Shown here: piece after piece, positions 1-49,545 of the stretch
How the letters are laid out: every line of letters starts with the position of its first letter
Numbering within the stretch: the first letter of the stretch is position 1
From: a virus
Strand: one strand, 5' to 3'
Length of the DNA stretch: 49,545 nt
Virus record (IMG/VR): IMGVR_UViG_3300027759_000128
Location: 1-49,545 of that record
Position numbers and translations under genes: made by a program
Notes under the pieces: model-generated
The model's database searches: none
Told to the model about the DNA's origin: nothing
The model's input: the letters and a program-made list of their open reading frames with translations, nothing else

Positions 1-459
1 GGTCTGTTTAGATTGGTATGCGAGAACGGATTGGTGCTTAAGACCCAAGACTTCGGCGGTTTCAAAGAGAGACACACCAAGTTTACATTGGACTCGCTTA
101 AGACCAAGATCGACGAGAAGATGAGCATCATGAACAAGACCGTTGGCACCATATCAAGATGGGCTGAGAAGGAGATGACAGCAGCAGAGAGAAGAGCATT
201 CGCAACAGAAGCTCTATCATTAAGAATCGCCTCAGACAGACAAGCAGAGGAGTACGAGATCATGGAGATATTGAACCCAAGAAGGGACGCAGACAGAGCA
301 AACACTCTATGGCACACATTCAATAGAGTACAGGAGAACCTGATCAAGGGAGGGTTTCAGATGAACAACCGTACGGCAAGGGCCATCACCAATCCTTTGG
401 AGGACATGACTCTTAACCAAGGCCTGTGGCAGATAGCAGACCGCTTCGTAGCGGCTTAG
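1..459 (+). CDS. DUF932-like phage/plasmid protein, C-terminal part (cut by left edge)
   Basis: The frame is open from base 1, so the gene enters from outside the window; 152 codons are visible before the TAG at 457-459. Two stretches, FRLVCENGL near the start and TLWHTFNRVQENLIKGG in the second half, fit the pattern I associate with the DUF932 family (phage/plasmid-like proteins), whose biochemical role is unknown. The segment between them is rich in charged helix-forming residues. GC content and codon choice are higher in G and C than in the late genes further right. The family call is from memory of the motif, not from a search. The true start cannot be seen. Confidence 0.55.
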   Translation, partial: GLFRLVCENGLVLKTQDFGGFKERHTKFTLDSLKTKIDEKMSIMNKTVGTISRWAEKEMTAAERRAFATEALSLRIASDRQAEEYEIMEILNPRRDADRANTLWHTFNRVQENLIKGGFQMNNRTARAITNPLEDMTLNQGLWQIADRFVAA

Positions 460-480
460 GTAGTAAATATTGCAAATGAC

Positions 481-618
481 TTGCTAGTGGAAAAAATAAT
501 CCACTAGTTAGTCGCTAGCAACCCGTTAGCGTCACACCAACGACACGATTGTTGTAGACAGCGAACTGCTAGGGGGGCCCCTGGTCCCTTGGTCCGTCAC
601 CGAGAAATCCCCGGTTTT
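481..618 (+). other. structured non-coding stretch with consecutive hairpins
   Basis: Between the first gene and the small gene at 648 lies a stretch with no credible ORF but much inverted symmetry. Hairpin 1 pairs CTAGTGG (484-490) with CCACTAG (501-507) around an A-rich loop. Hairpin 2 pairs CGCTAGC (513-519) with GTTAGCG (525-531) around five bases, one pair being G-U. Hairpin 3 pairs 538-543 with 549-554. A GGGGGGCCCC run follows at 572-581, then a weaker stem at 599-604/610-615 that runs into TTTT. It could be a small RNA, a processed leader, or stacked terminators. The pairing is visible in the sequence; the role is unknown. Confidence 0.4.
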
Positions 619-647
619 CACATTGTTAAAAGTATAAATACAAATAT

Positions 648-845
648 ATGTCACCATTTACGCAAGAACAGATCAATAGCTACATTGAATTAGCTGCTTT
701 AAAAACAGCTACAGAATTGGCACTAGAGGATGGGGAAGATTTTAATCCTGCCGATATTGGAAATTACGACGACGTATACGATAGAGGACTTTTGGACGCT
801 CAAATTGAGAACGCTAGATTCATTTTAAATCTATTTAAACTGTAA
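648..845 (+). CDS. small acidic hypothetical protein (65 aa)
   Basis: A 65-residue acidic protein with no recognisable family. The start ATG follows an A/T-rich leader, TATAAATACAAAT, with no Shine-Dalgarno sequence, as expected for a Bacteroidota-type translation system. The protein is predicted mostly helical, with a run of acidic residues in the middle (ALEDGEDFNPADIGNYDD) and an amphipathic C-terminus. It is the first of a row of very small genes in one direction with short gaps, typical of phage early regions, where such proteins often target host functions. No function is assigned. Confidence 0.6.
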   Translation: MSPFTQEQINSYIELAALKTATELALEDGEDFNPADIGNYDDVYDRGLLDAQIENARFILNLFKL

Positions 846-848
846 TAT

Positions 849-1022
849 ATGATCAAGCAAGACTTATTAGACATCGTGACCAAAGAGATAACTAGATTCG
901 AGGTTATAGATCACACTAAAAAGAAGGGCGGCCGCATAGTAGTAGAGTACAACGTCAATGTTGAATTGTCCCTACAGGACGAGAACCGGACATTGAAAGT
1001 ATTCTTAACGGATAAAAAATAA
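849..1022 (+). CDS. small hypothetical protein (57 aa)
   Basis: Fifty-seven codons starting MIKQDLLDIVTKEITRF and ending TDKK, three bases after the preceding stop. The alternation of charged and hydrophobic residues (RIVVEYNVNVELSLQDEN) suggests a small alpha/beta or beta-hairpin fold. Spacing and direction make it part of the same small-gene run. I do not recognise a family. Confidence 0.55.
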   Translation: MIKQDLLDIVTKEITRFEVIDHTKKKGGRIVVEYNVNVELSLQDENRTLKVFLTDKK

Positions 1023-1044
1023 TTTATAATAAAAAACAAATAAA

Positions 1045-1215
1045 ATGCAAGAATTAAATTTCGTGGTAGTAGAAGCGCACACAATCTCAGAATTGGAAAA
1101 GAAGGTCAACGATCGTATGGCTTTCGGTTACGTAATCACAAACACGCCGTTAGTGATCGACAAGAGTAGCAGAGGAGAAATCTCTTTCTTTCAGACAATG
1201 GTAAAAGCCAAGTAG
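1045..1215 (+). CDS. DUF1737-like small protein (56 aa)
   Basis: A 56-residue protein of the layout FVVVEAHTISELEKKVN - MAFGYVITNTPLV - FFQTMVKAK. This is the plan of DUF1737-type phage proteins: a first strand, a helix, a short turn and a last strand ending in 'Q-x-M-V-K'. It resembles the clearer relative at 2351-2560, where EGWQPLGG occupies the place of FGYVITN. The leader is AAAAAACAAATAAA directly before ATG, with no Shine-Dalgarno sequence. The function of the family is unknown to me. The family assignment is moderate because the protein is short. Confidence 0.55.
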   Translation: MQELNFVVVEAHTISELEKKVNDRMAFGYVITNTPLVIDKSSRGEISFFQTMVKAK

Positions 1216-1218
1216 TCT

Positions 1219-1425
1219 ATGAGAGGAACCATTGCTCCGGCTCACATAGATCTGCTAATAGATCTTATGACCAACATCAGTGCCATGAATAAGGCAACAA
1301 CAAGACAGGACACCTTAAGGTATATCCATGAGTGCGAGGAGAGTTTAAAAGCTATTCAATTCAGGCTGCAGAATATTAAAGAGCGCACCATGGCCGACAC
1401 CCCCGAGGGCATCCAATTTCCGTAA
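1219..1425 (+). CDS. small hypothetical protein (68 aa)
   Basis: A 68-residue, mainly helical protein starting three bases after the preceding stop, so probably translated from the same message. The central segment (TTRQDTLRYIHECEESLKAIQFRLQNIK) looks like a helical hairpin or short coiled coil. No family is recognised. Confidence 0.5.
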   Translation: MRGTIAPAHIDLLIDLMTNISAMNKATTRQDTLRYIHECEESLKAIQFRLQNIKERTMADTPEGIQFP

Positions 1426-1451
1426 ACTGTGCAAATAATAAATCTAAATAT

Positions 1452-1607
1452 ATGAGTAATAAGCTTTTTGACTGGTTCGGTAGGCATTTCTCTACCATAG
1501 CGCTAGTGGTTGCCATTTTAAACCTATTGTTGCAGAATTACATTATTGGTTCTCTGTGGGTTTTAATTTTCTTGACCGAGTATCAAAGTAAACAAAATCG
1601 TAACTAA
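1452..1607 (+). CDS. small membrane protein (51 aa)
   Basis: Fifty-one codons from the ATG at 1452. Residues about 14-42 are strongly hydrophobic (STIALVVAILNLLLQNYIIG followed by SLWVLIFLT), enough for one long or two short membrane segments, and the C-terminus is polar and basic. The leader AATAAATCTAAATAT precedes ATG without a Shine-Dalgarno sequence. Small inner-membrane proteins of this kind are common in phage early regions. The role is not known. Confidence 0.55.
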   Translation: MSNKLFDWFGRHFSTIALVVAILNLLLQNYIIGSLWVLIFLTEYQSKQNRN

Positions 1608-1616
1608 TGAACGAGC

Positions 1617-1790
1617 ATGAAACAGACAAATCGAGAGGACGAGATAATGATCGAAATGATTCTAGTAGAAGCGGACTCGTGGGGCCTGAGATGGGAAGTG
1701 ACTCGGGACGCCAAGCAATACCTAGAGGACAAAACGGCCGCAGACGAGGTGGAGGCCTACATTTGGGCGTACGAGGAGTGGATCAAGTAG
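1617..1790 (+). CDS. small acidic hypothetical protein (57 aa), overlapping a longer spurious frame
   Basis: Starting at ATG 1617 the frame encodes a 57-residue acidic, tryptophan-containing protein (MKQTNREDEIMIEMILVEAD, then SWGLRWEVTRDAKQYLEDK and AYIWAYEEWIK). Its composition is that of a real globular phage protein. A longer frame over the same DNA (1607-1870) reads an Arg/Gly/Ser-rich sequence for its first 57 codons, which looks like an out-of-frame translation. I therefore prefer this frame. An internal ATG at 1647 is an alternative start with 47 residues. Family unknown. Confidence 0.5.
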   Translation: MKQTNREDEIMIEMILVEADSWGLRWEVTRDAKQYLEDKTAADEVEAYIWAYEEWIK

Positions 1791-1870
1791 AAAGCTCACC
1801 CTATCTACAGATACTCCAGGATATCCACGAAGCGCTAATCGCAATTAATCAAACATTAAAGAACAGATAA
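1778..1870 (+). CDS. possible tiny ORF (30 aa) linking two genes
   Basis: From GTG 1778 a 30-codon frame runs to the TAA at 1868-1870, overlapping the end of the preceding gene and sharing an A with the next ATG (TAATG). The residues SPYLQILQDIHEALIAINQT form a credible amphipathic helix, unlike the Arg/Gly-rich sequence upstream in the same frame. It may be a very small peptide gene. Alternatively, the whole 1607-1870 frame is translated. Confidence 0.25.
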   Translation: MDQVESSPYLQILQDIHEALIAINQTLKNR

Positions 1871-2340
1871 TGAAACGTATCACCTCAGAACAGTCCAGGT
1901 TCTACGTGCCTCTGGACATAGAGAACGACAAGTACGCCTTGCAGAGAGCGAAAGCGTTTACTGTTACCGCTACAGAGGACGGATGGGAAGACGTTACCTA
2001 TTTTGGTGAGGCGATTCTAGACCCAACCGGTAGCGTTAGAAAACCTCAATGGGTGTACGTTTTGGTGAACAAGGGCATGCCGGGAGTCTGCAAGATTGGT
2101 ATGACAACTACTAGCGTAGATCAACGAACCCGTGAGATTAACGCGTCGACGGGAGTTATTACGCCTTGGTTCTCGGTATACAAACACAAGTGTATCAACG
2201 CTAAAGCCATAGAGAAAGCAGTGCACGAGAGACTAGAACGGTTCGGTAAACGCGTAAACAGAAAGCGAGAAGGCTTCGACTGCACTACGGAATTGGCAGT
2301 CGCTACAATTAAAGAACTCGCCGAGGCATACGAAATTTAA
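1870..2340 (+). CDS. T5orf172/MUG113-type (GIY-YIG superfamily) protein
   Basis: A 156-residue protein. From about residue 60 it shows the T5orf172/MUG113 pattern: WVYVLVNKGMPGVCKIGMT (strands with Y-V and K-I-G-M-T in place of GIY and YIG), then DQRTREINASTG, and a helix with AIEKAVHERLERFGKR followed by KREGF. This family is a branch of the GIY-YIG nuclease superfamily found in many phages, and is thought to bind or cut nucleic acid. The first ~55 residues are a separate small domain I do not recognise. The start overlaps the previous stop as TAATG. Confidence 0.75.
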   Translation: MKRITSEQSRFYVPLDIENDKYALQRAKAFTVTATEDGWEDVTYFGEAILDPTGSVRKPQWVYVLVNKGMPGVCKIGMTTTSVDQRTREINASTGVITPWFSVYKHKCINAKAIEKAVHERLERFGKRVNRKREGFDCTTELAVATIKELAEAYEI

Positions 2341-2350
2341 ACTTACAAAT

Positions 2351-2560
2351 ATGAAAATACAACGTTACGAGGTCGTGTACGCAAACAGCGAGCAGGCATT
2401 CGTCGAGCAGATCAATAAGATGATCAAGGAAGGCTGGCAACCTTTGGGTGGTATGGCCGCAAACTTCCAACACAATGGACAGTTCCAACAAACAGTGTAC
2501 CACCAAGCAATGGTAGAGTACGAGAAGGCCTCTGCTTACGAAGATTGTGGTCCTCTTTAG
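2351..2560 (+). CDS. DUF1737-family small protein (69 aa)
   Basis: A 69-residue protein with the DUF1737 pattern: RYEVVYANSEQAFVEQINKM, then IKEGWQPLGGMA, then TVYHQAMVEY. This family is a short beta-alpha-beta unit widespread in phages and bacteria, without known function. It resembles the gene at 1045-1215, so the small-gene region holds two copies of this fold. The leader ACTTACAAAT lies directly before ATG. Confidence 0.75.
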   Translation: MKIQRYEVVYANSEQAFVEQINKMIKEGWQPLGGMAANFQHNGQFQQTVYHQAMVEYEKASAYEDCGPL

Positions 2561-2637
2561 TGGATTGACTGTAATTTTAGATTTCTAGATTTACTGGTCT
2601 ACTGGGACGATGGCGTGTTTTCTAATTGATATGGCTC

Positions 2638-2648
2638 GATATTTATTA
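2638..2648 (+). promoter_or_regulatory. candidate late promoter motif GATATTTATTA
   Basis: This copy of the recurring intergenic motif lies 22 bases before the ATG at 2671, in a 110-base gap that otherwise shows nothing clear. On the sense strand it reads ATATTTATT, the reverse complement of a T4-late-like AATAAATAT. It is one of ten such intergenic copies. Confidence 0.5.
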
Positions 2649-2670
2649 ACGTATAATTAAAACTGATTAC

Positions 2671-4152
2671 ATGAAGAATAACTTCGACTTAACTAACTAC
2701 ATGAAGAGCAACAAAGTTGGTGCTTATCAACAGCTTAACGAAATGTGGTATCAAGACATTAACCAAGCGTTGGGAGATTTCAATACAATGAAAGAAGTCG
2801 AAGAGAGAGAACCTGAGTACAACAAAGAATTAGAAGAAATGGGAGGTGTAAAGAGCATAGGAGATGCAGGCAAAATGGCCACTCCAAACTCAAGACCTAA
2901 TTTAGGACGTCATAGATCAAGCGATATGTTGGACAAGATGAGTAAGAAAGATCACAAGACTAACACTGTTGTTGGTGCTAAAGCTGCGGCTTATAAGGCT
3001 CCACACATGAAAGAAGACAAATTTAAAAGTTTTGGGGATCCGGACTTAACTTTGAACGACTTAAATAAAGACATAGTAATTACTCCTTTCGAATTAGAAA
3101 AAACTTGGAAGGACGTTTACGGTGAAGACTTCAAAACTGAATATTCAGGCGCATACAGCTACTTAACAAAGAACTATAAGAACTTTACAATTGTGGATTT
3201 GGTCGATGTGTGGAAAAGAATGTACGGTGAAGACTTTTTATATGAGTATTCTGGCATTTCTAAATGGTTGTTCTCTAACCAAGGCAAAACGTCTTCTAAA
3301 GACAAAGTAGCGCCTAAGATGAACGAAGAAGAAACAGAAGATATTTTTGCTGGATCTGACACGGCAAAATGGGACAACTACGGAAACGAAACTTCTGAGT
3401 GGGATACAGAAATAGCTGGACAAACTGTAAAAGGTTGGACTGCTGAAGAAACTCAAGGCGGTGCAATAGCTTGGCAAAATCCTAAATATCCTAACGCTCA
3501 TATCTACGCTACGCCAGGTTGGGAAGGAGTTGACGGTATTGCTTTTGAACTTCACGATTCAGAAGACGGATATATGGACGAGCCAAAGATACAAAAAGTA
3601 ATTGGATCAGGTACAGAAGCATGGAAAACTAAAGAGGGCTATATGGCTTTAATGGCTAAGGCATTTACTGTAGTAGAAAAAATGCTTATTCCTTCTGACA
3701 ATATGGATGAAGATCATGGCACGCAAGTTAACCACGATATGAACGACGATATTTCTATGGATTACATAGAGCCTGAGCATATGGTTCAGAACGAAGGCAT
3801 ACAAGATTATAATCATACTTTTGAAGAAGATATTATGGATTTATTAGATGATGGCGTAAGCAAACCTGAAATATTAACTCACTTTAAAGGTATTTTAAAA
3901 AATGCTAATCCTCGTATGGAGGAATCTATAGAAAACGAAGATGTAGATCCATTCGGTTCTATCAAAACTGGTATTGATAAAATTACTCAAGACGATGACG
4001 GCGATATGGATATGAGCGACGATGATAGATTCAGTCAATTGGGTGGAGATAAAATAAAAGCAGGTATCGAAGGTTTAATGGGTGACGGATTCGATTACAG
4101 AGAAATCTTACAATTCGTTAAAGATACTATTGCTTCTAAGAGAAATTATTAA
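2671..4152 (+). CDS. acidic hypothetical protein with internal repeat, possibly virion-associated (493 aa)
   Basis: A 493-residue, very acidic protein of no recognised family. Residues 140-160 (FELEKTWKDVYGEDFKTEYSG) and 175-195 (VDLVDVWKRMYGEDFLYEYSG) are two copies of a ~35-residue unit. Near the C-terminus the segments DDGVSKPEILTHFKGILK and GDGFDYREILQFVKDTIAS also resemble each other. The N-terminus FDLTNYMKSNKVG resembles the start of structural or internal proteins I have seen in T4-like marine phages, but this is weak. A late-type motif lies upstream, and base composition shifts toward the AT-rich late genes, so a late or virion role is likely. Confidence 0.55.
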   Translation: MKNNFDLTNYMKSNKVGAYQQLNEMWYQDINQALGDFNTMKEVEEREPEYNKELEEMGGVKSIGDAGKMATPNSRPNLGRHRSSDMLDKMSKKDHKTNTVVGAKAAAYKAPHMKEDKFKSFGDPDLTLNDLNKDIVITPFELEKTWKDVYGEDFKTEYSGAYSYLTKNYKNFTIVDLVDVWKRMYGEDFLYEYSGISKWLFSNQGKTSSKDKVAPKMNEEETEDIFAGSDTAKWDNYGNETSEWDTEIAGQTVKGWTAEETQGGAIAWQNPKYPNAHIYATPGWEGVDGIAFELHDSEDGYMDEPKIQKVIGSGTEAWKTKEGYMALMAKAFTVVEKMLIPSDNMDEDHGTQVNHDMNDDISMDYIEPEHMVQNEGIQDYNHTFEEDIMDLLDDGVSKPEILTHFKGILKNANPRMEESIENEDVDPFGSIKTGIDKITQDDDGDMDMSDDDRFSQLGGDKIKAGIEGLMGDGFDYREILQFVKDTIASKRNY

Positions 4153-4170
4153 TATCAAAAAATGTAAGTT

Positions 4171-4341
4171 ATGCAAGTTTTGATAGTGGAAGAGGCGGAC
4201 GAACAAGCTATTGAATGCGACGAAATAAAACTGGTAGCATTCAGACCAAAAATGAGAGCGCTCTGTTTTGAAGAGGCCGCTCAGTTCGAAGATGCAGAAC
4301 TTAAGTTAAAAGAACTCGGTGTTACATACGAATTATTATAA
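4171..4341 (+). CDS. small acidic hypothetical protein (56 aa)
   Basis: Fifty-six codons starting MQVLIVEEADEQAIECDEIK and ending VTYELL, 18 bases after the previous stop and immediately before a hairpin terminator. It is acidic, with a predicted beta-strand at each end and a helix between (FEEAAQFEDAELKLKELG). No family is recognised. It probably shares a transcript with the gene at 2671-4152. Confidence 0.5.
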   Translation: MQVLIVEEADEQAIECDEIKLVAFRPKMRALCFEEAAQFEDAELKLKELGVTYELL

Positions 4342-4344
4342 GAG

Positions 4345-4366
4345 TAGGGGCCACAGCCCCTATTTC
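4345..4366 (+). terminator. rho-independent terminator
   Basis: TAGGGGC (4345-4351) pairs perfectly with GCCCCTA (4356-4362) around a CACA loop and is followed by TTTCT. The stem is GC-rich in an AT-rich genome and lies directly after the small gene ending at 4341 and before the next promoter. The T tract is short, so termination may be partial. Confidence 0.65.
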
Positions 4367-4410
4367 TATGTTACTAGGAACTTAAACGAATAGATTTGAT
4401 AGATTTTTCG

Positions 4411-4418
4411 TATATTTG
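4411..4418 (+). promoter_or_regulatory. Bacteroidota-type -7 element TATATTTG
   Basis: TATATTTG fits the TAnnTTTG consensus of vegetative promoters in Bacteroidota and lies 15 bases before the ATG at 4434, just after a terminator. A TTTG at 4395-4398 is too near to be a standard -33 box. This would let the host sigma factor transcribe the following four-gene operon early in infection. The element matches the consensus exactly; activity is inferred. Confidence 0.45.
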
Positions 4419-4433
4419 ATTACAATAAAAGTT

Positions 4434-5210
4434 ATGAGATTACAGACATCACCTTACCTCACTAGACAGGAAGAGTACAGAGACGACCCTTGGAAAATGC
4501 TAATGGTCTGTTTCATGCTAAATCAAACACATCACAGACAAGTAGACGAAGTTAGAGAACACTTCTTTAACAAATGCAACACAGCAGAACGTTTAATCGA
4601 CTGCCCTGACGCAGAGGTCATAGCAATAATCAAGCCTTTAGGTTTTTATAACAAAAGAGTAAAAGCTTGGAAGGAGTTCTCCTATCAGTGGTTGGACTTA
4701 GTAAAAGAATATGGCAATCCTATTTATATTCCTGCTCATAAATTAATTGGACTTAAAGGGGTTGGTAAGTACGCAATAGATTCATGGAGAATATTCCAAT
4801 GTTTCGATTACGAAGTAGAACCAGAAGATCACGTACTAAACTTCTACGTTGAGTGGGCAAGAGTAGAAAAAGAAAGAGTACTAAGAGAGCAAGCCACACC
4901 TAAGCCTATGACAGTTTATTACGCACACTATACTAATTCGAGAGAGGAACAACCTAATTGGAATAATTTAAAAGATTACGTTTGCTGCGTTATGGCAAGA
5001 ACTCAAGGCGAAGCAATAGAGAAAACTAAACGGATTGCATTAAAACGTGAAGGTGCAGTACATCTTAAAATTGCAGGTATAGGATTCGGTAGAGAGGAGT
5101 GGGTAGACGAAGAGCATTGGTTGGATACTGACGAATCTTATTACAGTGTACACGTAGATGCAATGCAAAAAAGAATGGAAGCAAGAAGACAATTAGAATC
5201 ACAAAATTAA
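4434..5210 (+). CDS. MBD4-like HhH-GPD DNA glycosylase
   Basis: I start the gene at ATG 4434 (258 aa). Residues 18-33 (DDPWKMLMVCFMLNQT) match the first helix of MBD4-type glycosylases. LKGVGKYAIDSWRIF at 107-121 is the helix-hairpin-helix, and EPEDHVLNFY at 129-138 carries the expected catalytic Asp (D132), as in the MBD4 PEDHKLN segment. Such enzymes remove T, U or related bases opposite G. There is no four-Cys iron-sulphur motif as in EndoIII. Beyond residue 150 lies a ~108-residue C-terminal extension I do not recognise. It heads an operon of four genes with gaps or overlaps of a few bases. Function as a glycosylase is well supported; the substrate is unknown. Confidence 0.8.
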   Translation: MRLQTSPYLTRQEEYRDDPWKMLMVCFMLNQTHHRQVDEVREHFFNKCNTAERLIDCPDAEVIAIIKPLGFYNKRVKAWKEFSYQWLDLVKEYGNPIYIPAHKLIGLKGVGKYAIDSWRIFQCFDYEVEPEDHVLNFYVEWARVEKERVLREQATPKPMTVYYAHYTNSREEQPNWNNLKDYVCCVMARTQGEAIEKTKRIALKREGAVHLKIAGIGFGREEWVDEEHWLDTDESYYSVHVDAMQKRMEARRQLESQN

Positions 5211-5213
5211 AAT

Positions 5214-6386
5214 ATGATTACAGCAAACCCAAAGTGGATTACAACCACACCGTATTACGAAGAATTTTTACGCTATTACCAAATGGCTAAAACACAACAA
5301 GAAGAGTGTAACTTAGGAATTATAAAACATGCAGATAGCTCTGTGCCCGATGACTTAATGAAACACGTTGAACTATACGACGTGGTTGAAAGAAAGTACG
5401 CAGGATTCTCACAGATAGTTAACGATGTTTTTTATGGTTTTTCCGAAGATCACCCTTACTGGAATAAAATGACTCAAGGTCATATGACAAAACAGAGAGA
5501 AACAGTTTCTAAAAATTGGACAGGTAAGCGCGACGTGTTCGGTTTAAGAGAGTGGATCTATTTGTTCTTGTTTCACAGATTAACAGGATCTGCTATTAAC
5601 TATTCGATGAAACCCTCAGGGTATCACAACACGCTCTTGTTCGAGATGCATCAAGCTGACAATATACCTCAGCTGATAGACATCATAAAAGGAGCAACTA
5701 AACCATTCTACACATCGGTAGGCTATCAGTTCCCAAGTTTTCCTAAACCTCAAGGCAATTACAAACGTGGAGGAGATTATTTCCTTTGCGAATTCGTTCC
5801 TCAACTTGCAGAAGACGTAGCTAACTTCTTAGAGCAGGGCGAGAAAAAAGACTTGAGAGAAGTAGGAGACTTTATGTTTAAGTGGAACACAGACAGAGGC
5901 CTTAGAGCTTTCAGATTTCAGTACGCTGCATTTATTGCTGACATAGCCGATTGGTTCCCTGAATTCGTTAACCGTGAAAGTCCATTTTATTACGGTACGA
6001 ACGCAAAGGAATGCGTTAGCTATTTAGCAAAGAAGTCTACTAAAATGCAAGAAGAAGTATTTTTGGATTCAGTGATGATGAAGATATACGACGACACTGG
6101 CAGTTATCCGTACAACGCAGAGGACGTAACGTGCGACTCAATTCGATGGATTGAGAACTACGTAAAACCCGGAGCAGACTACGATCACTTAGATTTCGAT
6201 CATGTATGGAATAGCAGCAGTATTATAGACCATCCATACGGTCGACAGAAAGCAATGTTAGATCTTGGTCTTGTCCCAAGTTTTAACGGTATTACAGAAC
6301 ACCCTTCCGATGACAAGGTACTTAAATCACTTCTTATAACAGAAGAGCAATACAAGGACAGGGTACAACAACATTATAACAAATAA
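5214..6386 (+). CDS. possible thymine-pyrophosphorylase-like (AADT) base-modification protein
   Basis: A 390-residue protein starting three bases after the glycosylase gene. Notable segments are LFLFHRLTGSAINYS (118-132), YHNT (137-140), TSVGYQFPSFPKP (167-179), and FRFQYAAFIADIADWFPE (233-250) followed by SPFYYGTNAKE. The last block aligns with AAMSYP-like residues 195-220 of the protein at 6946-7950, so the two are related. The arrangement recalls predicted alpha-glutamyl/putrescinyl thymine pyrophosphorylases, which are thought to be HhH-glycosylase-derived enzymes that put adducts on hydroxymethyluracil in phage DNA. This is an impression without a search. A protein of unknown function is the safe reading. 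Confidence 0.35.
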   Translation: MITANPKWITTTPYYEEFLRYYQMAKTQQEECNLGIIKHADSSVPDDLMKHVELYDVVERKYAGFSQIVNDVFYGFSEDHPYWNKMTQGHMTKQRETVSKNWTGKRDVFGLREWIYLFLFHRLTGSAINYSMKPSGYHNTLLFEMHQADNIPQLIDIIKGATKPFYTSVGYQFPSFPKPQGNYKRGGDYFLCEFVPQLAEDVANFLEQGEKKDLREVGDFMFKWNTDRGLRAFRFQYAAFIADIADWFPEFVNRESPFYYGTNAKECVSYLAKKSTKMQEEVFLDSVMMKIYDDTGSYPYNAEDVTCDSIRWIENYVKPGADYDHLDFDHVWNSSSIIDHPYGRQKAMLDLGLVPSFNGITEHPSDDKVLKSLLITEEQYKDRVQQHYNK

Positions 6387-6946
6387 TGGCACACACAACA
6401 AACAAATCTGCAAAGCAGACAAAAAACATCCACATCCAAGGATTAACAGGAGAAAAAATATTTAACAACGTTATGCAAGATATGGGCTACAAAGTCCACA
6501 TCAATCCAGATCCATACGGATACAACGATCACTTAGTATTTTTTGATAGACAAACTCCAACCATTACTCAATTAAAAACGATTTCTCCTTATCATCAACA
6601 CAATTGTTGGGCATTAGATGCCGATTCAGGTAAACAAGTAGAACACGCTTTAAAATGTGAGAAACTTTATATCTTAAGTATTCCTATGGTATGGGAAAAC
6701 GAATACGATGGTTGGTTACTAGAAGTGGATCTTAACATTCTAAAGACAGAACCAAATTCAATTAGACCTTTACCGAACAGCACTCAGAATTCTTTGATTA
6801 TTCCAAGATCTGAACGCTACGTTAGAAAGATATACAAATTGAATAAAACAGAAGAAGACATCATTTTAAAGTATGCAGTATCAGATTATGCAAAGAAGAC
6901 TTCTACTTATGTTAAGAAAAAACCTACAAAAAAAATAGCAAAATAA
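6386..6946 (+). CDS. PD-(D/E)XK-like nuclease (predicted)
   Basis: A 186-residue protein whose ATG overlaps the preceding stop (TAATG). It shows the order expected for the restriction-endonuclease fold: a first helix with Glu (GLTGEKIFNNVMQDMGYKV, E23), a strand with Asp (YNDHLVFFD, D48), and TITQLKTIS (Q62-x-K64) as the Q/E-x-K pair, then an alpha/beta segment with CEKLYILSIP. The C-terminus is lysine-rich, suggesting DNA contact. Its place between two probable base-modification proteins and behind a DNA glycosylase suggests that it acts on DNA according to modification state. The fold call is pattern-based and the substrate unknown. Confidence 0.5.
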   Translation: MAHTTNKSAKQTKNIHIQGLTGEKIFNNVMQDMGYKVHINPDPYGYNDHLVFFDRQTPTITQLKTISPYHQHNCWALDADSGKQVEHALKCEKLYILSIPMVWENEYDGWLLEVDLNILKTEPNSIRPLPNSTQNSLIIPRSERYVRKIYKLNKTEEDIILKYAVSDYAKKTSTYVKKKPTKKIAK

Positions 6947-7950
6947 TGAGTGAAATTTTATTTCCAAACACTTGCGAAGTAGAATTTAAAGGCAAAAAAC
7001 CAAAGGACTCTTGGATGCGAGATTGGTCGTTAGATCAGCGTATCGAAAAGTTCTTTGAGTTCTGCCAAAAATTCGATAACAGAAAAGATTCTCTATTAAA
7101 ATCAGAGTATCAAATCTTTTCACATCGCTTGCATTGGCACGAGCATCCTTACTGTTACTACATGAGGGACAATGTTACAGACAACGAACTAAGAATGTTT
7201 TATACTTTAGTGTTTAGTTTTAGTAACGAACATTGGGGCACATTTATGAAATTGGCAGAAGAAGGCATTGATGCAACTAAACAACATTTCGTTAATAACC
7301 GCCACGCTAGAAACGATCTATTTCAAATCTATTATCCAAAAGGTACAGACGTTAAGAGTTGGTTATTAAACGGACCTAGAATTGCTGGTAAAGTGTTAGC
7401 CTATCTTTTACAAGACGTTGAAGAAGGCCGACGTGGAAAGTACACAATGATGGAGTTCGCTAAGAAGTTGGAGACTTACTTTAAAGAGTATCAAAACTTT
7501 AGAAGCCCTTTGTATCCATGTAAGAACACTGCAAGATATATCGCAATGAGTTATCCGCACTTGGTAGATCCTGAGTCCATTCTATTCGGTGGTACTGGTC
7601 ACTTCGATGGATTGCACCAGATATTTGGAGGTCAGAACCTAAACGGTAAAGTTAAGTACACTATTAACGAAGCTGGAGTATTCACACCTGAGAACAAACA
7701 GGCAGAGCAATGGTTATATCAGATGGATCTGCTAGTGAATCACCCGTTAAACCCAATGACTGAACAGAAGTATCTGAACATTGAAGACAAGACCTGTTTC
7801 TTTTGGAAACACATCGCAATCTCTCATGGTGAAAAGAAGCCTACCAAGAATATTCCTTACACTTGGATTTTTCCAGACACGTTCAGTTTGGCAAAAGAAG
7901 GCCAAGAAGAGTTTTTAGAGAATATACAACATAGGAGCTTGATGTACTAA
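6946..7950 (+). CDS. protein related to 5214-6386, possible base-modification enzyme
   Basis: A 334-residue protein, again starting with a TAATG overlap. The segment CKNTARYIAMSYPHLVDPES (193-212), followed by ILFGGTGHFDGLHQIFGG (213-230), aligns with the AAFIADIADWFPEFVNRES-FYYGTNAKE block of the first-named neighbour. Both show a helix, an aromatic-Pro turn, a Ser, a Gly pair and an A/G-rich turn. Near the C-terminus IEDKTCFFWKHIAISHGE holds conserved-looking Trp, Lys and His. The pair may form a heteromer or act in succession. If the pyrophosphorylase comparison is right, they would modify thymine derivatives in phage DNA. Low certainty on function; good certainty that it is a real gene. 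Confidence 0.4.
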   Translation: MSEILFPNTCEVEFKGKKPKDSWMRDWSLDQRIEKFFEFCQKFDNRKDSLLKSEYQIFSHRLHWHEHPYCYYMRDNVTDNELRMFYTLVFSFSNEHWGTFMKLAEEGIDATKQHFVNNRHARNDLFQIYYPKGTDVKSWLLNGPRIAGKVLAYLLQDVEEGRRGKYTMMEFAKKLETYFKEYQNFRSPLYPCKNTARYIAMSYPHLVDPESILFGGTGHFDGLHQIFGGQNLNGKVKYTINEAGVFTPENKQAEQWLYQMDLLVNHPLNPMTEQKYLNIEDKTCFFWKHIAISHGEKKPTKNIPYTWIFPDTFSLAKEGQEEFLENIQHRSLMY

Positions 7951-7960
7951 GATGTACTAA
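7941..7960 (+). repeat. 10-base tandem duplication GATGTACTAA x2
   Basis: GATGTACTAA occurs twice in direct succession. The first copy contains the TAA stop of the gene ending at 7950 and the second lies right before the promoter-like motif. It looks like a recent slippage duplication of the gene end. Confidence 0.8.
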
Positions 7961-7969
7961 TATTTATTA
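7959..7969 (+). promoter_or_regulatory. candidate late promoter motif AATATTTATTA
   Basis: This intergenic copy of the recurrent ATATTTATT motif ends 12 bases before the ATG at 7982 and directly follows the tandem duplication. It separates the predicted early operon from a gene with late character. Confidence 0.5.
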
Positions 7970-7981
7970 AAAACTTTTGTA

Positions 7982-8410
7982 ATGGCACAAATTAATTTAA
8001 ACGATATACTTACGGAGGCTAAAATAGATGCTTTAGAAGAAGGACTTTTTAAAAACGTTAGTATTGGTGCTGCATTGGCTGTAGCGGCTTTAGTAGGAGG
8101 CGCTCATAAATCAAATCAAGATTTCAAAGACGCTTTAAGAAAAGGCGCAACTGCAACAGTGCATTTAGATAAAGAAATAGGAATATTCAATAAACGCTCT
8201 AATCACAGCACAGATTATTTAGTAAAGGTAGACAAGTCTCAAAAAGAACCAATTAAAGTGGATACCTCATCGAATGTGATTACTATTAATAGTCCAGAAG
8301 TTGGGGGAAAAAATGATCTTATACACAAAGTAAATACCGCGGTTAGAGCAATAGATCCATCTTTGGCTAATGATTGGGAAAAATTTACGCATGTAAAGAT
8401 AAACAAATAA
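7982..8410 (+). CDS. hypothetical protein with one hydrophobic segment (142 aa)
   Basis: A 142-residue protein starting MAQINLNDILTEAKIDALEE. A small-residue hydrophobic stretch, IGAALAVAALVGGA at about 28-41, could insert in a membrane or form a packed helix. The rest is a mixture of strands and polar helices. The promoter-like motif upstream suggests late expression, and the N-terminal amphipathic helix resembles those of small virion-associated proteins of T4-like phages, though no family is recognised. It is the last + strand gene before a bidirectional terminator. Confidence 0.55.
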   Translation: MAQINLNDILTEAKIDALEEGLFKNVSIGAALAVAALVGGAHKSNQDFKDALRKGATATVHLDKEIGIFNKRSNHSTDYLVKVDKSQKEPIKVDTSSNVITINSPEVGGKNDLIHKVNTAVRAIDPSLANDWEKFTHVKINK

Positions 8411-8440
8411 TATATTAGGATCATATAGTTAGTAAATAAG

Positions 8441-8470
8441 AAAGGGAGCTCATTTGGGCTCCCTTTTATT
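8441..8470 (+). terminator. bidirectional rho-independent terminator
   Basis: AAAGGGAGC (8441-8449) pairs perfectly with GCTCCCTTT (8458-8466) around eight bases, and T-rich sequence follows on the + strand (TTTTATTTT). On the - strand the hairpin is followed by CTTATTTAC. It lies between convergent genes ending at 8410 (+) and 8499 (-), where a two-way terminator is expected. Confidence 0.85.
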
Positions 8471-8498
8471 TTCGCTTAATATCTTATCGTAATTGTTA

Positions 8499-8996
8499 CT
8501 ACTCTTCGGCCTCGAGCTCGGGTGTGATTGGATTAACGTCCCTGCGGTACCATTTGCCGGCTATATTCTCGTTATAGCTTTCTACCTCTAAAACTCTTAA
8601 GGTCATTTGATAATAGGTCTCCCAATAGCTCATCTGTTTCTTCGTGGTGCATAACCTTAATATCTCTCTAGCGAATATCTCTTTACCAAACAGTTTAATA
8701 TCGTCTATGATCAACTTACTAGATCCGTAGTAGTCTGCCCAATTGCTCTCTTTGATCTCCTTTCTTTTCTTTGGGATACGGCCTGGTTTTACCCACTCTG
8801 AAATTTCCTTCTTTGTTAGGGTCTTTGTTAGAACGTTTCTAAGGATTTTTTTGCCGACGTAAAATTTGCCGGTCTTATTGTTTGTGACTTTGTAAACGAA
8901 TCCAACTACGTTCTCTGGAAAATCAGAAAGCTGAGTAAGCGGTTTTACAAAATTAACGGGATCGTGATTACCATCGTACGTAAACCAATTTGACAT
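8499..8996 (-). CDS. GIY-YIG-type endonuclease-like protein
   Basis: I take the start as the ATG at 8996 (165 aa), because a promoter-like motif lies 12 bases upstream of it and inside the longer possible frame. GFVYKVTNNKTGKFYVGKK at 32-50 is a GIY-YIG core (G-F-V-Y and Y-V-G). DYYGSS at 88-93 and the helix SYWETYYQM, with a candidate catalytic Glu, follow. This is the family of phage GIY-YIG proteins that include free-standing homing-type nucleases. Lys-rich stretches between suggest DNA binding. It is the last gene of the long - strand block; its role in this phage is not evident. Confidence 0.7.
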   Translation of the reverse strand: MSNWFTYDGNHDPVNFVKPLTQLSDFPENVVGFVYKVTNNKTGKFYVGKKILRNVLTKTLTKKEISEWVKPGRIPKKRKEIKESNWADYYGSSKLIIDDIKLFGKEIFAREILRLCTTKKQMSYWETYYQMTLRVLEVESYNENIAGKWYRRDVNPITPELEAEE

Positions 8997-9007
8997 AGAC
9001 TGTTTTC

Positions 9008-9018
9008 TAATAAATATC
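9008..9018 (-). promoter_or_regulatory. candidate late promoter motif (sense GATATTTATTA)
   Basis: On the - strand this reads GATATTTATTA and ends 11 bases before the ATG at 8996. It lies inside the longest open frame of that gene, which supports the shorter start. Confidence 0.5.
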
Positions 9019-9324
9019 TTAGCTATCCCAACGAATAACAAAAGTCATATCTGTATTAGGAGGAATTGGGTACGGAGTAGATAGCTTTCCAACGACCAAT
9101 AATTCGTCTGCATCGTTGTATATGCCCACGGTAGTTGCGTAAGGTCTAAACTCTGATCCTGTTACTGCGTCTATGTAAGATCCTGAAGTACCTGATCTTA
9201 TAGCGCTGGGATTCAAGGTATAATTAAAATCGTTTTCATTCACTTGGCATCTAACCTCTTTTTGATAGATGGTAGACTCTGCTTCGAAAGTGACAGTAAA
9301 TGGTTCGTATTGGATAAATGGCAT
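9019..9324 (-). CDS. small virion-type protein homologous to the C-terminus of 27470-28540
   Basis: A 101-residue beta-rich protein. The stretch FNYTLNPSAIRSGTSG, followed by TTVGIYNDADELLVVGKLS, matches the end of the structural protein encoded at 27470-28540 (YNYTSNPSFISGSG and TTVGMYNDNNELLAVAKMS). The same pattern, 'T-V-G-hydrophobic-Y-N-D ... L-L-A-V-A-K', is common in structural proteins of marine T4-like phages. It therefore looks like a free-standing copy of that terminal domain, perhaps a small virion decoration or fibre-attachment protein. A promoter-like motif lies only four bases before the ATG, implying an almost leaderless message. Confidence 0.6.
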   Translation of the reverse strand: MPFIQYEPFTVTFEAESTIYQKEVRCQVNENDFNYTLNPSAIRSGTSGSYIDAVTGSEFRPYATTVGIYNDADELLVVGKLSTPYPIPPNTDMTFVIRWDS

Positions 9325-9328
9325 ACTC

Positions 9329-9339
9329 TAATAAATATT
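9329..9339 (-). promoter_or_regulatory. candidate late promoter motif (sense AATATTTATTA)
   Basis: The motif overlaps the stop codon of the 1016-residue gene and ends four bases before the ATG at 9324. If it is a -10 type element, transcripts would start at or near the start codon. Confidence 0.5.
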
Positions 9340-12300
9340 AGTTCTCTCGTCTTTCCTCTGGTTTATAGTGCGCTATTCTATTGTGGTGTATAGGACTAGC
9401 CAATAATACAGCTGGTTTTAAGTTACCTTTGATTGTCTCTTGGAACATATAGCTCATCCATGTTTGTTCGTATGGTCTTTCCCATGTAGTATCTAAGAAC
9501 ATCTTTTGGTTACCAGTCTTACCAGTTATAGTAGGCCAGTTAGCGTAATAGATATCTCCAGTAATATAACCTAATCCGTCTATAAATTCTATCTTATCGA
9601 ATACAGTTCTTGGACAGTTAGGATCTAGTCCATGTTCTGGTAATTTATCATAATCAGGCCACTGCTCGGTTCTTACAAATTGAGGAACGTTAAACCAAGA
9701 CACTTGAATGTTGTTGTCCATATAAACTTCTGTAAAAGATAACTTTAAAAAGTCTACTTCTGATCCTCCGTGCATTATCTTTAGAAGCTTATCGTATAAA
9801 CCATCTACACACAATCTAAAACCGTTTCTGCAAAATCCAATCTCTTCTGGAGGATGAATGCCCATATCGTCTTCTAAGAATAGGTAATAATCGCTATCTG
9901 ATTCTTGGAAGTGTTTAGCAGCTCTGAATCGTCCTCCGTTAATGCCTGTATTTTCGTTTGTTATGATATGTTCAAATCCGTATTTTTCACATAGCTTCGC
10001 GTTCTCTATTCTAGCTTCTTCGTTAGTAGAGTTATCAATTAGGATATTTCTAGTGTTAGTAATAAACTTAGGATGCTTTAACCAAGTTTGGATTGTATGC
10101 TCTACTTGGTAAGGGAAATTAAACGTCAACATGTAGATAGATACTTTTAATTTATCCACATCTACAAGTTTCTTTTGTAGTTTAATTCTCTCTTCTGGAA
10201 TTGGTATTAATTCTGCTGTATCGTTTAATGCTTTCTCAACGAATTCTTGTATGTGACCGTTTATTCCAATTCTAGTAGCTCTACATAATTCTGGGTATCT
10301 TTCTGCTAATATAGAGAATAAACTTTCTTCTGTACCCATTAAACCTTCGTTCAAAGAATCGTTTAATAAATGCCAGTAATAAGAGTTAACTTCTTTTATT
10401 GCTTCTTTATTTCCGCCGAATAATCCACCTCTACATATCCACTCAACAGTTCCGCCTGCCATTCTATTCAATGCATCCCATTCGAATCCATGTACCTCTT
10501 TAACGCCCTGTCCATAGTACGGATAAGGATACTGTACGAATAAGAATGGATCTAGATACTTCTCTAACTTATCAAAGAATTTATCGTGAATCAATAAATT
10601 GTAGTTTACCGTATTAGTAATTCCTCCGTCTACCCAAACAAGATTATCTGTATCGAAAGTGTTGTATACGCAAGCATCGTGTAATAATGACATCTTTGAC
10701 ATTACGATTGGATTATACCATTCTAAGCTGCCTTGAGGAGAATTGTTCAACCAACCTGCTTGATCTAACCAACTTTCAGAAGTTCTAATTGCTTGTGCCT
10801 TGTCCCAAAAAGTACCAAACATATTTTTAACATCGTCTAATTCAAAGTATTTAATCGAGGTATTAACTGGGCTTCTTCTCTGCCAAATAAAATCTTCCAA
10901 TTCTCTTGGTATAAAGATGAACATATTAACATCAACTTTCAATAACTTATCGAAGCACTCTAAGTAATGATCGAAAGATCTTCCTGGTCTACCAATATTC
11001 CAAAGACCTGTTACTACTGTTAATTTGCTTTTTTCTTTTTTAAGAGCAACTTCGTTGGGTAAAGATTCAAATAAATTAATATCTATCGCCTCTATATCTG
11101 AATTGCCTAATTCGTAAACGTATCCGTTAGTAACTAATTTTTGTTCCAATTGTTTTTGATCTTCTTCTGATAGATTAATGAATTCTATCTTTATACATTT
11201 TGGTCTGTACTTAGTAAAATCCAATTGCTTAAATATTTCCCATTCCATTCCTTCTGTGTCGGATACAAAGACATCTATTTTTTGAACGTTGTGTTTGTTT
11301 AGAATAGAATTCAAAGTAAAACAAGGCACACTTATCTTTTCTCCAAAATTATTTTTAATGTCTATATCATTTTGAAAATCAGAACCAAATCCATTTTTTG
11401 GAGGAAATCTAGTGGACATTCCAATGTAACCTATTTGTAAATTATTTTCGTGTATAGCTTTTAATGGAACGTGTAGCATCTCTAACTCTCCATCATAATC
11501 TGCAATGGCAGAGTTTTCAAATATATGATTGTTTCTATTAGATAAGTTGTTCTTTAATTTTTCGAATACGTCCGGCATTGGTTCTACAAATACTCCACCC
11601 CAATTATAGTTATCTACGTACTCTCTAATTTCATCGAAAGTTACTCCATCCATTGCGCCTGCTTGGAATACAAATACTTCTTGAGTATTTTGTCCTAAAT
11701 AGTTTAAAGCTTTAGATAGAGTGTTCTCGTATGTTTTTACATAGCCTTCTTTAATAACCTGTTCTTCTTCGTTGAATTGGGTAATAGAAGAGAGCTCTCC
11801 TTTTCCAGACCCCGTTTTCTTTATCACTAAGTAATTTCCACCAAAGAAGTATTCATGATCTTTTATGAAAGGAGTAACTTCGTCTTTTCTTTCTACAAAC
11901 AAATTTACTTCTTCTCCCAAATCTTCTATAATATAATAACCACCAAATTTAACTCTACTCAATAAGTTCTTTAGCGTCTGTAATTGAGTATCTGGTTTAT
12001 GAGATCCATCGTCTATAATGATATCGTAGGTGTTCGCTTGTAGTGTTTGATCCAAAGCTCGCTTGTCTCTTGAATCACATATGAACGTAGTAAGTCTATC
12101 TTCTGATATTAAGCAGTCTTGCGCAATATCTATTCCGTGTACTTGCGCTTTAGGAAAGTAATCTCTCCACGCTCTTAATGATCCACCTACTTGGTAATCA
12201 GGGAATATGCTTTTTATTTGATAAAAATGCCCTTCGACATTTACATCTAGAGTTCCCACTCCAACTTCTAATACTGAGGATACTTCGCTTCTAATTTCGT

Positions 12301-12388
12301 TGAATAAATACTCGTATGCTTGAGAATAACCGCTTATTTTTTTATCGGTGTAATACTTGTCGATATAAAAATCTAAATTTTTGAACAT
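9338..12388 (-). CDS. four-domain methyltransferase-methyltransferase-glycosyltransferase-glycosyltransferase
   Basis: A 1016-residue protein with four enzyme-like domains in a row. Residues ~1-195: SAM methyltransferase of the CmcI/MycE type (VLEVGVGT, GGSLRAWRDYFPKA, YDIIIDDGSH, GGYYIIEDLGE). Residues ~235-440: FkbM-type methyltransferase (FVFQAGAMDGVTFDE, VFVEPMPD, FVSDTEGMEWEIFKQLD). Residues ~455-725: HtrL/YibB-like glycosyltransferase-type domain (TVVTGLWNIGRPGRSF, LVWVDGGI). Residues ~745-1016: GT-A family 2-like domain (SIYMLTFNFP, ENTGINGGRF, YLFLEDDMGI). Such enzymes build and methylate sugars on protein or cell-surface glycans. It is the last member of the modification island, six bases from the carbamoyltransferase gene. 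Domain calls 1, 2 and 4 are firm, 3 moderate. Confidence 0.75.
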   Translation of the reverse strand: MFKNLDFYIDKYYTDKKISGYSQAYEYLFNEIRSEVSSVLEVGVGTLDVNVEGHFYQIKSIFPDYQVGGSLRAWRDYFPKAQVHGIDIAQDCLISEDRLTTFICDSRDKRALDQTLQANTYDIIIDDGSHKPDTQLQTLKNLLSRVKFGGYYIIEDLGEEVNLFVERKDEVTPFIKDHEYFFGGNYLVIKKTGSGKGELSSITQFNEEEQVIKEGYVKTYENTLSKALNYLGQNTQEVFVFQAGAMDGVTFDEIREYVDNYNWGGVFVEPMPDVFEKLKNNLSNRNNHIFENSAIADYDGELEMLHVPLKAIHENNLQIGYIGMSTRFPPKNGFGSDFQNDIDIKNNFGEKISVPCFTLNSILNKHNVQKIDVFVSDTEGMEWEIFKQLDFTKYRPKCIKIEFINLSEEDQKQLEQKLVTNGYVYELGNSDIEAIDINLFESLPNEVALKKEKSKLTVVTGLWNIGRPGRSFDHYLECFDKLLKVDVNMFIFIPRELEDFIWQRRSPVNTSIKYFELDDVKNMFGTFWDKAQAIRTSESWLDQAGWLNNSPQGSLEWYNPIVMSKMSLLHDACVYNTFDTDNLVWVDGGITNTVNYNLLIHDKFFDKLEKYLDPFLFVQYPYPYYGQGVKEVHGFEWDALNRMAGGTVEWICRGGLFGGNKEAIKEVNSYYWHLLNDSLNEGLMGTEESLFSILAERYPELCRATRIGINGHIQEFVEKALNDTAELIPIPEERIKLQKKLVDVDKLKVSIYMLTFNFPYQVEHTIQTWLKHPKFITNTRNILIDNSTNEEARIENAKLCEKYGFEHIITNENTGINGGRFRAAKHFQESDSDYYLFLEDDMGIHPPEEIGFCRNGFRLCVDGLYDKLLKIMHGGSEVDFLKLSFTEVYMDNNIQVSWFNVPQFVRTEQWPDYDKLPEHGLDPNCPRTVFDKIEFIDGLGYITGDIYYANWPTITGKTGNQKMFLDTTWERPYEQTWMSYMFQETIKGNLKPAVLLASPIHHNRIAHYKPEERREN

Positions 12389-12393
12389 GTAAC

Positions 12394-14043
12394 TTATTTT
12401 TGTTTCAATATATAATAATCTTCTATTAATAAACCGTCTAATTGGGTTTTTTCTAAAATTGTAAATGCGTCTTTAAGAGTAGAAAGTATAGGGCTTCCAT
12501 CAACATTGAAAGAAGTATTTAATAAAACACCTACTCCAGTTTTAGCATCCATTTCTGTTAACAAATCGTATAACCATTCGTTCTCGTCTCTTGTAACAGT
12601 TTGAACTCTAGCGGTTCCGTCTACGTGAGTGATTGCTTGTAATTTCTCTCTCCACTCCTCTTTAACCAATGGACAAAAACTCATCCATCTAGAATCTCCT
12701 TCCCACTCAAAGTATTTAGACACATCTTCCAATCTAACTACTGGTGCAAATGGTCTGTACCACTCTCTATGTTTTACCTTTTCGTTTAGTATCTCTTTCA
12801 TATTCGCGATAGAAGGATTGCAAAGAATGCTTCTATTACCCAATGCTCGTGGTCCATGTTCGGCTTTGCCTCTTGCAACTCCAATGATTCTGCCTTCTAT
12901 CAAATCGTCAGTCATCTTATTAATATCGAAGTAAGAAGTAACGGTGTTATAAGAATTCTGAATGAAGTGAGTTAAAGATCCCATATCCATCAACTCTAAT
13001 CCTGAATATGTCACATCTATTGGTTGCTCTGGTTTTAATTCGTTTAACATTAATCCTAGTGCAATACCGCAGTCGTTTGGATTAGGGCCAACAAATACTT
13101 TTTTATTAAACTCTTGTACTAATCTTGTGTTTAGCAATATGTTTAATCCGCATCCTCCCGCCATACACACCGGCAACTCTGGATGCTTCTCTAAATGAGG
13201 TTTGGCTATTTCTAAGAAGCACTCTTCAAAAGCTCTCTGTGAAGTCGCAGCTACATCGTAAGCTGTCTGGCCTGTTAATCTGGCTTCTACACTAAAAGTA
13301 ACTCCTATCTTTTCACCTAACTCTTGAATTTTCTTTTCGTAGTCATAGTATCCTGTAGAATCCCATGGACCAGTGTGAGATCCATCTGGTCTGCTCTTGT
13401 AAAAATGCATGAAGTGAGGTACCCATTCTTCGATAGCATTTCCGTAAGACGCAAGACCCATAATTTTACCAGAGTAAACTAGGTTACCTATATTAAGAGG
13501 TTCTTTTTTAATATCTCCCAAGTAATCACCGAATACCATGTAAGGAAATCCTAAGTCATAATAAACGTGTTGTGTATTCTCGTATGGATTCAAAACGCAT
13601 TCTAATAATTTTGGAGACTCACCTCTTTCACAGTGGTATATATTAAAACATCCGTCGTTTCCTCCACCGTCAAAAGAAAAAGCTAAAGCTTCTTTATAAG
13701 GAGACTGATAGAAAACGCCTGCAGCATGAGACTGGTGGTGCAAACCATGATAATAGTTCTTTGCTTTTATGAAAGTTTGTAATTCATATCTTTGTTCAAC
13801 TAATACATCACAATTTAAAAAATAACAGTTCTCAAATTCTGAGATGTTTAATTTTTCCATTATGAACTTAGGGATGAACTTAGCAAAGAATACTATATCG
13901 TTATATTTTGGACACAAGTATTGCGCTAAACCGCTGTTTTTAAAATTCAGAAATCTTTCTACTTCTAAAACTAAAAGTATCTTTCCGTCTTCTTCTACTA
14001 CGTAAGCAGCATTGTGAGATCCATAAAATGATATATTCGCCAT
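12394..14043 (-). CDS. NodU/CmcH/TobZ-type O-carbamoyltransferase
   Basis: A 549-residue protein, the normal length of the family. The N-terminal Kae1-like domain shows HHQSHAAGVFYQSP, FSFDGGGNDG and GGCGLNILLNTRL. The C-terminal domain shows GVARGKAEHGPRALGNRSIL, REWYRPFAPVVRLED and LLNTSFNVDGSPIL. All are hallmarks of NodU-type carbamoyltransferases, which use carbamoyl phosphate and ATP to put a carbamoyl group on a hydroxyl, usually of a sugar. In this cluster the likely acceptor is a sugar on the fibres, although a nucleotide or surface glycan is possible. Ten bases separate it from the upstream gene. Family certain, acceptor unknown. Confidence 0.9.
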   Translation of the reverse strand: MANISFYGSHNAAYVVEEDGKILLVLEVERFLNFKNSGLAQYLCPKYNDIVFFAKFIPKFIMEKLNISEFENCYFLNCDVLVEQRYELQTFIKAKNYYHGLHHQSHAAGVFYQSPYKEALAFSFDGGGNDGCFNIYHCERGESPKLLECVLNPYENTQHVYYDLGFPYMVFGDYLGDIKKEPLNIGNLVYSGKIMGLASYGNAIEEWVPHFMHFYKSRPDGSHTGPWDSTGYYDYEKKIQELGEKIGVTFSVEARLTGQTAYDVAATSQRAFEECFLEIAKPHLEKHPELPVCMAGGCGLNILLNTRLVQEFNKKVFVGPNPNDCGIALGLMLNELKPEQPIDVTYSGLELMDMGSLTHFIQNSYNTVTSYFDINKMTDDLIEGRIIGVARGKAEHGPRALGNRSILCNPSIANMKEILNEKVKHREWYRPFAPVVRLEDVSKYFEWEGDSRWMSFCPLVKEEWREKLQAITHVDGTARVQTVTRDENEWLYDLLTEMDAKTGVGVLLNTSFNVDGSPILSTLKDAFTILEKTQLDGLLIEDYYILKQK

Positions 14044-14052
14044 GTGCCTTTT

Positions 14053-15042
14053 TTATTTGTTTAAATCGTAAATAACTTCGTGAACTCTTTCAGCAGGAAT
14101 ACCATTTTGATTTCCGAAAAAAGGTATTAGTGTATCTTTATTCACTTCGTAGAATTCTTGTCTGCTTGAAGCTCTCTGTAATTTATACATATTGGAATAT
14201 AAGAAATCATGATGTAAACCGAAGTAATCATTTTCTGGGTGGTAGATATGTTTTACTAATCGTCTTGAGTTAAATACGATATCTTCTATTAAGACACCAT
14301 GTTTTAAAGCAATCATTTCCGCGATAAGAGCCGTTAGTCCTTCGTCTGTAACCGTCCATGGATTTTGCTTTAAATCGTCAGAATCCATTTCATATCCGTA
14401 TTTGATAATGTCGTCCCAAATATTAAAGTATAACTGAACCTTATCAGTACTATCAAATAAGAAACCTCTCATCCAACCGTCAAAAGCTCTTATAGATTCT
14501 GGTAATTCCAAGATAAGTTCTTTTGGAATACCGTGCTTATCGAATATATGACCGTATCTTTCTATGTATACTTGCTTGTTATAAAAGTGACTCATAACTG
14601 GACCGAACATTACATTTTGTCCTTCGTAATTACTGTTCATATAGTCGAACTGCTCTTGCAATTCACCATCAAAATTTATCAAACAGTCTGCATTAACCAA
14701 AGCAAATCTAGTAATATTGTTTTTTACTAACCAAGGCATGATCCATCTGTTAGTGATATCACAGAATCTTTTATTCTCTTTTAAATTCTTTTGTAATATT
14801 TCCATGTACTTATCGTGATCCGTTTCTTTGATCACATTGTCAGTACGTCTAGTGAAATCGTCTATCAAGTCTTCTGTATCTAAAACTATTAAGTTAAAAT
14901 CTACTACGATGTCTTTTAATAACTGAGGAGTAGGCGTCATGACTACTACATTACAATCTTTTGGAATGTACTTAAAGGTTACCAACATTGTATTGATAAA
15001 CTGAGGTCCAACTGGATGGAAAATGAAATAAAAATCTTTCAT
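14053..15042 (-). CDS. glycosyltransferase-like protein, paralogue of 15836-16963
   Basis: A 329-residue protein whose start FYFIFHPVGPQF parallels FVFNLFGPAL of the protein at 15836-16963. In both, a DxD-like triplet lies at residues 117-119 after a matched helix: NRWIMPWLVKNNITRFALV-NAD here, and DSD in the other. Because the first Asp is Asn in this copy, metal or donor binding may be altered. The layout (hydrophobic strand, DxD, then aromatic-rich acceptor region with FDGWMRGFLFD) suggests a GT-A fold. I do not recognise a named family. Its position between a carbamoyltransferase and a PLOD-like enzyme supports a role in glycan assembly. Confidence 0.5.
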   Translation of the reverse strand: MKDFYFIFHPVGPQFINTMLVTFKYIPKDCNVVVMTPTPQLLKDIVVDFNLIVLDTEDLIDDFTRRTDNVIKETDHDKYMEILQKNLKENKRFCDITNRWIMPWLVKNNITRFALVNADCLINFDGELQEQFDYMNSNYEGQNVMFGPVMSHFYNKQVYIERYGHIFDKHGIPKELILELPESIRAFDGWMRGFLFDSTDKVQLYFNIWDDIIKYGYEMDSDDLKQNPWTVTDEGLTALIAEMIALKHGVLIEDIVFNSRRLVKHIYHPENDYFGLHHDFLYSNMYKLQRASSRQEFYEVNKDTLIPFFGNQNGIPAERVHEVIYDLNK

Positions 15043-15044
15043 GA

Positions 15045-15836
15045 TTATTGTTTATAAAGGTGTTTGAATCTGTTGTAAAATTGAAAATGGTGTACTTCTT
15101 CTGTGTCTTCTAAGAATGTTAATCTATTACAGAATAAGAAATATCTATTGAAAAAATCAACTGATATAGTATCGAAATGTTTGTTGTGCATGTATTTTAA
15201 TAAGCACTGATCGTCTTTGCATCCGTAAGGAAAACCTTTTTGCGAGTCTTGCATCATGTATTCGTAAGTCTCTTCTAACAATTCTAGAACCGCTTTTTTC
15301 TCGCCTAAAAAAACTCCTGCGTTTAAACTTTTTTGTGCATTTACTCCGTACTTTTTTTCGTTTAAGTGTTGGCATAGTCTAAACTCTTCTTCATATAATT
15401 TACTAAAATAGCCCTCGTAAGGCGGCATAAATCCTGTATGTCCGAAGTTGTGTTCTCCATTAAATAAAATTTTGCAATCGTAGAAATCCAACATTTCTTT
15501 TGGATTCGTAATGTCTTTACCAAACATAACATCAAATCCATCTACATACAAAATATATTCTGGTAAACTATCATAATTGTCCTTTATGTGTTTAATACTT
15601 TCAGCTATTTTAGTTTCCCACTTAATGTATTGATCTACTAGTATATAGTTTATTTTATTATTATTTATTTTTACTATATCCAAAGTAGAAATCTCTGTAG
15701 ACATTTTATCTACTATGGTATAAATGTAAATGCTTGGATCTATAGAAACAGTTATATCTCTATGTTTAAAATATTGGATAGCTGTTCTACCATGAACTAC
15801 ATTATAGTTTAGTACTTCGTTTTTAAAATCGTTCAT
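15045..15836 (-). CDS. PLOD-type (procollagen hydroxylysine-like) glycosyltransferase
   Basis: A 263-residue protein. ILYVDGFDVMFGKD at 95-108, with the D-x-x-D pair, is followed by CKILFNGEHNFG (121-132), SLNAGVFLGEKKAVLELL (170-187) and KDDQCLLKYM (207-216). This series is the signature of the glycosyltransferase domain of PLOD lysyl hydroxylases and related bacterial and viral enzymes, which in animals glycosylate hydroxylysine of collagen. The acceptor here is unknown. In a cluster with an oxygenase and GT60 enzymes, a hydroxylated or hydroxy-amino-acid side chain in a phage fibre is a reasonable guess. The stop lies two bases before the next gene, consistent with an operon. Confidence 0.7.
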   Translation of the reverse strand: MNDFKNEVLNYNVVHGRTAIQYFKHRDITVSIDPSIYIYTIVDKMSTEISTLDIVKINNNKINYILVDQYIKWETKIAESIKHIKDNYDSLPEYILYVDGFDVMFGKDITNPKEMLDFYDCKILFNGEHNFGHTGFMPPYEGYFSKLYEEEFRLCQHLNEKKYGVNAQKSLNAGVFLGEKKAVLELLEETYEYMMQDSQKGFPYGCKDDQCLLKYMHNKHFDTISVDFFNRYFLFCNRLTFLEDTEEVHHFQFYNRFKHLYKQ

Positions 15837-16963
15837 TAGATCAATTTTATTTTAGGATATACGTGAGTATCAGTAACTTCTACTTCAAATTTATATTCTT
15901 TGTAATAACTTTCCAATTTCTCTTTATTATTAGCTACGAAATCTTTTATAGTGTTTATACTACTATAATCGAATGCGTAATTATACCAAGCGCCTCTAGG
16001 AGGAATTGCTCCATAATATAAATTGTCTTCTGGTTTTGGTCTATGCCTGCAAATTAATCTGTCTTCCATTCCATACTGATTTCTTATTTCAGAACTGTAT
16101 GGATATGTATCGCCTGGATTAATTATCATATTTGCAATGTGATGATATCCTAAGTTCTTGTAAAAGAAAAAGAATAAATTGGAGCAAACAAATTCAGGAG
16201 ACCATATTTTCCTTCCATCAGAAACTGTATCCAAAGACATGTTATCTTCGATTTCCTTAGGAGCTATTTCCATTTTTCTTTTTAATAAATGAGATACTCC
16301 GCTATTCCAAATCTTATAAAATAGTTTCATATCTTCTACACTATTAAAATGAAAGCCTTTCTGATATCCATCGTTAATACAACCAATTTTGCCTGAATCG
16401 AATAGATCTGTTAAATCGTCTGCTACTTCTACAGTTGGAATACTTAGATCTAATTCTACTGCACATATGTCTTTTATCTCGCTCCAAAATTTATTTTTTT
16501 GAGATATCTCTGTATGTTCGTACATATAAAATGGAGCGTACATACTTCCCTTTGGAACAGAATCAAAAAATTGTTTTACTTTGTTTACATCGTTTACTAC
16601 AGAGGTATCGCTATCTATAATACAGAAATTGGTAATTCCCTTCTCTATCATGATGTGAAAACAAAATCTATTTATATCGTAAGGATAATTTGTTTTATTC
16701 TCCTCATAAAAAGATTTTAAATTCTTTATGTGATCTTGTTCGTCTGTAAAATTGCTAGGAATCAATTCGTACTTCAAACTAATCTCGTCCCTAACTACGT
16801 CGTCTATGAAAAAAAATTCGTACTTATTGTGATAGTCTTTGTAAAATGGATAAGACTTTCTATCTGTCATTATAATTACATAGTCGCTAATATCTGGATT
16901 ACAACGATCAAAGACGTCTAATCTGTATTTTAAAGCAGGACCAAATAAATTAAATACAAACAT
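15836..16963 (-). CDS. glycosyltransferase-like protein with DSD motif
   Basis: A 375-residue protein with FCIIDSDTSVV placing D-S-D at 117-119, as expected of a GT-A enzyme that binds a nucleotide sugar through a metal ion. The start FVFNLFGPALKYRLD and overall plan match the 329-residue paralogue at 14053-15042. The later part is rich in Tyr, Trp and His (YYGAIPPRGAWYNYAFDY) as in acceptor sites. Its last base is the first of the neighbouring gene's start codon. No named family is recognised; the glycosyltransferase call rests on DxD, paralogy and context. Confidence 0.55.
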   Translation of the reverse strand: MFVFNLFGPALKYRLDVFDRCNPDISDYVIIMTDRKSYPFYKDYHNKYEFFFIDDVVRDEISLKYELIPSNFTDEQDHIKNLKSFYEENKTNYPYDINRFCFHIMIEKGITNFCIIDSDTSVVNDVNKVKQFFDSVPKGSMYAPFYMYEHTEISQKNKFWSEIKDICAVELDLSIPTVEVADDLTDLFDSGKIGCINDGYQKGFHFNSVEDMKLFYKIWNSGVSHLLKRKMEIAPKEIEDNMSLDTVSDGRKIWSPEFVCSNLFFFFYKNLGYHHIANMIINPGDTYPYSSEIRNQYGMEDRLICRHRPKPEDNLYYGAIPPRGAWYNYAFDYSSINTIKDFVANNKEKLESYYKEYKFEVEVTDTHVYPKIKLI

Positions 16964-16964
16964 A

Positions 16965-17606
16965 CTAAGCAGTAACGTTATAATAATCGCCTATTGCAAA
17001 CTTCATCTTGGTATATATGGAACCAGCGCTAGGGTCTTCTTGATATTTTGAAATAGGAATTACTCTAAAGTCCACACTAATTCTTGTATTAGATGTAGTG
17101 TTTAGTTTGTTTCCATGAGATAAATGACAGCCATTCCACATTACTGTTTCTCCGTATAGAGCATTCATTGGAGCGTAGTCAGCTTTGTCCTCTTCTGATT
17201 CTACCCAAATAGTATTTGTTTCGTAAGCGTCGGTGATAGGCAAAAAGAAATTTAATTCTTCTTGATTGTGTTGATAGTCCCTGTCTTTGTGAAAAGAAAA
17301 CACTCCTAAATTACTAACCAACTGAGTTCTAAATGTAGGTACTTTTTGATACACAATCTCTTCTTTAAAATGAGGTCTTATCACTTCGTATATAAACTTT
17401 TCGTAATGAGGTAAAAACTTTTCCAAATTACTGTAGTACCTTCTATGCCAAGTTGTAGATTGATCTGTGCCCTTTACAAACACTTCGTACTCTTCTTCTA
17501 AGTGTATCTTCTCTATAAACTTAGTGCCTAACACCTCTTCTATGACTTCTCTAAAAGGGAATTTTTGTACGTCGTAACTTATTTTTATTTGTGTATTTTT
17601 ATTCAT
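16965..17606 (-). CDS. 2-oxoglutarate/Fe(II)-dependent oxygenase (possible prolyl hydroxylase)
   Basis: A 213-residue protein with the 2OG oxygenase triad. GVFSFHKDRDYQHNQEELNF holds H106-x-D108; the second half holds WNGCHLSHGN with H164 as probable distal His and NTRISVDFR with R175 as the probable 2-oxoglutarate anchor. TQLVSNLG just before the first motif and NTIWVESE between the motifs fit the double-stranded beta-helix of the PhyH/prolyl-hydroxylase-like superfamily. Substrate is not visible. Lying between DSD-type and GT60-type glycosyltransferases, and next to Pro/Thr/Ser-rich fibres, it is a good candidate for making hydroxyproline or another hydroxylated acceptor. Confidence 0.75.
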   Translation of the reverse strand: MNKNTQIKISYDVQKFPFREVIEEVLGTKFIEKIHLEEEYEVFVKGTDQSTTWHRRYYSNLEKFLPHYEKFIYEVIRPHFKEEIVYQKVPTFRTQLVSNLGVFSFHKDRDYQHNQEELNFFLPITDAYETNTIWVESEEDKADYAPMNALYGETVMWNGCHLSHGNKLNTTSNTRISVDFRVIPISKYQEDPSAGSIYTKMKFAIGDYYNVTA

Positions 17607-17607
17607 C

Positions 17608-18879
17608 TTATATTCTATGTTCTATTCTTTCAACCCAACCTTCTTCTTCTGTGAATCCCCAAAATACTACTTTAGTTGGTTTCTCATCTGTTAAGAAAAA
17701 CTCTTCGTAGTGTATCTGTTGCCCTTTGTGCATAAAGTTTTCTAACTCTTGACCTGTTATATACTTGTGATTTACTGCTTTACCAGTTTCATCGTCGAAA
17801 GCTACTAAGATATGTTTATAGTTCTTTCTTGGAAAGTCGTGAGGATATATAGTTACCAAATGATAAAAAGATCCCATAAAAGATTGCTCCCATAATTGGT
17901 TGTCTTCAATATAAGGGTTCGGTGGATAGTTATTGTCTAACGTATACTTCTGAACTGCCTTTCTTTTGAAGTGGAAGCCTGCGTACTTTTCAAAATCTCT
18001 TAAACTTCTAACAGTTCCTAAATCGTATCCAGTCAAATCGATGGTTGGGTCCTCTTCAGTTCTTAATAGTACTCTAATCTTCTTTCTTGCATACTCTTGT
18101 TTTTGGAACCAATCCACTCCATTTTTATAATCGTCGTCCCACTTCAACATACCAGATCTCTCTTCTCTCATAGTAGAATGCCAAACAACTAACTTGTGTG
18201 GATGGAATAAATCGTATCCATGAGTGTAAGATCTAACTGTCAAGTTTAGCTCTTCTCCACTAAAATAAATATCGGTATCGTGTTTTATTTCCTTTGCCCA
18301 TTCAGCTCTCGCAAAACAGAAATGACCTGATAAGAACCTACTCATTGGTGGTTCAGTCATATCTTGCCAACCGTGTAGCAATCCTGGTCTGATGAATATA
18401 GTTCCGTGAGGATAGAAGCAAGCAAAGGTCTGCTGCCATGGCTCCATAGTACGTCCTTCTGGATCGTTAAACGGAGTGTACAATGGCAAATAAGCCCCTA
18501 AGATTGGTTTGTGCCCTTTAGCTTCTAAACCGCTATGCATTTCAATTAAGGTCTCGTCCCAATCCTTTGCGAATCTGTGATGAGAATCTAACTGTAAAAT
18601 GTAGTCTTGAGTGGATAAAAGTTTCTCGTTGATTTGAGCCCTTGCCCATGGTAAACCCTTGGCCTCAGTGTACAAAACGTCCATAATATGAAAGCGCTTG
18701 TCCTTTCTATATTCGTCTACGTTATCGAATGTATCTTCTGGGTTGTATTGTCTGCAGATACCAAAGTGTACTCTTTTTGGGTACTTGGCATTTTCTAGTG
18801 CGGACTTAATTGTTGGTATTAATTCTGGGTCTCTGTAAGATGGGAGATGCACCAAAATTGTAGATTGTTTTTTTGCCAT
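17608..18879 (-). CDS. GT60-type polypeptide GlcNAc-transferase-like glycosyltransferase (copy 1)
   Basis: A 423-residue protein. VHLPSYRDPELIPTIKSAL (10-28), GLPWARAQINEKLL, LQLDSHHRFAKDWDETLI (96-113) with the D-S-H metal motif at 98-100, LSGHFCFARAEWAKE, YFSGEELNLTVRSYTHGYD and HKLVVWHS make up the pattern of the GlcNAc/GT60 family. Characterised members transfer GlcNAc to hydroxyproline of Skp1 in Dictyostelium or to threonine in trypanosome mucins. Residues beyond about 285 form a C-terminal region shared with the second copy at 23198-24457 (RSLRDFEKYAGFHFKRK), ending in GWVERIEHRI. It sits directly after the first repeat fibre. Family is strong; acceptor inferred. Confidence 0.85.
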   Translation of the reverse strand: MAKKQSTILVHLPSYRDPELIPTIKSALENAKYPKRVHFGICRQYNPEDTFDNVDEYRKDKRFHIMDVLYTEAKGLPWARAQINEKLLSTQDYILQLDSHHRFAKDWDETLIEMHSGLEAKGHKPILGAYLPLYTPFNDPEGRTMEPWQQTFACFYPHGTIFIRPGLLHGWQDMTEPPMSRFLSGHFCFARAEWAKEIKHDTDIYFSGEELNLTVRSYTHGYDLFHPHKLVVWHSTMREERSGMLKWDDDYKNGVDWFQKQEYARKKIRVLLRTEEDPTIDLTGYDLGTVRSLRDFEKYAGFHFKRKAVQKYTLDNNYPPNPYIEDNQLWEQSFMGSFYHLVTIYPHDFPRKNYKHILVAFDDETGKAVNHKYITGQELENFMHKGQQIHYEEFFLTDEKPTKVVFWGFTEEEGWVERIEHRI

Positions 18880-18914
18880 AACGTAATTTAAAACTTTTAT
18901 TGTATATTTTGCTG

Positions 18915-18928
18915 TTTATCTTTTTAGT
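18915..18928 (-). repeat. 14-base repeat ACTAAAAAGATAAA after a fibre gene (copy 1)
   Basis: On the - strand ACTAAAAAGATAAA begins one base after the stop codon of the 787-residue fibre gene. An identical copy stands in the same place after the 614-residue fibre gene. No hairpin is visible. It may be left over from duplication of a fibre cassette, or be a leader element for the next gene. Confidence 0.6.
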
Positions 18929-18929
18929 G

Positions 18930-21293
18930 TTAGAAGCTTCTTACAGCTCTAACTGGATAAGGGAATGGAGTATTTTTTGAAGCTTCAAATTGGCCGCCGA
19001 AACCAAATATTTGAACCCATGCTGTAGTTGAGCTAGCTTCGGTAGACGTCCAATAGTAATTAGATGTAAATCCTCCAATTGCATCCTTATTTAAGTATAG
19101 TTTATTTAACTCATCTTTACTAGGTAAATACCAATCAGAATATCCGCCCTCTACTAAATCTCCGCATAGTCTAGCTGCAATACCGGCATCTGCACAACCA
19201 GCCATAATATCGATAGTGTTTTGGTTACCTGTTCCTAATGCAGTGCCATCAGCTCCTGATATAGTTGTTCCTTGACATCCCCATATAGCGCCTGAAGATA
19301 TGTCTGCTATTGTCGCCACTAATCCTTTAGTTACCCCAGCATCGTATCCTGGATCTCCTGATTGTAGTATGTATGCGATAACTCCACCTTTAGTTACTTG
19401 ACCTATGTAAGGAGCTGGTGTAGTAGGAGTTATAGTAGGTGTTATGCTTATGGTAGGTGTTATAGCTGGAGTACCACTTATCGCTGGAGTACCACTTATT
19501 GCTGGAGTAGAACTTATAGAAGTTGCAGGCGTAACTGTAGGGAAAGGGGTAACGCTTACAGCTGAAGTAACCGACATACTAGGTGTAGTTGATACTGTTT
19601 GAGTAACTGATACCGATGGTGTAACCGAACTTCCTGGAGTAGCTGAGATTGTTGGAGTTACCGAAATAGTAGGAGTTGTTGATACCGAAGGAGTAACTGT
19701 TGGAGTTACTGAAGATCCAGGAGTAGTCGAAATAGTAGACGTAACAGAAATAGTAGGTGTTATCGATAGAGTACGAGTAGGAGTAGGCGATGGAGTCGGA
19801 CTAGGAGCAGGTTCTTGGAATCTAGTATTGTAAGTAGCGAATAAGGATTGAATTGTTGATAAGCTCAATACGCCATCGTAAACTTTAATGAATCCAATAT
19901 CTGCAGTTTGAATTTCCGTGCCGCTAGCTCTACTAAACAATCTTAATTGGTTAAATCCTCCACCGCCTGCACTTGTAGCAGTGTACAAATAAGTGGAAGG
20001 CGCAGTACCTAAAGGAGTAGAACTATATAGTCTTCCTGTACTAGTAGTATTGTCCCAAGTTGCCCAATCCAAATGCCATGTAGTATCTATAGGTCCTCCG
20101 CTTAAGTTAACAGTAAAATTTGGATAGAATGTATTTGCACGACCGTTATAAGCGCCCATTAACCAGTCTTTAGGCGTTTCGTTTTGTGTATTCAGCAATC
20201 TACCCGAAGAAGTAGCAGACAGTCTATATACCATAAACACAGTATAGCTTTGGCCTGTCACGTAGTTAGGGCCTCCGTAGATGTAATCTGTTCCTATGCC
20301 GTTAGACTTAGAAAACATACCGCCATAATTAGCTTGCCAACTAATACTGCCTGCGTTGTTTACCGCGAGTGTGAATGCGCTTCCACTTACCGTAGATCCG
20401 TTGGTAGGTACAGCTGAATAATTGGCGGCGTCTAAGTTATAAATTAAACTAGGAACAAAAGCAGATGTAGAAGGAGTTATGGATACACTAGGAGTTACAC
20501 TCGTAGTTATTGAAGGAGTTATTGAAACTGACGGAGTTTTTGAAATACTAGGTGTTGCAGATACGGTTACACTCGGAGTTATCGATACGCTATTAGAAAT
20601 AGATATTGATGGAGTAACAGAAATAGAAGGCGTTATTGAAACCGTAGGAGTTATTGAAGTACTTGGAGTTATTGAGACTGAAGAGGTCACGCTAGGAGTA
20701 ACAGAAATAGAAGGCGTTACTGAAGCGCTAGGCGTTACTGATATTGAAGGAGTCACCGATATGGTTGCTGTAACCGAAGTACTTGGAGTAATTGATACGC
20801 TAGGTGTAGAAGATATGGATTCGCTTGGAGTAATTGAAACGCTTGGAGTAATTGAAACTGAAGGCGTAACTGATATTGAAGGTGTGATAGAAATACTTGG
20901 AGTAACAGAAATGCTAGGCGTTACAGAAATGCTAGGCGTAATAGAAACTGAAGGTGTAACTGATACTGAAGGCGTAACAGAAATAGAAGGAGTTATCGAT
21001 ACGCTTGGAGTAGATGAAGGACTAATTGATACTGTAATGCTTGGAGTAACTGAGATAGAAGGCGTAGTGGATATAGAAGGCGTTATAGATATAGAAGTAG
21101 TAACTGAAGGAGTTATTGATGCAGAAGGAGTGGCAGAAGGATTGACAGCTAACTGCTCAGGAAGTTTATACCCCTGAGTGCTTTTGACTGTATTCAATAC
21201 CTTTAAATCCACACCCTTACCATTAATAAAATTGGTATAGTCTGTATTTGGTAGTTCTCTACTCAGTCTAGATGATTTCCTAATTAACGCCAT
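18930..21293 (-). CDS. repeat-rich tail fibre/adhesin with LamG-like and DUF1566 (Lcl-type) domains
   Basis: A 787-residue protein. Residues 1-50 are a basic N-terminal part, probably for virion attachment. Residues 52-277 and 493-628 are six-residue repeats of the type S-[IV]-S-[VI]-T-P. Residues ~281-492 look like a LamG/concanavalin-type beta-sandwich (LIYNLDAANYSAVP, YTVFMVYRLS, IGFIKVYDGVLS). Residues 634-787 are a DUF1566/Lcl-C domain (GGVIAYILQSGDPGYDAG, DWYLPSKDELNKLYL, YYWTSTEAS, VRAVRSF). In Legionella the Lcl-C domain ends a collagen-like adhesin that binds glycans. I infer a receptor-binding fibre whose Ser/Thr/Pro shafts are rigid spacers and possible glycosylation sites. Confidence 0.8.
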   Translation of the reverse strand: MALIRKSSRLSRELPNTDYTNFINGKGVDLKVLNTVKSTQGYKLPEQLAVNPSATPSASITPSVTTSISITPSISTTPSISVTPSITVSISPSSTPSVSITPSISVTPSVSVTPSVSITPSISVTPSISVTPSISITPSISVTPSVSITPSVSITPSESISSTPSVSITPSTSVTATISVTPSISVTPSASVTPSISVTPSVTSSVSITPSTSITPTVSITPSISVTPSISISNSVSITPSVTVSATPSISKTPSVSITPSITTSVTPSVSITPSTSAFVPSLIYNLDAANYSAVPTNGSTVSGSAFTLAVNNAGSISWQANYGGMFSKSNGIGTDYIYGGPNYVTGQSYTVFMVYRLSATSSGRLLNTQNETPKDWLMGAYNGRANTFYPNFTVNLSGGPIDTTWHLDWATWDNTTSTGRLYSSTPLGTAPSTYLYTATSAGGGGFNQLRLFSRASGTEIQTADIGFIKVYDGVLSLSTIQSLFATYNTRFQEPAPSPTPSPTPTRTLSITPTISVTSTISTTPGSSVTPTVTPSVSTTPTISVTPTISATPGSSVTPSVSVTQTVSTTPSMSVTSAVSVTPFPTVTPATSISSTPAISGTPAISGTPAITPTISITPTITPTTPAPYIGQVTKGGVIAYILQSGDPGYDAGVTKGLVATIADISSGAIWGCQGTTISGADGTALGTGNQNTIDIMAGCADAGIAARLCGDLVEGGYSDWYLPSKDELNKLYLNKDAIGGFTSNYYWTSTEASSTTAWVQIFGFGGQFEASKNTPFPYPVRAVRSF
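19410..19817 (-). repeat. Ser/Thr-Pro repeat block 2 of the 787-aa fibre
   Basis: Degenerate 18-base units encoding mainly S-x-T-P-[ST]-x hexapeptides, including TPGSSVTP and ISGTPAISGTPA variants. They link the LamG-like domain to the C-terminal DUF1566 domain. Confidence 0.85.
20463..21140 (-). repeat. Ser/Thr-Pro repeat block 1 of the 787-aa fibre
   Basis: About 226 residues of near-regular hexapeptides such as PSISVTPSVSITPS. Many 18-base units differ at third codon positions, so the amino acid pattern is conserved better than the DNA. This points to selection on the protein sequence. Confidence 0.9.
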
Positions 21294-21307
21294 TTTATAT
21301 TTTTAAC

Positions 21308-21321
21308 TTTATCTTTTTAGT
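21308..21321 (-). repeat. 14-base repeat ACTAAAAAGATAAA after a fibre gene (copy 2)
   Basis: Identical to 18915-18928 and again one base after the stop codon, here of the 614-residue fibre gene. The ATG of the next fibre gene (21293) follows 14 bases downstream. Confidence 0.6.
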
Positions 21322-21322
21322 A

Positions 21323-23167
21323 TTATACTTCACCAACATAAGCGGCAATTGCTCCATTTGCTGTTGGGTAATAATTGCCATATGAATTGCTTGCAGGTGA
21401 TCCAGGATTATATTGATAATCACAATTATTATATATTAAGGTGCCTTGTGGATCTTCTACATCTAAACAAGCTACAGTTCCTATAGAAGCATTAGCGTAT
21501 GCATACATATTTACGCTTATATAATCACCAGGAGTTACGTTGAATGAGTTACTTGTATTTGCTCCATTTTCATATACTACTTGAGTACCATTTACTAAAA
21601 TCTGTAAATATCCACCACCACCATTGTTATTAACCCAACTCCATTGTATGTTGTAGAGCGCTACTGATAGACTAGGAGTTATTGATGCAGCCGGTGTACT
21701 ACTTACTGCAGGAGTACTACTTACTGCTGGCGTACTACTAACAGCCGGTGTATTACTTACCGCAGGTGTACTACTTACCTCAGGTGTACTACTTACCGCA
21801 GGTGTGCTACTTGCCTCAGGTGTTAATGATATACTTGGAGTTCTACTTATAGAAACCGAAGGAGTAACTGATGCGCTAGGCGTTGTCGAAGAATCTGGTG
21901 TTACTGAAACTGAAGGCGTAACAGAAGCACTTGGAGTTTTAGTAGGCGTTATTGAAACAGAAGGAGTAACGGAAACGCTAGGCGTTACACTAGGTGTTAC
22001 TGTAATCGAAGGCGTTGTCGAAGATGCCGGAGTAACTGAAACCGAAGGAGTAACCGAAGCACTTGGAGTTCTAGTAGGCGATATTGAAGCACTAGGTGTT
22101 GTCGAAGATGCAGGAGTAACTGATATGCTAGGAGTTCTAGAAATGCTTATTGAAGGCGTACTTGAAATAGAAATACTAGGTGTAACTGAAACTGGAGCAG
22201 TTACGCTAACACTAGGAGTTACGCTAATACTAGGAGTTACACTAATACTAGGAGTTACACTAATACTAGGAGTTGTGCTAATACTAGGAGTTGCGCTTAT
22301 AGAAATACTAGGCGTAACAGATATTGAAGGCGTAACTGATATACTAGGCGTAATAGATACCGAAGGCGTTGAAGATAAACTAGGAGTTATCGAAATACTA
22401 GGAGTTACTGATTCACTAGGTGTAATAGATTGACTAGGCGTTCTAGTAGGTGTAATTGATACCGATGGAGTTTCAGAAACGCTAGGAGTGATAGAAACTG
22501 AAGGAGTATTAGAAACAGATACAGACGGTGTTATAGAGATAGTCGCACTAATACTAGCACTTGGAGTTCTAGAAACCGAAGGAGATAGAGATACCGACGG
22601 AGTTATAGAAATGCTAGGCGTTCTACTAGGCGAAAGCGAAGGCGTATTTGTAACAGATAGACCAGGCGTACTAGAAATAGAAGGCGTTACCGATATACTT
22701 GGAGTGATTGATACACTAGGCGTAGTAGAAGGCGTTCTAGTTGGTGTAAGAGTAACGCTAGGAGTTATTGATATAGTAGGAGTAATACTTGGAGTAAAAC
22801 TAGGAGTTCTAGAAGGATTCGGTGTACTTGTTATAGATAAAGTCGGTGTAACAGATATGGAAGGAGTTGCGCTTAAACTAGGAGTATTACTAATAGAAGT
22901 ACTCGGAGTAGCGCTTGGGGTAAGAGATAAAGTAGGCGTAACCGAAGGAGTAATCGAAGGAAGCGGCGTAAGAGAATAAGGAACTCCGTCACCAGGCACA
23001 CCAGGAACATATAAAATGTCTGATCCCATTTCAACTTGGGTCTTGAAATTAGCTGTTTTTATCCTTGTCTTATCAGCGTAATATGGAGTATTTGTATAAT
23101 TCTTAACCTCATTATTAGTCAGATCCGGAGCAAACTTAGATTTTTTATGATTCCTTAACTCGTCCAC
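21323..23167 (-). CDS. repeat-rich tail fibre-like protein (614 aa)
   Basis: A 614-residue protein beginning at a GTG (MDELRNHKKSKFAPDLTNN), because no ATG precedes the open part and a promoter-like motif lies nine bases upstream. Residues 1-63 are a unique N-terminal domain. Residues 64-503 are almost entirely S-x-T-P repeats, ending in SSTPAVSSTPAVSNTPAV variants. The last ~110 residues (YNIQWSWVNNNGGGGYLQI to AAYVGEV) form a beta-rich domain with two Cys (VACLDVED, YNNCDY). I infer a fibre or whisker with a small C-terminal tip. The repeats contain hundreds of Ser and Thr next to Pro. No family match for the tip. Confidence 0.7.
   Translation of the reverse strand: MDELRNHKKSKFAPDLTNNEVKNYTNTPYYADKTRIKTANFKTQVEMGSDILYVPGVPGDGVPYSLTPLPSITPSVTPTLSLTPSATPSTSISNTPSLSATPSISVTPTLSITSTPNPSRTPSFTPSITPTISITPSVTLTPTRTPSTTPSVSITPSISVTPSISSTPGLSVTNTPSLSPSRTPSISITPSVSLSPSVSRTPSASISATISITPSVSVSNTPSVSITPSVSETPSVSITPTRTPSQSITPSESVTPSISITPSLSSTPSVSITPSISVTPSISVTPSISISATPSISTTPSISVTPSISVTPSISVTPSVSVTAPVSVTPSISISSTPSISISRTPSISVTPASSTTPSASISPTRTPSASVTPSVSVTPASSTTPSITVTPSVTPSVSVTPSVSITPTKTPSASVTPSVSVTPDSSTTPSASVTPSVSISRTPSISLTPEASSTPAVSSTPEVSSTPAVSNTPAVSSTPAVSSTPAVSSTPAASITPSLSVALYNIQWSWVNNNGGGGYLQILVNGTQVVYENGANTSNSFNVTPGDYISVNMYAYANASIGTVACLDVEDPQGTLIYNNCDYQYNPGSPASNSYGNYYPTANGAIAAYVGEV
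21659..22978 (-). repeat. Ser/Thr-Pro repeat block of the 614-aa fibre
   Basis: The longest repeat block in the window: about 440 residues of the S-x-T-P hexapeptide, with occasional TPTRTPS and STPAVS variants. Several 18-base units are identical at the DNA level, for example the run around 22200-22290, which suggests recent expansion by slippage or recombination. Confidence 0.9.
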
Positions 23168-23176
23168 GCTTGTTTT

Positions 23177-23187
23177 GTATAAATATT
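23177..23187 (-). promoter_or_regulatory. candidate late promoter motif (sense AATATTTATAC)
   Basis: On the - strand this reads AATATTTATAC, nine bases before the GTG start at 23167 and ten bases after the stop of the GT60 gene at 23198. It would let the 614-residue fibre be transcribed separately from its neighbour. Confidence 0.5.
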
Positions 23188-23197
23188 TGATAAAAGC

Positions 23198-24457
23198 TTA
23201 TTCGTAACTGATCTTCTCTTCTATTCTGTCCATCCAGCCCTTAGATTCGCTGTGGGGCCAAACTCTCCAAGAAACTGGCTGCTTATCGCTTTCGTACTCC
23301 CTCCAGATTTGAATGAACTTATCGTCAGGATTCATACTTATTAGACCTTTTAATTCTCCTCCGGAAAGATCTTGTCGGTGCAGATCGTTACCGTCAGAGT
23401 CTAAAAAAGCTACTGCTGCTGAATCGTAGTCAGTTTCTGTTAGAACTCCCTTATATACATTTATACAATATTTTATTTTGCTAACCAGCCCTGTTTCGTA
23501 GTCAGAAATTATGGGAGGAAACTGATTGGCTATAGTCTCTTGGTGGATCTGTCTTGTTTTAAACTTAAGGCCAGCGTATCTTTCATAATCTTGTAAAGTT
23601 CTTTCAGTTCCAAAACCAAAACCTTCTAAACTCTTTCTTTTGCAAGGCGGACATCCGCCCTCGTCCATTTCAAACAAGGCTCTAAATCTTGCGTAAGAGG
23701 CTTTGTCTAAATCACCGTAAGTAGAGTGATCGTCCCAATGTCTTTGCTTTCCTTTTCTTGTGTATTCGTGCCAAACTATAGGTCGGTGTGGAGAAAACAT
23801 ATCGTATCCATGAGTGTAGGCTCTGGCAGATAAACTGGTCTCTTCTCCATGAAAATAGAATTTTGCATCGTAAGGAACCTCTTTAGCAAACTTACCAATA
23901 GTGAATATAAAGTGACCTGATAAAAATCTAGTTTTAAATGGTTCTATTCTATTTTCCCAATTAGGTACATGAAATGGCTGTAAAAACACTGCGCCTTCTG
24001 GTAAAAATCTCATGATGTTTAATCCCCACACTTCTTGTACTCTGCCTGTTGGATCGTTCTCTGGAAAATAGCCTGGAATGTAAGCGGAGATAATTGGTTT
24101 TTTGTGGCCTTTAACTTGTAAATAGCTAACGTAGTCCTTTAAAGTTCTGTCCCAATTCTTTGTAAATCTGTGATGAGAATCTAATTGAAAGTAGTAGTCT
24201 TCTCCGTTGTAGTAATCTTGAATTTTATTTCTTACCCAACAAACTCCTTTAGAGTCTTTGTGATTGATATCCAGTATGGTAAATCTATTGTCATTTATAA
24301 ACTCAGTTAAAGTATCCCAAGCGTCTTCATCAGAGTGTTGCCAACCCACACAGATATGTAAGTTTTCTGGTTCTTGACAGTTATTGATTAGATCACGTAA
24401 AGTTGGTAAAAGTTCGGGGTCTCTATAAGACGCTATCGAAACGAAGATTTTTGACAT
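23198..24457 (-). CDS. GT60-type polypeptide GlcNAc-transferase-like glycosyltransferase (copy 2)
   Basis: A 419-residue paralogue of the protein at 17608-18879. FVSIASYRDPELLPTLRDL (5-23), GVCWVRNKIQDYY, FQLDSHHRFTKNWDRTL with D-S-H at 93-95, LSGHFIFTIGKFAKE, FHGEETSLSARAYTHGYD and RPIVWHEYTR are the GT60 (GlcNAc family) elements in order. The C-terminal region starts with ERTLQDYERYAGLKFKTR, like copy 1, and ends GWMDRIEEK. CPPCKRK at about 267-273 is a Cys pair absent from copy 1. It lies between two repeat-fibre genes, so it is probably made with them and may act on them. Donor and acceptor are inferred from the family. Confidence 0.85.
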   Translation of the reverse strand: MSKIFVSIASYRDPELLPTLRDLINNCQEPENLHICVGWQHSDEDAWDTLTEFINDNRFTILDINHKDSKGVCWVRNKIQDYYNGEDYYFQLDSHHRFTKNWDRTLKDYVSYLQVKGHKKPIISAYIPGYFPENDPTGRVQEVWGLNIMRFLPEGAVFLQPFHVPNWENRIEPFKTRFLSGHFIFTIGKFAKEVPYDAKFYFHGEETSLSARAYTHGYDMFSPHRPIVWHEYTRKGKQRHWDDHSTYGDLDKASYARFRALFEMDEGGCPPCKRKSLEGFGFGTERTLQDYERYAGLKFKTRQIHQETIANQFPPIISDYETGLVSKIKYCINVYKGVLTETDYDSAAVAFLDSDGNDLHRQDLSGGELKGLISMNPDDKFIQIWREYESDKQPVSWRVWPHSESKGWMDRIEEKISYE

Positions 24458-24514
24458 AACTCAATATTAAACAATTTTTGGAACTTAATAAAATTTTAGT
24501 TTAAAGTGCTATTA

Positions 24515-26290
24515 CTAAAGAGGTTGACAACTTGTGGTTATGTTAACTGTAACGGTGGTAGCGCCTCTAACAAAAGTGCTTCCATGAGCATAATAGTCTC
24601 CATCTATATATACTACATTAACCATTCGATAAGAACTAAATCCGTAAACGTGGTATTCGTTGGTAAGAACATCTCCATAACCGTATTGGCCTCTTGTCAC
24701 CGTTGTTGATGGAGTATTTCCAAAGGTAACTTCGCTTCCATCAGTACAACCAGCATTAAAATACATATCTGCCTGAACTCCGTTATTTGCAGTGACTGTA
24801 AAATCTCCATCAACTGCTGTGTCTAAATAAAATTGGAAAACGTACTTATTCAATCCGTTTACATAAAGTCCTCCAAAACTTAAAGTAGCTGATGTCGGCC
24901 AACTGAAGTTGGTAGAAGCCCTAGCATAATAAGTTCTACCTCCTACTACACTAAATGTTTTATTTGTGTTAGAATCGTAATCTACAGTAACATCGTTTAT
25001 TGTATTACCAGCGCTATCAAAAATATGAAGTCTTCTTGTTGAAGTTCCATAAGTAGGTTTTGGATATGCCGGCTGATCTGCTGTGGCTTGCACAAATAAA
25101 GAATCATCTTGATATATTATTCCGCCTGCATATAAAACATCACCAGGGGTTGCAAATACCTCGTTAACGATATTACCTCCATTTTTATTTATGGCTATGT
25201 TTCCATCTAAGAAAATTAAACCAGTTTCATTGTATTCAAAATTACTATAGTATAATGCAGTTATAGGTATTGCAGGTCTAGATGTACTAACTGCAGGTGT
25301 ATTACTTACTGCCGGCGTATTAGATACTGCTGGCGTTGTTGATATCGAAACGCTTGGAGTACTAGATATAGAAACGCTTGGAGTGACAGAACTAGACGGC
25401 GTAACAGATATAGAAGGAGTTACCGATTGACTTGGTGTTCTAGTAGGCGTAATAGATACCGATGGAGTTTCTGATACAGATGGAGTTACAGATATGCTAG
25501 GAGTTCTAGTCGGAGTAATAGATACTGAAGGAGTAACTGATACTGAAGGCGTTACCGATTGACTTGGCGTTCTAGTAGGTGTAATAGATATTGAAGGAGT
25601 AACAGAAGTCGATGGCGTAATAGACACCGATGGAGTAACAGATATCGATGGAGTAGCAGAAAATCCTGGGGTTACAGATATACTAGGCGTTCTAGATATA
25701 GAAACGCTTGGAGTACTAGATATAGAAACGCTTGGAGTCACTGTAATACTAGGAGTCGTAGATATACTTGGAGTTCTAGATATGGATACACTAGGCGTTG
25801 CTGATAAACTAGGCGTTGCCGATAAACTAGGTGTAACAGATACAGAAGCTGTAACGGATGACGCTGGAGTAACCGAAACCGATGGAGTTACGGATACTGA
25901 TGGAGTTACAGATATACTAGGCGTTCTAGATATAGAAACGCTTGGGGTCATGCTAGGCGTAACTGTAACTGTAATTGAAGGAGTAACAGATATAGAAGGC
26001 GTCGCTGAAATAGAGACGCTCGGAGTAACTGAGAATGAAGGCGTTACTGATGGTGATGGAGTTGGACTTAAAGGAACAATATATCTAAAGTTACTATTTT
26101 GTCCGCAAGCGTCCATATTTTCCAAAACTATGTATTGAGCTGCATCAGGAACAGATACAACATAACCAGCGTCCAAAGTACTAGCTTTAACATTCTGTTC
26201 AACTATATTGTTAAAGTTGTCCCAATAGATAGTAAAAGGCCCCGTTGCCATTCCTCTCTTTGTAATTTGTATGTATATTGATTGTGCCAT
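24515..26290 (-). CDS. repeat-rich tail fibre-like protein (591 aa)
   Basis: A 591-residue protein. Residues 1-74 form a small N-terminal beta domain (SIYIQITKRGMATGPFTIYW). Residues 75-337 are S-x-T-P repeats with TPTRTPSQSV variants. The last ~250 residues are beta-rich, with segments such as GLIFLDGNIAINKNGG, RRLHIFDSAGNTINDVTVDY and YVFQFYLDTAVDGDFTV, ending CQPL. I recognise no family for the tip. The order N-domain, shaft and beta tip is typical of phage fibres, and the shaft is shared with the three neighbouring fibre genes. It probably binds host surface or other fibres. Confidence 0.7.
   Translation of the reverse strand: MAQSIYIQITKRGMATGPFTIYWDNFNNIVEQNVKASTLDAGYVVSVPDAAQYIVLENMDACGQNSNFRYIVPLSPTPSPSVTPSFSVTPSVSISATPSISVTPSITVTVTPSMTPSVSISRTPSISVTPSVSVTPSVSVTPASSVTASVSVTPSLSATPSLSATPSVSISRTPSISTTPSITVTPSVSISSTPSVSISRTPSISVTPGFSATPSISVTPSVSITPSTSVTPSISITPTRTPSQSVTPSVSVTPSVSITPTRTPSISVTPSVSETPSVSITPTRTPSQSVTPSISVTPSSSVTPSVSISSTPSVSISTTPAVSNTPAVSNTPAVSTSRPAIPITALYYSNFEYNETGLIFLDGNIAINKNGGNIVNEVFATPGDVLYAGGIIYQDDSLFVQATADQPAYPKPTYGTSTRRLHIFDSAGNTINDVTVDYDSNTNKTFSVVGGRTYYARASTNFSWPTSATLSFGGLYVNGLNKYVFQFYLDTAVDGDFTVTANNGVQADMYFNAGCTDGSEVTFGNTPSTTVTRGQYGYGDVLTNEYHVYGFSSYRMVNVVYIDGDYYAHGSTFVRGATTVTVNITTSCQPL
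25281..26068 (-). repeat. Ser/Thr-Pro repeat block of the 591-aa fibre
   Basis: About 260 residues of hexapeptide repeats, many of the form SVSITPTRTPSQSVTPS. DNA units of 18 bases are closely similar to those of the other three fibre genes, giving scope for recombination between them. Confidence 0.9.
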
Positions 26291-26296
26291 TTTCTA

Positions 26297-27460
26297 TTAA
26301 CAAGTTGAAAATTGTGCTTGTACAACACCTCCGCTAACAGAAAATATTGCACCAGCACTATTAGCTATAGAAGTTATATTTGTAAATAAGACGTTGTATG
26401 ATTGATACAGTTTAACTCCGCTTGCTACATCTGTAACGCTAACACCTCCAACTAATCCGAAATAAACATTACTTGCATTTGCTACAGGGAATCCGTTAGA
26501 CTGTATAAAGCAAGGATTGTAGTAAGTTCCTATTGTATTACCCAAAATAGGAGTGATTGATACCGAAGGAGTTATGGATACGCTAGGAGTTCTACTTATA
26601 GAAACGCTAGGCGTAACTGATATCGAAGGAGTGACAGACAATCCTGGGGTTACAGATATACTAGGCGTTGATGATATAGAAATACTCGGAGTAATTGATA
26701 TGCTTATCGAAGGAGTCAAAGATATTGTAGGACTCAAAGATGGAGAAACAGTTATCGATGGAGTCTTAGACGGACTTGGAGTGATAGAAACGCTAGGCGT
26801 AACCGATATAGAAGGCGTATTTGAAGGAGTCAATCCAGGCGTTAAAGAAATACTTGGAGTTGGACTAGGCGGCGGTATTACTGATTGAATAAAGAAATCA
26901 AATGTTGGATCTTGAAAAATACAAACATAATCAGGATCGGTAAATACTATTACTCCTTGAGCATAGAATACATTTCCTACTTTTTTATTATTAACTAAGG
27001 TATCAATTAAGTTACCGTTTCCGTCGTCAACAATGTGATAGTTAGTACTGTCTGGATTTAGAGGCAATAGATGCAAACTATTTCTAGCTACTTGCTCCCC
27101 AAATTCGTTTCTTGGAATATAGAAAAAAGCTATTTGAGAGTTTTGAGCCAAAGGAAAGTATCTAGTATCCTCGTCGCCAGATCCAGATGCGGCGGTAGAT
27201 TGCCACTGAGGATCGTAACCGCTACCAGTTGCTAATAGAGAACCTGAGATATATTCTTTATAATAAAGTTGTTGAATCAACTCGTAGTTAAGAGCGTTGT
27301 TATCCAAAGAACCAGTCACGGTCATAGGATGATTAAAGCCCCTATTTATTGTGATTCCAACATCGTCTAAAGATTGACTATAATATGATGAAGAATACTT
27401 TAATTTAATAGGAGCTGAAGATATATCTGAAAACCTTATCGTATTCTTCGAGCTGCTCAT
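26297..27460 (-). CDS. virion protein with short Ser/Thr-Pro repeat segment (387 aa)
   Basis: A 387-residue protein. Residues 1-195 look like a structural domain of T4-like marine phages: IAFFYIPRNEFGEQVARNSL, HIVDDGNGNLIDTL, GNVFYAQGVIVFTD. That pattern, with a D-D-G-x-G-N turn and 'G-N-V-F-Y-x-x-G-V', is one I associate with baseplate-near or fibre-attachment proteins. A repeat segment of ~110 residues follows, then a ~75-residue tip (GTYYNPCFIQSNGFPVAN to FSTC). It joins the conserved structural block to the fibre block and may attach the fibres. Exact role unknown. Confidence 0.65.
   Translation of the reverse strand: MSSSKNTIRFSDISSAPIKLKYSSSYYSQSLDDVGITINRGFNHPMTVTGSLDNNALNYELIQQLYYKEYISGSLLATGSGYDPQWQSTAASGSGDEDTRYFPLAQNSQIAFFYIPRNEFGEQVARNSLHLLPLNPDSTNYHIVDDGNGNLIDTLVNNKKVGNVFYAQGVIVFTDPDYVCIFQDPTFDFFIQSVIPPPSPTPSISLTPGLTPSNTPSISVTPSVSITPSPSKTPSITVSPSLSPTISLTPSISISITPSISISSTPSISVTPGLSVTPSISVTPSVSISRTPSVSITPSVSITPILGNTIGTYYNPCFIQSNGFPVANASNVYFGLVGGVSVTDVASGVKLYQSYNVLFTNITSIANSAGAIFSVSGGVVQAQFSTC
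26550..26880 (-). repeat. Ser/Thr-Pro repeat block of the 387-aa virion protein
   Basis: The shortest of the repeat blocks, about 110 residues, beginning PPPSPTPSISLTPG. The units have the same hexapeptide pattern as the other three genes. Confidence 0.85.
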
Positions 27461-27469
27461 TGTTTATTT

Positions 27470-28540
27470 TTACCAGTCTAATTTAACTCTAATTAATGCC
27501 TCTTTTGTAAAATCCTTAGTTAAAGGTTTTGACATTTTAGCCACAGCCAACAATTCATTATTGTCATTGTACATACCAACAGTTGTAGGGAATGTTTGAG
27601 GGCTATTAATAAAGTTAGAATAAACCAAGTTACCAGAACCAGATATGAATGAAGGGTTACTAGTGTAATTGTATTCTCCGTTTTTAACTCTTACAAATAT
27701 ATAGTTAGAAGAAATTGTCTCTTGAGAATTTAATTGGAAACCAGATCCTGTTGAAGAAAATGCTCTAGCTCCGCTTACAAATAGTTCTAGTGCTTTTAAG
27801 TGATTTGATAATAAAGAGCTAGCCGCAGTACTACCAGTCATTTGGGCATTTAATCCTCCTGAACCAACTGGCAATGCCAAAGCTGCAGGGTTTAATAGGA
27901 TTGTGCCCATATCAGGTAAGTAGAAACCATAAGATCCCGAAACTGTGTAGCCTTTTGAAGCTCCTGTTAATGTTGGAGATGAAGCTGCACTACCATTAGA
28001 TCCTGAAATCAAATTGTATACTCTTCCACCGTCAACGTAAGTTATAGTAGAGATATCGTTAGAGTTATCAGTTAAAGATAATAAAGCAGATCCTGTACCT
28101 AACACTAAATTAAAAGTGCCTGGCATTAAACTTTCCTTGTATCTGTTTCTATCAACCGGGATAGCAATCAAATTTAAAGAGGAAGTAATGCCTGTTCCGT
28201 TATAAGAGAAATCTATTGGAGATTCTGCATCTCCGTAAATTAGGTTTCTGTATTGACCGAAAGTAATTCTACTTGGAGTATTTTGAGGGATCAAAGCGTT
28301 CAATGGCGCAGAACCAGATCCGTAAATGTGTCCGTAAGCAATAGAAAACTGAATGGCAGCATTGCTAAGATTAGAAGCTGTTTGATATACATCTAAATAA
28401 TAGCTAGATGACAAAGATGCTTGAGTAACCGATGCTGTAAAAAATTGAGTAAGAACGGGAGAATTTGTGCTCCATGCTGGTGCCGTTACTGAGTCTGCTG
28501 AAATCACAAAGTCTGTTGCGTCTAATCTTGAGAATGACAT
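27470..28540 (-). CDS. T4-like marine phage structural protein (356 aa)
   Basis: A 356-residue beta-rich protein. The C-terminal region YNYTSNPSFISGSG followed by TTVGMYNDNNELLAVAKMSK is a block common in virion proteins of T4-like marine phages. ITFGQYRNLIYGDAE and AIPVDRNRYKESLMPGTF in the first half are also typical. The C-terminus ends in a beta-strand, VKLDW. In this gene order it lies between the tail/baseplate genes and the fibres, so it is probably part of the baseplate periphery or a fibre adaptor. The last domain is repeated as a separate gene at 9019-9324. Confidence 0.65.
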   Translation of the reverse strand: MSFSRLDATDFVISADSVTAPAWSTNSPVLTQFFTASVTQASLSSSYYLDVYQTASNLSNAAIQFSIAYGHIYGSGSAPLNALIPQNTPSRITFGQYRNLIYGDAESPIDFSYNGTGITSSLNLIAIPVDRNRYKESLMPGTFNLVLGTGSALLSLTDNSNDISTITYVDGGRVYNLISGSNGSAASSPTLTGASKGYTVSGSYGFYLPDMGTILLNPAALALPVGSGGLNAQMTGSTAASSLLSNHLKALELFVSGARAFSSTGSGFQLNSQETISSNYIFVRVKNGEYNYTSNPSFISGSGNLVYSNFINSPQTFPTTVGMYNDNNELLAVAKMSKPLTKDFTKEALIRVKLDW

Positions 28541-28549
28541 AGTTTAATA

Positions 28550-29209
28550 TTATTGTGTTACTTTTGTAATGTTTACTGGTACGCTTATTCTAGCTCCTGA
28601 ATCTCTACCAACGATAACCAAAGTGGTATACAATGTAGAGTTATTTCCGAATAAGGTATTTAATGTTGTAGCTGACAAGTTGATTGTTGTACCGATTACA
28701 GTCTTACTAACGTTAGTACCGATTGTAGTCGTAGTGTTCAATGCTGTAGCTTCTGGAGTATTAACGCCCAAACCATTGAAGGCACTCATTGTTCTAACGT
28801 CTCCGATAGTAGCAACGTAGCCTGATTGTTCGTAAGTGCTTGTAGCACCTAAGTAGTTCAAAGTTTGAGGAGTAATAGAAAGAGAAGCTCCTTGACGTAA
28901 AGAGATTGAGTTGTAGCCCACATCAATGATAGGAAGCTTAGCAGTACCTCTTGGTAAGGTAACTAACTTGTACTTCATAATCTCTTGATCGTTAGGATAG
29001 GCCTGTAAAATAGGCATTGCCTCGATAGCCTCTCCGTAGAACGCTGACCCAGATGGGTGGTTCGGATTGTAAAGGGTATAATCGATCTCGTCGTCAGACA
29101 AAGAAAATTGAGAAATTCTAAAAGAACCATCGTTTCTTGCCAAAAGTTCTCTGCCCTTTTTGGTTAGGATGGCGTCTACTACTACTGATGTGTTACTTAA
29201 ATATGACAT
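28550..29209 (-). CDS. T4-like marine phage structural protein (219 aa)
   Basis: A 219-residue protein beginning SNTSVVVDAILTKKGRELLA, then DGSFRISQFSLSDDEIDYTL. This opening ('L-T-K-K-G-R-E-L-L-A ... F-x-L-x-D-D-E-I-D-Y') is a well-marked pattern of virion proteins in cyanophages and other marine T4-like phages. The rest is Thr-rich and beta-strand-rich. Two promoter-like motifs precede it, suggesting strong late expression. Its place in the particle is not known. Confidence 0.7.
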   Translation of the reverse strand: MSYLSNTSVVVDAILTKKGRELLARNDGSFRISQFSLSDDEIDYTLYNPNHPSGSAFYGEAIEAMPILQAYPNDQEIMKYKLVTLPRGTAKLPIIDVGYNSISLRQGASLSITPQTLNYLGATSTYEQSGYVATIGDVRTMSAFNGLGVNTPEATALNTTTTIGTNVSKTVIGTTINLSATTLNTLFGNNSTLYTTLVIVGRDSGARISVPVNITKVTQ

Positions 29210-29224
29210 TTTGTGTGCTTTGTA

Positions 29225-29234
29225 AATAAATATT
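29225..29234 (-). promoter_or_regulatory. candidate late promoter motif (sense AATATTTATT)
   Basis: Sense-strand AATATTTATT ending 15 bases before the ATG at 29209; the nearer of two copies in this gap. Confidence 0.5.
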
Positions 29235-29279
29235 GTCTAAAACCGTTTTGAAATATAACCTTTTTCTATCTAACTAGTA

Positions 29280-29290
29280 TATAAATATTT
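29280..29290 (-). promoter_or_regulatory. candidate late promoter motif (sense AAATATTTATA)
   Basis: The second copy in the same 90-base gap, nine bases after the stop of the 1366-residue gene and about 70 bases before the ATG at 29209. Two copies ~55 bases apart may give tandem start sites. Confidence 0.45.
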
Positions 29291-29298
29291 GTGGTACC

Positions 29299-32200
29299 TT
29301 ATATTAAATTCTGTTGTTTCAATGCTTTAACTAAATTTCCTGAATTTCTGCGTACCAACGGGTTAATATATTGCGGGAATATTAGACCGTCTTGAGGTAT
29401 ATTTGCGCTTGAGGTATAGTCCAGTATTAGATTGGTCTCATCAGGAATATGTTTCAGCACTATGTATCTAGATACATAACTTGGAAACCCGATACTTGCA
29501 GGATTGTCTATATTGTTTAAGCTTAATCCTCTATCAACAGTTACGTAGTAATATGACGTACCAGCCTCTTGAGCTTGATAAGTTGATACTACTCTGAATT
29601 CATCCTCTCTTCCGAATGCTCTAGAAGACGAATTATAGAATCTTAACATGTCCCCTTTTTCAAGAGTGAATGGGAATACTGGGGTTTCCATTCCGTAAGC
29701 TGTTGGACCTCCGAATGTAAAGCTACCGTAATATTGAGATTGAACTGGAGAAATTCTTAAAGTCGTATTGTTTATTGCGTACCATTTACTATTAGATGCA
29801 GATTCGGTAACAGAATTAAAGAAGATTGTTTGAGTTTGATTTTGAACAACTCCAGGCGTAAAAGCGGAAACATCGAGTAATTCTGGGGCTAAGAATAAAC
29901 TAGGATCTCCTGGCATTACTTGGGTTAAAGTAATTGGGAAGGTAGCACCGGCATTATATTCTACAAAAAGTGTTTGATCAGAGTATCCTAAATTTATACC
30001 TGCAGAGGTAACTGGCCTTCTTAAACCGATTCTAACATTCTGAGTAGTATTAGTAAAGAAATAATTAATTGTAATGGTATAACTGAATTGAACTCCGGGA
30101 GGTACTAAAGTAGAACTAATGGAAAAATTGCCTATGCTATTACTACTATTAGGTGTAAAATAATCTGCAGATCCAGTAGCTCTAAAAGAATCCTGAACAG
30201 CAAAAGGATCTTTAAACAAATAGGTAAGAACTCCAGTAGATCCTGTATTATATAAAACTGGAGAATATCTAAATCCACCTTCAAACAAAGATAAGTTTTG
30301 GTTGTTTGTTAAGAATTGAATATTTTGATCCGAAGGATCATAGTCGAATAAAGATATGTCTACTGTTTCTCCTGATTTGAATACATTTTGAACTGTAAAA
30401 ATATTTTCGTTTGCCTTTGTTAAATTTAATACATTTTGATCGTTATTGAAAACATATTTGATCTGAGCATTTACTCTACCAGGCAATTGAAAAGAAGACG
30501 AGTACATATCCACTAAATAAGCATACTGAAACTTTACCTTATCTATTGCTGCTGTACTACCGTAAGATTCATCTCCTTGAGTGTAATCTGTGTACTTAGC
30601 ACTTATAGTTTTAGATCCGTAATATCTTGGTATCGTAAAAGAATTCAACCTATAATTAGTATCCTGTAATTCTGCATAAGGATTGTTAGGATTCGTGTAA
30701 GTATTATAGTTATCAGTCAAAGCTCTGTTTATCGATTGAGTGATTAATCCCAAATTAATAGGAGTTAACTGATCGGACGTATAATCTAAATCCAAGAATC
30801 TTTGTGATCTAACAGAAGCAGATATATTCTGATAAAGATAATTTAAAGAATATGTGGTATAAGTTGTTTGAATGCCATTATATTCAATAGAAGAAACTTC
30901 AGTTTGATCTCCTATAGAAGTCTGAGTAGTAGCAGTAATCACTGTGCCTCCAAATTCTCCGTTATATAGCTCTATTCCATCTGTACTAGTGTAAGGAATT
31001 AATCCCAAAGAAGAAGTGTAAAAACCAGAATTATTCGTACTTCCTGAAATAGCTCCAGCAATACCTCCATTCACATAAATCATATCTATTGATTGAGATA
31101 GATTATTATCCATGCTCATGCTAGGCTCGTGTCTAGCGTACTTATTTCTTTCTAGAATGTGACTTTTAACAATAATACCTGCAGATAAATTGGCTCTAGC
31201 AGGCACAAAATCTCTAACCGTCTTGAATAATACGTTGTTATAATACTTAATCAATCTAATGTATTCCCAAACGCTGTGAGGTTTTGTATAAGACGCAAAG
31301 TAAGCATTTCTTTGTAGATCCAAAGCCGGATAAGATCCTGATGTTGCGTAGCTTGGTTTACCTATTAATTGGTTTAGATTCAAAGAAGGCAGAGACCCTG
31401 TTATGTTTGCGTTGATAGTATTTGCAGGAGAAAAACCAACTTCTACATTTGTTGAGTTAATTCTTTTATCCGTATTATAATATTGAAGTGTAGCATAAGG
31501 AGAAAGTACAGAAGCACTCAGTTCAGTAGGAGTCATGTATTCGTCCATGTGACCAAATATCGTGTGAGGACTTTCCATTGAGCCTGACATGATATCAATC
31601 TTATCGTTGTTTATTTCGAATATGCCAACGCTTCCGCTCCAATAATTTCCTCCAAACTCGTTAACAGTTAACATACTTTCAGGAATACCAAAAGTAGAAA
31701 TTAAGGCTTTAACAGATCTTTGTGTTCCTCTTGTTTTTAGTAAGTAGGGTAAATTGTGGTAAAGTCTTTTGTATAATTCTCCTTGTAATTGCTCATTTCC
31801 TATAGTAGCAATACTAGAAGTAACGTAAGTATTGATCACTTCCGATCCTGTTGGAGGCAGCAATGTTCCATCTTGATTTATACCAAATAAAGTATAAAAT
31901 AAGTTATCGGATATATTTGAGTTAGTGTATAATTCAAATCCCAATCCTTTTAATGCATCAGATACCATGTCCAAAGAAATACCGGTTTCTGGATTGTTAG
32001 TAGCTTCGTATCTTGTAGTAACGTCTTTATAGTACAACCAAATATTATCGAAGTGTTGGCCAATCATACTTAAAAATGTAGTATAAGGAGCATTGCTTGG
32101 ATCGTCTAATAAGTACTGAGGAATGGAATTTATTAATTGATCTTTGTTAGTTGCGTCATAAAGAGAAGCAGAATATAACAAAGAAGAAGTATACTGATTA

Positions 32201-33399
32201 GGCACGGTTTCTGATGTTCCCAACCAATTGATAGCTTGAGAAGAAGTTACTGAATACAATTGATACGGCTGTTTAGTATTTCTTTTTGGCCAAGCAAAAC
32301 TCGCAGAATCAAAATATAAATAATACTCGTATAAATCAAATTTTTCTATAAGATTATTTATAGAATTTTGAATTATACCAATAGAAGACGATACAATGTT
32401 TATGTTAGTACCATTATTGTAAAGATCGTTTTGAGCGACTATTTGAGCGTTGTAACTTTCTAACAGTTCTAACTTGTATACAAAATTATTTACTCTATCC
32501 GTAGCGTTAGAGAAGTGTACGAAATTACCAAAGTTAGTGTAATCTACGTTAATATCTACTGACTTATCTTGATAATAAGACAGCATTTTTTGATAAGAAG
32601 AACTTATTTCGCTTGTTAAAAGATTAGAATAAGAGTAGTATTCTGTGGTTTGACCATTCTTATCGTTTACCGCTATTTTAAAATTAGGACCTCTTAAAGA
32701 ATTTGTAGTTATTTGTGCGTCTGCTTCTATTTGAAAGTCAACGCTAAAGCTAACTGATTCTGCAACCTTGTCCACCATCCATAATTCAGACTTAACGTCG
32801 TAAGCATCAGGAAGCGGTTCGTAAAGTTTAATAAGTAGAGTAGATTCGCCTGTGTCAGGATCTTCTGAGTACGCTACGTTATTGGCTATGATTAGTTCGT
32901 TATTTCCAAAGTTTAAATAAAAATCTGGATAATAATTTTTTGCAGAAACGTAGTTTTGATACTGACTAAAAGCATTTAGTATTAATGTATTACTTAATAC
33001 TTGAGAAGCCAATCGTATTTCTGTTCTCGATGAAGAGATCTCTTTTATCCAATAAAAAGTACCAAAAGAAGAGTTAAATAACTTTCTTAAAAAATTGTAT
33101 TGAGTATTAAGAATGCCTCTATTAAAACCTAAAGAAGTTAAATCTTTTTGAGGGTCTAATACTAACGCTGCGTATCTATTACCATTGATAGTATTCTTAG
33201 AATCTGGGTAGTAGTCTTCTAATTGATAGTTAACGAACTCTAAGTTTCCGTTTTGATCGTATACAAAGAATTCTATATAATCGCTTGAGTCTCCAAACTC
33301 AGCTGTTATATAGTTTGACGTGATTAATCGATCGTCCTGAACTGAATAATCCTGTTGAACAATTCCAGGGCCATCGTATATTATGTTAACTTTTTCCAT
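29299..33399 (-). CDS. large baseplate/tail structural protein (1366 aa)
   Basis: A 1366-residue protein, the largest of the late block, just downstream of gp25 and gp6 homologues. At about residues 530-570 it shows LYKRLYHNLPYLLKTRGTQR followed by ALISTFGIPESMLTVNEFGG. This 'N-L-P-Y-L-L-K-T-R-G-T-x-R-x-x-x-x-L-x-x-x-F-G-I-P' pattern recalls gpI-like tail proteins and large structural proteins of T4-like marine phages. Much of the rest is beta-rich with Tyr and Ser. By position and size it may correspond to T4 gp7, but I cannot show homology. The ATG shares a base with the previous stop (TAATG). Confidence 0.6.
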   Translation of the reverse strand: MEKVNIIYDGPGIVQQDYSVQDDRLITSNYITAEFGDSSDYIEFFVYDQNGNLEFVNYQLEDYYPDSKNTINGNRYAALVLDPQKDLTSLGFNRGILNTQYNFLRKLFNSSFGTFYWIKEISSSRTEIRLASQVLSNTLILNAFSQYQNYVSAKNYYPDFYLNFGNNELIIANNVAYSEDPDTGESTLLIKLYEPLPDAYDVKSELWMVDKVAESVSFSVDFQIEADAQITTNSLRGPNFKIAVNDKNGQTTEYYSYSNLLTSEISSSYQKMLSYYQDKSVDINVDYTNFGNFVHFSNATDRVNNFVYKLELLESYNAQIVAQNDLYNNGTNINIVSSSIGIIQNSINNLIEKFDLYEYYLYFDSASFAWPKRNTKQPYQLYSVTSSQAINWLGTSETVPNQYTSSLLYSASLYDATNKDQLINSIPQYLLDDPSNAPYTTFLSMIGQHFDNIWLYYKDVTTRYEATNNPETGISLDMVSDALKGLGFELYTNSNISDNLFYTLFGINQDGTLLPPTGSEVINTYVTSSIATIGNEQLQGELYKRLYHNLPYLLKTRGTQRSVKALISTFGIPESMLTVNEFGGNYWSGSVGIFEINNDKIDIMSGSMESPHTIFGHMDEYMTPTELSASVLSPYATLQYYNTDKRINSTNVEVGFSPANTINANITGSLPSLNLNQLIGKPSYATSGSYPALDLQRNAYFASYTKPHSVWEYIRLIKYYNNVLFKTVRDFVPARANLSAGIIVKSHILERNKYARHEPSMSMDNNLSQSIDMIYVNGGIAGAISGSTNNSGFYTSSLGLIPYTSTDGIELYNGEFGGTVITATTQTSIGDQTEVSSIEYNGIQTTYTTYSLNYLYQNISASVRSQRFLDLDYTSDQLTPINLGLITQSINRALTDNYNTYTNPNNPYAELQDTNYRLNSFTIPRYYGSKTISAKYTDYTQGDESYGSTAAIDKVKFQYAYLVDMYSSSFQLPGRVNAQIKYVFNNDQNVLNLTKANENIFTVQNVFKSGETVDISLFDYDPSDQNIQFLTNNQNLSLFEGGFRYSPVLYNTGSTGVLTYLFKDPFAVQDSFRATGSADYFTPNSSNSIGNFSISSTLVPPGVQFSYTITINYFFTNTTQNVRIGLRRPVTSAGINLGYSDQTLFVEYNAGATFPITLTQVMPGDPSLFLAPELLDVSAFTPGVVQNQTQTIFFNSVTESASNSKWYAINNTTLRISPVQSQYYGSFTFGGPTAYGMETPVFPFTLEKGDMLRFYNSSSRAFGREDEFRVVSTYQAQEAGTSYYYVTVDRGLSLNNIDNPASIGFPSYVSRYIVLKHIPDETNLILDYTSSANIPQDGLIFPQYINPLVRRNSGNLVKALKQQNLI

Positions 33400-33743
33400 T
33401 AAAGTACTTTATTGATAGTTAGATATGTTTGACTTAAGTCTAAAATTTGTTGACGAAGAGTATTAATCTCTTCTATCAATGCCTGCTTCTCAGGATCTAA
33501 TACAGATCCACCTATATATTCTTGACTTCTTGCGATCAACGACTCATGAGATTCAGACTCTCCATTTGCCGGGATATCAAAAAATAATTGATCGTAATAT
33601 CTAAAAAAATCTTCTACAGTAACAGTATCAGGAGCAACAACAGGTATCGCAGCTGGTACCAATTCTGTAAAACTGGAATCAATTACCTTATTATACGTAT
33701 TAACGCCTCTTACTTCTTTTACTAAATCTACCGTTGTTGACAT
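33399..33743 (-). CDS. small baseplate-region protein with C-terminal coiled coil (114 aa)
   Basis: A 114-residue protein of the baseplate operon. The end (DPEKQALIEEINTLRQQILDL) forms a short coiled coil; the centre (TVEDFFRYYDQLFFDIP) is aromatic and acidic. It starts three bases after the previous gene and its stop overlaps the next start. I recognise no family. Position suggests a small assembly factor or adaptor for the large neighbour. Confidence 0.55.
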   Translation of the reverse strand: MSTTVDLVKEVRGVNTYNKVIDSSFTELVPAAIPVVAPDTVTVEDFFRYYDQLFFDIPANGESESHESLIARSQEYIGGSVLDPEKQALIEEINTLRQQILDLSQTYLTINKVL

Positions 33744-33745
33744 TC

Positions 33746-34849
33746 TTATCTAATTATTTTAAAGATGTAATTGTTATCCACATCTATATTTTCTCCGGTT
33801 GGCAAGACAGTTTTTATTAGTATTTTGTAGTATCTTTCAGGCTCTAATCCTGTCATGTATAAGTCAAAATAACTACTAGTCGCATCGCAACTTATTTTTG
33901 TGTATGTTGTATCGAAACCTACAATAACTTCTTCTGATTTTAAATCGTACAAAGACCAATAAGAGGCTTGAGATAGGGCTTTGTTTACATTATATATAGA
34001 AGATGTAGTGAAAGTTCTTGCTGGGTATTTGTCTCTTGCGTTGATTCTAAATCTATATTTTGTAGTATCAGACTTGTAATTACCTACGTTATTATCCAAA
34101 CTCAATATAAATTGATTATTATTTATAACGCTTAGACTTCCTGTTGTATAAGAGCTATCGTCCCATTTCATTTCTAAAGTAGTAGGATATATCGTGTGAG
34201 TGTCTACGGAGAAAAAGTTAAGAGCTACAAAACTAGCTGAGTAGTTTTCTACAGCAGTTGGATGTTTAACAATGAATCCACTATTTTGAGATCCACTAAA
34301 CCAACTGTTCACTATCGAAGTAACCTCTACGTTTATGTCTTTAGCATCTTTGTAAGTAAACGATTGAGTTGAAAAAGAACCAGTCCAGTTTCCACCACCA
34401 GGCGTTAAAAAGTAAGATGCATTAGCCCAAGAGTTAGATGCGGTAACATAAGCGTTTGGACTGAACCAAGAAACTCCATTAACTGTTTCAGGAAAATCTG
34501 TGTATTTACCAGTACCCATTTGCCATGAAGAAGAGACTTGTCTAACTTCAAGACTATAAGTTGTAGATAGATTTTCTGCGTTTGCCAAGTATAATTTTAA
34601 ACCTGCTTTCCAAGATCCTGTACGATAACTTTTTATTGTATTGATATCTTCATCGCTAAATAATATTAAAGCTCGTCTTAAATCGTCATTTGTTATTATC
34701 GCTCCTGGATTGATATCAACCGAATAGTCAACTAACGTAGGGTTGTTTTTAGCTGACACTTCTAATATCTCGTCAAGACCAGTATTTTTTACTGGAAATC
34801 TTGAGTATACCGTTGCATCCGCTGTGGGAAATATTTTATATATGGCCAT
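33746..34849 (-). CDS. structural protein with DNRLRE-like beta-sandwich (367 aa)
   Basis: A 367-residue protein starting IYKIFPTADATVYSRFPVKN, then DEILEVSAKN and LRRALILFSDEDI. This is the plan of DNRLRE-type/CBM-like beta-sandwich modules ('A-D-A-T-V ... N-x-G ... L ... R-A-L-I-x-F'). The following segments include VTSIVNSWFSGSQNSGFIVK, as expected of such domains. The last third (ISCDATSSYFDLYMTGLEPE) looks like a fibronectin-III-like module. It lies between gp6 and the 1366-residue protein, so it probably belongs to the baseplate. Sugar binding is possible but not shown. Confidence 0.6.
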   Translation of the reverse strand: MAIYKIFPTADATVYSRFPVKNTGLDEILEVSAKNNPTLVDYSVDINPGAIITNDDLRRALILFSDEDINTIKSYRTGSWKAGLKLYLANAENLSTTYSLEVRQVSSSWQMGTGKYTDFPETVNGVSWFSPNAYVTASNSWANASYFLTPGGGNWTGSFSTQSFTYKDAKDINVEVTSIVNSWFSGSQNSGFIVKHPTAVENYSASFVALNFFSVDTHTIYPTTLEMKWDDSSYTTGSLSVINNNQFILSLDNNVGNYKSDTTKYRFRINARDKYPARTFTTSSIYNVNKALSQASYWSLYDLKSEEVIVGFDTTYTKISCDATSSYFDLYMTGLEPERYYKILIKTVLPTGENIDVDNNYIFKIIR

Positions 34850-34859
34850 TTTTTATTCT

Positions 34860-36716
34860 TTAAAATGTTACTACTCTACCTTTTATGTCTGTTTGTGGAA
34901 ACTTTAATTCAAATATAGACGGATCCAAAGAAGGGTATATTACATTGTTTAAAGTTGCAGCATTGATATCATAAGAATACTTAGAGTAACTGTTTGCTTC
35001 TCCTGATTTATTTACTATAGCCACCTCTTTAACTGTTTGCACTCCATCTATTTGATCTAATAAAGCGTATAGATCTCCCAATATAATAGGTTGATTTATT
35101 TGCCAATTGTCTTTATCGAAATAATTTTGTAGCGCTAATATGCATCTTGCCAATACGTCTTGACTCGTATAATTAGGTCTTATTACAATATCAAAATCGC
35201 AACCAATATTAATAATATAAGCGCTCTTAATGTTTATTGAGTCAGTTAACATTCTATAATCTGATATATAATTCTTTAAATTGGTCATAAGAGGCATAGA
35301 AGGAACGGCCAAATGATTGTTATTGTCCAAACCTAATACGTAAAGACTCACTAATATTTGATCTCTTTGGCTATTATCTGCAGCTAAATAGTTTGTATAA
35401 GTAGCATCGTCTTTTGTGATATAGGCTTTAGAAATTTTACCAAACTTAGAAGGCATACTTAAACATCTAGCTAAATAGTCCTCTTGAGTAACTGCTCTTA
35501 ATTGACTAGAAAACTCTGCTTGAATATTTAATTTTAATTCAACATCAGAATCTCCGTCTCCACCGCCAGAAGCTGGGTTCGTATTATTTGTTACTATGGT
35601 ATTTTGAAAGGACGCGTCTGCGGCACTTACTGATTTATTTACGATATATGTTAATTCGTTGGATAAAACGTTAGCAGAAGCTCCGCCTCCAACTAAATAA
35701 GTAAAAGTTAATGTGGTATTTTGAGGAGCCAATCCGTAAGTTTGTGTAGTAACAAAGTTAGTAGGATCAAACGCTGTATTTAATAAAGTCAAACCAGAGG
35801 TAAGGCCAACACCAACTGCGTTAGGATTAGGAATCACGCTAGTATCTGCAACTTGATTTACACCAGATCCAAACTCTATATTCATTGTACCGTCTGCTTG
35901 ATATCTTGTAGTGAATCTTCTAGGAACTGTTAACTTTTCTATCATATAAGGAACTTGATTAGAGCTCTGATAGAATTCTGGGTAGTTAGCAGCGGTATTA
36001 GTCACAGGGTTTAAGATATAGTCTTGTGCTAAGTAAGGAACTTCGTACCATAGGTTACCGTTAGAATCTTGTACTTTTAGAATAGTAATGATATCTGTGT
36101 CCTGTAAATTTATTGTAACAAATCTTTCAGCCGCTCCAAAATTAAATTGTTGAGTTTTAATTTGACCTGATATTGCTTGTGTATTTTTTTTAAGCAAGAA
36201 ACTAGTGGGTACGCCAAAAGAATCTATCGTATAGGTAGAAACCGTAGTAGGATCTAAAGAGGAAGAAGTAGTAAAATCAACTTTATTTGGAACATAAAAG
36301 AAATTAGCGTTATTAACACTAGATCGTACTTGCATTCCTTCTGCAATAATAACTGCGTAAGTAAAATCAGGAACAATAGAACCAGCGTCATTAGCTGAAG
36401 GAACCTGTTGATAAACTTCAAGATCAGCTACGGCAGCAGAAGTAGTTTTTGGTCTGTATCCCAACATATAGGCCATAGAATACAAATTACCTTTTTGCTT
36501 TGCGTATTGTAAAAATGTTTCTTGTAATTGATTGTCCAAATAGAAAGATAAAACGTCTCCAACATAGGCAGCCATTTCTATAAACATAGAACCTGGAGAT
36601 GCTTGAGTAAAATCGTTGTACACTGTAGGATAATACGATTTAGCATATTCTATTAAGTCCGATTTAAACGAACTAAAATCTTTATTGAGATATTTTACAT
36701 CTGTACTGTTTGGCAT
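34860..36716 (-). CDS. 6: baseplate wedge protein, T4 gp6-like
   Basis: A 618-residue protein, close to T4 gp6 in length (660). The start KYLNKDFSSFKSDLIEYAKS, followed by SPGSMFIEMAAYVGDVLSFY and LQETFLQYAKQKGNLYSMAYMLGYRPK, is the standard opening of gp6/baseplate-J proteins. A middle block holds RAVTQEDYLARCLSMPSKFG, and the C-terminal DGVQTVKEVAIVNKSG fits the family. gp6 forms the inner ring of the baseplate wedges. It lies next to the gp25 homologue as in other T4-like phages. Strong call. Confidence 0.9.
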   Translation of the reverse strand: MPNSTDVKYLNKDFSSFKSDLIEYAKSYYPTVYNDFTQASPGSMFIEMAAYVGDVLSFYLDNQLQETFLQYAKQKGNLYSMAYMLGYRPKTTSAAVADLEVYQQVPSANDAGSIVPDFTYAVIIAEGMQVRSSVNNANFFYVPNKVDFTTSSSLDPTTVSTYTIDSFGVPTSFLLKKNTQAISGQIKTQQFNFGAAERFVTINLQDTDIITILKVQDSNGNLWYEVPYLAQDYILNPVTNTAANYPEFYQSSNQVPYMIEKLTVPRRFTTRYQADGTMNIEFGSGVNQVADTSVIPNPNAVGVGLTSGLTLLNTAFDPTNFVTTQTYGLAPQNTTLTFTYLVGGGASANVLSNELTYIVNKSVSAADASFQNTIVTNNTNPASGGGDGDSDVELKLNIQAEFSSQLRAVTQEDYLARCLSMPSKFGKISKAYITKDDATYTNYLAADNSQRDQILVSLYVLGLDNNNHLAVPSMPLMTNLKNYISDYRMLTDSINIKSAYIINIGCDFDIVIRPNYTSQDVLARCILALQNYFDKDNWQINQPIILGDLYALLDQIDGVQTVKEVAIVNKSGEANSYSKYSYDINAATLNNVIYPSLDPSIFELKFPQTDIKGRVVTF

Positions 36717-36718
36717 CT

Positions 36719-37132
36719 TTATACGTTTTGTATGGTCAATAACACTTCGTCTGACTCTTTTGTATTTCTAATATTATAACTAAATTCTATATTAATAGCT
36801 CCTATATTAACGTCCGATGTAACAGCTAGACTAATTATGTTAACGTTTGGAAAATTACTTTCTATCTGACTAATTAACATGGTTTGCAAATCCTGAGTGG
36901 TATTTGTCTCTAACTGTTCGAATAAGAATGATCTTAATCCAGCTCCAAAATTAGGACTAAAAGGTCTTTCTCTAGGATCAGTTAACAAGAAGTTAATCAA
37001 GTTATATTTTGTTTGATCCTTTGTACTATAGACAGTATCGAAAACGTTCAACGCAGAAAAAGGTATTTTAACTCCTATGCCTGTGGATGGGCGTAAATCA
37101 AGGGGCGATATTTTTCTAGCGTTGTATGCCAT
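36719..37132 (-). CDS. 25: baseplate wedge protein, T4 gp25-like
   Basis: A 137-residue protein, the usual length for gp25 (132 in T4). KISPLDLRPSTGIGVKIPF, then INFLLTDPRERPFSPNFGAG and LRSFLFEQLETNT are the family core; the ERPF/E-R-x-F-x-P-x-F-G-x-G-L motif is clear. gp25 binds gp6 in the wedge and starts sheath assembly. It overlaps by one base the gene before and lies two bases from gp6. Confidence 0.95.
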   Translation of the reverse strand: MAYNARKISPLDLRPSTGIGVKIPFSALNVFDTVYSTKDQTKYNLINFLLTDPRERPFSPNFGAGLRSFLFEQLETNTTQDLQTMLISQIESNFPNVNIISLAVTSDVNIGAINIEFSYNIRNTKESDEVLLTIQNV

Positions 37133-37605
37133 TAGATCGCGCCTTTAGCTTTTAATTTACTCATTAAATCAGAAAAGTCTGGAACTTCATTTATTTGTAC
37201 CATGCTTATATCCGAGCTAGGTCTTGCTGTTGCCAACATACCGTTAACGTCTCCTACGGCCACTTGCTTTGGTTGAAAGAAACTGGTTGGATCTATGCCT
37301 ATCGAATCAGGACCAATGTCCGAAGTGTTAAAAGACATATCGTCCATATCACTCATTGCCATCGCAGTCTCGTTTAACATATTTGCCAAAGGATTGCCTG
37401 CGAAGTTGGGTGTAGGGCGCACTGGTTGTGTGTTTAGTGTGCCTGGTATAGCCGTTTTTGGTCTCTTAGATTCTTTTATAACCTCTTTAGGAGCGCTCGA
37501 GGACTGACTCTCCTTTAAAATGGTAGGCATTTCTTGGCGAATCGCTTTTGCAACCTCTTCCCTTATTAGCCTTCTAAGTAAGTCTACTTGATTTGTTTTT
37601 GCCAT
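37132..37605 (-). CDS. small virion-region protein (157 aa)
   Basis: A 157-residue protein. Its first 30 residues, KTNQVDLLRRLIREEVAKAI with a following RQEMPTILKE, form a charged helix often seen at the start of phage virion or scaffold-like proteins. The middle is Ser/Pro/Asn-rich and disordered-looking, and the end is EVPDFSDLMSKLKAKGAI. A promoter-like motif lies four bases before the ATG. It could be a chaperone or a small baseplate adaptor. No family recognised. Confidence 0.5.
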   Translation of the reverse strand: MAKTNQVDLLRRLIREEVAKAIRQEMPTILKESQSSSAPKEVIKESKRPKTAIPGTLNTQPVRPTPNFAGNPLANMLNETAMAMSDMDDMSFNTSDIGPDSIGIDPTSFFQPKQVAVGDVNGMLATARPSSDISMVQINEVPDFSDLMSKLKAKGAI

Positions 37606-37609
37606 ATTC

Positions 37610-37620
37610 TATAAATATTG
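37610..37620 (-). promoter_or_regulatory. candidate late promoter motif (sense CAATATTTATA)
   Basis: Sense CAATATTTATA ending four bases before the ATG at 37605, 5-18 bases after the stop of the 1121-residue gene. It would start a transcript for the gp25-gp6 group. Confidence 0.5.
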
Positions 37621-37638
37621 GTTTTATAATATTCCTTT

Positions 37639-40600
37639 TTACTTATAATTTTGACTTGAATTAGAACTTCCTCCAGAGTAAGATCCTCCACTGCCTGCAT
37701 AAGTTACAGGTGTTCCATTAGAACTTGCAGCTCCGCCTCCAGTGGCAGCTGTAGAAGTTTGAGCTGCTTGATTGGAGTTGTTTACGGGTTGACCTCCCTC
37801 TAATTGTTTTATTTCTGCTTCAAGTGTTTTTATTTCTTCTTCTGCCTTTTTTATCTTAGGATCTAAAGTCTTTTTTGCCAAAGCAATAGCTATAGGACCT
37901 AAAAGTAATGCTGCGGCCCTTTCTTTTTTCCAAGTAGAGATTTGCTCTTTTAGATCGCTTATTTTGTTTTTCTTTTCTGCTATTTCCTCTTTATTGGCTT
38001 GTTTTGCAGCTAGTTTTCCTCCGTACTTTCCTGAAGGATCGGCTTGTTTTAAGTTATTTGCAAGATCTGATGAGGATTTCGCCATCATCTTTCTCATTCT
38101 TTTTCTTAATTTCTTACCGCCTTTAATGCTATTGATAAATCCATTAAGACCTAAGCCGCTTGGTGGATCGTCGTCCTCGCTATCAGGATCATCGTCACCG
38201 GTTTCAAAATCCATAAACTCTATATCGTCTATATTAATGTCGTCTTCTGTTAAGAAATTCATAGACTCCTCCATTACAGCAACATCGCTAGCAGAAAAAC
38301 CTGAGAATCCTAAATTTGGTTGATTTCCTCCAGATTGAGCTTTTTGGCCTTCTAAATTAGATTGCTTTCTTTTTGCGTCTTCGGATAAGAAAGAATCGAA
38401 ACTCTTTCCGTAATCGTCTCCATCAACATTTGTTATCATAGCATCCAATCCTACGCCAAATCCATCACTACTTCCATTAGAAATTGGTATACTTGATGGA
38501 GATCCATTTACGTTTGTTCTGTTTGCAGCAGAAGATTGATTATTAAAATTTCCAGAAGACATTCCAAAAGCCATTCCATTCAGACCAAATCCAGCAGTTT
38601 GATTACTAGAAGCTACTCCATTTAAACCTAAAGTTTGTGAAGTTCCACCATTTTGATTTATATTTTGACCTTGTTTGGAAGCGGCTAAGTCTCCAAGTCC
38701 AGTAAGAATCATACCATCGAGTCCAGAACTTCCTGCGACTCCAATTCCAGAATTCCCTGTTACTCCATTTGCATTAGTACCGCCTAATCCATTAAGTATT
38801 AAATTAGACTTTTGTGCGTATCCAAGAGCATTGGTATTAACAAGCCCTAGTGATAATAACTTTGCTTTAACCTCTGCAATAATTATTTTATCGTCAGAAG
38901 CATATGTGGCGTCTGATTGTACAACAATGATTGCATTCGCATCTATAGCTATTCCGTACCTTCTTCTTAATCGTATTTCTGTATCTACTGATACTTCTGT
39001 TAATATTTCTATTGTATAAGGCCCGAATGTATTATTCTTAGCATTTTTTTTGTCGAAGTAATTATTTAAAAATTCTAAAAGTCTTTGAGCTCTATCTCTT
39101 AAAAGATCTCTTACGTCTTTGAATTCTTGAAGTAAAGCTGGGTCTATATATGTGCCTACTCTTCTAGCGTTTAATTCGTTTATGTTTGGAGTTATACCAA
39201 TTACTCCAAATCCATTTCCTGAAGAATTAGGGTCTAATACTCGGCCTGATATATTAGTATTTGAAGCTTCGTTTCCTAGGCCTCTAGAATTATTAAGTCC
39301 ACTTGCATTACCACCTATACCACCTGTAGCTATTCCTCCGCCTAGGCCTATTCCTCCACCTACGCCTGTTCCTCCTAATCCTCCTCCACCAACTCCACCA
39401 ACTCCACCAACTCCACCAACTCCACCAACTCCACCAATTCCACCGACTCCGATACCTCTACCCGTTCCTCCGCCACCAGCGGTTCCTCCTCCAGATCTGT
39501 TATTCGGATTTATATTTGTGCCTCCGCTTGCTAATTGATCTAAACCGTATTGATCTAATTCAGATTGTAGTGTTGATGGATCGTCTAGCAATTCGTTAGG
39601 ATCAGTAAAACATGATTCTATATTGAATATTAAAGCAGTAATTTTTTCTACTAAAGCAAATAGTTTTGTTACTAAACTGCTTAAGAATTTAATAATAATT
39701 TGTAAAAGTTGATTTATTTGCTTTAATCTTTTCAAGAACGTTAAAAATCCTTTCTCTTTAATGATCTCTTGTAGTGTATCGGATACTGTAGTAGTTACAC
39801 CGACAGTGGTAACTAAATTAGGAATAGGAATTCCCATAAAAAACTTTCTTAAAATCCAAAAGATCTTTACTAACAATAAGAATAGAGTTATAATTTTGCT
39901 AAAGAAAGAAATGACTCTTAGTATTTGATTTGCAATTCTTATAATTACTTTACATACATCTATAATAGTTTTTAAGAAAGGAATAATTCTTTTTGGATCT
40001 ATTATTTTAGAGATCATTTTAATGAACTTAGAAATTTTACCGTCCAAAAATCTGTCTGCTAAATTAATTGCTCCGCTAACTGAAGATAAATTTTGTATTG
40101 ATATTGCTATAGTTCTAATATCGTCTATCTTCTTTAGTGCCTTTTGCACATCTTGACTTGGAAAGTTTCTAACGTCTGAGTATTTATTAAACACTCTATA
40201 TACGTCTTCCATATAATTAGAAAACAATTGTAATTCAGGAAACGCAGCAACTAGTTCAGCGTCTCTCAATCCATCCGTACCTAGTAATTCTTTAATGTCT
40301 TGCACCCTTTGATCAGTTGTTAAGGCATCAGTAAGTCCGGAAGACTCTTGCTCTATTTGTTGTTCAGGACTAAGGACTTGTTCTGGTGGAATTCCTAAAA
40401 CCTCTTCTAGTATTGTTCTTACTTTTTTTATTAATCCAACTAAAGCGTTTTTCTTTTTAGAAGTGGTATTATCTCCATATAAAGAGTAGAAGTCGTCTAT
40501 TAATACTTGTACTTGATAGGCTTTGAGTTGTATTTCGTATTTTTTTCTAGCTAAAGGATCGTTTATAGTGTCTGGACTTACTTTAGGGTCAAACTTTTTG

Positions 40601-41004
40601 CCGCCTGGTATTTGATTCAATGCATAATCTAAAATATTACACATGTCAACTTCTAGTAATTTATCCATTACATAGAATATCCCCTTGTCCAAAGTCTCTT
40701 TAAAGCCTGTCATTGGATTAACCGCGTCTGATTCTTCTGCTACAGCTATTTCAAATTTGCCGTAGAAAAGATCGTCCATCTTTCCTCGTATTTGGTTTAT
40801 AGTCTGACCCGCTACTATAATTGCCTTTTCAATTCCTTCTGCGGTATTTTTATCCGCATTAAGTATATTTGTATTAGAACTTAATTTTTTTATTGCGGCT
40901 TGATCTTCTGCTGAAAGTTTTTCAATAGCAGTTTTAGGTCGGACATCTGGAGCCGTCTTGGGTGGAAGTGATTGCGGTGCTTTAGGTACTAAATTGTCTC
41001 CCAT
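37639..41004 (-). CDS. large virion-region protein with hydrophobic helices and Gly-rich linker (1121 aa)
   Basis: A 1121-residue protein. Residues ~1-320 are helical and charged. Residues ~330-400 are strongly hydrophobic (IIPFLKTIIDVCKVIIRIAN, then ISFFSKIITLFLLLVKIFWI), enough for several membrane-type helices. Residues ~500-570 are Gly-rich with GGVGGVGGVGG repeats. A globular part follows, an acidic run (EDDINIDDIEFMDFETGDDD), and a coiled coil near 1040-1090. The hydrophobic segments plus large size recall proteins that insert in the host membrane, such as tape-measure or hub proteins, but no family is recognised and T4 gp29 is much shorter. It lies between the gp5-like hub proteins and gp25. 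Confidence 0.55.
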   Translation of the reverse strand: MGDNLVPKAPQSLPPKTAPDVRPKTAIEKLSAEDQAAIKKLSSNTNILNADKNTAEGIEKAIIVAGQTINQIRGKMDDLFYGKFEIAVAEESDAVNPMTGFKETLDKGIFYVMDKLLEVDMCNILDYALNQIPGGKKFDPKVSPDTINDPLARKKYEIQLKAYQVQVLIDDFYSLYGDNTTSKKKNALVGLIKKVRTILEEVLGIPPEQVLSPEQQIEQESSGLTDALTTDQRVQDIKELLGTDGLRDAELVAAFPELQLFSNYMEDVYRVFNKYSDVRNFPSQDVQKALKKIDDIRTIAISIQNLSSVSGAINLADRFLDGKISKFIKMISKIIDPKRIIPFLKTIIDVCKVIIRIANQILRVISFFSKIITLFLLLVKIFWILRKFFMGIPIPNLVTTVGVTTTVSDTLQEIIKEKGFLTFLKRLKQINQLLQIIIKFLSSLVTKLFALVEKITALIFNIESCFTDPNELLDDPSTLQSELDQYGLDQLASGGTNINPNNRSGGGTAGGGGTGRGIGVGGIGGVGGVGGVGGVGGVGGGGLGGTGVGGGIGLGGGIATGGIGGNASGLNNSRGLGNEASNTNISGRVLDPNSSGNGFGVIGITPNINELNARRVGTYIDPALLQEFKDVRDLLRDRAQRLLEFLNNYFDKKNAKNNTFGPYTIEILTEVSVDTEIRLRRRYGIAIDANAIIVVQSDATYASDDKIIIAEVKAKLLSLGLVNTNALGYAQKSNLILNGLGGTNANGVTGNSGIGVAGSSGLDGMILTGLGDLAASKQGQNINQNGGTSQTLGLNGVASSNQTAGFGLNGMAFGMSSGNFNNQSSAANRTNVNGSPSSIPISNGSSDGFGVGLDAMITNVDGDDYGKSFDSFLSEDAKRKQSNLEGQKAQSGGNQPNLGFSGFSASDVAVMEESMNFLTEDDINIDDIEFMDFETGDDDPDSEDDDPPSGLGLNGFINSIKGGKKLRKRMRKMMAKSSSDLANNLKQADPSGKYGGKLAAKQANKEEIAEKKNKISDLKEQISTWKKERAAALLLGPIAIALAKKTLDPKIKKAEEEIKTLEAEIKQLEGGQPVNNSNQAAQTSTAATGGGAASSNGTPVTYAGSGGSYSGGSSNSSQNYK
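39385..39449 (-). repeat. 9-base tandem repeat encoding Gly-Gly-Val
   Basis: On the + strand, CCACCAACT is repeated about six times in perfect or near-perfect tandem. On the coding strand it gives GGV triplets in the 1121-residue protein. Such perfect short tandems are prone to slippage, in steps that keep the frame. Confidence 0.85.
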
Positions 41005-41468
41005 TATTTTGTATATACTACTTTTGAAAGATTAAATGCTAATTTTGGATCGACTCCTCCTCCTGTAACTTGATTGTTTACCGCTTCTGCAGCTTTTAAA
41101 AGTAAAGGACCAGCTGTAGCCAATCTAAACATAGAGCCAGGAACGTCTGACTCTGATATAGTGCCCAAAGATTGCCCAAGCTCTTCTAACGCTTCGCTTA
41201 ATCTAATTAGTATTTGATTTGTTTTGTAACCCAATAAAACTGGTTCTAATCCAAGCATGTTTTGAGGGTCTATTTTATTTCCCAAACTAATTTTAGGAGC
41301 GTTTATAAAAACCTCAGCTCTGGCGTCTATATGTACTTCACCGCCGGAAGAGATACCCACATTTTTCTTTCCGAATAAAAATACACTATCGTTTTTAGCG
41401 TGTACAATAACTCTACCGCTACTTACAATTATTTGCTTGCCTTTATATGGAAATTCTGGAACGTACAT
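41004..41468 (-). CDS. baseplate spike-like beta-helix protein (154 aa)
   Basis: A 154-residue protein. Residues ~12-60 (KQIIVSSGRVIVHAKNDSVF, then GGEVHIDARAEVFINAPKIS) have the short regular strands of a gp5/VgrG-type triple beta-helix. The C-terminal half is helical. It starts where the gp5-like gene ends (shared bases) and so probably forms the needle part of the hub, as a separate chain. This is the arrangement expected if the gp5 spike is split into two genes. Function inferred from pattern and position. Confidence 0.6.
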   Translation of the reverse strand: MYVPEFPYKGKQIIVSSGRVIVHAKNDSVFLFGKKNVGISSGGEVHIDARAEVFINAPKISLGNKIDPQNMLGLEPVLLGYKTNQILIRLSEALEELGQSLGTISESDVPGSMFRLATAGPLLLKAAEAVNNQVTGGGVDPKLAFNLSKVVYTK

Positions 41469-42421
41469 TATGTATTGCTTATTGCTGTTGAGTCTTGTTC
41501 TTGAGCCGATAAAACATCATTAGAAGTAGGAGCTTGTTCTATTTCTAGTATTGTTTGTGATTGTTTTGCTAAACTTTTTCCGTAAGAATTAAAAGGAAAA
41601 TTTACTAGATCTTCTAAAACTATTTTTTGAGAAGAGGTCAAGTATATGGAAGAATCGTCAGAATTGATATCCTCTATGGTTGCTGCAAATGGATCGGAGT
41701 CTATAGGTTGACCTTGACCATTTCTAATAATCGTTATAGGATCGCCAGTAACTCCGGCCTCTGACCAAGGGTTTAAAGCTTTTAATCCTTTCACAGTACT
41801 TCCAAATCTTATTGATTGACCAAACCTTGATTCTAATATAATATCTCCTTCGAAAGGTCTTAGGTTCTTTATTCTTTCGTTCTCTATAAAAGTTCTACCC
41901 AAAGGCAATCTAAATGTAAGCGTATCAGATTTGCCTTGAAACTCTGGTTTTGAACTTGCTTTGCTTACGTATTGACCATACTCTTCCATGTTTGGAAAAG
42001 CATTGTGATTGACTCCGTTCCATAAAGCGTAAGGAGGAAAATAGAAAAGCTGTTTAGCATTAAAATCCTCGTTTAAATTAGGAGATGGTCCGCTCATAAT
42101 TAAAACAATCTCACCTAATAAAGGGTATTGTTTTATAAAGCTAAATATTGGGAAAGCAGGTTCAGTTACTTGTTTTAATTTTGATTCGGATAAATTAGAA
42201 TACATTATTTCGTATCTTATTTTACCAATATCTTTCCAACTAGTAAAATCAGGGTTAGGTTCTAATACGTCTCTAACCGCAGGAAGACCATCAGGAGCAG
42301 TATAAGCTAGTATGGATCTTGTAAAAGGCCCTTGCACAATGGATTTAACTCGACCAATTATGAAGTATTGGCCAAATTTACCCGATTTATCGGCTTTAAA
42401 ATTATTACCGAATATACTCAT
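41468..42421 (-). CDS. gp5-like baseplate hub protein without lysozyme domain (317 aa)
   Basis: A 317-residue protein. IGRVKSIVQGPF near the start and EIVLIMSGPSPNLNED further on suggest an OB-fold like that of gp5. FEGDIILESRFGQSIRFGST followed by GDPITIIRNGQG and SIYLTSSQKIVLE is a block known from hub proteins of marine T4-like phages. I see no lysozyme domain and no Glu/Asp/Thr catalytic set. The hub of this phage therefore appears to lack the T4 lysozyme insert. It is followed directly by a beta-helix protein. Family confident, exact equivalence to gp5 moderate. Confidence 0.65.
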   Translation of the reverse strand: MSIFGNNFKADKSGKFGQYFIIGRVKSIVQGPFTRSILAYTAPDGLPAVRDVLEPNPDFTSWKDIGKIRYEIMYSNLSESKLKQVTEPAFPIFSFIKQYPLLGEIVLIMSGPSPNLNEDFNAKQLFYFPPYALWNGVNHNAFPNMEEYGQYVSKASSKPEFQGKSDTLTFRLPLGRTFIENERIKNLRPFEGDIILESRFGQSIRFGSTVKGLKALNPWSEAGVTGDPITIIRNGQGQPIDSDPFAATIEDINSDDSSIYLTSSQKIVLEDLVNFPFNSYGKSLAKQSQTILEIEQAPTSNDVLSAQEQDSTAISNT

Positions 42422-42777
42422 TATGCTTTTGGTAATTGTTTAGCTCCGTTTCCTATTGAAGTTACCTCACTCATTAACTGCTCTATATCCTTCTCGCTCA
42501 AAAGGCCTCCATCTTCAACCGATTTGTCTTTGGCATCTGCAGACTTTTGAAAAGCACTAAGTATTTTCATTAAAACTTCGTCGTTCTTAAGGCTAGAATC
42601 TAATAAGCCCTTGATCATAGGCACCAAAACGATAGCATCGCCTGGTCCTTCAATCATATCTGCCAAGCGTAATATCTCTGATTTTATTGTTGAGTCCTGA
42701 GACTTGTGTTTATTGTATACCTCTTCCACCAAATGCGCCAAAGTCTTTCCAGGGAAGATTTCCTTTTCTAGTTCCAT
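42421..42777 (-). CDS. small hypothetical protein of the baseplate operon (118 aa)
   Basis: A 118-residue, helical, acidic protein starting MELEKEIFPGKTLAHLVEEV. It has no recognised family. The start overlaps no gene but a promoter-like motif lies 11 bases upstream, and the last base is shared with the next start codon, so it may lead the baseplate transcript. A role as assembly factor is possible. Confidence 0.5.
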   Translation of the reverse strand: MELEKEIFPGKTLAHLVEEVYNKHKSQDSTIKSEILRLADMIEGPGDAIVLVPMIKGLLDSSLKNDEVLMKILSAFQKSADAKDKSVEDGGLLSEKDIEQLMSEVTSIGNGAKQLPKA

Positions 42778-42788
42778 AGGATTTTTTA

Positions 42789-42798
42789 AATAAATATC
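42789..42798 (-). promoter_or_regulatory. candidate late promoter motif (sense GATATTTATT)
   Basis: Sense GATATTTATT ending 11 bases before the ATG at 42777 and overlapping the stop of the sigma-factor gene. It stands at the head of the long structural gene run. Confidence 0.55.
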
Positions 42799-43555
42799 AC
42801 TGGTCTACGTTTTCAATATGGTGGTCAAGTACTTCCTTGTATACCACCTTTAGCTTTTTGATCACCTTTGTAATAGTATTTGATTGGCACTCGGTGATCT
42901 CTTTTATGTATATGAATAGCGCTTTCTTATTGAATATGTCTATGTTTTCCCTCTTTTTAAATACCTCTAAGATAGCATCAGCAACCTTGATCTCGCCTTC
43001 TTTGTCAAATAACGTAGTTAAGTTATCGTCTACATGCTTTATGAATTGATCTATTACAGAGACCCTATTAATATCAGAAGACTCAGGCTCAAGTATTAAG
43101 GTTTCATGGGTACTATTAGCATTGTCAATCTCTTCTACTTGTATCTTAGAAACCATTTTTTTGTAGTTCTTTTGATTGTAGATGATCAAGTATCTCTTTG
43201 CAATAGTGCCAAAATATGAATACGCCTTGCCCTTTGATTGATCGTAAAGGTGCAATTTTTGTAAAAGAAACGATATAACTTCAAACTTAAGATCCTCTAT
43301 ATTATCTACTTCTGTGTAGTAAAATTTAAAAGTATGAATAATGTTTTCTGCTAATTTATAGAATGCGTAGTGAATCTCTTTATTGTATATCTGATTCGCA
43401 ATGGCTTGATTTGACGCAGCTCTATATCTTAAGATCGCTTCTTCAGTTTCAGAAGTAAAGTAAACATTTTTTGTTTTTGGTTTTCTTATTCTAGGTGTAC
43501 CTTTTATGGTAAGACCCATATCCGGTTCCGGTTCAACCATTAATTCTTCTGCCAT
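42797..43555 (-). CDS. 55: late-transcription sigma factor, T4 gp55-like
   Basis: A 252-residue protein. IHYAFYKLAENIIHTFKFYY, VDNIEDLKFEVISFLLQKLH and DQSKGKAYSYFGTIAKRYLI make the conserved gp55 block (sigma region 2-like) in its usual order. The rest is helical with a Lys-rich end. gp55 directs host RNA polymerase to late promoters in T4-like phages. It precedes the structural genes, and the motif found before many of them may be its target. T4 gp55 has 185 residues; this one has N- and C-terminal additions. Strong family call. Confidence 0.85.
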   Translation of the reverse strand: MAEELMVEPEPDMGLTIKGTPRIRKPKTKNVYFTSETEEAILRYRAASNQAIANQIYNKEIHYAFYKLAENIIHTFKFYYTEVDNIEDLKFEVISFLLQKLHLYDQSKGKAYSYFGTIAKRYLIIYNQKNYKKMVSKIQVEEIDNANSTHETLILEPESSDINRVSVIDQFIKHVDDNLTTLFDKEGEIKVADAILEVFKKRENIDIFNKKALFIYIKEITECQSNTITKVIKKLKVVYKEVLDHHIENVDQ

Positions 43556-43558
43556 GAT

Positions 43559-43831
43559 TTATTTTCTTCCTGTAAATTGTTGAACTCTAGCTTGGATTGC
43601 TTTTATGGTTTCAAAAAGTTGTAATAACTCTGGGTCGGATTGTACCCACATTGTCATATCGATCTTGTTTACTAATCCGTTGAAATCGTCTGTTAATGCT
43701 AAAGTGTCGTTAACGAAGCTGCTTTGATTAAGTACGATTTCTTCTAATCTTTTATTTTTTCTATAAAGATTGTATACTATTGCACCAAAAATTGTGCCAA
43801 ACCATAGTACTATTGATATTATTCCTGTCAT
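43559..43831 (-). CDS. small membrane-anchored protein (90 aa)
   Basis: A 90-residue protein with one N-terminal membrane segment (IISIVLWFGTIFGAIVYNLY, ~4-23) and a polar helical remainder (LFETIKAIQARVQQFTGRK). The N-out/C-in or reverse orientation is not decided. It sits three bases upstream of the sigma-factor gene. No family recognised. Confidence 0.55.
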   Translation of the reverse strand: MTGIISIVLWFGTIFGAIVYNLYRKNKRLEEIVLNQSSFVNDTLALTDDFNGLVNKIDMTMWVQSDPELLQLFETIKAIQARVQQFTGRK

Positions 43832-43836
43832 TTTAA

Positions 43837-44472
43837 TTAAATTTGTGTTTCAACTCTACTTGCCATTAAATCGGCTTGGTGAAGAATGTAAGGTAAGTTA
43901 CATTTTAATTCAACGTCAGAGCTGTATGTTATGTAATAAGGTTTGTTTGCCTCTTCGTAAAGGCCGTCGTGTAATTTGATTGCTAAAAACTCGTTCTCTG
44001 TAACCGGTATGTTTGCTTGTTGTAAGTAGTACAAACTTCTATCAGCAACTCTCATATGAGTCATGTTAGTGTTTATCTTAAAATAAGCGCCTTGCTTTTC
44101 TACATGCCAAGAAGAGTCGTTAGGAAGGTAGAAAGGCTCTTCATTAGTACCCATCTTACCAAGGTCATGATTAATTGCAGAGAATACTAATTCTTCAATA
44201 GTATAAGTTTTCTTCTGACCAAAGCGTTCCCATACTTTATCTAGTACTAGAGAAGCTTCAACAACTCTATTAACATGATCTACGTATCCACCTGCAAAAC
44301 AGTTGTGGTGACTAAGCTTAGTAGATGCTGGGCTAATAGCTAAAGTAACTTCAATGCCTTTATAGAATTCAAGTAGCTTGTCCTGTCTGTCTCCAGTTGG
44401 AATGTACTTTGTAATGTAACCATAGAACTTACCTAGGTTCTCAAGGATTTGTTCCTCTGTTAGTTTTTTCAT
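43837..44472 (-). CDS. HD-domain phosphohydrolase
   Basis: A 211-residue protein with HD-domain metal ligands: YVDH (H66), INHDLGKMG (H102-D103), KLHDGLYEEANKPYY (H168) and HQADLMASRVE (D201). The motif CFAGGYVDHVNRV is typical of small phage HD proteins. HD enzymes cut phosphate esters of nucleotides or cyclic nucleotides; in phages they can act on nucleotide pools or on host signalling nucleotides. Substrate not visible. The gene ends six bases before the small membrane-protein gene. Confidence 0.8.
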   Translation of the reverse strand: MKKLTEEQILENLGKFYGYITKYIPTGDRQDKLLEFYKGIEVTLAISPASTKLSHHNCFAGGYVDHVNRVVEASLVLDKVWERFGQKKTYTIEELVFSAINHDLGKMGTNEEPFYLPNDSSWHVEKQGAYFKINTNMTHMRVADRSLYYLQQANIPVTENEFLAIKLHDGLYEEANKPYYITYSSDVELKCNLPYILHQADLMASRVETQI

Positions 44473-44487
44473 AACTTTTATTTTTGA

Positions 44488-44664
44488 TTAAGATTCGTGT
44501 TCAGTGTTGATTAGGTGCTGAACTTCATTTATCTTGTCTTGCATCTTTTCTAAAGTTTCTTTTAACTCTTGTGGAGGACGCAGTTGGGAAATTTGCGAAC
44601 TTTGGTACATTATCATGTTTACCAATTCGCCTAGTTTTTTAGTGATTAATTCTTTGTATCTCAT
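44488..44664 (-). CDS. small helical hypothetical protein (58 aa)
   Basis: Fifty-eight codons from the ATG at 44664, starting MRYKELITKKLGELVNMIMY and ending NTEHES. It is predicted as two helices, the second with PQELKETLEKMQDKINEV. It lies between the glutaredoxin-like gene and the HD-domain gene, 9 and 15 bases away. No family recognised. Confidence 0.55.
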   Translation of the reverse strand: MRYKELITKKLGELVNMIMYQSSQISQLRPPQELKETLEKMQDKINEVQHLINTEHES

Positions 44665-44673
44665 ATTGTTAAT

Positions 44674-44982
44674 TTAATAATTTTTTATCGTATCTATGAT
44701 ATTATCTATCGAGTACATTCCCATCGTTGATATCTTGTCAGATACCACTTTTATTTTGCCTATGTCCTTGTAATTCTCGGCAATATAGAAGATTTTGCCT
44801 TCCAGATTAATCATTGGATACGAATCAGTTCCAGTAATATCTTCTAGGTTATCGCACATATTAGGATACTGTTCGCAAGGAATAGCCTCGTACTCTATTT
44901 TTAAATTATCTAAAGTTGTCTTTAATTTTTTACATTTATCACAACCATCTAAAATGTATATTTGCAAATTAGTCTTCTTCAT
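44674..44982 (-). CDS. glutaredoxin-like thiol-disulfide protein
   Basis: A 102-residue protein taken from MKKTNLQ; a start three codons earlier is also open. IYILDGCDKCKKLKTTLDNL has a C14-x-x-C17 active site after the first strand. DSYPMINLEGKIFYIAE has the Pro before the third strand (cis-Pro site) of the thioredoxin fold. Phage glutaredoxins reduce the phage ribonucleotide reductase or regulate host redox. It overlaps the end of the upstream small gene by 14 bases. Confidence 0.75.
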   Translation of the reverse strand: MKKTNLQIYILDGCDKCKKLKTTLDNLKIEYEAIPCEQYPNMCDNLEDITGTDSYPMINLEGKIFYIAENYKDIGKIKVVSDKISTMGMYSIDNIIDTIKNY

Positions 44983-45154
44983 AATCATCAAATTCAGGGT
45001 CTAATGTCCTCATTGTCTCAATCCAAAGAATCTTTTGCTCATCATTCATATTTTCAAATTGCATACTTAGATATATGTATAAAGCTTGTATTTCCCCTTG
45101 GGTTAAATTCTCCCTCTCTTCTTGCTGTATGTTTAGTAGTTTAGTTAGATCCAT
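44969..45154 (-). CDS. small acidic hypothetical protein (61 aa)
   Basis: I start this gene at ATG 45154 (61 aa, MDLTKLLNIQQEERENLTQG), because the longer open frame upstream crosses the probable promoter region and has a poor composition. It ends in an acidic tail (DPEFDDYEED) and is otherwise helical. It is the first gene of the - strand block and overlaps the glutaredoxin-like gene by 14 bases. No family recognised. Confidence 0.5.
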   Translation of the reverse strand: MDLTKLLNIQQEERENLTQGEIQALYIYLSMQFENMNDEQKILWIETMRTLDPEFDDYEED

Positions 45155-45293
45155 ATGTCTGCTGTAGTTTTTCCCCCTGTTATAGAAGGTTTTAAAAATA
45201 ATTATTTTGTAGGACAATAAAAAACTTAAGTTCTAAGTGTGCTCAACGAAGATTAAATTTTTTTATTTAAAATTATTTTAGTATATTAGATCA
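45155..45293. promoter_or_regulatory. divergent intergenic region with likely early promoters
   Basis: This 139-base AT-rich gap separates divergent genes (45154 - and 45294 +), so it must carry promoters in both directions. TATATTAG at 45282-45289 resembles the Bacteroidota -7 box TAnnTTTG, and stands five bases before the primase ATG. For the - strand I see AT-rich runs but no clear box. No copy of the late motif occurs here. Confidence 0.45.
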
Positions 45294-46223
45294 ATGGAGA
45301 ACGAACAATTGATTTTAGGTCTTTTAGAATCTGTACTTGGAAAGGGAAAACCCGATAAGAATAAGAAGGATCACGCATTCCATTGCCCTATTTGCAATCA
45401 CAAGAAACCAAAATTAATCGTTAACATTTTTACGGGTCAATACAACTGTTGGACTTGCCACCCCGCTACAAAAGGCAAAACTCCCGTTTCTTTATTTAAA
45501 AAATTGGGAGTAGAGAAAGAGAGAATGATCGAGATGAAGGGCTACTTCAAAGGCGATCGCACTAAGATAGAAGACACCGAAACAACTCGCGTATTTTTAC
45601 CAAAAGAATTCATTTCAATGACAGAAAACGACAAGTCATTGGAATATCGTCGTGCAACAGTTTACCTAAAAAATAGAGGCATCAACGAGTCCGACGTAAG
45701 AAAGTACAACATTGGATACTGCAAAGAAGGCCGTTACAGAAATAGAGTTATTGTGCCTTCTTACGATAAAAACGGCCAAGTAAATTATTTTATTGCTAGG
45801 TCTTTCGAAAAGGAACCCTATCAAAAGTACGACGCACCATCTGTAAACAAAACAGAAATCATAGGACTAGAATATCATATTAACTGGACAGTACCGGTTA
45901 TACTTTGCGAAGGCGTATTCGACGCAATTGCTATTAAAAGAAATGCGGTTCCACTATTCGGTAAGAGTATTACAAAGGCACTGATGTTGAAACTTGTGGA
46001 ATCTCAAGTAAAAACAGTATATTTGGCACTTGATAAGGACGCACTCAAAGAAGCGCTTACTTACTCTGAACAGTTGATTAATCTTGGAAAAGAGGTTTAC
46101 CTAATAGAATTAGACGGTAAAGATCCTTCTGATCTAGGATTTACGAGCATGACAGAATTATTACAAAAAGCAAAACCATTGACATTCGGAGAATTAATGC
46201 TCAGACGAATGAAAATGAATTAA
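45294..46223 (+). CDS. 61: DNA primase, DnaG/T4 gp61-like
   Basis: A 309-residue protein. A zinc-binding module uses C31-x-x-C34 (HCPICNH) and C52-x-x-C55 (NCWTC). The TOPRIM-type core shows VPVILCEGVFDAIAI (E in the first motif) and VYLALDKDALKEAL (D-x-D second motif), then GKDPSDLGF. This set is that of DnaG-type primases, and the length is near that of T4 gp61 (342). It primes lagging-strand synthesis with the phage helicase. The next gene, encoding the recombination nuclease, follows after four bases. Strong call on primase; gp61 orthology moderate. Confidence 0.85.
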   Translation: MENEQLILGLLESVLGKGKPDKNKKDHAFHCPICNHKKPKLIVNIFTGQYNCWTCHPATKGKTPVSLFKKLGVEKERMIEMKGYFKGDRTKIEDTETTRVFLPKEFISMTENDKSLEYRRATVYLKNRGINESDVRKYNIGYCKEGRYRNRVIVPSYDKNGQVNYFIARSFEKEPYQKYDAPSVNKTEIIGLEYHINWTVPVILCEGVFDAIAIKRNAVPLFGKSITKALMLKLVESQVKTVYLALDKDALKEALTYSEQLINLGKEVYLIELDGKDPSDLGFTSMTELLQKAKPLTFGELMLRRMKMN

Positions 46224-46227
46224 CAAA

Positions 46228-49200
46228 ATGATAAAATATTTCGACAACGTAGGAAGCCTTACACGGATCTTCCACATATCAGACATACACATACGAAACT
46301 TCAAGAGGCACGACGAGTACAGACGAGTCTTCTCTAAACTTACAAATTACGTTGCGAACAGTTTCGACAAACAAAGCCTGATCTGTCTGACGGGCGATAT
46401 AGTACACGCGAAGACCGATGTCACTCCAGAACTTGTAAACGAGGTTCAAACATTTCTAAAAAACTTGGCAGACATCGGTCCCGTGTTACTTATTCCTGGT
46501 AATCACGATGCTAATCTAAACAATGCACAAAGAATGGATGCGTTAACTCCAATCGTAAATGCATTGGATCATCCTAACTTACTCTACATTAAAGAGACAG
46601 AGGCGTTTAAAATTGGAGATAGAACTTTTGCGCATTGGTCTGTATTCGACGATTGCGAGAATTTTATTAAAGCAGATCAAATAGACGAAGAGTACAAGAT
46701 TGCTTTGTACCATGGACCTGTAAATGGAACTACTACTGAAGGTGGATTTGGACTATTTAATAACGACGTTGAAGTAGAAAACTTTGATGGGTTCGATATT
46801 GTTTTGTTGGGAGATATCCACAAGACACAATTCTTAAACGAATCTAAAACTATTGGATATCCTGGATCTTTGATTCAACAAAATCATGCTGAGTCTCTGG
46901 ATCACGGTATATTTGTTTGGGATTTGGACAAAAAACAAGCTGAATACGTTAAAATAGATAACGATACTGCTTTTTATACAATCGAAGTAGAGAATGCTAT
47001 TTACAATCCATTACCAGATTCTTTACCTCAAAATCTTTATCTAAGAGTAAAGTATAAGAACACCAATCAATCTGAAATAAAGAGCATTATTGCTGATATT
47101 AAACAGCAAAAGAATGTTATTGAGGTTTCTATGCAAAAGATAAAAGACTTCACTAACTCTTCCAACGATAACAGAAAACTTAACGTTCACGATGTTAGGG
47201 ACATAGAATATCAAAACAATATATTAGCGCAATTCCTTAAGGACAAGCTAGATTTAGACGACCAAACTATTAAAGACGTTTGCGAAATCAATCGTAATAT
47301 CAACAACGCTTTACCTAAGTTGGAAGTGCCAAGGAACTCTATGTGGCTTCCAAAGACGTTCGAGTTTGAAAATATGTTTAGCTACGGTAAAGGCAATTTT
47401 GTAGACTTTACTAACATGACGGGAACTTATGGGCTGTTTGCTCCTAATGCTAGCGGAAAGTCTACACTGCTTGACTCTATTACCTATTGTATCTTTGACA
47501 AATGTTCTAAGACAACAAAGTCCGCACAAGTCATGAACAACAATTCTGACTCTTTTTTGTGCAAATTAGTCTTCGAATTAAATGGGTTGGAGTATACAAT
47601 ATCAAGAAAGGGAAGCAAGCAAAAACTTGGTAATGTAAAGGTAAATGTTGACTTCTACTATAAAGACGAAGAAGGCAATAAAGTTTCTTTGAACGGTAAA
47701 GAGCGTAACGATACAAATAAAAGCATTCAGAATTTACTTGGTAACTACGAAGACTTCATACTCACAACGCTGTCTACTCAAAACAACAACACTGGATTTA
47801 TTGATATGAACCAGAAGGAAAGAAAAGATTTGCTTTCACAATTTTTGGACATCAATGTGTTCGAAGATTTGTACATTTTGGCTAATAACGAGATGAGAGA
47901 GGTAAGTGTGTTATTAAAGGAATATCAAAAGGAAGACTACCACCAATTGTTTAAGAAGGCAGAGTTTGACGAAGAAACTTTTGAGATCGCTTTAGACGAG
48001 GCAAAAGAAGAGAAGAGAAAAACAGAAGAAAAGAGAGACGAGTTAAACGAGTCTATACTAAATTACACAAAGCAATTAATTCCAATAGACAAAGACATTG
48101 TAGATATTGATGGATTGGAAGATCAAAAGTCTACTATAGAAATTGGTATTGCAAAGATAGTTGATTATATAGATACCAATTCTGGATCTATTAATCACGT
48201 TGATAAGAAAATAGAAGAGTTAAATGCTAAAACCATTGGCAGCAAACTAATCAAAGACATTAACTTAGAAGATTATAGTCAGAAGTTAAAAGACTTTGAG
48301 TTAGATACTAAACAATTAGGCAACAAACAATTAGAATTACGTCAAGCCAACACACATCTACAGAATAGTAGAAAGAAAATGGTCAAGTTGGCCGAGCTCA
48401 AGTACAATCCAGAATGTAGTTTTTGTATGGACAACGTATTTGTAAAGGATGCCATAGAAACAAAGAACTCCATAGAAGCAGAAGAGCTAGCTGTGAAAGA
48501 TTTGGAAACTCAAGTAGAAACTTTAGAAGCCCAAATCAAAACAAACTCTAAAGCTGTAGAAATTAAAGACACTAAAGATCAATACAACAAAGATTTACAA
48601 GAATTAGAGGCACAAAAGAACAGATTAAACGCTGACGACAACAAGTTAAATAAGAAATTGAACGATAGCAAGACTTTATTATCAACAATAGAGTCAAAGA
48701 TAACTGCGCACAATCAACAAGAGCAAGCAATCGAAACCAATAAGCAACTTAACGAATCAATAGACAACGTTAAAGCCGATTTGAAAACTATTGAGAAGGA
48801 CTTACAAACCAAAAACGATTCAATAGCAGACATTACTGCAAACAAAAGATTGGCTGAGAACTCCAAGATCAAGTACGAGAAGGCGATAGAGAAATTAAAG
48901 GACTTGGAAGCGAAATCAAAAGACTATCAATACTATTTACAAGCAGTTCACAGAGACGGTTTACCCCACAGACTAATTGCAAACACAATACCACAGATTG
49001 AGGATGAAATCAACAATATCTTGTCACAATTGGTGGATTTTGCGGTAGTACTACACGCTGACGATAAAAATATAAACGCATACATAGCTTATGATGAAGA
49101 TAACTTTTGGCCTTTGGAACTTACTTCAGGAATGGAGAAGTTCGTTGCAAGTTTGGCTATCCGAACCTCTCTTATCAACGTATCCACTCTTCCTAGGCCC

Positions 49201-49401
49201 AACTTTGTGGCAATAGACGAAGGCTTTGGAGCGCTTGATCAGACTAACCTGAGCTCAATGGTCATGCTATTTGACTACCTTAAGACACAATTTAAGTTTA
49301 TTATGATCATATCCCATATTGATTCTATGAGAGATGTGGTAGATCACCATATTGAGATCAACAAAGTCAATGGTAGATCCAAGATAGAACAAACAGCTTA
49401 G
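46228..49401 (+). CDS. 47/46: fused gp47/gp46-type (SbcD/SbcC, Mre11/Rad50-like) recombination nuclease
   Basis: One 1057-residue chain combining two T4 proteins. Residues ~10-340 are Mre11/SbcD-like: FHISDIH (D19, H21), LTGDIVH (D57), IPGNHDA (N92-H93-D94), LYHGPVNG (H162), LLGDIHKT (D196, H198). Residues ~370-1057 are Rad50/SbcC-like: Walker A APNASGKST at 405-413, coiled coil from ~580, zinc hook CSFC at 730-733, second coil, and Walker B FVAIDEGFGALD at ~993-1004, then MIISHIDSM. The complex resects DNA ends for recombination and host DNA breakdown. In T4 and bacteria the two are separate chains, so the fusion is unusual. No stop or frameshift is seen at the join. Confidence 0.9.
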   Translation: MIKYFDNVGSLTRIFHISDIHIRNFKRHDEYRRVFSKLTNYVANSFDKQSLICLTGDIVHAKTDVTPELVNEVQTFLKNLADIGPVLLIPGNHDANLNNAQRMDALTPIVNALDHPNLLYIKETEAFKIGDRTFAHWSVFDDCENFIKADQIDEEYKIALYHGPVNGTTTEGGFGLFNNDVEVENFDGFDIVLLGDIHKTQFLNESKTIGYPGSLIQQNHAESLDHGIFVWDLDKKQAEYVKIDNDTAFYTIEVENAIYNPLPDSLPQNLYLRVKYKNTNQSEIKSIIADIKQQKNVIEVSMQKIKDFTNSSNDNRKLNVHDVRDIEYQNNILAQFLKDKLDLDDQTIKDVCEINRNINNALPKLEVPRNSMWLPKTFEFENMFSYGKGNFVDFTNMTGTYGLFAPNASGKSTLLDSITYCIFDKCSKTTKSAQVMNNNSDSFLCKLVFELNGLEYTISRKGSKQKLGNVKVNVDFYYKDEEGNKVSLNGKERNDTNKSIQNLLGNYEDFILTTLSTQNNNTGFIDMNQKERKDLLSQFLDINVFEDLYILANNEMREVSVLLKEYQKEDYHQLFKKAEFDEETFEIALDEAKEEKRKTEEKRDELNESILNYTKQLIPIDKDIVDIDGLEDQKSTIEIGIAKIVDYIDTNSGSINHVDKKIEELNAKTIGSKLIKDINLEDYSQKLKDFELDTKQLGNKQLELRQANTHLQNSRKKMVKLAELKYNPECSFCMDNVFVKDAIETKNSIEAEELAVKDLETQVETLEAQIKTNSKAVEIKDTKDQYNKDLQELEAQKNRLNADDNKLNKKLNDSKTLLSTIESKITAHNQQEQAIETNKQLNESIDNVKADLKTIEKDLQTKNDSIADITANKRLAENSKIKYEKAIEKLKDLEAKSKDYQYYLQAVHRDGLPHRLIANTIPQIEDEINNILSQLVDFAVVLHADDKNINAYIAYDEDNFWPLELTSGMEKFVASLAIRTSLINVSTLPRPNFVAIDEGFGALDQTNLSSMVMLFDYLKTQFKFIMIISHIDSMRDVVDHHIEINKVNGRSKIEQTA

Positions 49402-49411
49402 ATATTTATTA
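49401..49411 (+). promoter_or_regulatory. candidate late promoter motif GATATTTATTA
   Basis: The motif lies just after the TAG of the fused nuclease gene and 15 bases before the GTG at 49427. It is at the right edge and reads in the + direction. Confidence 0.5.
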
Positions 49412-49426
49412 CCAAACTGTTCTCAA

Positions 49427-49545
49427 GTGATTAAAAACATCATTGCTATATATCCAGGCCGCTTTCAACCATTCGGTAGGCATCACGCAGAGTCGTTTAA
49501 GTGGCTCGCTTCTAAATTCGGCAAAGACAAATCTTATATAGCTAC
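49427..49545 (+). CDS. nucleotidyltransferase (NMN adenylyltransferase-like), N-terminal part (cut by right edge)
   Basis: From GTG 49427 the frame reads VIKNIIAIYPGRFQPFGRHH, then AESFKWLASKFGKDKSYIA, to the window end. PGRFQPF...H followed by a helix is the first nucleotide-binding motif of the HIGH/cytidylyltransferase superfamily, in which NMN adenylyltransferases are typical. Here the usual H-x-G-H reads G-R-H-H, an odd form. It may act in NAD synthesis or salvage or on another nucleotide; only 39 residues are visible. The GTG start is the only one near the promoter-like motif. Confidence 0.65.
   Translation, partial: MIKNIIAIYPGRFQPFGRHHAESFKWLASKFGKDKSYIA

What the first reader, a model, noticed from the sequence alone, without database searches (positions are those of the whole stretch)
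4434..7950. Operon of MBD4-like glycosylase, PD-(D/E)XK-like nuclease and a pair of related putative base-modification proteins
Four genes with gaps or overlaps of at most a few bases, behind a terminator and a host-type -7 box. MBD4 relatives excise T, U or hydroxymethyl-U; thymine pyrophosphorylase-like proteins would put adducts on thymine. Together with a nuclease this could be a system that makes hypermodified phage DNA while base excision plus cleavage destroys unmodified (host or rival) DNA. Glycosylase: strong; nuclease: moderate; the pair: tentative.
Basis: partly seen in the sequence, partly recalled or inferred. Interest (0 to 1): 0.75.

Follow-up and report, generated by a model that had tools for sequence, protein, structure and literature searches.

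The report
Phage operon that likely decorates DNA cytosines
A four-gene cluster in an uncultured T4-like phage carries two distantly related DNA-base-modifying proteins of a large unnamed phage family, plus a repair glycosylase and a dispensable nuclease; its partner genes suggest it decorates hydroxymethyl-cytosine in the phage's own DNA, where its known relatives act on thymine.

Summary
The four genes are real and packed as described. Gene 1 is an MBD4-like glycosylase with a clade-specific C-terminal domain. Gene 3 is a PD-(D/E)XK-like nuclease that comes and goes. Genes 2 and 4 are the core: about 90-100 invariant residues each, dN/dS about 0.05-0.09, side by side in hundreds of uncultured phage contigs, and invisible to Pfam and PHROGs. 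In relatives they share an operon with the PLP-enzyme family of phage M6, an SGNH-like protein (p353), dCMP deaminase, dUTPase/MazG and a thymidylate-synthase homologue. That homologue carries Asp, not Asn, at position 177 in every case examined and matches T4 dCMP hydroxymethylase. So the target is most likely 5-hydroxymethylcytosine, not thymine. No hmdU kinase was found; p353, fused to an HMUDK_hel-like domain in Aeromonas phages 31/44RR, may replace it. The glycosylase better fits repair of deaminated 5-substituted cytosine. Everything is computational; no base has been measured.

The parts
4434..5210 (+). g1: MBD4-like HhH-GPD DNA glycosylase (residues 1-148) fused to a clade-specific C-terminal domain
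   Evidence: HhH-GPD PF00730 E=9.4e-7; MBD4 structures E=1.8e-16, with the LxGxGKYxxDS helix-hairpin-helix and the EDH catalytic-Asp motif aligned
4881..5207 (+). g1 C-terminal domain (about 110 aa), which persists upstream of g2 without the glycosylase domain in 11 of 37 relatives
   Evidence: function unknown, no family hit
5214..6386 (+). g2: 390-aa protein of the HMUDK_hel/ADDT fold family, putative DNA-base hypermodification enzyme
   Evidence: AF2 pLDDT 87.4, pTM 0.87; Foldseek: 'Amino acid:DNA transferase' E=7e-40, SP10 5-hmdU DNA kinase prob 0.99, PhiW-14 helical-domain protein prob 0.90; at least 579 IMG/VR relatives
6386..6946 (+). g3: PD-(D/E)XK-like nuclease, accessory; a fast-changing or exchanged gene in the g2-g4 slot
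   Evidence: invariant E23, D48, Q62xK64; 34-42% aa identity to L008 while neighbours are 92-97%; present in 8 of 20 class A and 0 of 28 class B loci
6946..7950 (+). g4: 334-aa HMUDK_hel-like protein, partner of g2
   Evidence: AF2 pLDDT 84.3, pTM 0.84; Foldseek: 'Amino acid:DNA transferase' E=9e-29, aGPT-Pplase1 prob 1.00, g2-like protein prob 1.00; HMUDK_hel motif pair in 76 of 77 g4, 39 of 43 HMUDK_hel, 2 of 700 background proteins
4345..4362 (+). 7-bp G+C-rich hairpin upstream, weak terminator candidate
   Evidence: read from sequence; not called by the scan
4411..4418 (+). TATATTTG, resembles the Bacteroidetes -7 box; unproven
   Evidence: not above chance

Best explanation
g2 and g4 are a paired, divergent branch of the superfamily that includes the 5-hydroxymethyluracil DNA kinase helical domain (HMUDK_hel, aGPT-Pplase1) and amino acid:DNA transferase (ADDT). 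They are encoded away from the rest of their pathway in this T4-like clade. Proposed pathway: a gp42-like dCMP hydroxymethylase with MazG/dUTPase-type pyrophosphatases makes hydroxymethyl-dCTP; the polymerase puts 5hmC into phage DNA; g2 and g4, with base-flipping glycosylase-like folds, act on 5hmC in DNA together with p353 (SGNH-like) and a PLP-dependent enzyme to swap or elaborate the hydroxymethyl group, giving a hypermodified cytosine that resists host nucleases. g1 repairs the hazard this creates, removing hmU, T or U opposite G after deamination of 5-substituted cytosine. g3 is an accessory, probably mobile or exchanged, nuclease. Shown by computation: operon, folds, association, dCMP-type hydroxymethylase. 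Inferred: DNA as substrate, base flipping, order of steps, chemical product, role of g1, p353 as activating enzyme in place of a kinase.
For: Folds; the top PDB analogues of g2 are 8-oxoguanine glycosylases, not significant. HMUDK_hel HMM ranks g4 above background (AUC 0.98; unrelated-profile controls 0.38-0.58 for g4); motif pair. Context: class B loci, 28 in all, hold p353 26, PLP 25, g4 19, TS-family 12, dUTPase 11, MazG 10, dCMP deaminase 8. The PLP enzyme belongs to phrog_7093, as does gp52 of phage M6. The close relative G001 (174 kb) carries PLP enzyme, p353, DUF6378 and dUTPase; G002 also TS-family and dCMP deaminase. Cytosine: all 18 TS-family proteins aligned and all five found in whole records (G023's is from the genome of one of the 18) have Asp177 as in T4 gp42; phage M6 and bacterial HMUDK_hel neighbours have Asn. 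PMC8670742 shows that this residue marks the dCMP type and that TS + PRA-PH + dCMP deaminase mark modified-cytosine phage contigs. p353 is fused to an HMUDK_hel-like domain in phages 31/44RR, which carry dCMP hydroxymethylase (PMC2993671). G003 (183 kb) combines g1, g2, g4, PLP enzyme and an Asp177 enzyme. The g1 homologue of phage AXL_1 also neighbours an Asp177 enzyme.
Against: No profile-profile significance between g2 or g4 and HMUDK_hel or ADDT; Pfam models miss all 40 members scanned. The link therefore rests on predicted structures and a motif noticed by eye. No hydroxymethylase, PLP enzyme or p353 lies inside the 49.5-kb window; they are inferred from relatives. dCMP deaminase could also turn hm-dCMP into hm-dUMP. 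No cultured phage in GenBank carries g2 or g4, so no base has been measured. Conservation next to a modification pathway does not fix which step each protein performs.
Confidence: 0.6

Rival explanations
1. The same pair hypermodifies thymine through 5hmdU, as in phages M6, ViI, SP10 and PhiW-14; the dCMP deaminase converts hydroxymethyl-dCMP to hydroxymethyl-dUMP, or a separate dUMP hydroxymethylase exists.
For: All characterised members of this fold family act on 5hmdU; the PLP enzyme is in the same PHROG as that of M6; dCMP deaminase is often present.
Against: Every TS-family protein examined with these operons has Asp177. No PF18748 kinase in 20 records. T4, a cytosine-modifying phage, also carries a dCMP deaminase (own knowledge).
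Confidence: 0.22
2. One reading: the glycosylase excises unmodified bases and the nuclease cuts, destroying host or rival DNA while the pair protects phage DNA.
For: g1 stays next to g2/g4 in 17 of 20 window-like loci; T4 destroys unmodified DNA with other enzymes.
Against: g1 in 1 of 28 and g3 in 0 of 28 class B loci; the glycosylase domain is lost in 11 of 37; G002 has no g1. g3 changes far faster than its neighbours. MBD4 enzymes act on mismatches.
Confidence: 0.05
3. g2 and g4 keep the glycosylase-like fold but serve another DNA transaction (repair, replication or DNA recognition), and sit near nucleotide genes only because those are early genes.
For: Fold resemblance to glycosylases; in the window clade the pair sits beside structural genes; no modification gene in the window itself.
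Against: p353 occurs in 43 of 50,697 GenBank phages but in 26 of 28 class B loci; specific PLP family; p353 fused to an HMUDK_hel-like domain.
Confidence: 0.12

Closest known systems
[quoted passage not shown]
   Same: Two proteins of the same fold family, the same PHROG of PLP enzyme (phrog_7093), a TS-family hydroxymethylase, dCMP deaminase
   Different: g2/g4 are not recognised by PF18723/PF18724; no P-loop kinase found; p353 is added; the hydroxymethylase is dCMP type (Asp177), not dUMP type (Asn)
5-hmdU DNA kinase of Bacillus phage SP10 and the HMUDK_hel protein of Delftia phage PhiW-14
   Same: Foldseek matches of g2 (prob 0.99 and 0.90)
   Different: SP10 fuses a kinase to the helical domain; here no kinase is found; about 10% identity
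Aeromonas phage 31/44RR ORF233c (795 aa, annotated hypothetical)
   Same: p353 domain fused to an HMUDK_hel-like domain, in phages with a dCMP hydroxymethylase gene
   Different: One fused protein, not the separate g2/g4 proteins; its product is also unknown
T4 dCMP hydroxymethylase plus glucosyltransferase, and the MetaGPA 5hmC carbamoyltransferase system (PMC8670742)
   Same: gp42-like hydroxymethylase, PRA-PH, dCMP deaminase; cytosine as target
   Different: The last step would be g2/g4/p353/PLP enzyme instead of glucose or carbamoyl transfer
MBD4 glycosylase domain (g1)
   Same: HhH-GPD domain with LxGxGKY and EDH motifs, no Fe-S cluster motif seen, E=1.8e-16
   Different: No methyl-CpG-binding domain; a phage-specific C-terminal domain instead

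Membership tests
HMUDK_hel (PF18723, aGPT-Pplase1) | Scores over the family model's curated cut-off | tested here: not met
   No hit for the window proteins or 40 relatives; none in 20 records
HMUDK_hel (PF18723, aGPT-Pplase1) | Same fold | tested here: met
   Foldseek prob 0.90-1.00 with SP10, PhiW-14 and aGPT-Pplase1 models, with TM-scores of only 0.3-0.45 for the remote ones
HMUDK_hel (PF18723, aGPT-Pplase1) | GxGxxxG[ILMV] ... CxxxK motif pair | tested here: met
   76 of 77 g4, 0 of 83 g2, 39 of 43 HMUDK_hel, 2 of 700 background; motif chosen after inspection
Amino acid:DNA transferase (PF18724, aGPT-Pplase2) | Scores over the curated cut-off | tested here: not met
   UniProt nevertheless gives this name to g2- and g4-like proteins
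M6/ViI-type thymidine hypermodification | 5-hmdU DNA kinase (PF18748) | tested here: not met
   0 of 20 records, some of them fragments
M6/ViI-type thymidine hypermodification | dUMP hydroxymethylase (Asn177 type) | tested here: not met
   Asp177 in all aligned operon proteins and in G003, G008, G022, G023, G024
M6/ViI-type thymidine hypermodification | PLP enzyme of phrog_7093 | tested here: met
   E=1.2e-66 and 3.6e-22; M6 gp52 in the same PHROG
MBD4-type DNA glycosylase (g1) | HhH-GPD domain closest to MBD4 with the catalytic Asp motif | tested here: met
MBD4-type DNA glycosylase (g1) | Excision of T, U or hmU opposite G | not testable with these tools
   needs an enzyme assay
PD-(D/E)XK nuclease (g3) | E...D...(E/Q)xK signature kept in divergent relatives | tested here: met
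   E23, D48, Q62xK64 invariant in 7 sequences
PD-(D/E)XK nuclease (g3) | Fold or family-model match | tested here: inconclusive
   No Pfam, PHROG or NCBIfam hit; structure not predicted
5hmC-based modification (T4/MetaGPA kind) | dCMP-type hydroxymethylase in the same genomes | tested here: met
   in the window's own genome not visible (fragment), in relatives G002 and G003 yes

The most novel reading that the evidence does not exclude
A widespread, unrecognised pathway in which HMUDK_hel/ADDT-like enzymes, known only from thymine, hypermodify 5-hydroxymethylcytosine in phage DNA, with the SGNH-like protein p353 replacing the hmdU kinase as the enzyme that activates the hydroxymethyl group, and an MBD4-like glycosylase guarding against deamination, as in vertebrates.
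Probability: 0.4. Interest if true: 0.82.

Novelty: new variant of a known kind. Interest (0 to 1): 0.68.

Why it matters
If right, hundreds of uncultured phages, many T4-like, carry an unmeasured hypermodified base made by a branch that current models miss. It would extend the aGPT-Pplase superfamily from thymine to cytosine, offer a kinase-free route, give function to a 'hypothetical' protein of the long-studied Aeromonas phages 44RR and 31, and supply enzymes able to write amino groups onto cytosine. The MBD4-like gene would be a phage parallel to vertebrate repair of deaminated modified cytosine.

Tried and rejected
Profile-profile comparison of g2, g4, HMUDK_hel and ADDT: nothing significant, and a spurious g2-TS pair scored as well. 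The same caution applies to the HMM ranking: g2 reached AUC 0.87 with the unrelated TS model, so only the g4-HMUDK_hel value (0.98) is used. A g2-ADDT motif proposed by eye failed: 0 of 41 ADDT proteins carry it. HMUDK_hel and ADDT searches in 395 genomes of the phylum of G029: 6 and 0 hits, used only to widen the HMUDK_hel alignment. GenBank phages: no g2 or g4 relatives. PDB sequence searches for g2, g4 and p353: nothing significant. Thymine as target, my first reading, was dropped after the Asp177 result. The two-component restriction idea was dropped after the co-occurrence count. The key papers on thymidine hypermodification (Lee et al. 2018 and 2021, Iyer et al. 2013) are not held in the library; what is said of them rests on citing papers and own knowledge.
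Full report
OBSERVATION. The window is a 49.5-kb virus record from IMG/VR. Synonymous changes dominate between relatives (dN/dS 0.05-0.09 for g1, g2 and g4 in the two comparisons where it can be computed; 0.33-0.40 for g3). The upstream hairpin and -7 box are visible but not better than chance.

GENE IDENTITIES. g1 matches the MBD4 glycosylase domain best (E=1.8e-16, against 8.5e-7 for endonuclease III), with the helix-hairpin-helix and the EDH motif in place, and carries a further C-terminal domain that stands alone in 11 of 37 relatives. g3 has no family hit but keeps E, D and QxK invariant over seven divergent relatives. g2 and g4 have no hit in Pfam, PHROGs or NCBIfam, nor do 40 of their relatives in Pfam.

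THE PAIR. g2 has at least 579 confirmed relatives in IMG/VR and g4 at least 407, with about 90-100 invariant residues each. They are nearly always neighbours. AlphaFold2 models are good (g4 pLDDT 84, pTM 0.84; g2 pLDDT 87, pTM 0.87). Foldseek against viral models gives for each a close relative named 'Amino acid:DNA transferase', then the other member of the pair (prob 1.00 at 13-14% identity), then aGPT-Pplase1, the SP10 5-hmdU DNA kinase and the PhiW-14 helical-domain protein. In PDB the nearest folds to g2 are two 8-oxoguanine glycosylases, not significant. Sequence support is weaker: profile-profile alignment is silent, but the HMUDK_hel model ranks g4 above 391 background proteins (AUC 0.98), and a two-part motif is shared by g4 and HMUDK_hel (chosen after inspection). 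So g2 and g4 belong to the fold superfamily; neither passes the sequence test for membership in PF18723 or PF18724.

CONTEXT. In 48 loci with at least 3 kb on both sides, two settings appear. Class A (20 loci, window-like): g4 18, g1 17, g3 8, p353 5. Class B (28 loci): p353 26, PLP enzyme 25, g4 19, TS-family 12, dUTPase 11, MazG 10, dCMP deaminase 8, g1 1, g3 0. p353 is otherwise rare (43 of 50,697 GenBank phages). The PLP enzyme belongs to phrog_7093, as does gp52 of phage M6, whose DNA carries a hypermodified thymidine (PMC6449724). The closest near-complete relative, G001 (174 kb, 97% identical g2), holds PLP enzyme, p353, DUF6378 and dUTPase at one contig end; G002 (180 kb) holds TS-family enzyme, dCMP deaminase, DUF6378 and PLP enzyme together, and p353 next to g2. 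The window's phage therefore probably has these genes elsewhere, but the window does not show them.

WHICH BASE. The TS-family protein decides otherwise. Residue 177 (E. coli numbering) is Asn in dUMP enzymes and Asp in dCMP hydroxymethylase (PMC8670742). All 18 operon proteins aligned have Asp, as do five found in whole records (G003, G008, G022, G023, G024); many share the block MRSNDVVFG.xxNDYAWQ with T4 gp42. Phage M6 and three bacterial HMUDK_hel neighbours have Asn. The nearest annotated phage homologue is called deoxycytidylate 5-hydroxymethyltransferase. The companions PRA-PH and dCMP deaminase are those found with modified cytosine in MetaGPA. Cytosine is thus the more likely target, though deamination of hm-dCMP to hm-dUMP stays possible.

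THE MISSING KINASE. No PF18748 kinase was found in 20 records. In Aeromonas phages 31 and 44RR, p353 is the N-terminal half of a 795-aa protein whose C-terminal half resembles HMUDK_hel (Pfam partial E=0.0036; hhalign E=2.7e-4 over 227 columns against 0.36 or worse for five other profiles; 19 records). These phages have a dCMP hydroxymethylase (PMC2993671). SP10 and a bacterial protein (L367) fuse a P-loop kinase to the same kind of domain. p353 may therefore stand in for the kinase; this is inference. p353 keeps GDSH, G(N/S)ID and VH motifs, as in SGNH hydrolases.

ROLE OF g1 AND g3. g1 sits with the pair in the window clade only, but G003 combines g1, g2, g4, PLP enzyme and an Asp177 enzyme, and in the unrelated phage AXL_1 the g1 homologue also neighbours an Asp177 enzyme. 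Deamination of 5-hydroxymethylcytosine gives hmU opposite G, a known MBD4 substrate (own knowledge), so repair is the simplest role. g3 is missing from most loci, and its identity drops to 34-42% between phages whose flanking proteins are 92-97% identical, as expected of an exchanged or mobile nuclease.

VERDICT. A new variant of a known kind: a large unnamed branch of phage DNA-hypermodification enzymes, probably acting on cytosine. Fold-superfamily membership about 0.85; role in DNA hypermodification about 0.8; cytosine rather than thymine about 0.7; p353 as activating enzyme about 0.5. No nucleoside has been measured.

Noticed in passing
window 12394-14043 (-): 549-aa carbamoyltransferase (PF16861 E=2.7e-65), the family that includes the 5hmC carbamoyltransferase of PMC8670742. 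Here it is flanked by glycosyltransferase-like genes, a setting which that paper links to unmodified contigs. Present in G003 and G009, absent from G001 and G002.
   Followed up: partly
L360:5968-8352 (Aeromonas phage 31 ORF233c; also 44RR2.8t): Hypothetical 795-aa protein is p353 fused to an HMUDK_hel-like domain; a candidate for the unknown DNA modification of these gene-42-positive, glucosyltransferase-lacking phages.
   Followed up: partly
L363:2635-5906 (Aeromonas phage 25): p353 homologue lies behind a UDP-galactopyranose mutase (PF03275 E=5e-54) and a putative glycosyltransferase, suggesting that p353 also serves sugar-type DNA modification.
   Followed up: no
L152:8908-11094 (Stenotrophomonas phage AXL_1): Homologue of g1 next to a MazG-type pyrophosphohydrolase and a 'thymidylate synthase' with Asp177, so probably a dCMP hydroxymethylase.
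   Followed up: partly
L055:653-1021, L064, L067, L138 and others: C-terminal domain of g1 kept upstream of g2 without the glycosylase domain; function unknown.
   Followed up: partly
window 18930-28540 (-): Several proteins with long TPSxSxTPS-type repeats (787, 614, 591 and 387 aa) between glycosyltransferase-like genes, probably glycosylated adhesins or fibres.
   Followed up: no
window 8502-9041 (-): GIY-YIG-like protein downstream of g4 on the other strand, kept in 52 of 95 unique loci, nearly all of the window-like kind; more constant than a homing endonuclease would be.
   Followed up: no
L361:5387-7705 (Microcystis phage Mae-JY30): The PLP enzyme follows two ParB/sulfiredoxin genes, with no g2/g4 found; possibly another modification route.
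   Followed up: no
G024:C1:6034-6864 (260-kb record, L271): PLP-enzyme match contains one TAG and one TAA in frame: a decayed gene, a frameshift or a recoded genome.
   Followed up: no
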